This document shows positions 1 through 64,000 of a stretch of DNA of 64,000 nucleotides, piece after piece. Made by a program: the position numbers and the translations under genes. Source of the DNA: Bolinopsis microptera. Taxonomy: Eukaryota; Ctenophora; Tentaculata; Lobata; Bolinopsidae. The notes under the pieces are model-generated. The model was not told where the DNA came from and did not search any database. It saw only the letters and a list, made by a program, of their open reading frames with translations. Position 1 is the stretch's first letter; each line of letters starts with the position of its first letter. The stretch covers positions 7,728,460 through 7,792,459 of the forward strand of contig NC_087083.1 of NCBI RefSeq assembly GCF_026151205.1, in the 5' to 3' direction.

Positions 1-112
1 AAAACCAGTAAAACCGTGTTTGACAGATCTCCATGACTATAACTATAAGCCTCTTATTTTGTCCGATTATTTGTCTCCTCTTTACAAACTAACTTATTGT
101 TTTCTCTCTCAG

Positions 113-202
113 AAACGAGCGGTAATAGAAGTGCGGCGGAAGAAGGAGTTGGTACAGAGAGAGCTTAGTGTTATTGATCAGGAGCTATCTAGGATAGATC
201 AG
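113..202 (+). CDS. CYTH: Cytohesin exon a: coiled coil
   Basis: Acceptor ctctcag and donor caggtaca flank 30 codons rich in K/R/E/L with heptad spacing ([16 protein letters not shown]). This is the C-terminal part of the N-terminal coiled coil that in cytohesins dimerises and binds partners. Phase 0 at both ends; a preceding exon with the ATG must lie before the window. Confidence 0.85.
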
Positions 203-3200
203 GTACAGTGACGTCATTATTTACGGTGACGTCATGACTTACAGTGAAGTCATGATTTACCGTGTCTTTGTCTAAACATTGCCTTATTCACTTTGTCTTT
301 CTGACAAGTTTTTCAGAGACAAACCTGCTGCAGATATGGCGGCAGTAAATACCCTTAGTTAAAGAAACTTTACTTCGATTTGTTATTTTATTTTATACAG
401 GGTGGGCCAAAAGTCAGTACCCATACGTTGGCCTTAATCATGGGCACATATTAGGTGCGATGGGTGCGGGATCGCACAATTTACCGTTTTCCGCACACTT
501 CCGCATAATTTATTGTTTTCCGCACATTTCCGCACATTTTGTAATTATCTGCATATTTCCGCATAATCTAGCATTTTCCGCGTAATTTCGCATAATTTTG
601 AAATTTTTGCGTTAAGATTTTCGAGTGTAAAACCAAAATATGTTAAAGTTGGGCACTTTTAGGACCGTGACTCAGGCCCTTTCGGGACCCTGGCCCAGGC
701 CCTTTCGGGACCCTGACCCAGGCCCTTTCGGGACCGTGACCCAGGCCCTTTTGGAACTCATACCTAGGCCACGTGACCCAGTTACCACGTGACTCAGGCC
801 CTTTCGGGACCCTGACCCAGGCCCTTTTGGAACTCATGCTTAGGTCACGTGACCCGGTTACCACGTGACCGAGGCCCTTTCGGGACTGTGACCCAGGCCC
901 TTTCGGGACCCAGACCCAGGCCCTTTCGGGACCCTGACCCAGGCCCTTTTGGAACTCATGCTTAGGCCACGTGACTCAGGCCCTTTCGGGACCGTGACCC
1001 AGGCCCTTTCGGGACCGTGACCCAGGCCCTTTCGGGACCGTTACCCAGGCCCTTTCGGGACCGTTACCCAGGCCCTTTCGGGACCGTGATCCAGGTCCTT
1101 TCGAGACCGTGACCCAGGACATTATGGAACCCTCGTCGTTACCGTACTTCGATTATAGTGTATCAGTTATCATTCGTAGGTGATAATAGAAGAAGTAGGT
1201 GTAAAGGGTAATGAGCTTTATTCGTTGCAGCGTTGGCTTTATAGTGGGCTTAATGGATCTTGGATCAAATGGTTCACAAATACTGACGATCAATGCCAAC
1301 AAGCGTGTCACATATTTGCGATCACGCATGGGATCTGATCGACTCTATCAAGAGGCGTCTTCAAATAACTGTATCCTGATTCCTGATCTCTACCAGATCA
1401 AGTCACTGTTCCCAGATAACTGAATCTCAATATAGGTTCAATCATGGTCTTAGTAAAGAACTACACCCTCAGTAACACATAAACAGACCTATTTTTGATA
1501 AGAGCGGCGGTTATACGTTTAGAATTTCCAAAGTCCTCGAGAAAATGCAAAAAAAACCCGCACAATTCCCGCACAAATTTCGAAAAAATCGCCGCACATT
1601 TGCCGCATAATTGGTAAAAATTTACCGCACCTTACCGCACATTTTACCTTTATAGTCGGGTGCGGTACCGCATAATTTCGATTTTTTACCGCACCTAATA
1701 TGTGCCTCTGGCCTTAATAGCTCCGCCGTGTTTTATATTTGAGAGCTGTTGCTTTGCAGATGGCATACTGTACTTACTGGTTCGAGGATTCAGTCGTCAA
1801 AATTTGAAAATTCGAATATTTTAGACCACGCCTATTCAATATTAAAACACCTATATTGTTTCCTCTGAACATGCTGAACACCTAATTTTTTCAGAGACGG
1901 TATATTATCAAATGTTGCATATGATCTGAAAACGTGAGGCAAAACGGATTAGAAATGACGAAGTTATCAAGCATTTTCTGTATCTCGTTAACAAAATTGA
2001 CTGGGTGAATATGTGACACCGTGACACGACACCTTAATTGGGCACCCTTAACAATTCCCATAATATTTCACGAGGTAGTTAACGGGGTCACCTTATCACG
2101 TGATTAGGTAAACCAATCACCTGATCACACGTAACATGAATAAACTCGTTATGCTTCATATCTCGGTCATCTGAGAAGCTACAGTTCTAATTCTTTCAGG
2201 ACAAACGTAATTCGAATGGCCAAACACAATTCAATAACATTTAGCTTGATCCGACTATCCAAACTACCAAATAAATGTGAAAATGAACCTCCATTTGAAA
2301 AAAATGAACGCGAATATTTTTCGAGTTGACAAATTCCTCGAACCAGTGGTGGTACTAAGTCATACCAGAAAGAAGTATTTAAATTGGGCACTCAGTGACT
2401 GAGCTATAAAGGCCAACGTATGGGTACTGACTTTTGGCCCACCCTGTATCATAGAAAAATCAGTTACTCAATGATAACTTAATGACTCTTACTATTTAGG
2501 AATTAGTTAATTAATCTTAATGACCCTTACTATTTTAGGAGTTAGCGCAGTTCGAAGGGAGACACCCTGGAGCTGCTGCTGCCGCGAGCGCTGAACACAA
2601 TCGTAACGATAACACTAAGACTCTGGACGACGTTCAGGTTAGTTGATAATTGATTACTGATAATTAGTTAATTGATAGATAAGAGGCTAATTTATTAATT
2701 GCCTGGAGAATGATTTTAAAGATGGCTTACTTCCTCATCCGACAGTTGTATTCGCCTTGCAATTACAAATAACGTGTAAAGTCAGTTCGTTCCTCGTATA
2801 ACTTTTTTTGACATGTGACATTTAATTGGCACCATGCCATTACCTTATATGGTGATAATACTATAATTATTAGCGATTTGTATTGTATCGGAAGCTGGAT
2901 CAATATCAATACCAAATAAGGTACTGGCAGGGTGCCAACTAAATATCACGTGTCCATCAGAGAGATGTCACGTGTCAATTAGAGGCCTCAGTATATTCCA
3001 CAGATCTTTATTGCAGTATTTAATTTGATTGATCAATTAACTAATAGTCTAATTAACTAATTGGCTAATCCTCCAGGGTCGACAGAGGTTTAACGTGGAT
3101 CCCAAGAAGGGAATAGAGCTTCTGATAGCAGCTGGGTTACTGAATGACACTCCTGAAGATATCGCCTCCTTCCTCTACAAGGGAGAACGTCTTCACAAAA

Positions 3201-6200
3201 CAAAGGTAAGAGGAATGTTTATGAGGCGAGAAGAATGTTTATAAGGTGTGAAGAATGTTTATAAGAATATTTTCCATGTTCTTACTATAACCATCGAGGT
3301 GAAAATTCAGTTGCATCTTGAAAAGTGGCCTCCGTTTTCTATCAGTGGCATGTGGATATCAACCCACCACAAAATTTAAAGCTGATAATTCACCAATACT
3401 ACAGTACTATAGGAATTTTAGATTACAAGTCATAAACTCGCAGTCGCCAGAAACATAGCATAACATTCCCTGGAACTGGCCTAACAGAGACTGTATCCCT
3501 TGTATTACAGCGTAAAGTTCAGCAGTCACGCTAATCACACAATATAGACACTAAACCGGTATATATGTGCTGCACAGTTACACTGCATGTTATACAGTTA
3601 ACACACATTTAACTGCTTTGCACTTATGTTTAGTGGATATCTACTATCTCCGTATATTATATTGTATCCAGGTTTTATAGATTCCTGAATTTGTAATTGT
3701 TGTACTTGATAAAGTGCCCTCCAGTGATCAAACATTACTGCTACATCTCAGAATGTGCCCTTCATATCTGTTATCTAACATACCAGCAAGTCTCCAGTAT
3801 CATAATGCACATACCAGTATTATTATGCACATACCATAACATACCTCGCTGAAACACACAGAAACACGTACCAACTACACAAACACACCCATCCACTGTA
3901 CTGATTAAACAAACATTTCTCAATCTTATTAGATCATGTTTGTTTATATCTATATATGCCCTTTATATGTATTCACTTAGTACCTGTTCGGAAATTCTTC
4001 CGGGATTATGTGCGGTAGTTTAACAGTGTAGGCTGGAATTGCATTTTAACCAATTTAGAATTAGACAAAAAGGATAAGATATAGTTTTTATATTTCAATA
4101 ATATGTTGCATGAATATATTACTTTTGAGCGCGCTGATAATGTAAACTCTAGATAAATTGCAATTGTTGGTAGCATTATGTAACTCTTGGCAGAGATCAA
4201 TAATTTGTAATGTCAAATAAGTAATATTAAGTAATATATTAGTATTGGCAGCATAACATAACTTTTGCATATTATTACTACTGTCGTTATATATTAATTA
4301 ATATTGGTAGTGATCTTAACTGGTGGCTGTCAAATTTAAATGTATTAATACATCTTGTAGTGTTACTATCAATATTATAACAGAATTATAAGGTCATCAC
4401 CCATAATACGTTACAGGGTACTGTCGATGTAACAACTTAAAAATGCAGTAAAATATTTTGGATATTTGTGTGGAGTGGTGACATAATGTTTGAACTAATA
4501 GCTGAAATAAGTGCTCGTATTACACGATCGTAACTCGTTCATCATCGTAACAGCTTATTATACAGACTCTGGCCACTATGATGTCATTTTAACGAATATA
4601 TTAATACTCCTTCATCAATAAAAACGATATGTAATCTCAATTCTCGACAAATATATCACTCCTGAACACCAACAAAAACGATATATCATCTATAGCAAAC
4701 ATGTTATGACTCTTTCACATGAAATATGAGGTCTTATTTTCCAATATGTTGCTCATTCAGGTCTATAAAAATGAAATGAATATTAATTGTCAAAATGAAA
4801 AAAAGTATTTTCTTTTAAACGCGTGAAAACATTTTGATGGTGGAAAGAACAATTTTAAATATGCACTTCACATTCCACAACAAAAGAAAACGTTTACATA
4901 CTTTTAAAACTTTCCCAAACACAAGGAAATATTTTCAGATCGGCGAGTACCTCGGTGAGCACAAAGAACTTAACTTGATGGTTTTAACGAAGTTTGTTGA
5001 GTTGTTCGAGTTCGAGAAGATGGATATCGTCACTGCACTCAGAAACTTTCTAGGAAAATTCAGATTACCGGGTGAAGCCCAAAAGGTAAAAAATTAAACT
5101 TTTATTAATTAAGTTATTTATTATATTAATCAAGTCACTGATTGATATTAGTTTTATTTGTTTACATTTTAGAACTGGTTTGGACACGTGACAGTGATTG
5201 GTTAGTTTGATTGGTCGTTGGTGGAAACTGTAATACCGGATTGGATATTCATTATTGAGTCACCTGCACTGTCAAGTTTCAAATCAAGTTTCAAATAAAC
5301 CATCACCAGCATTAAAGTGTATTTATTGATTTGCTAATCCCGTAAATTTGTCATATACGAGTAAATCGGTCTACTTTATAGGGGGGGGTGTCACGTCCGT
5401 CTATGTCCGCTTGTCTCATAGAATCCAAAAAGGACAGGACATAGGCGGACATAGGCGGACATAGGCGGACATAGACGGACATAGAAGGACATAGAAGGAC
5501 ATAGGCGGACATAGGCGGACATAGGCGGACATTAATGGACACCTAAATTGCTAAATAAAATGTTCAATTTTTGCTGTTATAGGGGGATCATGTTTTTTGT
5601 CCGTTCGGTACCCTATATTTTCAAAACGGACAAAAAATAGAGCGGACATAAACGGACAAAAATGGACAAAAACGGACAAAAATGGAAATAACATTTAGAT
5701 GCTTCCTCCTCCTACTCTTCCTCCTCCTCCCCCTGGGTCTTCCTGATCTTCCTCAGTCCTCTTCCTCCTCCCCTCCTCAGTCCTCCTCCTACTCCTCCTC
5801 CTCGTCCACAGTCCTCCTCATCAGTCCTCAACAGTCCTTCTCCTCCCCAGTCCTCCTCCTCCTCCTGAGTCTTCCTCCTGGGTCCTCCTGCTGGGTCCTC
5901 CTCCTCCTCTTAATCCTCCTCCTCTTCCTCCTCAGTCCTCAGTCCTCCTCCTCATCCTTCTCCTCAGTCCTCCATCTTCCTCCTCAGTCCTCCCCCAGTC
6001 CCCCTCCTCCTCCTCCTATTCAGTCCTCCTCCTCCTCCTCCTCCTTCTCAGTCCTCCTCAGTCCTCCTCCTCCTCCTGAGTCCTCCTCCTCCTCCTCCTC
6101 CTCCTCTTCCCTCTCAGTCATCCTCCTCAGCCATCCTCCTCAGTCCTCTTCAGTCCTCCTCCTCAGTCCTCCTCCTCCTGGGTCCTCCTCCTCCTCTTCA

Positions 6201-9200
6201 TCCTCCTCCTCTTCCTCCTCGGTCCTCAGTCCTCCTCCTCCTGGGTCCTCCTCCTCATCCTTCTCATCAGTCCTCCTCCTCCCCAGTCCTCTCCCAGTCC
6301 CCCTCCTTGTCCTCCTCCTATTCAGTCCTCCTCTTCCTCCTCCTCAATTCTCCTCAGTCCTCCTTCTCAATTCTCCTAAGTCCTCCTCCTGAGTCCTCCT
6401 CCTGAGTCCTCCTCCTCTTCCTTCTGAGTCCACCTCCTGAGTCCTCCTCCGACCTCCTCCTCCCTCTCAGTCATCCTCCTCAGTCATCCTCCTCAGCCAT
6501 CCTCCCCAGCCATCCTCCTCAGCCATCCTCCTCAGTACTCCTCAGTCCTCCTCCTTCTCAGTCATCGTCAGTCCTCCTCCTCAGTCCTCCTCAGTCATCC
6601 TCCTCCTCCTGGGTCCTCCTCCTCCTCCTCCTGGGTCTTCCTGATCTTCCTCAGTCCTCTTCCTCCTCCCCTCCTCAGTCCTCCTCCTACTCCTCCTCCT
6701 CGTCCACAGTCCTCCTCATCAGTCCTCAACAGTCCTTCTCCTCCCCAGTCCTCCTCCTCCTCCTGAGTACTCCTCCTGGGTCCTCCTCCTGGGTCCTCCT
6801 CCTCCTCTTCATCCTCCTCCTCTTCCTCCTCAGTCCTCAGTCCTCCTCAGTCCTCCTCCTCATCCTTCTCCTGAGTCCTCCATCCTCCTCCTCAGTCCTC
6901 CCCCAGTCCCCCTCCTCCTCCTCCTATTCAGTCCTCCTCCTCCTCCTCCTCCTCCTTCTCAGTCCTCCTCAGTCCTCCTCCTCCTCCTGAGTCCTCCTCC
7001 TCCTCCTCCTCCTCTTCCCTCTCAGTCATCCTCCTCAGCCATCCTCCTCAGTCCTCCTCCTCAGTCCTCCTCCTCCTGGGTCCTCTTCCTCCTCTTCATC
7101 CTCCTCCTCTTCCTCCTCGGTCCTCAGTCCTCCTCCTCCTGGGTCCTCCTCCTCATCCTTCTCATCAGTCCTCCTCCTCCCCAGTCCTCTCCCAGTCCCC
7201 CTCCTTGCCCTCCTTCTCCTATTCAGTCCTCCTCCTCCTCCTCCTCCTCAGTTCTCCTCAGTCCTCCTTCTCATTTCTCCTAAGTCCTCCTCCTGAGTCC
7301 TCCTCCTGAGTCCTCCTCCTGATCCTCTTCCTTCTGAGTCCTCCTCCTCCTCCCTCTCAGTCATCCTCCTCAGTCATCCTCCTCAGCCATCCTCCCCAGC
7401 CATCCTCCCCAGCCATCCTCCCCAGCCATCCTCCTCAGCCATCCTCCTCAGTACTCCTCAGTCCTCCTCCTTCTCAGTCATCGTCAGTCCTCCTCCTCAG
7501 TCCTCCTCAGTCATCCTCCTCCTCCTGGGTCCTCCTCCTCCTCCTCCTGGGTCCTCCTGGGTCTTCCTGATCCTCCCCAGTCCTCTTCCTCCTCCCCTCC
7601 TCAGTCCTCCTCCTACTCCTCCTCCTCGTCCTCAGTCCTCCTCATCAGTCCTCAACAGTTCTCCTCCTCCCCAGTCCTCCTCCTCCTCCTGGGGCCTTTT
7701 CCTGGGTCCTCCTCCTGGGTCCTCCTCCTCCTTCTCCTCCTCAGTCCTTCTCCTCCTCCTCCTCAGTCCTCTTCCTCCTCTTCCTCCTCCTCCTCCCTCT
7801 CAGTCATCCTCCTCAGCCATCCTCCTCAGCCATTCTCCTCAGTCCTCCTCCTTCTCAGTCCTCCTCAGTCCTCCTCAGTCCTCCTCCTCAGTCCTCCTCC
7901 TCCTCAGTCATCCTCCTCAGTTCTCCTCCTCCTCCTCCTAGGTCCTCCTTCTGGGTCCTCCTCCTCCTGGGTCTTCCTGATCCTTCTCCTCCCTCTCAGT
8001 CATCCTCCTCAGTCATCCTCCTCAGTCATCCTCCTCAGTCATCCTCCTCAGCCATCCTCCTCAGCCATCCTTCTCAGCCATCCTCCTCAGTACTCTTCAG
8101 TACTCTTCAGTACTCTTCAGTCCTCAAAATTTTTGCCGCTAATGTCCACCAATGTCCGCTAATGTCCACCAATGTCCATCCAAGTCCGCCAATGTCCGTC
8201 CGGGTCCGCCAATGTCCGTCCGAGTCCGCCAATGTCCGTCCGAGTCCGCCAATGTCCGTCCGAGTCCGCCAATGTCCGTCCGTGTCCGCCAATGTCCCAA
8301 AAAACACGTCCGTTGTCTCATAGAATCCAAAAAGGACAGGACATAGACGGACATAGACGGACATGACACCCCCCCCTTTATATTAACTATATATCAATTT
8401 TACATTACCTACGTGAATTAAAAGTTCCATTATTCGACTTTTGCCTTCCACATTCCTCTCCAGCTATTTAACCAACCAATTATCAAATCAATTAGTTATC
8501 TAATCATCTGATTACCCACAGATCGACCGAATGATGGAAGAGTTCGCGACAGTCTACTGCAAAGCAACTGGCAGTGTGTACAGTAAAAGTGACACGTGCT
8601 ACGTTCTAGCGTTCTCCATCATAATGCTCAACACCTCACTTCATAACCCCAGTGTTAAAGACAAGCTTTCTGCTGATCAATTCGTAAAAATGAACAACGG
8701 TTAGTTTTATTGAAGTTTTTATTGACGCTTTCCCTCACGTGACGTCATAGTTTCATGAAGCAGGGAAAGACTGTTTTGTTTTGTTGTGATTTTTTGTTTT
8801 GGCACATTTTTTAGCCTTTATAAAACATGATACTAAGCTAGGATCAACAACAGCTGATCAATTAACTGTACTTACGTTAACGTTAGTTGTTACGTCAGTG
8901 GTAAACCTAACCTCTAATTATAATCTTCACAGCTAATTATTTAATTATTTAATGATAAACATTAACCAGGTATAAACGATGGTGGAGACCTCCCCGCCCA
9001 GCTACTCATAGACGCATACCACTCCATTAAAAACACGCCCTTCGAAATACCTGAAGACGACACACAAGACTTCACCATAACATTCTACAACCCTGATAAA
9101 CGGGGTTATCTAGTTAAGGAGGGAGGAAAACATAAGAGCTGGAAGAAAAGATACTTTGTGTTGACTGATAATTGTTTGTATTATTTTGTGAAGGAATCAG

Positions 9201-10121
9201 ATAGTGAACCTAAGGGTATTGTTCCCCTGGAAAACCTCAAGGTAAGGTCGACGTTATGAATACTTACGTTATGAATACTCACGTTATAAATACTTACGTT
9301 ATAAATGCTTACGTTATGAGTTATGAATACTTACGTTATAGATACTTACGTTATAGATACTTACGTTATAGATACTTACGTTATAGATACTTACGTTATA
9401 AAGGGTATTTATACAACGTTTGAAATTTATTTCAAACGTTGTATAAATACCCTTTATAACAGGGTTATAACATAAAGTTTTATAAAACTTTATAAAGTTT
9501 TATTTCAAACGTTGTTGTGAAAATTAACAATTCCATTTTTTAAGTTCATGGACTCATGCAGAGTCTAGATTTTGGTGCTGAAAAGCTGTAAATACTCTTC
9601 TTAAATCATCCTATTATTTTAAGACTCGGTTTTGGCTTCTGAGTTCTGATATGAGTTCCTGGATGTTCCTCAGAAGATTAAGTGATTAAGTGATTAAGTG
9701 ATTAAGTGATTAAGAAGTAACTGTTCCAGGTTGAGGAGTGTAAACTAAAAGACAGAAAGTTTACACTCGAGATAAGATCCGACGAAAAGTTTATCAAATC
9801 AGCTAAAACAGACAGTGGCGGCAAAATGGTGTCCGGTAACCATGAATACTACAGAATACAAGCAAGCAATCATGTAAGAAATCAATTAGTTTAAATAGTT
9901 CAATTATTTTAAATATTTGCGAGTTAAATATGTATAATAGTTTATTATATATTATGGGATATTTTATCCCATATCTACAATTTAACAATTCAAGTTAATA
10001 TTTCTTCTTTACTCAGGAGGAAATGATGGCCTGGATGGAAAGCATCAGAAAAAGCATCAGCAAAGATCCGTTCTATGCGCAAATGCAGGCCCGCAAAAAG
10101 AACGCTATGTGCAAACAATGA
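113..10121 (+). CDS. CYTH: Cytohesin-type ARF guanine-nucleotide exchange factor (8 exons, 5' end outside window)
   Basis: Joined exons 113-202, 2539-2637, 3077-3205, 4939-5085, 8522-8699, 8970-9241, 9730-9873 and 10017-10121 give 387 residues in one frame with GT-AG borders throughout. Domain order is coiled coil (about 1-30), acidic/Ala linker (31-63), Sec7 (about 64-245) and PH (about 259-375), as in animal cytohesins of about 400 residues, so only the first residues and start codon lie upstream. Cytohesins load GTP onto ARF1/ARF6 at membranes; the catalytic glutamate finger is E152 in LPGEAQK. The PH loop reads [12 protein letters not shown], the two-glycine form that in mammals favours PIP3. 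The C-terminus ([10 protein letters not shown]) is shorter and less basic than the mammalian polybasic tail. Family assignment is secure; the orthologue number is not. Confidence 0.95.
439..1708. mobile_element. Non-autonomous DNA element nested in the mariner-like element
   Basis: The near-terminal inverted repeat GGCACATATTAGGTGCG occurs at 443-459 and, inverted, at 1690-1706. The 10-bp direct repeat TGGCCTTAAT (429-438 and 1709-1718) flanks it, and the outer host sequence is itself the mariner terminal repeat, so the order of insertion is clear. Subterminal zones are packed with short CCGCAC(A)TTT / CGCATAATT units on both sides, and the centre holds a 23-bp minisatellite. No transposase. 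The 9-10 bp duplication would suit a MULE-like element, but that is inference. Confidence 0.75.
655..1130. repeat. 23-bp minisatellite (GGCCCTTTCGGGACC unit)
   Basis: About 18 head-to-tail units of ggccctttcgggaccstgaccca, some broken by a variant unit (ttttggaactcatgcttagg plus cacgtgac). It lies inside the nested element at 439-1708. ORFs across it are shadows of the period. Confidence 0.9.
2539..2637 (+). CDS. CYTH: Cytohesin exon b: linker
   Basis: Acceptor ttttag and donor caggttag flank 33 codons starting [16 protein letters not shown], a low-complexity linker between coiled coil and Sec7. An in-frame alternative acceptor (gcgcag, 12 nt further in) could shorten it by four residues. 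Phase 0 fits both neighbours. Confidence 0.8.
2808..2958. repeat. Diverged inverted-repeat MITE in a cytohesin intron
   Basis: Left arm (gacatgtgacatttaattgg, caccatgccattacctta) and right arm (taaggtactggcagggtgcc, aactaaatatcacgtgtcc) are imperfect reverse complements of about 45-50 bp around a short centre. No certain target duplication. Confidence 0.55.
3077..3205 (+). CDS. CYTH: Cytohesin exon c: start of Sec7
   Basis: 43 codons beginning [16 protein letters not shown] and including [15 protein letters not shown], the first helices of the Sec7 fold. Acceptor ctccag, donor aaggtaag, phase 0. Confidence 0.93.
4939..5085 (+). CDS. CYTH: Cytohesin exon d: Sec7 with glutamate finger
   Basis: 49 codons starting [13 protein letters not shown] and ending FRLPGEAQK. 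The glutamate in GEAQK is the catalytic finger that expels GDP from ARF. The reading frame is open well upstream of the acceptor (attttcag), but homology begins at IGEYL. Confidence 0.95.
5381..8376. mobile_element. 3-kb element with G-run termini and 6-bp target duplication, in a cytohesin intron
   Basis: Terminal inverted repeat [20 protein letters not shown] followed by CTATGTCC at both ends, flanked by the direct repeat TTTATA (5375-5380 and 8377-8382). Just inside each end, in direct orientation, is TTGTCTCATAGAATCCAAAA followed by AGGACAGGACATAG, and clusters of short CGGACATAG (left) or GTCCGYCCGAGTCCGCCAAT (right) tandem units. The interior is almost entirely the TCC minisatellite. 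No ORF with a recognisable transposase. The G-run + TGT + ATG/AAC terminus resembles that of the element at 31659-35119. Confidence 0.8.
5690..8110. repeat. TCC-rich minisatellite (TCCTCCTCAGTCC type)
   Basis: About 2.4 kb of near-pure pyrimidine on the + strand made of tcctcctcc, cagtcctcc, ctgggtcctcc and cagccatcctcc blocks, with higher-order duplications of about 0.9 kb (compare 5735-6560 with 6635-7470). It starts just after a conserved lead-in (atcatgttttttgtccgttc, about 5586) also found before the array at 36010. Ser/Pro/Leu ORFs over it are low-complexity artefacts. Confidence 0.92.
8522..8699 (+). CDS. CYTH: Cytohesin exon e: Sec7 core
   Basis: 59 codons plus one base, starting [13 protein letters not shown] and including [19 protein letters not shown], the ARF-contacting Sec7 motif 2 region. 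It follows the 3.4-kb intron that holds the 3-kb G-run element. Donor aacggttagt, phase 1. Confidence 0.95.
8970..9241 (+). CDS. CYTH: Cytohesin exon f: end of Sec7 and first half of PH
   Basis: Continues phase 1 with [13 protein letters not shown] (end of Sec7), then [20 protein letters not shown] and [15 protein letters not shown], the beta1-beta3 strands and phosphoinositide-binding loop of PH. Donor aaggtaag, phase 0. Confidence 0.95.
9242..9460. repeat. Tandem TTACGTTATAGATAC units followed by a 30-bp-arm hairpin
   Basis: About ten 15-16 bp units of acttacgttatRRat run from 9257 to 9395, then a near-perfect hairpin: arms 9396-9425 and 9430-9459 (ttataaagggtatttataca paired with its complement) with a 4-base loop. 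It lies within the intron after exon f. No TSD seen. Confidence 0.75.
9730..9873 (+). CDS. CYTH: Cytohesin exon g: PH domain
   Basis: 48 codons, [17 protein letters not shown] through [19 protein letters not shown]. The [12 protein letters not shown] stretch matches the VVEGNH..YRI motif of mammalian cytohesin PH domains. Acceptor ttccag, donor catgtaag. Confidence 0.94.
10017..10121 (+). CDS. CYTH: Cytohesin last exon: PH C-terminal helix and stop
   Basis: 34 codons plus [23 protein letters not shown], the PH C-terminal helix, then [14 protein letters not shown]. The CRE-rich tandem array begins about 50 bases after the stop, so it lies in the 3' UTR or just beyond. No clear AATAAA signal was found close by. 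Confidence 0.94.
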   Translation, partial: EEMMAWMESIRKSISKDPFYAQMQARKKNAMCKQ

Positions 10122-10167
10122 AGAAACGAACTGACTTAAATGAATTTATTTACCACATGACGTCAAA

Positions 10168-10435
10168 TTTTCCCTCACGTGACGTCACACGTCCAATCAC
10201 ATGTCGTCACATGTTCCCTCACGTGACGTCACACGTCCAATCACATGTCGTCACATGTTCCCTCAAGTCTCGTCACACGATACCTCACGTGACGTCACAA
10301 GTTCCTTTACGTGACGTCACACGCTCCTTTACGTGACGTCACACGCTCCCTCACGTGACGTCACACGTTCCTTTACGTGACGTCACAAGTTCCCTCACGT
10401 GACGTCACACGCTCCCTCACGTGACGTCACATGCT
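10168..10435. repeat. Tandem array of overlapping E-box/CRE sites after the cytohesin stop
   Basis: About eleven 22-24 bp units of the type cctcacgtgacgtcacacgy. Most carry CACGTG or TACGTG (E-box-like) overlapping TGACGTCA (the cAMP-response element palindrome). Unit variants (cacatgtcgtcacatgttcc) have lost the CRE. Single related sites occur at 211-250 and at 8737-8747 in introns of the same gene. Confidence 0.85.
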
Positions 10436-10439
10436 TCAC

Positions 10440-12580
10440 ACTTTTTGTATGCTCGTTAATTGTTATAGCTCCGCTTTTTATATTGCACAATCAACAAACG
10501 ATATATAGTTTATTGAGGTGTTATTGTGAATTGTGAAACTCAAAAATGTTGGGGGCGGCATAGAAATTAAGAGGGTAAAGGGGAGGCAACCTAATCAACA
10601 AAAATAGCACTGTCCTTATAAATTGTGAATGAAATTATTCACTTGATATCAACACGACTCTGCTTAACAATTGGAGGATTTCAAGAAATTGAAGAGTAAT
10701 TTGGGAGTAATTAATCACAAATGTAGGCCTAATTAGTTACATTATTAAAATGCATTTAACTTCTTAAAGAATACATAACTGGACGAGATATAATGGGCTA
10801 ATCGTTTTGTAGAAAATATTACTTACATGATAATGAAATGTTAATACTTTTAAATTGATTGATGAATTTGCTCACGCAAGAAGTGAGCTGTCACAGTGAT
10901 ATTTGTTTTAACGCGTTATTATTATGCGGTAGTTATATAATTGATTAATTAAGAATTAATTATTGTTTAATTATATAATTACCGTATATTATTATATCCC
11001 ATGATCCAATTTAATGTTTTATAAGGTGTCGTTATAATAAGTGGTTAAAAATATCAACATTTTTTGTGATCGTTGTCCCCCGTCACCGCTTCGTGCCCCA
11101 GATATTAGCTCTTGATATCTTGTTAAGTTTTTTTGTTGTTGGTTGGGGTGATGAATTCAGTTAGGGTTACGTAACAGCTAGTGCTAAGATCAAGAAATGG
11201 GGCTCGAAGTATTTGGCCAGGGCCATGTGAACTTAAATGTTACATTGATTAAGTTTTCCCAGTTTTATATGAAAAAAATGTCTCCTCAGATGGTTTTAAA
11301 ATGAAACGGAAATTCTTGATCTTGTATTTAAAATTATTTACGGTCTGTTTCGGATGATTTACCTTAATTTCCTAGTTTATGTTTCTGTCAAACACCGCGT
11401 TCTCTCCAACTTTTTGAAACCAAACTATTTTGCAGATGAACCAAATTTGAAGTTGAATTAAAGAACGCGATGTTTTACAGTAACACAAATTGTGGTGGCG
11501 CGGTTGGATTCACAAGAGGCGATTATTATCCGTGTAAATAAGAGATATGTATCAAAAAAGCGATGTTTCCTGTCTGACTTACAGAACTTTACGGTATCAT
11601 CGTTTTTTGGGTGACCTTTGTCACAAATTCTTACACAGTTGTTTTATTACCTCCAAAGTCCATCATCTGCAGTTAGACACGTTTAGTGCCCAAATTTGGT
11701 TTGCCCCAAATACAGTCCCCCAGGGGCATTTCCAGTAATTTTGTAAGAGTGACCAATAAGAGCGACCTATAACCACTTCTCATGCTTGTTATGCATGTTC
11801 ATCTTCTATTGTTCATCTTCTCCTGTTTTCGTCTGAGCCGTTATAATCAGTAACCCATGACCTTACCGCCGCATCCAATGTAGGTCGACAGCATTCTGGA
11901 CATAGCGTGCTGAACAAATCTGGGTGTTGTCCCACTCCATTTGTGGAACGCGCGGAACAGATATGGATTATTAAACTGTACTCCTTTAAACAGTTTGATA
12001 TGCGCGCCGCAAGCTAATACAGTCTATTTATTTATTTACATTGCTGCTGCGCGCGTCTATCGACGTACTGTTAATTTCGCCAGTTTTCTGAATCCCTCCT
12101 GCCTGTACTGGGGACCTCTGTGTTCATATTAACACGATTGAAGATATGGCGGATTGGCAGGCTGAGCACCGCCCAGTAGACTGAATCCATATCGATCTGC
12201 CTCATGTTTCGTTTCCCTTGTGATGTGCAAGTGAAGAGGGAGCTGCAAAGTGTATCAAAAATCGATTGAAGTACTGCTAGTACTGCATGACTCTAATAGA
12301 TGAGACACCAATTCTATTGCCCGAGTTATTCGGTTTCCCCATTTAAGCCCAGTAAACTTGTCCGTATTCCATTTTTACCAAGATTCATAAATTAATAATA
12401 ACACCAACACCGCAAACAAAGCATGCTTTGCTATACTCATATCAATACTAGAAAAGCTGATCTCAAATAAACATTTAATTGTCACATTTCACGGTAATTT
12501 GGTTAAAACTGACACGGTTATTAAAACCATAGCATTTTTGAAGCTGATCTTTGCCATGCCTCATGTTGTGGCCGGCAGTC
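10440..12580. other. Intergenic spacer between cytohesin and the repeat cluster
   Basis: AT-rich, with no ORF showing homology or exon-like structure on either strand. A short inverted repeat around 10927-10985 (attaattgtttaattatata) is the only structure noticed. The 3' UTR and poly(A) site of cytohesin should fall in its first part. Confidence 0.5.
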
Positions 12581-12599
12581 GGCACGATGCACAGCACAG

Positions 12600-13692
12600 A
12601 GCAACTTACTGGGCCGCGCTCAGCCTGTCATTCCGCCAAATCTATATATATGTTAATGAACATAATAGCCTACCTAACTGGGGTCCTCAGGTAAAGAGCA
12701 ACGAGTGTGGAGTAGAGTGCGCGGCCATATCGGTACTTCTTTAATTTCGTATTTGCATTTGTTACAGCGCGATGCACAACTGGGCCGCGCTCATCTTATC
12801 GTTCCGCCTAATCTCTATTCTATATATGTTTATTAGCATGATAGCCTGAGGTCCCCAGGTAACGATCAGCCTGTCATTCCGCCGAATCTCTATTCTATAT
12901 GTTTATGAACATGATAGCCTAAGGTCCCCAGGTAATACTGAGCCGCGCATTAAATAATGTTTCTCGCAATATTTCGGTTACCCCAGGCTATTATATTATG
13001 CTCATAAACATAAAGATTCGGCGGAATGACAGGCTGAGCGCCGCCCAGTAATATTTCGGTCGATCAAGGATGAATGAAATGCACCACTGGGCCTCGCCGA
13101 GCTGCGAAGGATTGACATCAGACATCGTGAATTAAAGTATTTATTATATGAAATGACGATGAGCAATGATATTTGATATTTGGTGATGCACTCAGATTTC
13201 ACCTAACCATGTGCTTTCGCGCCACTGCGCGCCCGCTTTTTTACCGCCGGGAGGAGGGCGCGCGCCACTGCAAGGGCTCCTGATAGAGCAGTACACTCAG
13301 ATTTTGTTGTATCACGTGGTGACCCCCACGGTCGCTTCACTATAGTACTTCCCCTGTAGAGTTTCGACGATACAGGGGGAGCCCTGCACTCGTGCGCGGC
13401 GGGTCATACAACGTATGACAAAGATTTTGTAGCGCGATGCACTACTGGGTCGCGCGCGCGCATCCAATAATGCTTCTCGCAACCACAGTAGATCTTTGGT
13501 TGCTCTATCCAGAGCCCTTGCGCTTGCAGTAGCGCGCGCCCGCCTCACGGCTGTGAAACAACTTGTGAAACAAGCGCGCCCGAAGTGGCACGAAAGCACA
13601 TGGTTAGGTGTTACTGGGCCGCGCTCAGCCTGTCATTCCGCCAAATCTATATTATGTTAACGAACATAATAGCCTGGGGTCCTCAGGTAAGG
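12600..13692. repeat. Cluster of an approximately 85-bp MITE-like repeat (family A), both orientations
   Basis: Copies at about 12606-12696, 12779-12862, 12865-12936 and 13611-13690 (+) and 12972-13051 (-) share TACTGGGCCGCGCTCAGCCT, GTCATTCCGCC and a closing ATAGCC..GGTCCYCAGGTAA. Ends TTACTGGG and CCCAGGTAA are weak inverted repeats. A partial minus copy is at 12145-12180. The copies are separated by family B repeats, so this is an insertion hot-spot rather than a tandem array. Confidence 0.75.
13425..13490 (+). repeat. Family B short interspersed repeat, partial copy
   Basis: TTGTAGCGCGATGCACTACT followed by GGGTCGCGCGCGCGCATCCA and ATAATGCTTCTCGC, the first half of the short element whose full copy with target duplication sits at 43256-43352. 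Related 3' halves (gctgcgaaggattgacatc) occur at 13065-13135 and 13716-13770. Confidence 0.75.
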
Positions 13693-14044
13693 TTAGGTGA
13701 AGATCTTTGGTAGATCGGCGAGATGCACCACTGTGCCTCACCGAGCTGCGAAGGATTGACATCGTGAATCAAACTCAGATTACAATTCCAATATATAATA
13801 CCAAATACACTGTATAATAGTATGTTGTACTTTTAAGCGCCTTACACAGCTTTGCTTAGTGAAGCAATCAATACAAAAAAAAGTATCAAACCAATCACTG
13901 ATCATGCATAATCCTTTCACATAGCCATGTGTATACGCGCACTGCGTGACGCGCTTGTAAGCGAGAGGGCTCTAGTTATAGCAACATAATCCTTGACCAC
14001 ACGTTTGCGTTTAGTTGGTTTATCACCTACTATTATACCAAACC

Positions 14045-14275
14045 TACTATATGTACACTATACCAGACGCGCACCGAGTTGGATTCGTCGACAGTTTAAT
14101 ATTTGGAACAAAGAGTATCACACGTTGACGGATGTTACTCTTCTAAATTTCTTCGAAGTAACGCGCGCCGCTTTTTAACGGGTGATACTCGTAAAATATC
14201 TGTTCCATATATTGGAACAGGACCGTCGACGAGTCCAACTCGGCGCGCGTCCTGGTAGGTTGTAAACCTACAACA
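14045..14275. repeat. Inverted pair of family C repeats
   Basis: The plus copy (about 14176-14272: ggtgatactcgtaaaatatc ... gtcgacgagtccaactcgg, cgcgcgtcctggtaggttgt) faces a diverged minus copy at 14060-14140 (gacgcgcaccgagttggatt, cgtcgacagtttaatatt). The plus copy matches the insertion at 42691-42799. It ends in a small hairpin (taggttgtaaaccta). Confidence 0.7.
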
Positions 14276-14611
14276 TACAAGCCGCTTTCTTCTCGAAATA
14301 TTTTGGCAAGTGCTCATGCTGTGGCTACGAAGTAGCGTGTGCCGCGCCAAACCATTATGCATAAGCATTAACAATGGTCAAATCACACGTTGCATTATTT
14401 ATCATTTATATTACATAAATCTGTCATTATCAATTATTGATCATGAATCCAAAAATCACCGTTTATATAAAATTTTAATACTACTAGTTTTGCGAATTTT
14501 TAGTTTTCATTTGCAATTTATTTTGTATTGTTCGTGTAATTTAATCGTTAATGATCATGAAGGTAAAAATAAACAAATGGTCAAAATGAATGAATAAAAT
14601 ACTAAAGTTAC

Positions 14612-14712
14612 TTGTAGCGCGATGCACTACTGGGTCACGCGCGCGCATCCAATAATGCTTCTCGCTTATGCAGATTGGCGAGATGCAAAGGATTGACATC
14701 GTGAATCAATAA
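14612..14712 (+). repeat. Family B short interspersed repeat, near-complete copy
   Basis: Same sequence as the 43256 element with few differences: TTGTAGCGCGATGCACTACT at the 5' end, and CGAGATGCAAAGGATTGACA then TCGTGAATCAATAAA at the 3' end. No reliable target duplication here. Confidence 0.78.
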
Positions 14713-15665
14713 AGTTACAATAATAGAACAAAAGTTACAATGATGAATAAATTCACAGTGAATTTAAAATGTTTAGTTTGTTTGGCCGATATTTATAAGT
14801 TACGGCGTAACATCAACAATCAACAATTAAACATATGTGTTTATGTATTATGTAACAATATAATAAAATAATAATTTTTGTGCTATATTTTATTATTTAT
14901 TATTTGCGTGATATTTGTTCGAATTAAAATGAAAGTTAGCATTTTGTCATATAATGATTTGATTGAATGTTAAAGTTCGCTTATTTCATTATACAGTGAA
15001 ACAAAATTCATTAAGATCAATGATCGCAACGTGAATCAGCAAGTAGCTCGAGTTTCGTCAAGGTTTATAATTGAAGCCGCGCGCGTTTTAATATGTTTAT
15101 CATCTTACCTTCCGCGCTTTATATTTGTTTTCGCATTGGATACAGATATTGCAATAGATAAAATCAGCCAATAATAATTGAGCATTCGTAGTGTGATCAG
15201 TTTTTAACCAATCATCTCAGATCTGTATTGTCACGTGATAAGAGTCTGGTTGCGCAAGTGACTGAGATTTTAAGTCCCCCATTTTAACCGTACGTTACCG
15301 TGTTGGCCTGATTTCATCGTTGTGTTAAATATTATATGAGAGCTCTATCTTCAACAGACCACAGACCGCGAATTAAGGTAAATAGGGTACAAAGCTTGTT
15401 TTCGCCCATGAAGTTCAATTCTTTACTGGGTTTCATAGTATCATATTCTTTTAATTAACATATGAATGATGACCGCTCTTGCGACTAAAACCTTTGTATG
15501 AGTACACGCAGGAACGTGTCATCAAATTTGAAACAATCTTCTATGACTGAAAAGGGCTGGACTTGCTTCGCTTAGACTGAATCATGTATTATACTCCATG
15601 AAAAGGCCTTGATTAAGTTTTAAAACTATTATTAATTGCTTTCTTTTCAAATAACCTCCTTTTCA
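14713..15665. other. Spacer upstream of eIF5; promoter and first noncoding exon probably here
   Basis: AT-rich to about 15050, then more mixed composition. A possible first noncoding exon ends at a donor-like site aaggtaaata (about 15375-15384), just after the GC-richer stretch from 15230. This is positional inference: no TATA box or initiator was identified. Confidence 0.3.
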
Positions 15666-15666
15666 G

Positions 15667-15783
15667 GCATCAAGGCACTCCTGCTTTTCGACGAGCCTTT
15701 TTATGACTTTTGATTTAGAGACTGCAGCCAGTGAAACTTATCACAACACTCAAATAATCAGACCTGATCATCATTGTATGCTG
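15667..15783 (+). other. EIF5: Probable 5'-UTR exon of eIF5
   Basis: A strong acceptor (cttttcag) and a consensus donor (ctggtaagtg) enclose 117 bases without a useful ORF, 265 bases upstream of the ATG exon, whose own acceptor (gtttttcag) ends at 16048. A spliced leader segment is the simplest reading; RNA evidence is needed. Confidence 0.5.
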
Positions 15784-16071
15784 GTAAGTGTAAGGTTTTA
15801 AATATTTCCTACGTAATTTCACGATTATGTCTTATTTGTCCACTTGCATACCTTTTTTAATCACTTGCACCCCGGGTCCTATTTATTTAAACCATTGTGT
15901 AAATTGCCAAAAATCTGACTCATATGTAGGTAAACTCAATGTTGGGAGTGTTCTATTATTTCAAGTTGTGTACGATTTATTACTGTGCAGCAGTCAAGTG
16001 TTGGATTTATCAATTAACAATTAATCTTATTAACCTTTCGTTTTTCAGTCACAATCTAATCGGGGATCAGA

Positions 16072-16146
16072 ATGGCAACTCTCAACATTAATCGAAGTGT
16101 CACTGACATGTTCTACAGATACAAGATGCCGAAAGTTATAGTAAAG
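16072..16146 (+). CDS. EIF5: eIF5 exon 1: start codon and GAP arginine
   Basis: 25 codons from [23 protein letters not shown] then KVIVK. The exon begins at 16049 with 23 bases of 5' UTR. R16 corresponds to the arginine finger of human eIF5. Donor aaggtaag. Confidence 0.96.
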
Positions 16147-19100
16147 GTAAGTTATTTTAATAATATTTGCTTACTTACATTACTTAATGTTACTTTACTT
16201 AATGTTACTTTACTTAATGTTACTTTACTTAATGTTACTTAGGTAAGTCTTTATCTGGCACAGATTCCAGGATTGTTAGCCTTGTTGGGGATGATTAAAT
16301 CAAGAAACGGCACTTTTTAAGGAAATGTTGCTAATTTGGTATCACATCTTTGTTACTTTACAGTCATTTAAAACGACCGTTACCACAAACTATGAAGTTG
16401 AACTTCTATTTCTCTTGAGCATGATGAACTGAAAACGTTGCTGGCAAAACGCCCATACAGATAAGACTTACATCACACTGCTTATCTTGTATTTGATGTG
16501 TTTAGGCAACTTCCTCTAACTGAATTGCCCTACTTTCTACTACCTCCTCGTCAGTCGTCAGCCACGTTGAACAAATCAATGATTAAACCAAACATGGTCA
16601 TGATTGTGGTACGAGGTGGTCATTTTTAGAAGTCCATTTGTAAAGACTTTGTAATAGAGATTCAGCTGGTTGTATTAGTCACAAAGGAGACAGATAGCAG
16701 TTTGACGTCGATTTGCACTATTGTGACAATTCACGCATACATGCTACCTGTCGTTGTCAGTCAGCTCAGGCATTATGTGAGTATTACTAACAAAGAAAAT
16801 AGGGTTTTATATTCTACCCCAGAGCATGATAACATCATCAAAGCTCTAAAATAGAGGTTCTACCCTTCACAGGGCTCTGTGCTCTCCTGTCAATATATTG
16901 GTTTAGATAATCGCTATAAATACCCTCCTGACAGTTACCACTATATGCAATTTATAGGGCTGTGAGAATATGCTAAACGGTGTCAGGATGTCAGTTGATG
17001 GGTTCCACATCTGACGATAGTTAGCCCGTATATTCCTAATTGTCACAACCAACCTTAAAGTAATATTCTTTAGAGGTTACATCATCTGGGTGTCCTTAAT
17101 TTCTGCTTTACGAGAGTCCTTTGCAGTTATTTTCACTGGTCCCCACGCAATTATTCGCCAGAACAATAAAATTCGCCTATCGCAGATTTCTTTGGTTGAT
17201 TTCGTTGACCATATATGGAATAATAACATTCTCAGCTGAGTGGGTGATTATTCCATTTATGGTCAGGCTGAAATCCACCGGAGTGATGCTGAAGTCCCTC
17301 TACTCAGCCGTCATTGGCCAGCTGTTTATAGGTTTTGATTGGAATACGATCATGAAGTATCTGTTCCTCTTTGTGATAGGGATATAGATAGCTGCTTTTC
17401 AAAGGGTTCAATACTGCCTGTTATTTAGAATAGTAATAAGAAAGATATCTAAAAATAAAGCTCCAATCTTTGTACCCTTCTACCCCATGTCAAATGACCA
17501 TTACATATTGACCATGACCAACATTAGATTGTCAATGGTCATGATATTCGTTGAACATGTGACGAATCTTTTATCCAAAGCTAAAGGGTCATTGATCTCG
17601 TCTCGTACAGATTACTTTTGACATTCATTGAGAAAACAGGCAACAAGGTTACCAGGTACGGTTAAGGTTTTTTTCTACCTATACCTTGTGATGAAATGGT
17701 GGTATGTGCACAAGAACTGGCAATAGCTCAATGTTATTCTAGGCTTGTTTCCTGCACAAGTAACATCACCCATGTATGATATTGAGCTAACAGGGCCAGG
17801 GGCCGGGGGGGGGGGGGGGGGGGGGGCGTAGTGTACCCCCCGTTAACAGCTAGCTCCGTGTACATTGTTACACATAAGTGAGTGCAGTATAACTAGTAAG
17901 TTAACAGGAGCATTATACTGGAATTAACTAGAATTTTGTAGAATCGTTCATTAACGCTGAATTCGACACTTCGCAGAAACACAGAAAGTAAACTGGTGTA
18001 AGCTGAATTAGTAACAGTGTACTATAGCAGAGGCTGGTAATAAGCCAAATACGCCGACTAATTGAAACATCGTTAATCATTAAGGACAGAGGGGGGGGGG
18101 GGGGGGGTAAAAGTCGATTTTCCAGTTTTCACATATTTGATCAGAGCTGCTGGAGACGAACAAGAAGAAAAAACCGGATCGAAATCTGACCTTGCGTTTT
18201 TAAGATATCGCGCGCCAAATATTGAGGTTTACATGTAATTACATGTAAAACTTTAACTTAAACTGTAAAAAGTTAAACATCCCTTAGTTGAGAATACTGG
18301 CCACACCCAGAAGCTGAAACTTGGTACAGTTGTTCCTTGGGCTGTCACCCACAATTCTGTTGCACAGAATTTTGATATTTGCCTCTGTTCTCGAGATATG
18401 AGGTTAACTTTACCCCATTTTTCGAAAAATGTCGAATTTGGGGTAAAGTTAACCTCATATCTCGAGAACAGAGGCAAATATCAAAATTCTGTGCAATAGA
18501 ATTGTGGGTGACAGCCCAAAGAACAACTGTGCCAAGTTTCAGCTTCTGGATGTGGCCAGTATTCTCAACTAAGGGACTTTTAACTTTTTACAGTTTAAGT
18601 TAAAGTAATTACATGTAAACCTCAATATTTGGCGCGCGATATCTTAAAAACGCAAGGTCAGATTTCGATCCGGTTTTTTTCTTCTTGTTCGTCTCCAGCA
18701 GCTCTGAACAAATATGTGAAAACTGGAAAATCGACTTTTACCCCCCCTCTGGCCTTAAACCACATACGATTCAAGTGATATTGGCAGTCAAACTCTCACG
18801 TTATTCTAAGAAATTAGCAGCTGATGTTTCATGTTTATCATCAAGTTGACTGTAGACTTGCTCTCAATGTGTGTATAGAGAGATGGTCTGTGTTGTAGTA
18901 CGTGATTCAGGGTGGACAGTGTATTGGATGGTTTCTCCCCCGTCGGGTAGATCAAACAAGTATTTCCAAGAACATATAAATGACTGAACATGATAGGGGT
19001 AGTCCTCCGCCGCCAGCATAGCAAACTTGTGTTACATTTGTTAATGTTTAACACATCTTACAGTTACAGAGTTGTCCATCTGTAATCTGTATTACACCCA

Positions 19101-22100
19101 AGACATGTTTAAATGTACAAATAACTCTTTTATTCAAATTTCTGATTGTTTCTGAATAGACTCAGTGATGACAGATTCTAATGGAAATAAATAGCTGAAT
19201 AACGTATCGACATTTCTACGTCATATTCATATTCTCAATAAATGTATTTAATTGTAGTTGTGAAAATAGTTTAAAACTATTTTCACAACTACAATTAAAT
19301 ACATTTATTGAGAATATGAGTATGACGTAGAAATGTCGATACGTTATTCAGCTATTTATTTCCATTAGAATCTGTCATCACTGAGTCTATTCAGAAACAA
19401 TCAGAAATTTGAATAAAAGAACTATCAAATCATGAGACTCAAAAACACTACACGAATCCACCAGTGTACAAATAACCTTTTAATACAACGACTCTTTCGA
19501 AATCCTACTCGGAATTACCTAGCAGTTGCTGAGTTGCAGTCGGGCGGATAAAACAAGTACATTACATTTGAAATCCACATACTCTATTTGAAGTTGCACA
19601 ACCACGTCTCTAACCTGCCTGCTACTAAATAATCAGTAGCCAATACTGTATCCTGGGCATTTAATTTCACTATAATTTCAACGAAACCCTAAGAATAATC
19701 TGATTGAGTCGTGTAGCATTATTGAGTCTCATTTGATGATTCTTTCAAGAAAATTTTGGTTTTTTTAGTCTATTCTGAAAAAATCATAAATTTTCTTGAA
19801 AGAAAACCCTAAGAAGTAAGCCTAACAATACAGTAGCCACTAGGTATTACCCAGGAAGTGCTGTATGTGATAGATAAATCATGACGTCACGACCACCACA
19901 GTTGTTTTCCTGTCCAGCCTCTGGTATGATGGTATTACGTGATGATCGCATACTTTTTATAAGTTAAATTTGTTGGCCGCGTTTTTTCTTGACGCAAGTG
20001 ACCACATTACAACATAAGGAATCTGTGATCTAATTTTCTGCCTTGTAATCAATCAACTATACGGTATTAGCGTAAAAGATCGAATTGGAAGTCAGTCAGA
20101 TGACGGATAAATTGATCAGCGACTTTACTCGTTGTTCTAGAGTAATGGAATGTATAACTAGCCCTGTTCTGATATATAACTGCTAATTTGTAAAACACAC
20201 AGAATATAGATATAAAACTATCACAGTTGTTACACAGGAGGCAAGCTGTCGAGACAGTATACAAGAGCTAGACAGTTTGCAGGCGTGTACCCATTGTAAC
20301 ATACCCTTGTACCCGTACCTTGGCTGTTAAAACCAATTTTCAATAATAAATGGATTGAAGATCGGCCTTCCAGCAGAGTATGTTTGCAACCGTATTTTCT
20401 TGAAACATCTGATCACAAACCACTGTAGCGCCACTTTATTTCACAATCTAACACGTATGAGGAGAAGACATGTTGTATTGTGAAATGATAACCATGGTGT
20501 GACGTTAATGTGGTTACCATGGTAACGCCCATGTTGGGAAAGTTAGCAGTCTAGAACTGTCCAATCACTAGCCCTTTATAACACCACGTGACCTCCCACT
20601 GTCCAATCACAGGAGAGTTCTATTTTGGCTACCATACAATTTTACTAGCTCTGTAATAGGAGTATTAGCTGACTTGATCCCTCCTTGGCCTTCAGGCCCC
20701 ATGTTGATGAAATTCTAATGTTTCACGGAATTTGAGGAGTTAGGGTAATAACATAAGTCTGGATGCAACAGAGATGAGGGGGGAGGAGGCAACCCCATTT
20801 TTACTTTTTCCTCAACTTTTGGTCAACTGGGCATGGGTTTGCCCCCCCCCCCGGCCCCGGCCCCCCAACTGAAGTTAACATAATAAATATTGCACGTTTT
20901 AAGCTGTCTAGCCGCTCCAGCTAATAACATAGTCTAACAGTTGCTGTCTCTCCCTCTCGCTAAACAGAATTATATTTAACAACCTCTCCACTCCATTATA
21001 CCAAACCCAAGACTATTAAAACATGCTATTTACTTTTTAACTTGTCTGACATTGCAATTATATGTTTTCAGAACCTCTCTCCAGAATATTACTCTTATAA
21101 TTATTATAACTACATAATTATTATTCTCATAATTATAATGTTTTAACAGCTGTGTTCTTTTCAGGTAGAGGGGAAGGGTAACGGTATCAAAACCAGAATA
21201 GTTAATATGAGCGACATAGCTAAATCCCTCGATAGACCTCCCTCATGTTAGTAATTAATTAATTTTAATTAGTTTTAATTAGTTTTAATTAGTTTTAATT
21301 TTATACAATTATGATAACTTATTTTCTATGATATGTTTAGTGGTTATATCAGTTATTTGATTTACTTATTGAAATCATAATTTCAAATTTGTAGAACATT
21401 TACATTTTACTTCAAATAATTAAGTTAACGATCCATCTCTTCATATTCCCCAACACTCCACTGGCAAATTAAAAGTTGCATCATGAAAACGATTGTAATC
21501 TTTGCTTTTAGTTCCACACATTGACGTAATTGTACGGTAACGCAAGACAGTGTTAGATCGACAGGCGTTACCATGGTTGCAAGTAACTACTATTGTTTAC
21601 TTTCTCTCCCACGATCTGTAATCTCAATTTAGTAACTAACTTTACACAGTACAACTGCCAGTATATTGTTTATAATCACGTGTTCTATTATATAATATAT
21701 ATTATATATATCTTGTGTTGTGCATTTCAAATTAATACAATAATACATGTTTTACAGTCTCAAGCTGCCATGGTACGTATTATATTTAGTATGTTTACAA
21801 CAGGGTCTTCTCTCAGCGATCATGTGCATTATCAAAGTCGTCATTAATCACGCATGACTCATGCTTTTAAAAAGTCAGATGATTTTACCGATTGCAACAA
21901 TTACAAAGTACTACAATTTATTTTTAATTAAATATTATATATCAGAAGATTTTCTACCGCAGTTAAATGAAATTTTTTCTTAGGTAAATTTCTATTGATC
22001 CCGTTTAGATCGACAAGGAAAAAGGCTCTTATCCTTGTCGCCTTTTTTCATTTTTGCATCAAACGGGATCAATAGATATTTACCCAAGAAAACATTTCAA

Positions 22101-25100
22101 CTATGCGACTCATAAATAATATTCCAATCCGGATTTTGCAATTAAATAAGCAGCAAAAACTTTTATAAAACAACAGGGGGTGGGAAAATTCACTGTAATA
22201 ATAACCAGGAATAAGATATAATAATAATAATCCGGTCCGGATTTAATCCGGATCCCCTACGGATCAGAAAAATTGAATATATACAATATTTATCATGAGT
22301 GGAAGGTTAAAGAACTACGAGCTCACCTCGATACCTCTAGTTCTTAGTCTTACTAATGCAGTGATGTCATGATAAATCAGCTTAAATATGAATCTTGCGG
22401 TTAACCTAATTATGATTTATGTACCAACGCTGCATATTATATGCAAAGTGAAGCCATTTTATGTCACATTTGTGGTATAAAACCATCAAAGCATCAATTT
22501 AACCAATTACCAGCGGCCGATTTAAAATAAATTTGCTCATTGGCTTCGTCAGAGTTTTGTCGGCACTATACCGAAAAAAACCAGTCCCGAACTTTTACTG
22601 TTTTCTTAATTAAGGCGCTTGAAAATTTCCCACCCACACACAGACTTTTTATCAGTATTGATAAGCTGATATATCATCATTATCTCCTCATCTTTTAAAG
22701 TATTTAAAGGTATTTGCTCATTTCTTGTCAGCTGTATAGAACTAATGAACTTTCTGCCCGAATAATCTAGAATATAAAAGTTTCCCTAATAACACGATAA
22801 AATGTTCTAGAACAAAAGCCAATTTAATCTTCATGGTGCATGTTTCAAAGAGCAGTATAATAGATAATGGTTTATTTCAGCACTGTAATATAGGTGCTGT
22901 GGAATATTCTGAATCATACTGATTTTATTGATAGAACATTCTCGATCATGTGCCAATCTTACCATTCTAGAAATAGATCTTCTATTATTGTTACCAGATT
23001 TATTGAAACTTGAGATAATAAAAGCATTATGTAATCTTTCCGTACATGATAATACTACAATATCTTCACTGTCATTTGACTGAGCAATCTAATCGTATGC
23101 TGGACAGTAGTTCAATGATGAGTACATGTTTTACAAACTAACGAAAGGTTCGATTGAGAGGATGCTGCCTTCAAACCGTCATTAGCATATTAAAACGTGT
23201 TGTACATAGATTATAGATATATCTATCACATGTATCATCTTCCCCTCTTTTCTGCCCTTAATTATAAATGTTATAATTTTTTATCAATTCATTTTTATTT
23301 ATTGTTATTAATTTATTATTTAGTATTATAATCTTTAGTTTAATACTGTTAATAAATAATAGATAATGATAAACTAATAATGAATAAATGTAATAATCTG
23401 TAGTTAAAATCTAATATCGTCACACGACTAAGCATGTATCGTACAGGACAATAATTCTAATATAGTCTATACTTACCAATACTCAACAGCAATAATTCTA
23501 TACTTACCATGTGTCCAGTGATGCGTGCGTGTTTTAAATAATAACGTCACTACTTAATATAGTACTTATTGTGTATTATAGTGGTTACATGTAGCGAGCA
23601 GTGTAGTATCAGTAACCGTTGTTATATCATGAAGATAGCATTGTTACTATCCAGTGGATTGTGCGTACTGTCGAGTAGATGGTGTGAAGTTGAAGTCACG
23701 GCAGTGTCTTTTTAATAGACTTAATAAATGCTGAGTAGGAATAAAACAGGGTTTCTTAAAGATGAAACTGAATGTAACATTTGCATTATATTAACTATAA
23801 ATATGATATACTTCCCTTAATTACTTGTACTAGATCTGGAGAGAAAAAATAAGAGACGTTGTATTAATGATAGAGTAAAAACTGTTTCTTATAACAAACT
23901 TACACAAAAATCCTACGCACGATCTATCATCTTATCAAGCATACATCAAATAGTGTTACAAAGCTCTCAAAACTTTTAGTGTAGACGATCCTCAGTATTT
24001 TAAACTCTTGGTATACATGCTGCAAGTATTACAACCAATAGTGACCATTAGTAACCACTAGTAACCACTAGTAACTCTTAGCTTGGTATACATGCTGCAA
24101 ATATTACACCCGCGTACTGTAAAACCACGCTGATGTGTAATAGCTGACAGCTGTGTTAGATATCCACTACACTGACAAGTTAGACCCTGTCACAGTTAAT
24201 GTTCACATTCTTAATAACATTGTCTTTAACATGTTTTAAACCGTGTAGTTCATGTTTTACTATCGAACAGAAAATATGCTAACTTCATCTCATAGCCCTC
24301 TCAATGTATCATCACCATCTTAACACATCCGCTAAATCACATCATTTCACTATATTTCACTATATTTCACTATTTCACTAAATTTCACTATTTTCAGACC
24401 CTACAAAGTACTTTGGGTGTGAGCTGGGAGCCCAGACCACGATAGACCACAAGACAGACAAGTACATCGTTAACGGCTCCCATACCTCCGACAAGATGCA
24501 GGACATCTTAGACGGATTTATTCAGAAGTTCGTACTTTGTCCCAAGTGTGAGAATCCTGAGACTACACTGGTTAGTTATAGTGGTTCATTTGTTTTTATA
24601 GTTCGTTTTTATCCTCACTCTTATTTATTTATTCCAATAATCCCATGAGTTGTTGCATCGACAAGAATCTTATAAGTGGAGGGGGGGGGGTGGGAGAGCA
24701 GAGGAGGGGGGAGCAGAGTAGGGGGGGGGGGGGGGGAGAAAACTAGGTATAATTGGAGGATGGTTAGAGATTTTGGGGTTACTGTACCCCTACTGTAAAA
24801 AGCCCAATTCGCGTATCCAGAAATCCCTGTAATACACCAATATTCAGTTCAGAAATATCATATGAGTAACGTCTAGATACTACTCACCAACCACCTTCAA
24901 GATTCTAGCGCCCATCTGACTGAAGTTGTTCCTTAACTTTATATTTAAAGTAAAGGAACTGGGGTTTGATAGGTCAATATTGGAAGCTGACTGTCACGTG
25001 TGATAAAAACATGCCCCGCCTTCAGCTCCCCACCCCGGATTTCATATCTGTAATATTATGCCCTGTAACCTTATTTTATCTGTAATATAATGCCCTGTAT

Positions 25101-28100
25101 CTAACCAGTAGTTACCAACCAGTAACCAGTAGTTACCAGTGGTTACTAACCAGTAACCAGTAGTTACCAGTGGCTACTAACCACACCCCTTCTATCTCAG
25201 ACCGTACACAAGCAGAGCATATCTCAGCGCTGTATGGCGTGCGGTGAGCGGGGTGTGATCAAGATAGTACACAGACTAACCCAGTTCATCTACAAGAACC
25301 CCCCCAATAGCACTCCTGTAGAAAACGGAGCTGGCAAAAAGTAAGTTTGGATTAGTTTATCATGTTTATTAGATCTTAATTATGTTAAGCTGTCTAAAAT
25401 TTGATTATCATTTCTGCATACTTGGTGGGGGGGAATGCAACTTCAATTAATGTCAATTAATGTCAATTAATGTCAATTAATGTCAATTAATGTCAATGTC
25501 AGTTTTGCAAAATTTGGGAATACTGACATTAATTGACACGACATTTTTCGACCAGAGATTATGTAGTTCTACCATATTTTTAGCACTTTAGAACGTTTAT
25601 ATCATCAATTTATTCACTACTATCACAATATATGGAAATGTGAAATGTGAAAAATTCAGATCATTAAATAATAAAACTAAAATAATACGGTTTTCCGAAA
25701 TTTAATTTTCTTAAATGGGCGTGGCCATCCAAGGGCGTGATTCTCAACATCATCAGAACTTAAAACCCACATTAAACGAAATGCCTTCATGACATTTATA
25801 TTTGAATTACGAATCTTAAACAGCTAACATTACTCCTTCATACTAAAAAAGCCGATTCTAGATATTTTACCTGTATAAGAAACCAATAAAATATGGGCGT
25901 GGCCGGTGGGGACCGAAGATGGAAGAGTTGGAAGCTGAAATTTTTTTTGTGGTCTTTGAACCTAAGGATCAACAGATAAGAACATACTCATAATTATTCA
26001 AGGACATTTTGTTTTTTTGAACCGGTCTAACTTACATAGACGTGAATATCTTGAATATTTATCGAATAATGATAATCTCAAATTTCAAGACAAATTAATG
26101 TCAATTAATGTCAATTAATGTCAATTAATGTCAATGTCAGTTTGGGGTTTTCATGGAATACTGACATTAATTGACGTTGCATTCCCCCCACTTGGTGATT
26201 ATTTCACTTCTAGATTACTTCTCATTTTGATTATTTCACCCTGCATTTCACCCTGCAGTTTACCCTTACATATGATATGTTTAGTGAACAAAAATTACAA
26301 ATATTGTTCACTTTGGACAAACTCTCGCTGTTTTAAATTTCTTTAAACATCACAATTCAAATTTAAGTTTTGTTTATTTTGTCTGTCCGACATGTTTAAA
26401 ATAACCGAGATTTTAGGACTTGATTTCACTGTTATTTAGAAGTTTTAAAATGTTTATTAACATTGATATTCTGAGAAGTTAAATGTCAGACTGTGTCAGA
26501 ATATGACTGTAATCGTTCAACTAGTCTTGATTTCCTGACTAATCCATTAACCATAGACCCTCTAGACATAAAATACATTAGTGCCAATATATCCATAGCT
26601 TTAATCCCGGTGTGAAATATATATGTCCTACACGTATACTGTATAGTACTCTAGTTTCAAGTGTAACGTTTGTAGTTAGCAATGTATAGTAAGCAATGTA
26701 TAGTAAGCAATGTATAGTTAGCAATGTTTGAGTCAACTATTTATACAGTTTATAGTGTTTCGTTTACAATGTACTGATTCATGTACTCCACATGTACAGT
26801 GCAAGGGTTACTGCTTAGAGACAGTATGATCTTAAACTTAATCTTACCAAGATGTCTAGTTCAACCACAAGTGTCCACAGTAACGTTAATATCACGTGAT
26901 CCCACAGTCCACTACCTAACCACCTAACTGTTCACTCTTCACCCCCTATTTTACAGCGTAGAGTTAACACAATGGTATATAGAAGTTGCTGCCGGGTTTA
27001 AGAAAGTGTGATTTAAGTGCTCGGAGTAACCGGACACTATCTCGCCACATTAGATCACATATTTCACGTCTCTCTTTTTCTCTGAATCACTTTGTTATCC
27101 TCAAAATTCCATCTCGTGATTTAAGAGGGCCCTCTGAAATATCTGGTCTTACTTTATACCTTAGTCACAATCACAGCAAGTCTGTAAATTTCTACTCTAT
27201 GGTAATTTATCTTATATAAATTATAAGACGGTGGCTTTAGATAGCGCACATGATCTGGTGACTCATCGGAATTTTCTAGAACAGTTCGAAGATAACGTCA
27301 CAGGTGATAGAACAGTATTTGATTATCTGTGACGACAGCAAGTGTAAGAGAACGTGTTGGCATCGCAACGGTCCTTTTATCGTGTTCGTGACTGTAATTC
27401 TAGTCCGGAAATTGCGTCACCGGTATACAGAACATTCTAAGAACTCAGCATTCTGATCTTACGTTAAGGTTAATGGGAGCGCGCGTCGCAAGGCGCTGTG
27501 AAACTAGTAGTAATGCTAACAATTTGGAGTCATATTTAGCGCTGGTTTACATGCAAAGCAAACAATGTATCCCGTTTATAAATGCGCGCGCGCGCGCGAT
27601 GACCATTCGGGCGTGGCACTAGTGTCACTCCATGTCAACATGTCTGTGATAGTATTATACTGGGTATCCAACAGAGTGTGAAGTTCTGGTTTATCAAGTA
27701 ATATGTGACTGAATTGAACTTTTAGGGATTCGCTGTATCGGTACAGTTCCGACATTTTGTTCGGCAGATAAAATTTTACTATTAGTGGGGGCCAACAACT
27801 GCAACTGTATCGCATTCACAATATCGCCAACTCCTGATCAAGGTTAACGGGACTTCCACAAAACAATCGCTGGTTACATTTTTATTTTAAGGTTCTATTC
27901 CCAATCTCACCGGTCACCCATCTCTAACCTTGAACCTCTTAACATTGTGTAAGATGTTCAGTCAATAACTAGCAAATTTCCAGAGAGACAAAGAAGAATA
28001 AAGGCAAGAAGGGTAACAAAAAGGATAGTGACAGTGATGACGAAAAAGGATCTAACAACGACTCAATAATCGCACAAAACTACGTAGACGCTGACAGGAA

Positions 28101-30684
28101 TGGAGACCAGGACAGTCCTCCACCAGGTACCTACTTTTTACAAAACACACTTACCCTCCACCAGGTACCTACTTTTTACAAAACACACTTACCCTCCACC
28201 AGGTACCTACTTTTTACAAAACACACTTACCCTCATTACCCAATTACCCATGTTACCGCTGTTTGTATCTCACATTTAACCATCCAACATATGTTTGTCC
28301 CAATAAATAGTTGTCTATTTCCCCTTTCTTTACTTTTGTTTCCATGGTCCCATGCACATGGTAACACTCGCGATCACAGTTGCAGAAGACCATGATGACG
28401 AAGAGTGGGCGGAGGAGGCGCAGGAATCCCCCGAACTGGAACAGCAACTCTCCTCCATGACACTCAGCAGTAACACCAGCGAGCGCAGCCACGAGGAGAG
28501 ACTCGAGATGTTCTTCAACTTTACAGAGGTTATTTAACTTTACCGAGGTTATTTAACTTTACCGAGGTTATTTAACTTTACCGAGGTTATTTGATATTCC
28601 ACTTAGCCCGCAGACAGGAAAGAGTTTTGTCGTCGGATGGATTGTATTTATCATTTGTCTAGCTTAAACAGTCTGAGGGCACCGTCCTGATATTCTCAGT
28701 TTCAGAAATATTATCTGGCTGATTGCTAGGAGGCCATGATATTTTTCATGTAATAATCCGAACGCTTAAATAATTATTCGCGAGTGTAGAGTGTAGAATA
28801 TCTGAGCTAATGAGCCTCTTTTAGATTAGCCTCATGACAGTATGACTCTCGCTAAATCATTTATGTCTTCTAATTTAACATATAATTATACTGCGAGAGT
28901 GGGCACTAATGATATAAAACTCTTTGATTTTAGATTTGGTCCGTTAACTGAGTGTGATCAGGTTTCTCAACCTTTCCTAGTTGAGTGTGTCCAACAACCA
29001 AGCACACTGCCTAGAAGGCCGGAGTTATGTTTTATAATGATCCTGGACCTAAGTGGCAAGCTGCTCTATATCAACAACAAAAAATAACTGAGTGTGATAA
29101 GGGAATAATGACCGATATAAATTCCTTTTGAAACGCTGATTTTCAATGAAATAATACCTAATTATACATTATTATCTTATTATGCATCCAATCCATCACA
29201 AATTCATGCATTATCAGAGTCACTTCTTGCGCTTACATGTGCCAGCAGTGCTATTTAATGCTAAATTGAGCTACACACAATAACAAGCCCAGAAAACCAA
29301 ATTATGCTTGTTCTGGCACCCATTATTGCTACAATTTTAAATTATACAATATCAGGATTGTTCCATTTTCCCTAGTCCTGAAAATTAACACAACCTTTCT
29401 CAGAATAAGAAGCAAGGAGGAAACATAGTAAGTGAGCACAAGGAACTGTACGGAGAGGCTGAGAAGCTCGATATTGTAGACAAAGCTCCATCCGTCCTGA
29501 CGGAGGTGCTACTCGGAGATAACATCCTCCGTGAACTTCCTACCTACCGCAACATCTTCCTCCGGGTTTGTGATATATAGTGATTTTCTATCGTTAATGG
29601 GTAAACATCTGCTTGGCTTTAAAAAAACCCCAATGCGGGAGGTTTTGATACAACTGAGCTGTGATTACTCTAATGTGCAGTGCCGCCACGCCTCTCTTAG
29701 TCAAGTCTCTCTAGTTAGATCCTAATATAGCTCCAACATCAGCAACTAACCCATCTTGTCCACAGTTCTGTATAAAGAACCCGAGATCCCAGAAGTGCCT
29801 GCTCCAATCTCTGGAGATGCTGATCTGTAAAAGGTATCCTGAGACTCTGCTCCCAAAAACAGCTCACATTCTCAAGGGTCTGTACGATCTAGACATCGTA
29901 GAGGAAACTATCATCATCGAATGGCAGGAAAAGATAGAGAAGGTATGTTAATTAGATAATTAGATAATTAGATAATGACTCCTAGTCCGGTAGATTACAA
30001 GTAGAAGGCTAACTCTGTCTGTAATATGCTGTTTAACATAGATAAAAACCTTAATTTCTCAAGTTATGTATTTTAACGTTAACTAAACTGCCATCCCCAC
30101 AGTTAATCATTACATACAAATTACTAATATTCCATTAAAAAAGTATGTAAAATTTTAAATTAACGAACAACAACCTGTTTCAGAGCAGTAAGAAGCGGCT
30201 TGGAAAGGAAATGTGTCAACAGATACACAACAAAGCGGCTCCCTTTATAAAGTGGCTGAAAGAGGCTGAGGAAGAGAGTGGTAGTGAGGATGAGAGCGAC
30301 GAGGAGGCTGAACCTGAGGTTTCTAGATAATTAGTTTATATTATATCGTTTAATTATCGTATCATTATTTTTCCGATTAGCTTAAAATCTATTTGATTAG
30401 CTTAAAATCTGGTTAATTACCGTATATAATAATTTAAACATATGCGTAGTTAAAACTTGGTCCGAATATTTAATAATCAAATCTTAGTCGTGTCTTATGT
30501 ATTCAATATCTATCAAAATCAATTGTAGACGTGTTTCGACTTTATACCCCGGAATGTTTATCAATCTCTTATCTCCCACCAGGTTGAAATCGAATACTCA
30601 TATCAAGCAACTAGCGGACTTCAAGAATCTAAAGTCAAGCCAGCAGTTGTGGAGGACGACGACCTGGATATTGATAATATCTAG
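16072..30684 (+). CDS. EIF5: Eukaryotic translation initiation factor 5 (10 coding exons, complete)
   Basis: Exons 16072-16146, 21165-21246, 24398-24570, 25201-25340, 27984-28126, 28386-28528, 29404-29565, 29766-29942, 30184-30318 and 30583-30684 join to 443 residues (human eIF5 is about 431). eIF5 stimulates GTP hydrolysis by eIF2 in the 43S/48S complex and bridges eIF2beta, eIF1 and eIF3c. The GAP arginine is R16 in [10 protein letters not shown] (R15 in human). A C4 zinc ribbon uses C100, C103, C121 and C124. A Lys/Asp-rich linker (about 160-225) leads to the C-terminal W2/HEAT domain (about 253-405) and the acidic end DDDLDIDNI. The ATG is the first in its exon and gives [10 protein letters not shown], as in the family. 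Introns hold several transposons. Confidence 0.97.
17180..17285. repeat. Short imperfect inverted repeat in eIF5 intron 1
   Basis: ggttgatttcgttgaccata tatggaataat (left) pairs with attattccatttatggtc aggctgaaatccacc (right) around a centre of about 25 bases. It explains an apparent hydrophobic ORF here. MITE relic or simple hairpin; no TSD seen. Confidence 0.5.
18084..18754. mobile_element. 671-bp near-perfect foldback element with TTAA target duplication
   Basis: Both ends read GG(A/C)CAGAGGGGGGG outward-in and are flanked by TTAA (18080-18083 and 18755-18758). The two arms, about 330 bases each, are almost exact reverse complements meeting at about 18425 (ccccatttttcgaaaaatg). TTAA duplications are typical of piggyBac and Kolobok elements. 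The arms contain no protein-coding sequence; the two mirrored ORFs are the same repeat read twice. It lies in eIF5 intron 1, so the pre-mRNA should form a long hairpin. Confidence 0.88.
19120..19425. repeat. Approximately 305-bp near-perfect palindrome in eIF5 intron 1
   Basis: Arms of about 152 bases around position 19273 (atagtttaaaactat) are nearly identical and have no spacer, so a cruciform or perfect RNA hairpin is possible. A direct repeat tgtacaaataac (19114 and about 19465) lies outside the arms at unequal distances and may or may not be a target duplication. Confidence 0.8.
21165..21246 (+). CDS. EIF5: eIF5 exon 2
   Basis: [20 protein letters not shown] then SLDRPPS, the N-terminal eIF2B/eIF5 domain with the conserved GKGNGIKT. 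It follows a 5-kb intron with two foldback elements. Donor catgttag, phase 1. Confidence 0.96.
21965..22107. repeat. MITE-like hairpin in eIF5 intron 2
   Basis: Arms of about 45 bases (tgaaattttttcttaggtaa, atttctattgatcccgttt) pair with the reverse complement ending ttgaaatgttttcttgggtaa. An inner hairpin (cgacaagga / tccttgtcg) fills the loop. No clear TSD. Confidence 0.7.
22108..24340. other. EIF5: Rest of eIF5 intron 2
   Basis: AT-rich intronic sequence. I see no exon, ORF with homology or well-defined element, apart from scattered short direct repeats (for example gtaaccactagtaacc near 24050). Confidence 0.5.
24398..24570 (+). CDS. EIF5: eIF5 exon 3: core and first half of zinc ribbon
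   Basis: Begins [20 protein letters not shown] after a shared tyrosine codon and ends [14 protein letters not shown], with zinc ligands C100 and C103. The acceptor is preceded by tandem tatttcac units that extend the polypyrimidine tract. Confidence 0.97.
25201..25340 (+). CDS. EIF5: eIF5 exon 4: second half of zinc ribbon
   Basis: [20 protein letters not shown], then [21 protein letters not shown]121 and C124 complete the zinc site. Donor aaagtaag, phase 2. Confidence 0.96.
25428..26189. mobile_element. 762-bp hAT-like MITE with 8-bp target duplication in eIF5 intron 4
   Basis: Terminal inverted repeat GGGGGGAATGCAAC; direct repeat ACTTGGTG on both sides (25420-25427 and 26190-26197). Inside each end, in the same orientation, is a run of attaatgtca units (five or more left, four or more right) closed by an inverted tgacattaattgac. 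An 8-bp TSD and arrays of subterminal motifs are typical of hAT elements, where such motifs bind transposase. No transposase ORF. Confidence 0.87.
27984..28126 (+). CDS. EIF5: eIF5 exon 5: charged linker
   Basis: [20 protein letters not shown] and on to [13 protein letters not shown], the Lys-rich then acidic linker. The donor (ccaccaggtacct) is repeated two more times downstream in a 38-bp tandem repeat. Confidence 0.92.
28117..28236. repeat. 38-bp tandem repeat that copies the exon 5 donor site
   Basis: Three units of cctccaccaggtacctactt tttacaaaacacacttac. The first unit spans the true exon-intron junction (donor at 28127); identical donor contexts recur at 28165 and 28203. 38 is not a multiple of 3. 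Confidence 0.9.
28386..28528 (+). CDS. EIF5: eIF5 exon 6: acidic linker
   Basis: [20 protein letters not shown] through [14 protein letters not shown]. Its phase (one base carried in, phase 0 out) fits both neighbours. The donor gaggttatt is repeated in the 19-bp tandem units that follow. Confidence 0.9.
28513..28592. repeat. 19-bp tandem repeat that copies the exon 6 donor site
   Basis: Four units of aactttaccgaggttattt; the first (aactttacagaggttattt) straddles the real junction with its donor at 28529, and later units offer gaggttatt at 19-base steps. 19 is not a multiple of 3 and the added sequence has an in-frame-capable TAA. Confidence 0.88.
29404..29565 (+). CDS. EIF5: eIF5 exon 7: start of W2/HEAT domain
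   Basis: [20 protein letters not shown], then [19 protein letters not shown] and PTYRNIFLR, matching the VLTEVLF...YRRHFLRF region of eIF5. Confidence 0.95.
29766..29942 (+). CDS. EIF5: eIF5 exon 8: W2/HEAT domain
   Basis: [20 protein letters not shown], then [20 protein letters not shown], the conserved ILK.LYD.D..EE..II.W segment of the W2 domain. Confidence 0.96.
30184..30318 (+). CDS. EIF5: eIF5 exon 9: end of W2 with aromatic-acidic box
   Basis: [20 protein letters not shown], then [32 protein letters not shown] is the conserved acidic-aromatic box that contacts eIF2beta and eIF3c. Confidence 0.96.
30583..30684 (+). CDS. EIF5: eIF5 last exon
   Basis: [20 protein letters not shown] and [13 protein letters not shown] then TAG; the acidic end matches DDDIDIDAI in human eIF5. 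An AATAAA occurs at about 31528, possibly too far to be the poly(A) signal. Confidence 0.95.
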   Translation, partial: VEIEYSYQATSGLQESKVKPAVVEDDDLDIDNI

Positions 30685-31652
30685 TCGTATCCCGGATTAT
30701 ATCTCGGATATCCCATTGTATCCTTGATACCGGATACCGGACACAATGATACCGGATTTGTCGTTCAACGGAGAAACTGTCTGGCTTATATCCTCTATGT
30801 TTACATGTCTTATGATTAGCGAGGTTTTAAGCAAAAATGTTAGCTTAATTACTACTCCATGTTAACAATGTTAACTGAGATGTTAACTACGATATGATAT
30901 GTGTGATTAATGAATGTTGCTATTGATCCGAGTGCCGTCTGTCCGTTCTCAACTAAGGACACACATACCTGGTCGATTACAATGCAGCCGATCAAATGTG
31001 CTGATCTTCACCCTTAGCTTATTAAAAAATGCTAAAGCTTCTCAAATGTGGCCTGATTTGTGTCGTTAGTTGAAAACGGCAATGCTCTCTCTTTGACCCT
31101 ATCCTTTGGGATTTCAACTCGATTATTTATATCGCCATGCTCAGTTGTGGTTTTTTTGAGTTGCGTTCTCGCCTGATTGCTCCAAAAAAAGAGCGTTATA
31201 TATCAGTTAAATTATTTATTCGGCGACACGGGTTTGTATCTGAGAATTGTGCAGGTATTTGCTGACTGCAACAACTGCACCAGCTTACTTCTTATTTTTG
31301 AGACTACCCTCAGAAGAATGCATCAAAAAACTCTGTTTAATATTGTGGGAGGGGGAAGGAAAGAAGGGCTGCGCTGACCCGATTTCGTCAATTTCACATC
31401 TGAAACTGGTAAAATTGGCTCAGTTCTCCCCATCCGATCCTTTCCTTTCCATCATTAAAATTGTTTGCTACTTTAAAAGTTTACTCTGCTGCGTTGTTTG
31501 AAAAACGGTTTCCTAATCGAAATCGTCTCAATAAAGGGTTGCACCAATGAAAATGCAAAATTTTTTGTTGTTTGAAAAATGTTTTGTAAATTGTGCAGCT
31601 TCAATCATTCACTTAAACGTCCAAGTGGCCATTGCAATTTTCATTTAAATAC
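30685..31652. other. Region downstream of eIF5
   Basis: Presumed 3' UTR and spacer. Begins with short gatatccc/ataccgga repeats (30685-30755). A possible poly(A) signal AATAAA sits near 31528. No further gene seen. Confidence 0.45.
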
Positions 31653-32049
31653 CATTACGGGGGGGGGGGGGGGTGTAACCCAAAAAAACCCAACTCCTAC
31701 CCAAGAAAAGGTAATACTGGGATTGGGTTTTTTTGGGTTTTTTTGGGTTTTTTAACAAAATTTTAACAAAATTCTAGCCATTTCATTAATTGTATTGAAT
31801 GTGAATTATTCCCCACTAAGTCTTACCTACGTGTTGTTCTCATGTCTTAACTTAATAGATAGTTTACATAGTATATAAGTGTGTTTATATTGATATAGTA
31901 TATTATCACGATAGCAAACAGGATGTCTCGTTCATCAAGATATAATCCATATGAATGCACAAAGTGGAAATGTGCCAAACATGGCAAATGTGTTCTCCTG
32001 TCATGAAAGGAGGCTATGACGAAGGTCAAGGGCAAGTCAAAGCACATGA

Positions 32050-32670
32050 CTTAAATTACTTGACTTAAGGCGGCTTCAGAGTCCGAGTCTCGATGATGTG
32101 TCTCCAAAGCTTTCTGTCCGCCATAAGCTCCTTAATCTCCCCAGTGTTCTTGAGTCCAGTGTCACTTATTAGGTTATCGACGGAGCCCCTCCCTAGGTTC
32201 CCAAAGGAGAAGTTGGTGTGCTGCCAGGTCATCATGTCGCTGGATGTGCCCAGCCAACCTCATTCTTCTGGCCTGTATCTTCGAAATAACTCTTGGGAGT
32301 GATCCAAAGACCTCCTTGTTGGTGCGATGTCCTCTCCAGTCCACGTTTAGGGCCATCCGAAGCATTCTACTGTAACATCCGTCTATTCTTTTCTTCAAAG
32401 ATTCTGTTATTGTCCACGTTTTCGTTCCATACAGGAAGATTGATTCAACCGTAGCTTGAACAGACGGATCTTTAAATCTCGGCGCAAATTGGACCTCCAT
32501 ATAGCCTACATTTTGTGGTAGGCAGCCCATGCCTTGGCCTTGCGTAACCTAAAGTCGTGCTCCGTTGTACTAAAATCCTCAACTTCTAAGGCATGTCCGT
32601 CCTTAGAAATTATTGTGTGTGGCTCCTCTCCTACTAAATTAACTGTAAGATGCTTGGTTTTAGACAAAAA
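32050..32670 (-). pseudogene. LINE reverse-transcriptase C-terminal fragment
   Basis: Minus-strand reading includes SIFLYGTKTWTITESLKKRI, RMLRMALNVDWRGHRTNKEV and RRMRLAGHIQRHD, the thumb/C-terminal region of RTE/I-like non-LTR reverse transcriptases. After a frameshift near 32185 the tail DNLISDTGLKNTGEIKELMA, DRKLWRHII follows as expected. The upstream part (32530-32670) gives KHLTVNLVGEEPHTII in another frame. The catalytic RT core is missing. It is a decayed, internally deleted copy inside the G-run element. Confidence 0.75.
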
Positions 32671-32689
32671 AGATTTCATGCCTCCTCAT

Positions 32690-32985
32690 CAGATGAGGCT
32701 TCTGTAGGACTGTAGCGCCAGCTGCGTTTCTCCACGTAGATGATATCACTGGATGAATCCCTTTGTTCATCTTTTCTATTCTGGTATTCTCAGCAATCAG
32801 CATGCACTACCCGATGTTCGATTCTTGCAGGCCAAGGATGTGCAGCTTGCTTCGAGAAAATAGTTCTGCAAGTTCGATGCCTTTGTGCTGTTCTCTGGCT
32901 GTTCTTATGTTAAATGTGCCAACCTTAGCAGTCCTTTTACATGATACAATACAATTGATGTTCATATTTTTTTGATGTTTTCTTG
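32690..32985 (-). pseudogene. LINE endonuclease N-terminal fragment
   Basis: Minus strand reads RTAKVGTFNIRTAREQHKGI, then ELAELFSRSKLHILGLQESN, the start of an APE-type endonuclease (GTFNIRT and LGLQE motifs), followed by a stop. It directly precedes the RT fragment at 32670, so the same LINE has lost everything between. Confidence 0.7.
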
Positions 32986-33777
32986 TTTGACTTTCTGTAG
33001 AAATAGGTTGTCGTGATGTGGAGACCGAGTCATCAGCTTCTGTAATAGCAGCGTAATTACCCCGGCAACCACTTCCACTAGAAAAATAGGGGCTTTAACC
33101 CTTAAGCTGTTGATAAACTTCATCTTGACTTTTCAGTTGGCTCACAATCCTGTGCAGTCCCCTGCACATTGGCAGTGGATTGTGTTCTTAACTCTTGCAC
33201 CACTAAAAGGTTAAGGGCATCTGCTTGAACAATAGCCATCTTTAACTCTCACCATACTATCTTGGGTATCTTGAGCATGTAATTGCACGAACATAATATG
33301 CTATACAAGACAAATGTGACACTTCCTTTTTCTACCCAACAGCATCAGTTGTAATCCTTACCCAATCGTGAATCGTCACCTGCTCCAGTGTGGGACTTTC
33401 CGATTTTATCCCAAAGCATAAGGAGGTTAGAGTGAGAACAGAGCTACACTTTAGCGGGGACTAACCCTTCCCCTGACTACCTCGTTACCCGGTACCCCGG
33501 GCATAGGGAGCCGTATCCTGACTACCAGAGTGTGGTCCAGTCTAGCTGGGTCATAGTAGACTAGGTTGAACAGGGTAACAGCCAACACCTCTTTAGCTAC
33601 TGTGCAATCCACAGTAAAGATTTACGAGTCTCAAAGCTTCTTGTAGACCAAGAGTTAAGGCTTTAAGGAGTCAATAGATCAAATTATTGAACTTCCGGGG
33701 CTCAATGTCTCCCGTCGATCGTCCTGCCTTTAGCCTGGACCCCCTGTCCAGTATCCAGTCTTCAGCACGCGGAGGTA

Positions 33778-34590
33778 GTGGCTTTCGTCATGCTGTCCGA
33801 TGAGTGTCTGGAAGAGGGCACCAGCAGGATACCCCTTTTCAAAGTTCTGGGAGCCTCACATCAGACCAGGGCTTCCACCCAGCTTCTATCCAGCGGTGAC
33901 GCCTTGGGCCACCTAAGCTTCGCACAACCATTGAAAGACCACCTGCCTACTTGTAAAAATTTTGACGATGCGATTATTACAGTCGAGGGTCTGATGCTGT
34001 ACATTCTCAGTGTAACAGCTGACAACAGTTATCAACACTTAATGCCCTGGCTGTTTACATCCGATGCCTGCGAGCAAACTTTATGCTTTCCTGCGCATAG
34101 GCCTCCATGCAGGCATTAGAACTAATCTGTGTTCTAAGGATATGTTGGTTGGCATGGGCAAATCAAACCGTTCGCGTTCCCTCGAGCTTGATGCACTCGG
34201 CAAAAGTTTGATCCCTGTAACAGTTGCCCACCCTCGCAACAAGCTTGTTATACCGCATCCGAAAGCAGATACCATTTAGAGGTAAAGATACGTCAATCCC
34301 AAGATTGTTACAAGCTATGAAGAAGGGAGTCTCAAGGGTAGAGAACTCCTTCAAGAACACTGTAACTTGAAGGAGAGGCTTTCCAACCATCTTCTGACGG
34401 AGCAGAGAGTGACGAAGCGGAAACAGATGACGAAGAAGAGGAAGTGGTCGTGGAGGATATTGACTCATCAGAGGAATGGGCGAAAATAGTAACTGTGTAT
34501 TGTGATGCTCTGCATCATGATAAGGCTGTTAAGGTTTGCCTCAATGGAGGGCGAGATCGAATGCCATCCCAGTCAAGATTTTAGCGACTA
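33778..34590 (+). pseudogene. Frameshifted ORF of unknown family inside the G-run element
   Basis: Three overlapping open stretches read on from one another with frame changes: about 33778-34105 (LSDECLEEGTSRIPLFKVLG, then CKNFDDAIITVEGLMLYILS), about 34064-34270 (RIGLHAGIRTNLCSKDMLVG, then LIPVTVAHPRNKLVIPHP), about 34263-34365 (IPFRGKDTSIPRLLQAMKKG) and an acidic tail about 34372-34585 (DEAETDDEEEEVVVEDIDSS). Composition looks protein-like, but I recognise no domain. Because it sits between the element's termini it may be what remains of the element's own protein, which is inference. Confidence 0.4.
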
Positions 34591-35125
34591 CAGGGCCATA
34601 AACAAGCGAGATATCACTTAATATCACATGTGATCATGCAGCTGATGGTAACTGCAAGATTCTTTCAGTTGGAGATAGAGCATGGTTTCTCGTTAAGCGG
34701 ATGATCAGGAAAACGGAAACAGAGATCGTGAAGGTGAGAAGAAAGGCTTTATTCCTCTCGTACCGGTTGCGGTCAGGGTTGGGGTCATCAGTGAGTTGCG
34801 TCCCTACTAACTCAATTTGCCATGGCCATCGAAGTGAGCATTACATATGGCTGATATATCATATCTGGATGGCCAACTTCTTCTGAGCACATCAGTGAAT
34901 AAAATACTGTTTTTGGGTGATATTTAAGCGATTATATCTATTGTGATGTTGTAGTGATGAACCACAACAGTGATGTTGTACTGATAATTGTTTTGCTAGG
35001 TGCCTACATGATTTTATTTCCTTCAAATGAAAAATTTGTAAAAAACCCAAAAAAACCCAACTCCTACCCTGAAAAAGGTAATACTGGGATTGGGTTTTTT
35101 TTGGTTACACCCCCCCCCCCATTAC

Positions 35126-36008
35126 CGGGTTTAGTCTTCGATCAAGATCAATTTAGGTCTGATTAATTATTCATTCTAGTAACATCCGGCCTCTTGTACT
35201 GTTATGAAATATCCACTGGTTCTAAAAAAGGGACACAGTGATTGAAGACCATGCACACTGCACAGCCCCATACTCTAGTTCTTGGAGCTGCACAATTTTC
35301 TGAAGAACACTCTTGAAACTTAAGCTTCACTATTGGCTTTGCTTTTTGTGTTCAATCTAAAATGTTAGAGTATTTTTTCCTCTGCGTAATAATTTTTATG
35401 TACTGTTGGTATGTTTGATTAAATCGCCAGCAGTTCGAATAGTTATCACGTACAAGATACGTTCCCAACATAAAAACTAAAGTTATTCTACCTTAACTGT
35501 TAGTTTTATTTCGTCACCCATTGAATTCAAGTTAAACAGCAAGGTGTGGGGGGGGGGGGGGGGGGTCCAACCCGATGTCCGATATGAGGGTTGATGAGGC
35601 CAAAATCGGAAAATTGAGAAATTTACTGAATCAATCTCTAAAAGCTCTCAGAAGTGACATAATTTAACCAGAACCCCTACATATGCTATGTATGCTATAT
35701 GAAAACGAAACAATTGGACATTCCAATAGTATGTTTTATGTGTATTTCCACTGCAGGGGCTAGTATGCTCACTACTAGTTGGAGTTATCATGTACTCCCA
35801 GACCCGAGTGCTTTGGACTTGGTCTCTTGTGAGATCGATTGTTTCTGCTCATTGATTCTATCCATGTTACTTGTTATTATGTATTAGTACAACTAACAAC
35901 ACTAGGTACCGGGTTATATTTTGTGGTCCGGTCTTCAAACATACCATAATATCACTAGTACACTGCACCTTAAATGTATAGTCAAGTACATTTGTATCGT
36001 AACACATG
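35126..36008. other. Spacer with a long G-run
   Basis: No gene seen. A G-run of about 19 lies at 35547-35566 (ggtgtggggg). The rest is AT-rich unique-looking sequence. Confidence 0.45.
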
Positions 36009-36009
36009 C

Positions 36010-36668
36010 TTGGCTGGGGAATCATGTTTTGTGTCCGTTCGGTAACCTATATTTTTAAAACGGACAAAACGTAGGACGGACAAAAACAGACAAAACATTT
36101 AGATGTCCTCCTCCTCCTCCCTAGTCTTCATCCTCCTTCTCATCAGTCCTCCTCCTTCTCAATCCTCTTCAGTCCTCTTCCTGACTCCTCGTCCTCCTTC
36201 TTCTCAGTCCTCCTCACCCTCTTCCTCAGTCCCCCCTCCTCAGTCCTACTCCCAGTCCTCCTCCTCCTCCTTCTCCTTCTCCTCCTCCTCCTTTTCATTT
36301 CTCCTCCCTAGTCTTCCTCCTCCTTCTCCTCCCTAGTCTTCCTCCTCCTTCTCATCAGTCCTTCTCCTCCTCCTGAGTCCTTCTCCTCCTGAGTCCTCTT
36401 CAGTCCTCTTCCTCCTCCTTCTCCTCAGTCCTCCTCACCCTCCTCCTCAGTCCCCTCCTCCTCAGTCCTACTCTCAGTCCTCCTCCTTCTCCTTCTCCTC
36501 CTCCTCCTCCTCATTTCTCCTCCTTCTCCTTCCCATCAGTCCTCCTCAGTTCTCCTCATAGTCGTCTTCCTCCTCCTCATCCTCCTCCACCTCCTGAATC
36601 ATCCTCCTGAGTCCTCCTCCTCATCCTCCTCCTCAGTCATCCTCCTCTTACTCCTCAGTCCTCCCCAG
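36010..36668. repeat. TCC minisatellite, left portion
   Basis: Lead-in ggggaatcatgttttgtgtc then cgttcggtaacctat (about 36017-36055) closely matches 5580-5625 in the cytohesin intron, followed by tcctcctcctcc/cagtcctcc units. The array is split at 36669-36670 by the foldback element and resumes at 40220. The shared lead-in shows that array plus flank moved or duplicated as a unit. Confidence 0.85.
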
Positions 36669-36670
36669 TA

Positions 36671-39600
36671 GACTGACCTGAATTTTCACTTTTTCGTCCG
36701 ATCATCTTGGAAAGTTTTTTGTACATCCCCATAGACGTAAATAGTAACCAAAAAAATTATTTTTAAAAAATTCGGAAATTTAGGTGTGCCCCAAGCTGTT
36801 TCCATGACAACCGCGCTCGCGAATCTCAGAAATCTGGAAAAATTCGATATCTCAGGACCCATTGCACCTACAGAGCTAAAATTAGGCTTAAAAGATGCGG
36901 AATCAGCACATTTATATGAGACTTATTAATAAACATATAGCCTAAAGTGCTTACTTTCGTCAAAAATTGCAAAAAACACATTTTTGTGCGTTTCCATGGC
37001 AACCGCGCCCTAAAATTTGAATGTGCATCTCTAATTTAACTCCTAAAACTTTTGACCTGAGATTATTCTTCATATGTATTAAATAAAAAGAAGAGAACTA
37101 TAATAGGGGGTTAACTACAGGGGAGGACAGCTCAGAACTACAGGGGGAACAGCTCAGAACTATAACTACAGGGGGAGGGAGAACTACAGGGGGAGAACTA
37201 CAGGAGGAAGAGCTATTGGGGAGAGAACAGCTCAGAACTACAGGGGAGAGAACAGCTCAGAAGAACTACAGGGGGGGGGGGGAGAACTACAGGGGGAGAA
37301 CAGCTCAGAACTACAGGGGGAGGGAGAACTACAGGGGGAGAACAGCTCAGAACTACAGGAGGGAGATCTACAGGGGACGGGGAACTACATGGGGAACAGC
37401 TCGGAAGAACTATAGATAGGGGGGAGAATAGCTCAAAAGATCTACAGGGGGAGAACAGCTCAGAAGAACTACATGGGGAGAACAGCTCAGAACTACAGGA
37501 GGAAGAACTTACGGGGGAGAACTGCAGGGGATAGAACAGCTCAGAACTACTGCAGGGGGAGAACAGCTCAGAAGAACTACAGGGGGGGGGGGGGGGGGGG
37601 GAGAACTACCGGGGAGAGAACAGCTCAGAACTACGGGGGGTGAATTACAGGGGGAGAACTACAGCTCAGTACAGGGGGAACTACAGGGGGAGAACAGCTC
37701 AGAACTACAGGAGGGAGAACTGCAGGGGGAGAACTGATCAGAACTACAGGAGGGAGAACAGCTCAGAAGAACTACAGGGGGGGGAGAACTGCAGGGGATA
37801 GAACAGCTCAGAACTACTGCAGGGGGAGAACAGCTCAGAAGAACTACAGGGGGGGGGGAGAACTACAGGGGAGAGAACAGCTCAGAACTACGGGGGGTGA
37901 ATTACAGGGGGAGAACTACAGCTCAGTACAGGGGGAACTACAGGGGGAGAACAGCTCAGAACTACAGGGGGAGAACTACAGGGGGAGAACTGATCAGAAC
38001 TACAGGAGGGAGAACAGCTCAGAACTACAGGGGGAGAACTACAGGTGAGAGAACAGTTCAGAACTACAGGAGGGAGAACTACAGGGGAGGGGGAGAACTA
38101 CACGGGGGAACAGCTCATAACTACAGGAGGAAGAACTTACGGGGGAGAACTGCAGGGGATAGAACAGCTCAGAACTACAGGAGGGAGAACTACAGGTGAG
38201 AGAACAGTTCAGAACTACAGGAGGGAGAACTACAGGGGAGAGAACAGCTCAGAACTACAGGAGGGAGAACTACAGGGGAGAGAACAGCTCAGAACTACAG
38301 GAGGGAGAACTACAGGTGAGAGAACAGCTCAGAACTACAGGAGGGAGAACTACAGGGGAGAGAACAGCTCAGAACTACAGGAGGGAGAACTACAGGGGAG
38401 AGAACAGCTCAGAACTACAGGGGAGAACTACAGGGAGAGAACAGCTCAGAACTACAGGAGGAAGAACAGCTCAGAACTACAGGGGGAGAACTACAGGGGG
38501 AGAACTGATCAGAACTACAGGAGGGAGAACAGCTCAGAACTACAGGGGGAGAACTACAGGGGGAGAACTGATCAGAACTACAGGGGGAGAACTACAGGTG
38601 AGAGAACAGTTCAGAACTACAGGAGGGAGAACTACAAGGGAGAGAACAGCTCAGAACTACAGGAGGGAGAACTACAGGGGGAGAACTGATCAGAACTACA
38701 GGAGGGAGAACAGCTCAGAACTAAAGGGGGAGAACTACAGGTGAGAGAACAGTTCAGAACTACAGGAGGGAGAACTACAGGGGAGAGAACAGCTCAGAAC
38801 TACAGGAGGGAGAACTACAGGGGGAGAACTGATCAGAACTACAGGAGGGAGAACAGCTCAGAACTAAAGGGGGAGAACTACAGGGGAGAGAACAGCTCAG
38901 AACTACAGGAGGGAGAAGTACAGGGGAGGGGGAGAACAGCTCATAACTACAGGAGGAAGAACTTACGGGGGAGAACTGCAGGGGATAGAACAGCTCAGAA
39001 CTACTGCAGGGGGAGAACAGCTCAGAAGAACTACAGGGGGGGGGGGGGGAGAATACAGGGGAGAGAACAGCTCAGAACTCCAGCAGGGGGAGAACAGCTA
39101 GAAGAACTACAAGGGGGGGGGGGGGGGGGGGGAGAACTACAGGGGAGAGAACAGCTCAGAACTACGGGGGGTGAATTACAGGGGGAGAACTACAGCTCAG
39201 TACAGGGGAACTACAGGGGGAGAACAGCTCAGAACTACAGGGGGAGAATACAGGGGGGGGGGGGGGGGGAATAAAAAGGGGGGAACTACAGGGGAAAAGT
39301 CAGAAGAATACAGGGGGAAAACAGCTCCGAAGAACTCAGGGGGAAAACAGTTCGAACTATAGGGGGGGGGGGGGGGAACTACAGGGGAGAGAAAGCTCAG
39401 AACTACAGGAGGGAGAACTATTGGGAAGCTGCTATCCCTCCTGTAGTTCTCCCTCCTGTAGTTCTGAGCTGTTCTCCCCTGTAGTTCCCCCCCCCCCCCG
39501 GCCCCTGTAGTTCTGAGCTGTTCACTCCCCCTGTAGTTCTCCCTCCTGTAGTTCTGAGCTGTTCTCCCCTGTAGTTCTCCCCCCCCCCCTGTAGTTCTTC

Positions 39601-40217
39601 TGAGCTGTTCACTCCCCTGTAGTTCTCCCACCCTGTAGTTCTGAGCTGTTCTCTCCCCAATAGCTCTTCCTCCTGTAGTTCCCCCCTGTAGTTCTCCCCC
39701 TGTAGTTCTCCCTCCCCCTGTAGTTATAGTTCTGAGCTGTTCCCCCTGTAGTTCTGAGCTGTCCTCCCATGTAGTTAACCCCCTGTTATAGTTCTCTTCT
39801 TTTTATTTAAGACATATAAAGAATAATCTCAGGTCAAAATTTTAGGAGTTAAATTAGAGGTGCACATTCAAATTTTAGGGCGCGGTTGCCATGGAAACGC
39901 ACAAAAATGTGTTTTTTGCAATTTTTGACGAAAGTAAGCACTTAAGGCTATATGTTTATTAATAAGTCTCATATAAATGTGCTGATTCCGCATCTTTTAA
40001 GCCTAATTTTAGCTTTGTAGGTGCAATGGGTCCTGAGATATCGATTTTTTTCAGATTTCTGAGGTTCGCGAGCGCGGTTGTCATGGAAACGGCTTGGGGC
40101 ACACCTAAATTTCCGAATTTTTCAAAAAAAAATTTTTTGGTTACTATTTACGTCTATGGGGATGTACAAAAAACTTTCCAAGATGATCGGACGAAAAAGT
40201 GAAAATTCAGGTCAGTC
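36671..40217. mobile_element. 3.55-kb foldback element with TA target duplication, inserted in the TCC array
   Basis: Ends GACTGACCTGAATTTTCACT are perfect inverted repeats. The near-identical arms run inwards for about 440 bases of unique sequence (36671-37110 and 39780-40217) and on into the internal minisatellite to about 37250/39650. Flanking TA lies at 36669-36670 and 40218-40219. Removing the element leaves cagTActcc, a normal variant of the array (as at 6530). No transposase ORF. Confidence 0.9.
37110..39780. repeat. 40-bp minisatellite (GAACTACAGG..AGAACAGCTC), with an inverted block
   Basis: About 2.3 kb of units agaacagctcagaactacag gagggagaactacaggggag (period 40 in the regular part, 38150-38450), plus variants with G-runs of up to 18. 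The orientation flips at about 39425 and the last 350 bases are the reverse complement, continuing the element's terminal arm. Because 40 is not divisible by 3, all three frames stay open in places, giving long but meaningless ORFs. Confidence 0.92.
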
Positions 40218-40219
40218 TA

Positions 40220-42366
40220 CTCCCCAGTCCTTCTCCTCATAATCGTCCTCATCCTCAGTCCTCCTCCTCATCCTCCTCCACCTCCTGAGTCCTCCTCTGA
40301 GTTCTCCTCCTCATCCTCCTCCTCATAGTCGTCCTCCTCTTGAGTCCTCCTCCTCATCCTAGCCTCCTCCACCTCCTGAGTCCTCCTTCTCCTCTTCATC
40401 AGTCCTCATCCTCTGTCCTCCTCATAATCGTCCTCGTCCTTGTCCTCATCCTCGTCCTTAGTCCTCGTCCTCCTCCTCAGTCCTCCCCCCAGTCCCCTCC
40501 TCATTCTCCTCCTCCTCCTCCTCTCCTCATCCTCCTCCTTCTCCTCTTTCTTCTCCTCCTAATCAGTCCTTCTCCTCAGTCGTCATCTTCTCCTCTCGTC
40601 CTCCTCAGCCTTCCTCCTCAGTCCTCCTCAGTCCTCCTCCTAATCATCCTCCTCCTCCTCCTCCTCAGTCTCCTCCTCCTCATCCTCCTCCTCAGTCCTC
40701 CTCAGTCCTCAGTCCTCCTCTACTCCTAAGTCCTACTCCTTCTCCTCCTCGTCCTCGTCCTCGTCCTTAGTCCTCCTCCTCCTCTTCCTCCTCCTGAGTC
40801 CTCTCCTCCTCCTCCTCCTCAGATCCTCCTCCTCCTCTTCAGTCCTCCTCATCCTCTCCACCTCCTGAGTCCTCCTCCTGAGTCATCCCTCTTCCTCCTC
40901 CTCTTCAATCTCCTCCTTATCTCCTCCTCATCAGTCCTCCTCAGTCCTCTTCTCCTCTCTCCTCATTCTCATCCTTATCCTCCTCCTCCTCAGTCCTCCT
41001 CCTCCTTCTCCTTCTAATCAGTCCTCTTCCTTAGCCCTCGTTATCATCCTCCGAGTCCTCGTTTTTAGTCCTCGTCCTCATCCTCATCCTCCTCAGTCTT
41101 CCTCCTCCTCCTTCTCCTCCTCATCAGTCCTCCTCCTCAGTCCTACTCCTCATCCTCCTCCTCGTCAGTCCTCCTCCTCCTCCTCCTCCTCCTTTTCGTC
41201 CTCAGTCCTCCTCCTCCTTCTCCTCCTCCTCCTCAGTCCTCCTCCTTTTCCTCCTACTCCTAAGTCCTCCTCCTCCTCAGTCCTCCCCCAGTCCTCCTCC
41301 TCATCAGTCCTCCCCCAGTCCTTCTTCTCCTCCTCCTCATCCTCAGTCCTCCTCCTCATCATCCTCCTCAGTCCTCCCCAGTCCTCCTCTTCCTCAGTCC
41401 TCCCCCAGTCCTCCTTCTCCTTCTCCTCATCCTCAGTCCTCCTCCTCAGTCCTCGTCCTTCTCCTTCTTATCAGTCCTCCTCCTCAGTCTTCCTCCTTGT
41501 CCTCGCTCTCGTCCTCCTCCTCAGTCCTCCTCGTCCTTAGTCCTCCTCCTCCTCCCCGTCCTCAGTCCTCCTCCTTCTCCTCCTTCTCGTCTTCCTCCTC
41601 CGCCTCCTCCTCACCAATCCTACTCCTCTTCCTCAGTCCTCCCTCTCCTCTTCAGTCCTCCTCCTCCTCAGTCCTCCTCCTCCTCAGTCCTCCTCGGTCC
41701 TTCTCCTCCTCCTCAGTCCTCCCCAGTCCTCCTCTTTCTCCTCAGTCTTCCTCCTTCTCCCCATCCTCCTCAGTTCTCCTCCTCATCCTCCTTCTCCTCT
41801 TCCATCTCCTCCTAATCAGTCCTCCTCCTCAGTCGTCCTCCTTCTCGTCCTTAGTCCTCGTCCTCATCCTCATCGTCCTTAGTCCTCGTCCTCATCGTCC
41901 TTAGTCCTCGTCCTCATCCTCCTCGTCGTCGTCGTCGTCCTCTTCAGTCTTCCTCCCCAGTCCTTTTCCTCCTCCTCAGTCCTCCCCCAGTCCTCCTTCT
42001 CCTCCTCCTCATCCTCAGTCCTCCTCCTCCTTCTCCTTCTTATCAGTCCTCGGTCCTCGGTCCTCGTCCTCGCTCTCGTCCTCGTCCTCAGTCCTCCTCG
42101 TCCTTAGCCCTCGCGTCCTCTTAGTCCCCCTCCCCGTCCTCAGTCCTTCTCTTCCTCATCCTCCTCACCAATCCTGCTCCTCTTCCTCAGTCCTCCCTCT
42201 CCTCTTCAGTCCTTCTCCTCCTCAGTCCTCCTCCTCCTCCTCAGTCCCCTCGGTGCTTCTCCTCCTCGTCAGTCCTCCCCAGTCCTCCTCTTCCTCAGTC
42301 TTCCTCCTTCTCCTCCTCCTCCTCCTCAGTCCTCCTCTTCTTCAGTCCTCTTCCTCCTCCTCATCA
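40220..42366. repeat. TCC minisatellite, right portion
   Basis: Continuation of the pyrimidine-rich array with added gtcctcgtcctc units. Ends abruptly at about 42366 where ordinary AT-rich sequence (cagtttacacaatttattg) resumes. No genes. Confidence 0.9.
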
Positions 42367-42690
42367 GTTTACACAATTTATTGTTACTAAAATGTTTTTA
42401 AACGCATTTGAGTCTGTAACATATTGACATGTTACTGTTACTGACTCAAAATGTGCTTGAGAATTTTTTTGTTTAACAGAGTTTTACTCTCCAGTACTAT
42501 GTAAAAGTTGTTACATGATAAATAAAGATTTTGATAAATAAAGTGATTTTCATCCCTTTTAAAATTAATGTTATTAAAAATTGTGTAGACTATTCTTTGT
42601 AGTCGGATCCCAACCGTTCTAAAAGGCTATCTCGTTAGCTTTTCGTGTTAAAAGCGATTTCTCGACGGTTATCACCTCTCTAGATGATTC

Positions 42691-42799
42691 GTAACGGGTG
42701 ATACTCGTAAAATATCTGTTCCATATATTGGACCGTCGACGACGAGGATTGTCGACGAGTCCAACTCGGCGCGCGTCCTGGTAGGTTGTAAACCTACAA
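42691..42799 (+). mobile_element. Family C short element with 8-bp target duplication
   Basis: A 109-bp insertion (gtaacgggtgatactcgtaa ... gttgtaaacctacaa) flanked by GATGATTC at 42683-42690 and 42800-42807. The right arm of the foldback (about 54864-54871) has the uninterrupted site with one GATGATTC (as its complement). Homologous to 14176-14272. Contains GTCGAC-centred inverted repeats and a terminal hairpin; no obvious terminal inverted repeats. Confidence 0.88.
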
Positions 42800-43255
42800 G
42801 ATGATTCTTAAAACATTTGGACTTCATGGCAAGGTTGAAATACATGCAATGAGGGCGTTTTCGGCCACACCCTTTTTCAGGGTTTCGCGGTCACTCAAAT
42901 TATTGTATTTCAGCCCAGGAAGGTCTTAAAGACTATTCCGATACACCAAAATGTGCCTTAAATAGCCACATTTATCTACAACTTATGAAGCAACATATAC
43001 CTTAAAATGCTTTGTTTTGGAAATATGGCCGAAAAACGGTTTTTGGCTTGACGCAGTTCATAATTTCCGTGATTTTTGGCATTTCCGCCTAGGAAGGTCG
43101 TAGAGACTATTCTGATACACCAAAATGTGCCTAATAGCCATATTTATATACAACTTATGAAGCAACATATACCCTAAAAGGCTTATTTTCGGAAATGTGG
43201 CTGAAAAACGGATTTTCATCCCACTTATATCACTGGCAACGCACCATAAACCAGG

Positions 43256-43352
43256 TTGTAGCGCGATGCACTACTGGGTCGCGCGCGCGCATCCAATAAT
43301 GCTTCTCGCAACCACAGATCGGCGAGATGCGAAGGATTGACATCGTGAATCA
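43256..43352 (+). mobile_element. Family B short element with 10-bp target duplication, inside LINE copy 1
   Basis: A 97-bp insertion (TTGTAGCGCGATGCACTACT ... GACATCGTGAATCA) flanked by ATAAACCAGG at 43246-43255 and 43353-43362. Removing it and one duplicate restores the LINE reading frame through THHKPGCVPSL. A 10-bp duplication and small size suit a SINE-like retroposon, but I find no clear Pol III A/B boxes. Confidence 0.87.
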
Positions 43353-43362
43353 ATAAACCAGG

Positions 43363-45913
43363 CTGTGTCCCATCGCTTACTGAAAATATTCTGACAAACT
43401 CCACTGACAATATTGTGTCAGCTGGACTACTGGATACCAGGGTTTCGCATCACTCTCCAATTTTCTGTATTCTCGAATGTAGCATGCCTGAAGAACCAGA
43501 ACTTGACCCTTGTAAACCAAAATACGACTACTGTGAATCTAATATGACCAAGTTCTTAGAAGATATTCAAACAAATTTTTGTGGGCAGGTGTGCTACAAC
43601 GTAGAAAACTTTGAAATTTTTGCAAATAAGATAAAACTTTTGATCGAAGAAAACTTTTTAATTGAATCTGAATCGTTCAAAAAGTCAAAAAGAAATATGA
43701 TTGCAAACCCTTGGATCACACCAGGGATCATTGCATCAGTGAAAAAGAAAGAATATCTTTACAAGCAGTGGAAGAGTACAATTAAGGAACCCAACCCTCT
43801 TGGAGACTCTGATCTATACTTAACCTATAGTAAATTCCGTCGACAGTTAAAATACATTATCAGATCTGCCAAGAAATTGTACTATTGCAGAAAATTCTCA
43901 AAAGTCTCAGGTAATATGAAGCAAACATGGGCACTGATCAATGAACTGAGGGGAAAAACAAAAACTGGAATAAAGGCCTCGTTCAAAATAGATGGTAGTT
44001 TAGTAAAAGACAAGCGTGTCATATCGAATGGCTTTAACATGTTCTTCTCTTCCATTGCAGGTAAACTTAACGCGAAGCTCTGCTCCTCCAAACCAATAAG
44101 TCGTGACACAGCTTGCCAGAGGCCCCTTAATTATAAGAACTACTTTAACAAAAGAGTTACCAACAGTATGTTCTTAAACCCCTGTGATTCTGAGGAAATC
44201 GAAAAAATTGTTAAAACCTTCCAGGGTGACAAGGCTAGTGACATATCAATAGCTGTTCTTAAGAAATGTTGCACTACAATCTCTAAACACCTAGCTGGTT
44301 TCCTAAACTCATTCATGAAGCTGGGTCTATTTCCAAATATTCTCAAAATAGGTAAGGTCACCCCCGTATTTAAGAAAGGAGACCCATAGCTGTTTGATAA
44401 CTACAGGCCTATATCCATTCTACCTATCTTTGGTAAGATATTTGAAAAAGTAATTTACTGCCGACTATATAGCTTCTTTACTTCACATATGGTCATATAC
44501 GATAAACAGTTTGGATTCAGATCCAACCACTCAACGGCACATGCCATCAATTACTCCATTGACCACATTCTTAAAAACCTAGAAAGTAAGAATCATGTAA
44601 TTGGCATATTCATTGACTTAAGCAAAGCGTTTGACACAATCGACCACAGAAAATTACTTGTCAAACTTGAACACTATGGCATAAGAGGGCCCTGTCTTGA
44701 CCTAATTGAAAGCTATTTGTGTAACCGACAGCAGTATGTTGATTTCCAAAATACACACTCTGATCACTGCAAAATTGAATATGGGGTACCACAGGGATCA
44801 GTTCTAGGCCCTCTCCTCTTCTTACTCTACATTAATGACATTACCAACTCTAGCAAACTTGGACACTTCATACTGTTTGCAGATGACACAAACATATTTG
44901 TTGCTGGAAAAACTGAACAAGAAGCCTATTTGAATGCTAATAAAGTACTTGAATCTGTAAATGACTATATGGAATCTAACTTGCTGCACATTAACCAAAG
45001 CAAATCGGTCTACATGTTATTCAGACCTGGCCGGTACTCGTCCTGTGCACGTGCTCGTGAATATGGCTCTGAGAACTCACTCACGTTATCAGGCAACACG
45101 CTTACACGGGTAGATAAAGTGAGATTCCTTGGTGTTATCATAGACCATGAACTATCCTGGGAACCCCAACTAGATAACATAAAAAGTAAACTAACTACAA
45201 GTATAGCTATAATTAAACGTATTATGAAGTTTATTCCAGAAACAGAGTACCATAAGCTGTATGACTCCTTATTCAAGTCTCATATGAGCTACTGTATCAG
45301 TAGCTGGGGTGGTGTCACACCTTATAGACTATCTAAACTGTTCTCCATCCAAAAAAGATGTGTATGCCTTCTATTTGGAAGCAAACCAAGCTTTGACCGG
45401 GCAGAGTATTATGAAACATGTGCACGTGCAAGACCATACAGTGAACACATCGCAAAAAGGAGCTTTGCTTTGGAAAACACTAAGCCAATATTCAATACCG
45501 AGAAAATCATGTCAATCCACAACCTGTACACCCAACATATATCCACTGAACTGTTTAAAATCTTGAAACTGCATCAACCTATCTCTCTGACAAGTTTATT
45601 CCAAACAAGTTCCAGAGCATGTAGCCAAACTATGCGGGTCCCCCGACACAAACTTGAAATTTCTAAACACAATTTTGTCTTCAAAGGTACGACTATATGG
45701 ATCAGTTTGGTTGATAAAATATTCGACAAATGCACTCCTAATGAAAACAATGTCATGGTCCCTGGCTCTAGTAAATTTTCCGACCTTTCCTCCCCCATCT
45801 CAATTATCAAGAGCCGTATCAAAAAGCTCTTACTTGAAACCCAGCAATTGACAACACCTGGGCGTGAAATTGAGTGGCTCCCCCTAAATAGCTGGGGCAT
45901 TGAACCAGCTTAG
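43363..45913 (+). pseudogene. LINE copy 1 ORF2: endonuclease end, linker and complete reverse transcriptase, one in-frame TAG
   Basis: One frame is open from the endonuclease end (NSTDNIVSAGLLDTRV, SHHSPIFCIL) to the stop at 45911-45913 except for a single TAG at 44387-44389. RT motifs are all present: FGFRSNHSTAHAI, GIFIDLSKAFDTIDH (motif A), YGVPQGSVLGPLLFLLYIND (motif B), LFADDTNIF (motif C) and VRFLGVIIDHELSW (thumb). RT copies LINE RNA into DNA at a nicked target. Two lesions are visible: the truncated endonuclease has SHH where SDH is usual, and the TAG lies just before DNYRPISILP. Otherwise intact, so this is a fairly young insertion. Confidence 0.9.
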
Positions 45914-46871
45914 TCAATCAGCATCCCATCCCTTGCATACAACTAATTACAAAAGCGCTAATTATACCTGTTTCAAAAGCATCCTGTCTGGAAGTTCCCT
46001 GACTGCCGTGTGAATCTTTGGATCTATTTTTGGATCTATTTTTATATTGATATGATTTTTATATACCTATATATTCCTCGCATAATTTCCATGTCCGCCT
46101 GAACAAACCTGGCACCATCAAATCTTACTCTAGAAACCCCAGAACTCATCAAGCCTAGTCTGAATTCAAAACTAGTTGACCAGCTACGTACAGTTTCCTG
46201 GACAGCTGGAACCTTTTGGGCCATGCACAAGCCAATAGCATGTATGGTCCTGCAGTGGGGTCTCCTTGTCCTTGGATCTGTGTTTTGATCCGTCTTTTCT
46301 TAAAATTTTCCATTTGTGTCACTTAGAATCACCTTTTAAAATGATAATCGACACCACTGGTCCTAGTTAAATTTACCCATGGCACGACTACTCGAACGTA
46401 ACAGTTAAATAGGTGTGACATACAAATAAATAAAATACTTTGTTTTACTAAAATACTTTGTTTTACTTTTGTCGAGCAAACAATGACAATATTTACAAAT
46501 GGGCTATTGGACTGTTAACTAGAAAGGTCTTAAAGACTCATGAGCAACACAGCATTTGTCACAAGATGTAAGATGACTCACTTTGTGTCCAGAAACACCT
46601 ACAAAAATTGGAGAATGATCTACTTTATTGGGCATCTCCAGGCCAGGCCAGGCCAGCAGCATATTTGTGTCTTACGAAATGGCAATTTTTCAAAATTACG
46701 GTTTCTTTAGTAAAGGTCAATGGGTCAGTTACAAACAGCAAATTGTTCGCAATTGCCGACTCATGCACATCATATACTCAAAAACACTCACATTAGGAGT
46801 CATTAGTAAATAACTAATACATGATTTGTGAAAACTCCAACAATTTTTCCTTGGTACCAATTTAAATAAAA

Positions 46872-47124
46872 CGCCGTAGGATACATAAGAAAGCGCCTTC
46901 GCTTTGAAATTCTCAGAACAACAGTGATTTCTCTCCGTGGAGACAGAGGTGCGAGAAAAAACATTGTTGATATAAACAGTCTAGATCTTAACTTGGAGCC
47001 ACAAGGCCAAGGGTAATTTTTAATTGTTAAGGGAATTTTTTGAATTCTTAAAGGGTTGATTTTATATAGGGTCATTGCTATATTATTATGTGTTTATTGT
47101 TTGAATAATTTTATTTGAAAAAAA
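46872..47124 (+). mobile_element. Poly(A)-tailed retrocopy with 13-bp target duplication
   Basis: A 253-bp insertion ending in eight or more A residues, flanked by AATTTAAATAAAA (46859-46871 and 47125-47137); the foldback right arm has a single copy of this site. Its first part reads YIRKRLRFEILRTTVISLRG, DRGARKNIVDINSLDLNLEP then QGQG and a stop, followed by an AT-rich 3' UTR. This looks like the 3' end of a retrotransposon or cellular mRNA copied by a poly(A)-using LINE machinery; I could not assign the source. Confidence 0.8.
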
Positions 47125-47200
47125 AATTTAAATAAAATGTGTGACGTGCCAGACCAAAATTCAACTTCAAACTTTTTATTTATTCATGCCATGAAACCAT

Positions 47201-47350
47201 AATGAGTTATGTGCCCATCCTTGAAGAACCCGGCGAATGTCCTTGCTGTACGGCAGTGTTAAACAAGGAATTGAAACCGAGGGGTTCCGTTCAGGCCCTT
47301 TACACTTTGTTTCTGTCTAGTTCTAATGTACCGTCACAATAGTGACTTTA
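47201..47350. other. 150-bp segment in the left arm absent from the right arm
   Basis: The left arm reads gaaaccat / atatatgtacc with about 150 bases between; the right arm joins them directly (as its complement). It is either an insertion here or a deletion in the right arm; no convincing duplication decides. Confidence 0.45.
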
Positions 47351-47639
47351 ATATATGTACCAAGAATACCAGACCTAAAATAAATCGGCACTGGATCCGG
47401 ATCAGATTGTTGCTTGACCGCTGAAACCATGAATAGAACAAATATATGTGAGAACTGTATCTGCTGCAGCAAACCTATTCGTGCTGGACACCCATTTATA
47501 AATTGCAATAAGTGTGATATATAGACTCAATAGGTACAATCTCAAAAACTCTTGAGAACTGTCAATCATATTCTACTAAAAACTTCAACAACCTCATAAA
47601 GCAGATTCCTCAAACAACATCAAAGCGCATATTCTCACA

Positions 47640-48197
47640 CTACTTTCGAAATATTGATGGAAATGGTACTAACTTTGACAAATTGGCCTTAGAATTAGCC
47701 TGCATAGACCACAAATTTTCTGTGATAGGTTTAGCAGAAACAAACATTGATCCCTGTAATAGTCAGCTGTACCAAATTAAAGACTATACTTCATGTTACC
47801 AAAAACGCTTCGTTTCTAATAAGACACAACAGGTAAAAAGTAAAGGAAGTGGAGTTTCTCTCTACATTCACAACTCCTTTAACTTCAGTGTGATTGAAAA
47901 GTTATCTGTTTGTACAGAGCAATTTGAGTCCCTATTCGTAACAATAAGTAATGCTCCAGAACCAGTAACAGTTGGAGTTGTATACCGCTCACCAAGCAAT
48001 CCACTTGCTAACTTCAATGCACAGTATAAAGAAGTTCTTACTGCACTGAAAGGACATAAAGCATACATATTAAGGGACTTCAATGTTAACATAACCAATT
48101 TATCAGGCCCAGATGAAGATATATTCGAAGAAGTTATTTATAGTCACGGGTTCACGCCCACAATATCCATTCCCACACACCAAATGCCCCACTATCA
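47640..48197 (+). pseudogene. LINE copy 2 endonuclease domain (3' part deleted)
   Basis: LACIDHKFSVIGLAETNIDP, then GSGVSLYIHNSFNFSV and VTVGVVYRSPSNPL match APE-type endonucleases (LAETN, GGV..Y, G..YRSP). The expected GDFN motif reads LRDFNVNI, a glycine-to-arginine change. The C-terminal SDH motif is missing: at about 48195 the reading jumps to the linker in another frame, so roughly 100 or more residues have been deleted. Confidence 0.82.
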
Positions 48198-49642
48198 ACT
48201 CTGTGGAGAAAAAAGCCAGACTTTATTATGAATGGAAAAAAACAAAAACATTGTTAATTCCAGATGGGGATCTGGAAAGACATAATGTTTACAAGGACTA
48301 CTCAAAATATCTTAAAATTGCCATAAAAACTGCCAAAAACCAGGTATTATGCTGAAAAGTTTGAGAAAAATAGCCATAACTCCAAAAAAACCTGGAAAAT
48401 AATTAACGAGCTTCGTGGCAAAAAGAAGAATCAGCTAAAAGATGACTTCATTATAGATGGAACTAGAGTAATTTGTAGGCGGACAATTGCAAACAAATTC
48501 AATAGTTACTTTACATCTTTAGCTAGTAATTTAAATGAGAAGGTTTTGTCCGAGAACCAACTGTCTATCCAACCAATGCAATCATTTGTTGAGTTTATGT
48601 CGAAATCAGTCAACAGTTCAATACATCTAGAAGAAACTCATCCTGAGGAGATTCTTGAAATAATTCAAGAATTCGTTAACGGAAAAGCCAGTGATATACC
48701 AATAGCAGTTATCAAGAAACCGGCTCATCTCTTATCCAACATATTAGCAAATTTGTATAATACATGTATTCAAAAAGGCACGTTCCCATCCATATTCAAA
48801 ATAGGCAAAGTAACTCCTATCCATAAAAAAGATGATAAATAAAATATTGAAAATTATAGACCTGTGTCAATATTGCCAATCTTTGGTAAAATATTTGAAA
48901 AAATAATATACAAACGGCTTTATACCTTTTTCACTGCTAATGACATTCTCAGTAATGAACAATTTGGTTTTCGAAAAGGCCACTCAACCTCACATGCACT
49001 CCACAAATCAGTTCATTCAATCACAACATCAACATCCAGTGGTAATCATGTTCTAGGAATCTTTATTGACCTAAGCAAAGCTTTTGATACTCTTGACCAT
49101 GGCATTCTCCTGAGGAAACTGGAAAACTATGGGGTTAGAGGTCTAGCTCTAGGACTTCTAAAAAGCTATTTATCCGATAGATCACAGTATGTTTCATTTC
49201 TCAACACTACATCAGAGACTATGAATGTAAAATATGGAGTTCCCCAAGGTTCCATACTAGGCCCTCTACTTTTCTTATTATATATGAACGACATAATAAA
49301 CTGTTACAAAGGCGATGAATGCAAATTTGTGCTCTATGCTGATGACACAAATATATTTATCACTGGACCGTCCAAAGAAGCAACATACTTGAAGGCCAAT
49401 AAAGTTCTTGATTTCGTATGCAAATTCATGAGAAGTAATCTCTTACATATAAATATGTCTAAATGCTGCTACATACATTTTCTACCTGCATACGAATCTG
49501 ATGAAACCTGCGCCAGGGTTAGGCCGTATGCCAATGAACATGACAAATCACAAGGAATATTTATAAATGGACACAAAATTGTCAAGGTTAGCAACACCAA
49601 ATTTCTTGGTGTAGTAATTGATGAAAAACTTAGCTGGGGCCC
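48198..49642 (+). pseudogene. LINE copy 2 linker and reverse transcriptase, 5' part, with in-frame TAA
   Basis: The linker (EKKARLYYEWKKTKTLLIPD) shifts frame near 48342, then runs in one frame to 49642 apart from TAA at 48840-48842. RT motifs: FGFRKGHSTSHAL, GIFIDLSKAFDTLDH, YGVPQGSILGPLLFLLYMND, LYADDTNIF, TKFLGVVIDEKLSW. The TAA sits at exactly the codon where copy 1 has TAG (KK.D.*...NYRP). The frame is then cut by the element at 49643. Confidence 0.85.
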
Positions 49643-50750
49643 CACAGTGGGCTACCATGCTAGCATAGGCCTAAAATCGACTTTCTTAAATTTCTTTGAA
49701 AATAAGCTTACCTTATTGTAAAACGCTAGCCCGATTTCATGCAAAATACCGTAATTAAAAACTTTGCAAGATGCCAAAATGGCGTCGCGTGAAAAAATAG
49801 CATTTTTCACTGTCAAGAAATTTTGCCTTTTTTAGCCAAAAATTGCCTAATATTTATTATTTTGGGCTAAAATGCCTGATCAAGGCAGTTTTTAATAATT
49901 GAAATACAGTATAGTACTTCAGAATACTCAGACATCTAAAAAAAACTGTGTGACATTAACATTTTCACCTGATTTTTGACCGCGCCTTTTTTATGGCGTG
50001 TATTTTAGGCAATTTTTGGGGTATTTAACGACAGAAATCGTTGTTGGTTTGCAATAGTTCGGTATAATGCATGGTATCATCAGAAAGCTTAGACAATTCC
50101 CTGTCAGATGCAATAAGAATCACTTTGGGAACTTTTGGGCAACTCTGTTTACAAAATTAAGAAACTCAAAAATTGGGTAAAATTTGCTGCATTTTTAGAT
50201 AATTTATGAGCTCAATTTTGCTATTAAATTGAAATATTTTAGTTATTCTCCATGTTTGTGGCATTTTTTGCATCCTAGACCAGATGCATATGGATGAAAA
50301 ATCAAAATATCACAATTATTATAGTTAAAATTGATAAAAATCCAAAATATCGTGATTTTAAACGAAATTTTTGAAAATAACAGGAACAATTTTGGTGTTT
50401 CAGAAAATTTTGGTCATATAAATGGGCACAACTTTTGTTCTGATCAATATTTTTTCATAATTCAAAAAGATTTGAGTTCCTAAGATAGCTGTCCTTCGTT
50501 TAAAGTTCATAAAAGAGCTTTAAAATTGATTAAACCTCTAAAAAACAACTTTTCCTGGGATCAGCCTCCTATTTTTGGACTTCAAGATTGCTTAAAATCG
50601 GCCCAAAAATTTTTTCTGAGACATTTTCGGCCCAGTTAATGATTGGAATCGTATTTTTGTACCCAAATTACCTTAGAAACAAAGTTAGGGGCATGTGTGA
50701 TGGTCTAAAATACCCTATGCTAGCATGACCCCCACTCACAGCCCACTGTG
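49643..50750. mobile_element. 1,108-bp non-autonomous element with CACAGTG termini and 5-bp GGCCC duplication (Transib-like)
   Basis: Ends CACAGTGGGCT (49643-49653) and AGCCCACTGTG (50740-50750) are exact inverted repeats, with a further inverted motif CATGCTAGCATAGG some bases inside each end. Host LINE sequence is duplicated for five bases, GGCCC, at 49638-49642 and 50751-50755; removing the element restores SWGPHIEYL in frame. CACWRTG termini with 5-bp GC-rich duplications characterise Transib elements, whose transposase is related to RAG1. An 8-bp hAT reading (TIR CAGTGGGCT) would need a mismatch and an indel. The interior is AT-rich with no ORF. Confidence 0.78.
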
Positions 50751-51640
50751 GGCCCACATATAGAATATCTAAGAAAAAAAATTAGATCCACTACAGGAGC
50801 ACTTAACAGGATTAAACATTCAGTTCCAGGGGAACACTACCAAAAAATATACTCTGCATTATTGGAATCACATCTTGCTTACGGAATAAGTGTTTGGGGC
50901 TCAGCTCTCAAAGACCAACCAAACGATAAGCTGTTCATAACTCAGAAACGTTGTATAAGAATCCTTTTTGGAGACCTAAATGCATACCTCGACAAACATG
51001 CCACTTGTGCACGAGCCAGACCTTATACAAATAAATAAATAAATAAATAAATTAAGTCAATTTTTACAGCACAGCAATATATATCTAAATATCAGATCCT
51101 CTGTAATCATAATGTATAAAAAAGGAGCTTTTCTCTGTGCTATACAAAACAGAGGTTAGGAGCTGCTTTTTTCGAAAAAGAGCACACCAAGCCCATTTTT
51201 AATCGACTAAAATTGCTTACTGTTCAAAACTTGTACAAATACCACTGTATTTCTGAGATATTTCGAATTATGAAATTTCGCACTCCATACTCGTTGTATT
51301 GTACTATAGACTCATCAAAACGTGATACAAGCAATGTCATAATCCTCCCAAGAAAAACCAATACTTTTCTTTATATAGCCTCCAAATTGTGGAATAGCAT
51401 ACATAAACGGATTCTAAATGAGAATGGGGAAATCCTCACTACTTCTGTATCTTTGGTTAAATTACGCTGTAAAAGTATCATCCTGGGATCTCAATCCATC
51501 AACAATAATAACACCTGGACTTACCACAGCTTTCACATCGCCCCTCACTCAATCACAGACCAAACCATTTCATCACTCACTCACCAAATTGCCGACCCAA
51601 TATCTATTGAAGTGGCGAAAATTTTCTAGACAAATGATAT
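50751..51640 (+). pseudogene. LINE copy 2 reverse transcriptase, C-terminal part
   Basis: After the insertion the frame resumes at HIEYLRKKIRSTTGALNRIK, then SALLESHLAYGISVWGSALK and TQKRCIRILFGD, as in copy 1 (SHMSYCISSWGG, QKRCVCLLFG). A short taaa-repeat/foreign stretch breaks it at about 51039; later frames give NLYKYHCISEIFRIMKFRTP and RKTNTFLYIASKLWNSIHKR, the usual C-terminal region. Confidence 0.8.
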
Positions 51641-51818
51641 TTCGATATTATTGCTGCAGCAGATACAAATACCAACATTATTATATTCCCAAACGTTTGA
51701 ACCTTTAAATTAACTAGGAAAGTCAATCCTCAACTTGACTTTTACTGTTTTAAACAGATATGATGATATTAACTTAATTTATTATTATTATTATTTTTTT
51801 TTTACATACTCCTTCTTA

Positions 51819-52056
51819 GTGTGGTGACTTGGGGTCCATAAATATAACAATACAAGCTGATAAACCAAAAAGAACAACTGGGGTAGGTAGGTAGCCCTGG
51901 TGGGTGCGTAAACTTTACGGTCTGCTCTCTCCAAGATCAGCCTGCTTCTCCATTTTACCGTGAAGCCTAATTTCTAGTTTTTATAAAATATAAAATGCAA
52001 GTGCAGGTTTACTAATCTTAATCTACTTAACAACTCAATAGCCCAAGTCACCATAC
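51819..52056. repeat. Possible small MITE near the 3' end of LINE copy 2
   Basis: GTGTGGTGACTTGGG at 51819-51833 pairs with CCCAAGTCACCATAC at 52042-52056 (one mismatch). About 240 bp. No target duplication seen, so it may be chance or part of the LINE 3' UTR. Confidence 0.35.
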
Positions 52057-54939
52057 CCGTAGTATATTCCATGGTAATAGAAGAGCTTTAAAGTTTTTCA
52101 AATTGTTGCTATAATTGATTTAAATAAAAAAATTTGTTGTTTTCTTGACCAGTACCCCACTTTTTAATTATGATTGATTTCGCTGCTTCGACCAATGTTG
52201 GTCTGTAATCCCTGGATTGAGATTTGTTGGCCGCAGTTTAATTTAGCTAATTTCTTATAATACCGCAGTGGTCTGGTTCCCACTTCAGAATGACCCCATA
52301 TTCTTTTTTTCAGTCGCATAGATTTTCCCATCGTTTGATAATGTGTGTCAACTGTCATTCCCTCGTTTTTTAATCAAGTGGTAACTGGCTATTTCTTCTG
52401 TTATTACAGCTGTGAGCTGCCTCGAGATCTTATCTGGGGCATGGGCACAAATACTAGAACATTAGAAGATTAGAACTGTAATTCTAGAACTTCAGATTAA
52501 GGTTACTTGGCAGAATAGCATTAGCAGGGTTCGAGATTTGACTGAGGGCATTCAGGCAACATACCAGGTTCACATCACCAGTTGAAGTGAATCTTAATTT
52601 CGGCATGCAATGCCTTTATGCCTTATAAGTTATAATCTTATAGTAGGATCACGGGGTTTTTATAATAGAAGGTCTCGAGATGCTGATTTAGCTATTTAGG
52701 TTTCACATGTGACATTTTTCCAGCTTTGGGTAAAGTGGATTTTAGAGCGGGGAGGGGGTCTAAATGACCAAAATCTGAACGATCTCTTACTTACGGGACA
52801 CTACGGGACAAGGGACGGATCTCGGGCCTAATAGCTGTTTTTTAATGAGAGGCTGAAGTTTGGACCTAGATGGTCAACGTGAGGATAGCATGAGGATTTA
52901 GGATGCTCTGCCTGCCTTTCGTGGGGTCTTGTAACCCCTAAAGATGGTATATCTTATCTAAATTAACCTTGGTTACATCTCGTGCTGTTTCGAATATATA
53001 ATTAGATTTATAGGTCCAATATCAAGCAAAAAAGTCTGATGTCATGTACTGATGTTATACTTACATGATCTCCGACGCGAGGATCTCCGAAGTCCGATCT
53101 TAAAGTTGGATCTCAGAGCCAAAAAGAGGAACGTAAGCCTTGGTTCCTTTCTTTGAGAGTTAAACAGGAAATTCGGGGTTATCAACTCAAACTCGGATTC
53201 GTAGCACAATTAAAAAACCAAAGAATAAAAATCTTAATGAATTTCCCGACATTCTAAAATTAATATCAGTTCGTATTCATATATATATATAATATAGCCT
53301 GACTGACAATTTTCTCGACTGACTGACAATGTTTCTTCTTTTCCCCATTTAGAATACAAAGATTAGTACATTTTAGCTTATGATTAATATTATATTTTTA
53401 CCTATAGTTTACCTAGATCAATTCAGTGGCCCAAACTCCAGTAGGTTACAAGCTTTAAGTTCAATTCGAGGAACACTTTGATTAAGCATGATCCTTGTCT
53501 AGTTGGAGTTTTCGCATATCATGCAGTAGTTATCTACTAATCACTCCTAAACTGAGCGTTTTAGAGTCGAATCTCGAACCCTGCCATTCGGCCAAGTAAT
53601 CTTAATCTGAAGTTCTAGAATTACAGTTCTAATGTTCTAGTACTAATGTATTAGTGCCCTAGATAAGATCTCGAGGCAGCTGTAATAAAAAAGAGCTAGC
53701 CAGTAACCACTTGATTAAAAAACGAGGGAATGACACACATTATCATACGATGGGAAAATCTATGCGAACCAAACCACTGCGGTATTACTATTATGGTAAA
53801 TGAGCTAAATTAAACTGCAGCCAACAGATCTCAATCCAGGGATTACAGACCAATATTGGTCGAGGCAGTGAAGTCAATTATGATTATAAAGTGGGGTACT
53901 TATACTGGTCAGTGGTCAAGCGTCAATCTGGCCCGGATCCAGTGCCGATTTATTTTAGGTCCGGTATTCATGGAACATATATCATGGTTTCATGGCATGA
54001 ATAAATAAAAAGTTTGAAGTTGAATTTTGGTCTGGCATGTCACACATTTTATTTAAATTGGTACCAAGGAAAAATTGTTGGAGTTTTCACAAATCATGTA
54101 TTAGTTATTTACTAATGACTCCTAATGTGAGCGTTTTTGAGTATATGATGTGCATAAGTCGGCAATTGCGAACAATTTGCTGTTTGCAACTGACCCATTG
54201 ACCTCTTACAAAGAAACCGTAATTTTGAAAAATTGCCATTTCGTAAGACACAAATATGCTGCTGGCCTGGCCCATTAAAAGAGATGCCCAATAAAGTAGA
54301 TCATTCTCCAATTTTTGTAGGTGTTTCTGGACACAAAGTGAGTCATCTTACATCTTGTGACAAATGCTGTGTTGCTCATGAGTCTTTAAGACCTTTCTAG
54401 TTAACAGTCCAATAGCCCATTTGTAAATATTGTCATAGTTTGCTCGACAAAAATCCGTTTTTCAGCCACATTTCCGAAAATAAGCCTTTTAGGGTATATG
54501 TTGCTTCATAAGTTGTATATAAATGTGGCTATTAGGCACATTTTGGTGTATCAGAATAGTCTCTACGACCTTCCTAGGCGGAAATGCCAAAAATCACGGA
54601 AATTATGAACTGCGTCAAGCCAAAAACCGTTTTTCGGCCATATTTCCGAAACAAAGCATTTTAAGGTATATGTTGCTTCATAAGTTGTAGATAAATGTGG
54701 CTATTTAAGGCACATTTTGGTGTATCGGAATAGTCTTTAAGACCTTCCTGGGTTGAAATACAATAATTCGAGTGACCGCGAAACCCTGAAAAAGGGTGTG
54801 GCCGAAAACGCCCTCATTGCATGTATTTCAATCTTGCCATGAACTCCAAATGTTTTAAGAATCATCTAGAGAGGTGATAACCGTCGAGAAATCGCTTTTA
54901 ACACGAAAAGCTAACGAGATTCCGTTTCGTCTCGGACTA

Positions 54940-55429
54940 CAGAGGTCACTTCAGATTCTGACATGAGCTTATTTAGGATATCCAGATCTGGTGGTTCAGG
55001 GTAATGTTTGTGATTGTGGTGAGTGAGATCTGGCTCCTGGTCTGGTTTTTTATAAAGGGATGCAAAGAAGTCATGGAAGCTAGCTAAATCAAATTTGTCA
55101 AGTAAGGGGCTAGTGTCATGTTCTTGTTTAAGCCGTTTAAATTTTTTCCAGTCGAGTATGTGACCTTCTTCTATAGCTTCATTTAACTTCTTAAGAAAAG
55201 CTACTTTCTTACTGTTTACAAAATTGCTATGCTTGTTGCGTTGCTTAAAATATTCTAGTCTGAGGATACTGTTACAGTGCTTACTACCAAGCCGATTTGC
55301 TAGCCTATTAAGGTTCCGCCGCGAGGAGTTGACTTGTGGGTCGAACCATTTTTTACGGGCAGAATTTTTGGGAGACTTTTTCACTTTTAAGGCTATATCA
55401 GCAGTATAACATCGTTTGCAAAAATGCAA
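54940..55429 (-). pseudogene. LINE copy 3, inverted 5' segment: endonuclease-RT linker
   Basis: The minus strand reads VKKSPKNSARKKWFDPQVNS, then NRLGSKHCNSILRLEYFKQR and LMSESEVTSV, a typical linker between endonuclease and RT of CR1/L2-type elements (compare the minus fragment at 58880-58940, MSESEVASAIKNLKKGKS). It ends where the foldback begins. It joins head to head with the + strand part at about 55420. Confidence 0.82.
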
Positions 55430-56325
55430 ACGATGTTATACAAAAATTCAACCAATTCTCCCACGAGTTTGTACGCTGGGTTGACTGTAATGGACTTGCA
55501 CTTAATCTAAAAAAGACCTGCTATATGCTTTTCGGTGTTAGAAATACTGATAATACTCCAAATATTCATATTGCAGACACACAATTAGAACGTAAAAGGG
55601 AAGCACGGTTCCTTGGCGTTATAATGGATGATAAACTAACATGGTCTAAGCATATAGCAGCTGTTAGATCAAAAATGATGCGGTATGTAGGAATTATGTA
55701 TAAAATAAAACGTCACCTATCGATTCAAATAAGGCTACAGATATATCAAAGTTTTGTTCAATCGCATTTAAACTTCTGTTCAATTGTATGGGGGTTTGCA
55801 GCAAAAAATCACATTGAATCACTCTTCTCACGACAAAAACAGGGTATCAGGGCAGTAATGCCAGGTCACATTAATTACTTTTACAAAGACGGTCGACTGC
55901 CAGAACACACAAAACAATTTTTCAATAACAATGGTATACTCACGGTGCACAGTGTTATTGTAAAAAACACACTAATTCTCATGCACCGAATCAAACATTT
56001 CCGCAGCTCAGTCCCTCAACAAATCTGTATGACTATCCCAGAAAATGCACCCACTGCAAACTCAGATCACGTGACTGCAGCATCCTGGTTAGCCGAGTAC
56101 AACACCACACATTTCAGATCTTCGATGTTCTTCAAAGGACCTTTACTCTCAATTTATGCTGTAAATGCAAATGTAAGCACCCTACCCACACTTTTTTCCA
56201 TAAACCTTTTTAAATCGGCTACAAAACGCATGCTCTTGAACCTGCAGAGTGAAAATGACGATGACACGTGGCCCAGTTTCTTATTACATAATATTCCAGG
56301 TCTAAGAAGGTCACAACGTGTCTGA
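55408..56325 (+). pseudogene. LINE copy 3, sense 3' segment: RT thumb and C-terminal region
   Basis: FVRWVDCNGLALNLKKTCYM, then REARFLGVIMDDKLTWSKHI and QSHLNFCSIVWGFA, up to the stop after LRRSQRV. The catalytic core (FADD) is absent. About 570 bases of likely 3' UTR follow (to about 56900, with AATAAA at 56761 and 56865). Together with the inverted segment this is the layout expected from twin priming during target-primed reverse transcription. The joint contains the inverted repeat ACATCGTTTGCA/TGCAAACGATGT. Confidence 0.85.
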
Positions 56326-56929
56326 AAGTTACTGGACACAACGGTCATTATATCAGTTTAGTGAATTAGTTAATTAGTTATTTAGTAAATCAGTTATTAG
56401 TCATATGGTTATTATTAAGTACTATATATTATATGATATTACAAAAATAAACTATGAATATATATTTGCACACAAAAAAACCAGAACAAACTGATCACAG
56501 ACTAGCGGCAACTAATATTAATGGATAAGCCACACATCCTAAATTCCAGGTCCATATTTACACTGCCACATTCCCCACTATCACTATTTTCCTATCAGCA
56601 CAAACCGTAATTAATTGATTTCAACAATCACAAACACTACATATCCAAACTAATGGCATGGCATAGCAATATCTACGATATCCTCAATCAGTCCCTAACA
56701 AACTTAGCGCGAGTCTGAAGGGCTGTTGGAAGCACTAGAGTGCTCCATATTTTGTTTTAGCAATAAACCTTTTTTTTCATTTTCTTTTTTTTATAAATTT
56801 ATTAACTGCGTGCAAATTTGTGTTTCAGATTTGATCTATTTATGATATATATTTATGATTATGTAATAAAGTTATTAATATTATATTCGTAAACATTGGC
56901 TGGCTTACAAACCAGTCCCCAAACAAAAC

Positions 56930-57957
56930 AAACTGTGGAGACATTTTATGACTGCATCGTTCAGTTCGTGATTGCCCTCCAGAGTACTGCTAAATTCATT
57001 TGTCACAATGCTTTCCAGATTGTTGATAATTTCGGGCGAGGTAAGGGCTTTTTTAAATAGTGAATGGGAGGTGTTGCTGTCCCACTTCTAGCCACAAGGA
57101 AAGTTAGAAAAGTCTGGGAGCTGGAAGTTTGCGACAAATGGTTCAAATGTAGTGAGTTTCAAGACTAATGGACAATGATCAGAGTATGATGTAAACTCTT
57201 TTACTTGGAGAGAGTTTACATGATCTCTTGCCCATGAGGTGATTACAAAATAGTCAACCACACTGCTTCCATTGTATTTGTGACAGGTCATTTTTCCAGT
57301 GGTGTCCCCAAGGGTACGACCATTAAGAATTTTGAGTTGGTTATTGATAACCATGTCAAGGAAGTGTTGGCAGTGGGGTTCAGATATTGTAAGGTCAGAA
57401 TTGTTTCTTGGTTCTTCTATGTCGTGCTCGAGTCCAATGTCGTTATAGATGTCATGGATGGCAGGTGCATTACAGGAAAGGATATAGTCTGGGAGTTTTC
57501 CAGTTCTTGCATTTGCATCGCCACACATAATAACTTCTCCCTTTTGACGTAGTCTGATACAGATAGAGTCAAGAGCAGAGAAGGTATTAGCAGTATAATC
57601 TGGATTCTTCTTGACATAGGACGAGTATGCAGGGCTAATATAATAACATACCAAAAATAGGTCAAAATCAAGTTTAAAAAAGTTCTTGTCCAGTTTAACA
57701 ACAATAATGTCATCAGATTCATTACAAAGCACACTAGAGACACCTTTTCTTAGGTCATTTTCAGCAAGAATGCAGACCCCTCCTGAGCGTGAATTTTTGC
57801 GGTTGCTATTAAAAGAGAGGTATCCTTCAATCTTAACTTGCTTCTTTGTTTCTTGAAGACAAAGAATGTTAGCTTGTTTGAGGATTGACAAAAATTCGCT
57901 ATTTTCAAATTTGTTAGACCCGTCTCCTGTGCTGTCCTGGATGTTCCAGGACATCAC
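56930..57957 (-). pseudogene. LINE copy 4 endonuclease domain
   Basis: 289 codons on the minus strand: MSWNIQDSTGDGSNKFENSE (start), ILCLQETKKQVKIEG, SGGVCILAENDL, CGDANARTG, SSVVDYFVITSW and SYSDHCPLVLKL, which are the ordered motifs of an APE-type LINE endonuclease, with the catalytic residues in NIQ, QE, GDAN and SDH retained. A TAG at 57087 (NFPCG*) stops it, yet the same frame continues KWDSNTSHSLFKKALTSPEI to about 56930, where the 3' UTR of copy 3 abuts. The endonuclease nicks target DNA. Confidence 0.85.
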
Positions 57958-58039
57958 AGCGACTTGATCTCGTGATACTTGTTTTTTCTTGAATTTTAGG
58001 GTTAATCTAACGCTCTGTAGGGGGCTGCTTTCTATGGGA

Positions 58040-58670
58040 TCTCATACCAAAGGCACGGTATAGGCCAAGTTTAATATTCAAACAAAGTTTTTTCAAACCA
58101 TACTCTGAGACATGAAGTTGGTCCTCCTTCAACGGGTTAGGAGAGTCTTGGGATGACTCAGCAGCAGAGATGGCACGGGAAAAGTTTCCAGTATTGTTTA
58201 CAGTATATAGGCGGCGGTAAAAGTCACTTAAAACCCTCTTTTAGCTGAGACAAATTGGGTTATTTCTGAGACAAATTGGTTGGTAAGTTCACTGATTAAT
58301 CCAGGGGTTGGGGTGGGTAGGGAGATGACAACCTTTGCACTGGAGCTCGAGAGGAGTTTATCGATGACTGATTTTGCATCCTCAATTGCTTTATGCTGCT
58401 CATTATATCCTCTAACTTTTCAAGTCTCTTGTCCATAGTGTTGAGTTCATTAGACAGGTTAGGGGGGCTGACACTACCTTTTTGATTGGAATTACTGTCA
58501 GAACATAAGACAAGTGTTTGGAGGTATAGCATTATGCATTGGCCAGTATTTGGGTGGAAATCTGGGCTCTTATAGTAGCCTGTAAAATGTTCGTTCACAG
58601 AGAGAATTGAATGGATTGCTCTTGCTGTGGCAGTAAATTTAGTAGGGTCTAGTGTTTTATCGGATAGCAA
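58040..58670 (-). pseudogene. LINE copy 4 ORF1-like region: coiled coil and SGNH-esterase-like domain, frameshifted
   Basis: On the minus strand a 124-codon ORF includes NTMDKRLEKLEDIMSSIKQ (coiled-coil-like). A frameshift near 58410 then gives AIEDAKSVIDKLLSSSSAKV and VISLPTPTP, and further on NNTGNFSRAIS and DQLHVSEYGLKKLCLNIKLG, which fits the final block of an SGNH/GDSL esterase (D-x-L-H-x-S-x-x-G). CR1/L2-type LINEs commonly carry coiled coil plus esterase in ORF1, so this and the endonuclease just downstream belong together. The first residues (58560-58670) may instead belong to the fragment upstream. Confidence 0.6.
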
Positions 58671-58950
58671 ACCGGCTAGGTCAGTAATATTTTTTGGGGT
58701 GGAAGTTAAATTTTTCTCTAACTGAGGAGTAGAGTAAACAGTCAGTTAGAACATGAATTTCGTCCTCAGTGCCATGGATAGTAACCGGAGACCAGTGAGT
58801 GGTTGAAGTTTTTGAGGATGGCTTTGTGACAAAGTGGAGTTAGGCTCTGAAGCATCTCGTTGGATATCAAGTCGTTTGAGCAACTTTTACCTTTTTTGAG
58901 ATTTTTGATGGCAGAGGCCACTTCAGATTCTGACATACTAATAAGTTTAA
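58671..58950 (-). pseudogene. LINE fragments: linker/RT start joined to an RT C-terminal tail
   Basis: Minus strand: MSESEVASAIKNLKKGKSCS, NDLISNEMLQ (58860-58940) is the linker-RT boundary; after a short break TEDEIHVLTDCLLYSSVREK (about 58722-58778) resembles the zinc-knuckle-like C-terminal tail seen in CR1/L2 ORF2. The RT core between them is missing. It is a deleted copy of the same family as copy 3. Confidence 0.6.
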
Positions 58951-59979
58951 AAATTTATCAAACTTTATCCTATTTATAAATCTTTATTCCACTGGAAAGT
59001 TTGATTAGGTTTTTAAAATAGGATACTGATTGATAAATTTTTTAACTATTGTATTTTATAAATAATTAATGTTGGTGGGGAAATATTTGTTTTATATTTT
59101 TTCACATAGTGCAATGATATTTTGTAGACATGTGTGATGATTTGATGTCATAAATTTTACTTTACTCTACTTTACCTTGCTTATTCCGGCAAAAAGGGCC
59201 GGAAAATCAAAGTTTAAAAAACTATAATTCGTCTCTAGCAATATTACCATAACTATAGTTAGTCTAGTAATATTAACTAGGTAACCATAGTAACTAGCAA
59301 TATTATCATAACTAGGATGCCTGCAGAGGTGGAACCTCCAGGCTGGATACTTAAATCATGGAACTGTTCTTTTGAGCTAAGCAATGTTACCACAACATTT
59401 GGAAAGGAGGACTCAGACTGTCTCATACCAGTAACTTTTGATTTTATTTTGTTACATACCAGTAACTTTCCATTTTATTCTGTTATGATTTAATCATTTA
59501 TACATTAACTTGCTCTTACTTAACAGTAAGCAACCGCACAGGGATACAAAAGTGATGATTATTTTATTGAATACATAACAGTTATAATCCTCAAGATAAT
59601 CTAATGAAGAAAGTAAAATTTCTATTTTATTACATACAATATTGTTTGTTCAGTGAGCCATTTTTCAGTTTCGAAGTGTAAGTAAACATCACGCAGTCAT
59701 CGCTTGGGATCCTAGAAAGCAGAACTACAAAATCAAAGAGGCACCCTTTTCATTGGGGGTATTTATATTTTGATAATTTTCATATTTCAATTTCAATATT
59801 TCAATTTCAATGATGATTGAACTTTATATGACCCCCTTACTGTAGATTTGGAATTGATGTCTACATAAAGCCTCATGTAACAAAGTATAATCTTAGATGT
59901 TAGGCGTTGATTGTAAAAGCTGGGGGGGGGGGGGGGGGGGGGGGGGAAAGCTAACACTTCTATAATATATTCCTAACAG
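58951..59979. other. Spacer or intron upstream of the FHA exon
   Basis: AT-rich, with a short repeated ctagcaatattaccataac motif (59237-59315) and a G-run of about 26 at 59921-59946, flanked on both sides by aaagct. No exon for the first half of the FHA fold was found here or in the upstream LINE-filled region. Confidence 0.4.
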
Positions 59980-60144
59980 ACGTTTGTTAATGATTCTCGA
60001 ATTGGTGTAAGAACTATTGTAATAACGCTGGGAGACACCATACGGTTTGGGGCAGATTCTCCAACTTTTCGAGTTGAAGTGAAAGAAAAAGAAAAGGAGA
60101 TTATTTCACCTCGAAAAACTCTCTCAACAGTTCATGATATTGAG
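59980..60144 (+). CDS. FHA gene exon: C-terminal half of FHA domain
   Basis: 55 codons between acceptor cctaacag and donor gaggttag. TFVNDSRI corresponds to the loop and strand that contact the phosphopeptide; TLGDTIRFGADSPTFRV gives the last strands of the beta sandwich. It ends with a charged KEKEKEIISPRK stretch. Confidence 0.78.
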
Positions 60145-63100
60145 GTTAGTAGATTTTGAAATATTTGCAAAGAAGCACTTCCATCTAAGAACTGCTGGGC
60201 GGAACCAAATCAATTTTTGCAGATCAGAACAATGTGGATGGTGCCGGTATGCTCCATCCTCATCAGGTTTGTGTTTTTGAAAACTTCACATAATTGTATC
60301 ATACAATATAATATATACAAAATATTTCAGAAAGAAGAGTCGGAAGACTGGCCAGAACGGACTCAGAACCAGACAGTAGTCTCAAACAACAAACCCTTCG
60401 TTGTAACTCCCATAGCACCCTCCCCGCAATTAAAGGTTCGATTTAATTGCAAATTTGTTTGGTAGCTGAAAATTCATTACTTAAATCTTATTCACTATCA
60501 TGTGAGATTCTTCTTCTTACTAAGAATTTCCGTCAAGATAACCCGTGCGAAGTGCATCAATTTTCAACACACTTATTAAAGATTATTCTAAATTTTCTTT
60601 AATTATTTCTTATTCATTTTATTCTAATTCTAATTTTAATCCAGATTCCATATCTAATTCTAATTCCCTCGAGAATAATTTCTCTGTATTCTAATTGTAC
60701 AGCTCACAAAGTTCCTAGTAAGCATAGTGTTCACGAGGTTAAGTGCCTGCTTGTGGATAGCGCTGCTTGAGTGTCCTGCTTATTGATATTATATGCTAAA
60801 TAAAACTGCACTTTTCTCTCATTACTACTCTCTGTATTAGGAAACCAGCTCTCTCTTATAACATTATCCTTATAACCGAGTTCAGTTTTACGTTTATTTT
60901 AACTTTATAAAAGTTAGGAACATTAATTGTAGAGTAAAATGACATGTGTTAGCTTTATTTAAAGTCGGGAACAGTTGTTAATATCACGTTAGTCGTGGAA
61001 GCACACTAATAAGTTAATCATTAGTGTCAGCCAATAAACACAGCTTAAATACTCCTTTATAAACACAGCGTAAATTTACTCCTGTGCAACATGCAAGCAT
61101 AGTGTCTGCCTAAACGTTAAATACTTTGAATAGTTTACCTTCCAATGTGAAAATGTTGATGTGTTACAAGTCTGATAACCATTAAAAAACAGACGATAAT
61201 AATATGTTGTCTGGTATATTATGTGCATAACTGAGATGCTGTATGCATAACTGGGATGCTGTGTGCGACGTGCGAAACATATCAGACTAATATTATCATA
61301 ATGATGCTGGTGTGGTTCATTTTTAGTTTAAGGTCAGTGTTAAGTTAACTGTAATCAAAATAACACTCGACTGGCGACCACTTACGTCATGAAGTGAAAA
61401 TAATAATAACTCTTTAGACAGATTACATGGAATGACGTACACAGCTATGTAATGTAGTATATAAATATATAGTATGTATGTGATAAGGTTTTCTTCTGCC
61501 AGAGGGAAGTGTCTTTTACAAAATATCGTGAAATTAAATTGTTTCGTTACCTCAGTAATTGTAATATAAGCTTCCTACAACACATTAATAATAAATTTAA
61601 AGTAACCGTTGGATAATACTAGTCAGAGTAAGTACCCTACATATAAGTTGGCTATTTATAACAATAATTCGCTTACAAACTGTGTAAGGGAGATCATTCA
61701 TCAACATCATAAAAATATAATTTTAGATAATTCCATTGTTAAAACTTAAAATAGAACTAAAATATTAGTACGTAGTGTCATACAAGAAATGGCACGCTTA
61801 CCTGGACTGAAGACAGCCGCTAATAGTAATAAGACACAGTACAGTAATCAACTTTATTACATTAAAATCACATTATAATTACATTACTAGGTCACTCAGG
61901 GCACATTAAATGTGATCAATAAATACAAACCTTCATAATATCTGCAACGTGGTGCAAGGTTGTAATAATAACAATGGTTACAGAGCAGCATTATTATAAT
62001 ATAATATAAAAACATAATAATATTATAATGTATCAGAACATATTATAATATATAAAAACATAATAATAGCATAAACAAATCAAGGTATACAGTTCTTGGA
62101 ATAAAGTGATTAGATAAGACTACCTACCTATATTGGGGGGGGGGGGGGGGGGTACTGTGCTGACCTACCTATAGTGGGGGGGGGGATACTGTGCTGACCT
62201 ACCTAAGCTATAGTGGGGGGGGGGGGGGGGGGACTAGGGGGGGGGGGTACAGTGCTGACCTACCTATAGTGGGGGGGGGGGGATACTGTGCTGACCTACC
62301 TATAGTGGGGGGGGGGGGGGGATACTGTGCTGACCTACCTATATTGGGGGGGGGGGGGATACTGTGCTGACCTACCTATATTGGGGGGGGGGGGGTACTG
62401 TGCTGACCTACCTATATTGGGGGGGGGCGGGGGGTACTGTGCTGACCTACCTATAGTGGGGGGGGGATACTGTGCTGACCCACCTATAGTGGGGGGGGGG
62501 ATACTGTGCTGACCTACCTATAGTGGGGGGGGGGGATACTGTGCTGACCTTCCTATATTGGGGGGGGGGGGTACTGTGCTGACCTACCTATAGTGATTAG
62601 TGGGGGGGGGGGGGGGGGTACTGTGCTGACCTACCTATAGTGGGGGGGGTACTGTGCTGACCTACCTATAGTGGGGGGGGGGGTACTGTGCTGACCTACC
62701 TATAGTGGGGGGATACTGTGCTGACCTACCTATAGTGGGGGGGGGGGGTACTGTGCTGACCTACCTATAGTGGGGGGGGGGATACTGTGCTGACCTACCT
62801 ATAGTGGGGGGGGGGGGTACTGTGCTGACCTACCTATAGTGGGGGGGGGGGGGGCAGTGCTGACCTACCTATAGTGGGGGGGGGGGGGCAGTACTGACCT
62901 ACCTATAGTGGGGGGGGGGGGTACTGTGCTGACCTACCTATAGTGGGGGGGGGTACTGTGCTGACCTACCTATAGTGGGGGGGGGGGTACTGTGCTGACC
63001 TACCTATTGCTCTATTGAGGCTGTTAAAACTTGTAAGAAATGACACTATGTTGACGATTGAAAGAAAATGTTCTAATTTGTACTGAAGATTGGAATTTGT

Positions 63101-63945
63101 CGTGATAATTCAGAATATTTTAATCTATTCTAACTAAAATTATTCAGCCAGCATTAAGATTATTTTGTAAAGAATAAAACTTGAATTCAAAAAAGGTTGA
63201 CGCTAGAACGGTTGCGATTACAATAATTTGACCTTGTTTCTATTTCAGCATGCTCCACTAGTAACCCTAACCACACTAGTTACCACACTAGTAACCACAC
63301 TAGTAACCACACTATTTCAGCATGCTCCACGTGCGCCTGCAACTAAGATAACCTCACCTTGTTTCTATAGTAACCACAGTAACCACAGTAACCACACTAG
63401 TAACCACACTATTTCAGCATGCTCCACGTGCGCCTGCAACTAAGATAACCTCACCTTGTTTCTATAGTAACCACAGTAACCACACTAGTAACCACACTAT
63501 TTCAGCATGCTCCACGTGCGCCTGCAACTAAGATAACCTCACCTTGTTTCTATAGTAACCACAGTAACCACAGTAACCACACTAGTAACCACACTATTTC
63601 AGCATGCTCCACGTGCGCCTGCAACTAAGATAACCTCACCTTGTTTCTATAGTAACCACAGTAACCACAGTAACCACACTAGTAACCACACTATTTCAGC
63701 ATGCTCCACGTGCGCCTGCAACTAAGATAACCACACCTTGTTTCTATAGTAACCACAGTAACCACAGTAACCACACTAGTAACCACACTATTTCAGCATG
63801 CTCCACGTGCGCCTGCAACTAAGATAACCTCTTACGAGCCTCCTGATCTGCGGGATGAGTCTCCACTACTGCGCGCATCACGTGATCTCTCCATGTCTAG
63901 AACCAGTATTGACGATCTGAGGAACAACAGGGCATCTACCCCCAG
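59980..63945 (+). CDS. FHA-domain protein, probably CEP170-like (internal exons only)
   Basis: Exons 59980-60144, 60331-60435 and 63797-63945 are in phase. The first encodes the second half of a forkhead-associated domain (TFVNDSRIGV...GDTIRFGADSPTFRVE); GTFVND.RI and L..GD.IRFG are hallmarks of the FHA of CEP170, a centriolar/microtubule protein, where FHA binds phosphothreonine. The next two are Ser/Thr/Pro-rich and unstructured (NKPFVVTPIAPSPQ; SRDLSMSRTSIDDLRNN), as in CEP170 after its FHA. The 5' FHA exons and the rest of the gene lie outside or were not found. CEP170 is the best guess; another FHA protein is possible. Confidence 0.65.
60331..60435 (+). CDS. FHA gene exon: disordered Ser/Pro region
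   Basis: 35 codons, KEESEDWPERTQNQTVVSNN then KPFVVTPIAPSPQLK, between acceptor atatttcag and donor aaggttcg. Phase 0 at both ends agrees with both neighbours. Confidence 0.7.
60436..62125. other. Intron of the FHA gene, 5' portion
   Basis: AT-rich. No ORF with homology or clear mobile element noticed. A short inverted AT repeat lies near 61990-62070 (ttattataatataatataaa). Confidence 0.45.
62126..63006. repeat. G-run minisatellite (TACTGTGCTGACCTACCTATAGT plus 8-20 G)
   Basis: About 24 units of tactgtgctgacctacctat agtgggg..., unit length about 32-45 set by a variable G-run. Intronic. Strand-asymmetric G-runs at regular spacing are strong candidates for G-quadruplex formation and for length instability. 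Confidence 0.93.
63226..63835. repeat. 97-bp tandem repeat containing a splice acceptor and the start of an exon
   Basis: Units of accttgtttctatagtaacc, acagtaaccacactag, taaccacactatttcag, then catgctccacgtgcgcctgc aactaagataacctc. tttcag ends at 63248, 63320, 63417, 63505, 63602, 63699 and 63796, mostly 97 apart. Six copies carry the first 20-40 bases of the exon but not the rest; the first is partial. Confidence 0.92.
63797..63945 (+). CDS. FHA gene exon following a tandemly repeated acceptor
   Basis: HAPRAPATKITSYEPPDLRD, then ESPLLRASRDLSMSRTSIDD and LRNNRASTPR, with donor ccaggtttgt. Only the last of seven near-identical acceptor copies continues into the full exon. Ser/Arg-rich (RASRDLSMSRTS), plausible kinase targets. 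Confidence 0.72.
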
Positions 63946-64000
63946 GTTTGTGGAATATGGTACAGAAGTGTATTTTGTAGTAGAGCAGTATGTATAGTGG

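Follow-up and report, generated by a model that had tools for sequence, protein, structure and literature searches.

The window, a stretch of 64,000 nucleotides of the Bolinopsis microptera genome (NC_087083.1, positions 7,728,460 to 7,792,459), contains one member of a family of foldback DNA transposons with long inverted arms, a 3-bp target duplication and many dispersed copies (Table 1). The earlier note had placed it at 42602-54937; the locus is real, but its exact borders, with the termini TAGTC...GACTA, lie at 42600-54939. We searched the genome with patterns of both ends and found 120 matches to the A-end and 120 to the B-end at up to 3 mismatches, with none in reversed-pattern controls, and a looser A-end pattern gave 128 matches versus 1 in its control. 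The family therefore does occur elsewhere in the genome, as the earlier note had proposed to check. We fetched 12 sister copies and used L001-L011 (subfamily 1), leaving out L012, a rearranged copy of another subfamily. Sisters without interruptions are mostly about 3.97 kb long (3,954-3,984 bp in the five measured), and the window copy measures 3,980 bp when its inserts, each with one copy of its target-site duplication (TSD), are removed (8,360 bp, about 8.4 kb). The arms are near-perfect over 927-946 bp in 8 of the 11 subfamily-1 copies; in the remaining three, a repeat unit is missing or a template switch interrupts them. Within the arms, direct repeats occur as two units of about 138 bp that are 88% alike and recur with a period of about 172 bp.

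Table 1. Features of the foldback locus and its two host repeats (window positions)
Feature	Positions	Strand	Details
Left host repeat S	42369-42599	+	Repeat with a minisatellite; this distal part is interrupted by the A-end
Foldback transposon copy	42600-54939	+	A-end (TAGTCGGATCCC...) left, B-end (TAGTCCGAGACG..., reversed) right; termini common to sisters L001-L011
Left (A) arm, outermost piece	42600-42690	+	With first family C TSD copy
Family C insertion	42691-42799	.	TSD GATGATTC, 8 bp, at 42683-42690 / 42800-42807
Left arm, second piece	42800-43216	+	412/418 identical to right arm
LINE 1 insertion	43217-46466	+	TSD TTT; reverse transcriptase ORF 44489-45913
Left arm, third piece	46467-46871	+	395/410 identical to right arm
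SINE-like high-copy repeat (earlier 'retrocopy')	46872-47124	+	13-bp TSD AATTTAAATAAAA
Left arm, fourth piece	47125-47424	+	About 47204-47350 A-side-only, in 11/11 subfamily-1 copies, no insertion
LINE 2 insertion	47425-52145	+	TSD TGA; reverse transcriptase ORF 48864-49721
Transib-like non-autonomous element inside LINE 2	49643-50750	.	TIR CACAGTGGGCT, TSD GGCCC
Left inner arm	52149-52560	+	About 76% identical to right inner arm
Loop	52561-53559	+	
Right (B) arm, unbroken	53560-54939	-	
Right host repeat LINE X	54940-55404	-	Cut by the B-end, 3' part missing; resumes 56932-57450 and further right

No foldback transposase was recognised by eye among open reading frames of at least 120 aa outside the foldback sequence at 15 loci, of which 12 span eight large copies wholly or partly and the others are L008, L009 and L012. 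An autonomous partner was sought at these loci, and none was recognised; the inserted reading frames looked, by eye, LINE, copia-like and Maverick-like. An Rfam scan of the window at gathering thresholds gave no matches.

We compared the left arm with the right arm and with the sisters. The results showed that all four insertion junctions are closed in the right arm and in 11/11 subfamily-1 sisters, which bears out the earlier description of an inverted repeat with the empty sites of one arm's insertions kept in the other. The family C element and its 8-bp TSD (9 bp if the preceding A is counted) stand as described, and a relative with 84% identity occurs in L010. The insertion of LINE copy 1 and its empty site are also real, but the TSD, described as T-rich, is only TTT; LINE copy 2 has its junctions at 47425-52145 and the TSD TGA, and its site is empty in the right arm and the sisters. 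Transib elements make a 5-bp GC-rich duplication and have a CACAGTG-like terminus, and both were found in the Transib-like element inside LINE 2, as was the TSD of its own that had been reported. A 111-bp repeat at 51032-51141, present in L027 too, may be the earlier note's family B. The insert with the 13-bp TSD had been taken for a poly(A)-tailed retrocopy. The insertion and its TSD were confirmed, but a processed gene was rejected: the high copy number (808 first-look candidate copies in the genome), together with a start point identical in two other copies read, indicates a SINE-like repeat; a 47-aa reading of the insert had no solved-structure match at E up to 10. It is true that all insertions lie in the left arm and none in the right, but this is weak (0.125 by chance). 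The left-arm inserts would be ordinary transpositions into older transposon DNA.

With the inserts taken out, the left pieces of 66, 418, 410 and 79 bp are 96-99% identical to the right arm, the 74-bp piece at 47351-47424 is 89% identical, and the innermost piece at 52151-52543 is only 76% identical, with 73 gap columns in 401. The arms were said to match closely still, and this holds for the outer pieces (1.5% divergence between the outer arms of the window copy, over columns with at least 18 arms and a 60% majority) but fails for the innermost one. A 148-bp arm asymmetry was present in 11/11 subfamily-1 copies, as was the inner-arm divergence, indicating that both are older than the window copy; the asymmetry and most of the inner-arm divergence are ancestral. 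At diagnostic sites, the two arms are alike in 5 of 12 copies, which we read as arm-to-arm copying; in the window copy, moreover, both arms share two variants that occur nowhere else, which also tells against a clock.

The earlier note regarded the locus as self-dating, a plain foldback insertion in which arm divergence dates each nested insertion. The empty sites and the slight divergence of the outer arms agree with this, but the flanks are unequal and lie in two host repeats, the inner-arm divergence is ancestral, arm-to-arm copying occurs in the family, and a cut-and-paste element has no zero point; we consider this reading extremely improbable and abandon the clock. Arm divergence is a single figure per copy and none per insert, so side-by-side inserts cannot be ranked by it, and only nested ones can be ordered. 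Cut-and-paste elements carry old arm differences along when they move, so the clock was not reset at this locus. Private changes numbered 24 in 3,976 columns of the window copy versus 2 in 1,574 of the adjoining young LINE (p = 0.016), a comparison that is borderline without double-counted and non-private sites (p = 0.04-0.06): the A-arm variant at 43141 is shared with L023 and L046, and two variants had been counted per arm. For the element, we dropped columns with fewer than 6 copies or with letters in under half of the copies, and kept columns without a 70% majority in the denominator, where they could not score; for the LINE, a column was dropped if fewer than 4 LINE copies covered it or if more than one of them dissented. 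These findings indicate that arm divergence reflects the age of the element lineage and arm-to-arm copying, and dates neither the inserts nor the arrival at this site.

We then assessed the target duplications across the family. Pairing took 100 of 128 A-end and 100 of 115 B-end matches listed, at distances of 100-25,000 bp, and 18 of 100 ends per side had no partner and were dropped. Among the end matches listed, 75 of the 82 copies with a unique pairing have identical 3-bp flanks; the 82 include one duplicated C13 locus with the same flanks in both copies and are thus not all independent. Shuffling gave a mean of 3.9 identical pairs and a maximum of 13, and 4-bp flanks are identical in none of 83 pairs. 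The seven unequal pairs comprise four explained by two tandem dimers, whose outer flanks agree with each other, two with damaged B termini, and the window copy. Among these matches, no paired simple copy other than the window copy combines intact termini with flanks that differ (TTG at 42597-42599 versus CAG at 54940-54942), and point mutation at the level of arm divergence would yield such a mismatch at about 7e-4. Since the ends were listed in part and 18 of 100 per side were unpaired, the family may include more copies whose flanks differ.

The two ends of the window copy, with their different target duplications, also lie in different host repeats, which had been overlooked. Repeat S has 39 other scored copies (95-97%), and in 4/4 copies read it goes on past the junction as ..TTTG followed by TATCTAACTGAGG. 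LINE X likewise continues through the site in 4/4 copies read, and all 42 pattern matches to this site in the genome read LINE sequence straight through. Neither repeat resumes across the element on the opposite side. The reciprocal junction had no genome match from the S side at up to 3 mismatches, a search blind to junctions with more, and none was found from the LINE side. An inversion with a partner breakpoint was rejected, since the reciprocal junctions that it predicts were found from neither side, on the S side at up to 3 mismatches. An A-end at C11:5359151 has a flank (AAATAGTTACAA) in which 9 of 12 bases, by eye, are like the predicted S junction, a weak lead.

The window copy is not a plain insertion. 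With a probability of about 75%, it joins two sites that were once apart, through exchange between copies or through aberrant transposition; the element probably marks a past DNA rearrangement. We infer the bridging event itself, because an ancestral or alternative allele was not seen. The join would have been made through the element, after the insertion of LINE X, and either the DNA in between or the reciprocal product would have been lost. As the mechanism we tentatively favour, at slightly less than even odds, homologous exchange of a copy in S with a copy in the LINE; it would work best between close relatives located near one another. The missing reciprocal copy is expected for a deletion and not for an inversion. 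Two variants sit in both arms, and their exact 26- and 21-base strings are absent elsewhere in the genome; they tie the arms to one lineage, which is unexpected for a simple exchange of unrelated copies; barring later conversion, the crossover would have to lie within roughly the outermost 250 bp on the right or 376 bp on the left. Ectopic exchange between two unrelated foldback copies, yielding a chimeric product, is only a part of what we allow to exchange and is unlikely by itself, even though many near-identical copies exist and the signature is as at the Galileo breakpoints described in PMC2775673. The outer right tip is somewhat richer in private changes, but not significantly (3/250 vs 2/700, p = 0.12), and the reciprocal product was not found. 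Private changes of the window copy gave no chimeric signature, and an older left half joined to a younger right half was rejected, the left arm not differing significantly from the rest (10/1,191 vs 14/2,785, p = 0.26).

Aberrant transposition ranks after exchange and seems rather less likely. The A-end of one sister copy and the B-end of another would act jointly and insert into the nearby LINE, and the DNA between them would be deleted flush with the element's end, so that the old left flank would be kept and a new right flank gained. The precise termini, the unequal 3-bp flanks, the lack of a reciprocal copy and the private variants common to both arms fit this mechanism, and the sisters L001 and L004, almost without private changes, suggest recent activity; against it, inspection of the copies by eye recognised no transposase, so that present activity is unproven, and a derived duplication or inversion partner was not seen. 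Transposition without a TSD plus target deletion, or a subsequent deletion that stops precisely at the final base of the element, would likewise yield intact termini and unequal flanks, but requires a rare TSD-less insertion or a base-exact deletion end in a family with normal duplications in nearly all listed pairs, and we regard it as improbable. An assembly misjoin between two foldback copies is more improbable still. In its favour, this 4-kb repeat has sisters at 96-99%, and the locus was studied in assembled sequence; however, the window contains no N, and none of the 17 other subfamily-1 B-ends contains, as exact strings, the variants that the right arm carries in its outermost 250 bp. 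This result and the variants in both arms speak against a misjoin inside the element.

We also compared the family with known systems. PIF/Harbinger elements make a 3-bp duplication of the TTA/TWA type; the length fits the foldback family, but its 76 matching pairs among the end matches listed have 28 different triplets, AT-rich but broad. CACTA (EnSpm) elements have the termini CACTA/CACTG and a 2-3-bp duplication, whereas the foldback family ends in TAGTC...GACTA. The foldback-type elements FB, Tetris and Tm1 resemble the window element in their long arms with direct repeats and a middle without a recognised transposase; Tm1 is reportedly titled Mutator-like, and Mutator-like elements make duplications longer than 3 bp. 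The P element itself has an 8-bp duplication. Rearrangements by reversed ends are said to occur with the P element and maize Ac/Ds, where they are known as a mechanism and from new events, whereas the window locus is one old product without parental alleles. To our knowledge, unequal-flank signatures are best documented in Drosophila (Galileo). A literature search for foldbacks with a 3-bp TSD found no paper combining all the features sought. PMC2775673 describes hybrid-element or reversed-ends transposition, in which ends of two copies acting jointly cause rearrangement, and, for Galileo (P superfamily), exchanged target duplications at breakpoints. Galileo is like the window element (PMC2775673, PMC3573991) in its long inverted arms, whose length varies via internal direct repeats, in exchanged target duplications at rearrangement junctions, and in nested insertions, including a LINE-like piece with a 13-bp TSD. 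It differs in its 7-bp target duplications (PMC2775673), against 3 bp here, and the window locus has neither a recognised transposase nor a partner breakpoint found.

Bridging is thus an event of known kind (compare Galileo). The foldback family might, speculatively, be a rearrangement device, in which the break repair that rewrites arms sometimes fuses copy ends to different sites, for example in the window copy; such repair would be able to overshoot into flanking DNA, as seen in the C9 copy L003. Foldback arms are unfit for LTR-style dating, their divergence being partly ancestral, erasable by arm copying and not zero at insertion. Past chromosome rearrangements can be read from foldback copies with unequal flanks, and a census of target duplications can find such copies in one pass.

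When the arms were aligned piece by piece, identity to the right (B) arm of the window copy was 96-99% for left (A) arm pieces of 66, 418, 410 and 79 bp and 89% for one of 74 bp. The innermost piece reached 76%, and 73 of its 401 alignment columns were gaps. The inverted repeat claimed in the earlier note is therefore real. Exact termini common to the window copy and its sister copies set the borders of the element. Each end type had 120 matches genome-wide (up to 3 mismatches), versus 0 for reversed-pattern controls, so the foldback family that the note had thought worth seeking elsewhere is present there.

All four left-arm inserts were absent from the 11 subfamily-1 sister loci fetched (L001-L011), confirming the proposed empty sites; L012, of another subfamily and rearranged, was left out of this comparison. 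Counting one target duplication with each insert, the inserts total 8,360 bp and leave 3,980 bp; five sisters without interruptions measure 3,954-3,984 bp. Both LINEs contain a reverse transcriptase (Pfam RVT_1), and their target duplications are only 3 bp each, which is short for LINEs. The Transib-like element described as having its own duplication was found within LINE 2, flanked by GGCCC. The supposed retrocopy is indeed a poly(A)-tailed insert with a target duplication, but it is SINE-like, because two other copies read have the same start point. This repeat gave 808 first-look candidates genome-wide, and the 40 scored were all 94-100% matches.

Positions of the features discussed (bare coordinates are window positions)
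Feature	Position	Target duplication
Window (genome of 264.65 Mb)	G000:C12:7728460-7792459	
Foldback element	42600-54939	TTG / CAG (unequal flanks)
Family C insert	42691-42799	GATGATTC
LINE 1 insert	43217-46466	TTT
SINE-like short repeat	46872-47124	AATTTAAATAAAA
LINE 2 insert	47425-52145	TGA
Minisatellite arrays	40212-42368; 5704-8125; 36105-36669	
Stretch with LINE-like ORF	55405-56931	
Second copy of LINE X family	58525-58936	
Tandem dimers	C7:14570820-14577759; C7:16507130-16526260	outer 3-bp duplications match
L003 putative template-switch region	G000:C9:132900-138900, 4006-5628	TTA
L054	G000:C10:15143900-15153300	
L052/L053	G000:C3:16995900-17000900, 17816800-17821800	

Flanking triplets were compared at 100 listed A-ends (out of 128 matches) and 100 listed B-ends (out of 115). 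Among these, 75 of 82 unique pairs had identical 3-bp flanks, whereas shuffled flanks gave a mean of 3.9 identical pairs and a maximum of 13; this count leaves out 18 of the 100 ends on each side, which were unpaired. The window copy, with unequal flanks and both termini intact, is one of the seven exceptions. Two others have a damaged B terminus, and four are rows from the two C7 dimers. Each dimer is joined by one shared TA (GACTAGTC) and looks like the insertion of a joined-end form. Elsewhere, L054 holds a foldback and its flank in an exact 3,709-bp direct repeat (100%), either a recent duplication or an assembly artefact. L052 and L053, 0.82 Mb apart, form an inverted segmental duplication (97.7% alike over 2.47 kb) with a diverged foldback fragment in it.

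The window copy is flanked by repeat sequence on either side. The left flank, repeat S, goes on as TATCTAACTGAGG in 4/4 S copies read, and the right flank, LINE X, is read through at this site in 4/4 copies read and 42/42 pattern matches; neither resumes beyond the element in the window. LINE X lacks its 3' part at the junction. Truncation during target-primed reverse transcription affects the 5' end of a LINE, so ordinary LINE truncation is ruled out as the cause of the gap. The diverged minisatellite arrays (offset copies ~70-77% alike) are part of repeat S or resemble it. LINE X is itself interrupted by a stretch with a LINE-like ORF, and a second copy of its family, with an internal deletion, adjoins it on the right.

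We infer the mechanism that probably joined two formerly separate sites: exchange between two foldback copies would leave intact termini and unequal flanks, and aberrant transposition would likewise do so. The predicted reciprocal junction gave 0 matches from the S side, and the element was joined in 0 of 42 matches from the LINE side. Two variants in both arms of the window copy occurred nowhere else in the genome by exact-string search, and such shared private variants argue that one lineage supplied most of the element. Two sibling copies would then have exchanged, or two sister copies would have given one end each. An assembly misjoin within the element could fall only in approximately the outermost 250 bp (right) or 376 bp (left); the right-tip variants, as exact strings, are absent from all 17 other subfamily-1 B-ends.

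For the age order, private changes were compared. LINE X had 2 in 1,574 columns (against 8 other LINE copies) and the foldback window copy 24 in 3,976 columns (11 copies), with p = 0.016, or 0.04-0.06 with 20-21 independent sites, under rules for private change that were unlike in the two sets. These counts suggest that much of the element's divergence had already built up when it became joined to the LINE, in which case an age read from arm divergence would be too high for the present locus.

The earlier note had also proposed arm divergence as a clock for each insertion, which did not hold. On the A side, the 148-bp stretch bounded by 47203 and 47351 is present in 11/11 subfamily-1 copies, and inner arms are 74-77% identical in 9/11 (78-86% over shorter pieces in the interrupted L008 and truncated L010), indicating that asymmetry and divergence are ancestral. 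A cut-and-paste element carries its existing arm differences along when moving. The two arms of the window copy differ at 1.52% of sites, no less than arms of different copies do (mean 1.48%), and each lies closer to other copies' arms (0.97% and 1.08%) than the two lie to one another. Private sites (2 shared by the arms, 6 A-only, including 43141, later found in two C13 loci, and 5 B-only) give one age figure for the window copy and none per insert; by them it looks older than L001, L002 or L004.

The family shares architecture and behaviour with Galileo. At the Drosophila buzzatii inversion 2z3 breakpoints, Galileo copies carry nested insertions and their target duplications are exchanged; hybrid element insertion is discussed as the alternative (PMC2775673). 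In D. mojavensis, internal tandem repeats and the recruitment of sequence from further inside alter the length of Galileo arms (PMC3573991). The present family, by contrast, duplicates 3 bp of its target and has TAGTC at its termini, and was therefore not assigned to the P superfamily.

Four diagnostic columns in the outer arms distinguish A-type from B-type arms. Among 12 copies, both arms are B-type at all four in L001, L002 and L008 and A-type in L009, and alike at 3/4 in L004; the difference is kept in 7/12, one of them the window copy, where a single column is the exception. We read like arms as one arm copied onto the other; L001, L002 and L008 are close to one another and so may go back to one event. 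The right arm of L003 is B-type at four inner sites and A-type at a fifth further out, exits via an A terminus, runs on for ~311 bp in the left flank in inverted orientation, and then rejoins the B arm and B terminus with a matching duplication. L003 has the look of a template switch between arms that overshot and was frozen in place, and would show how the arms of this family are copied onto each other.
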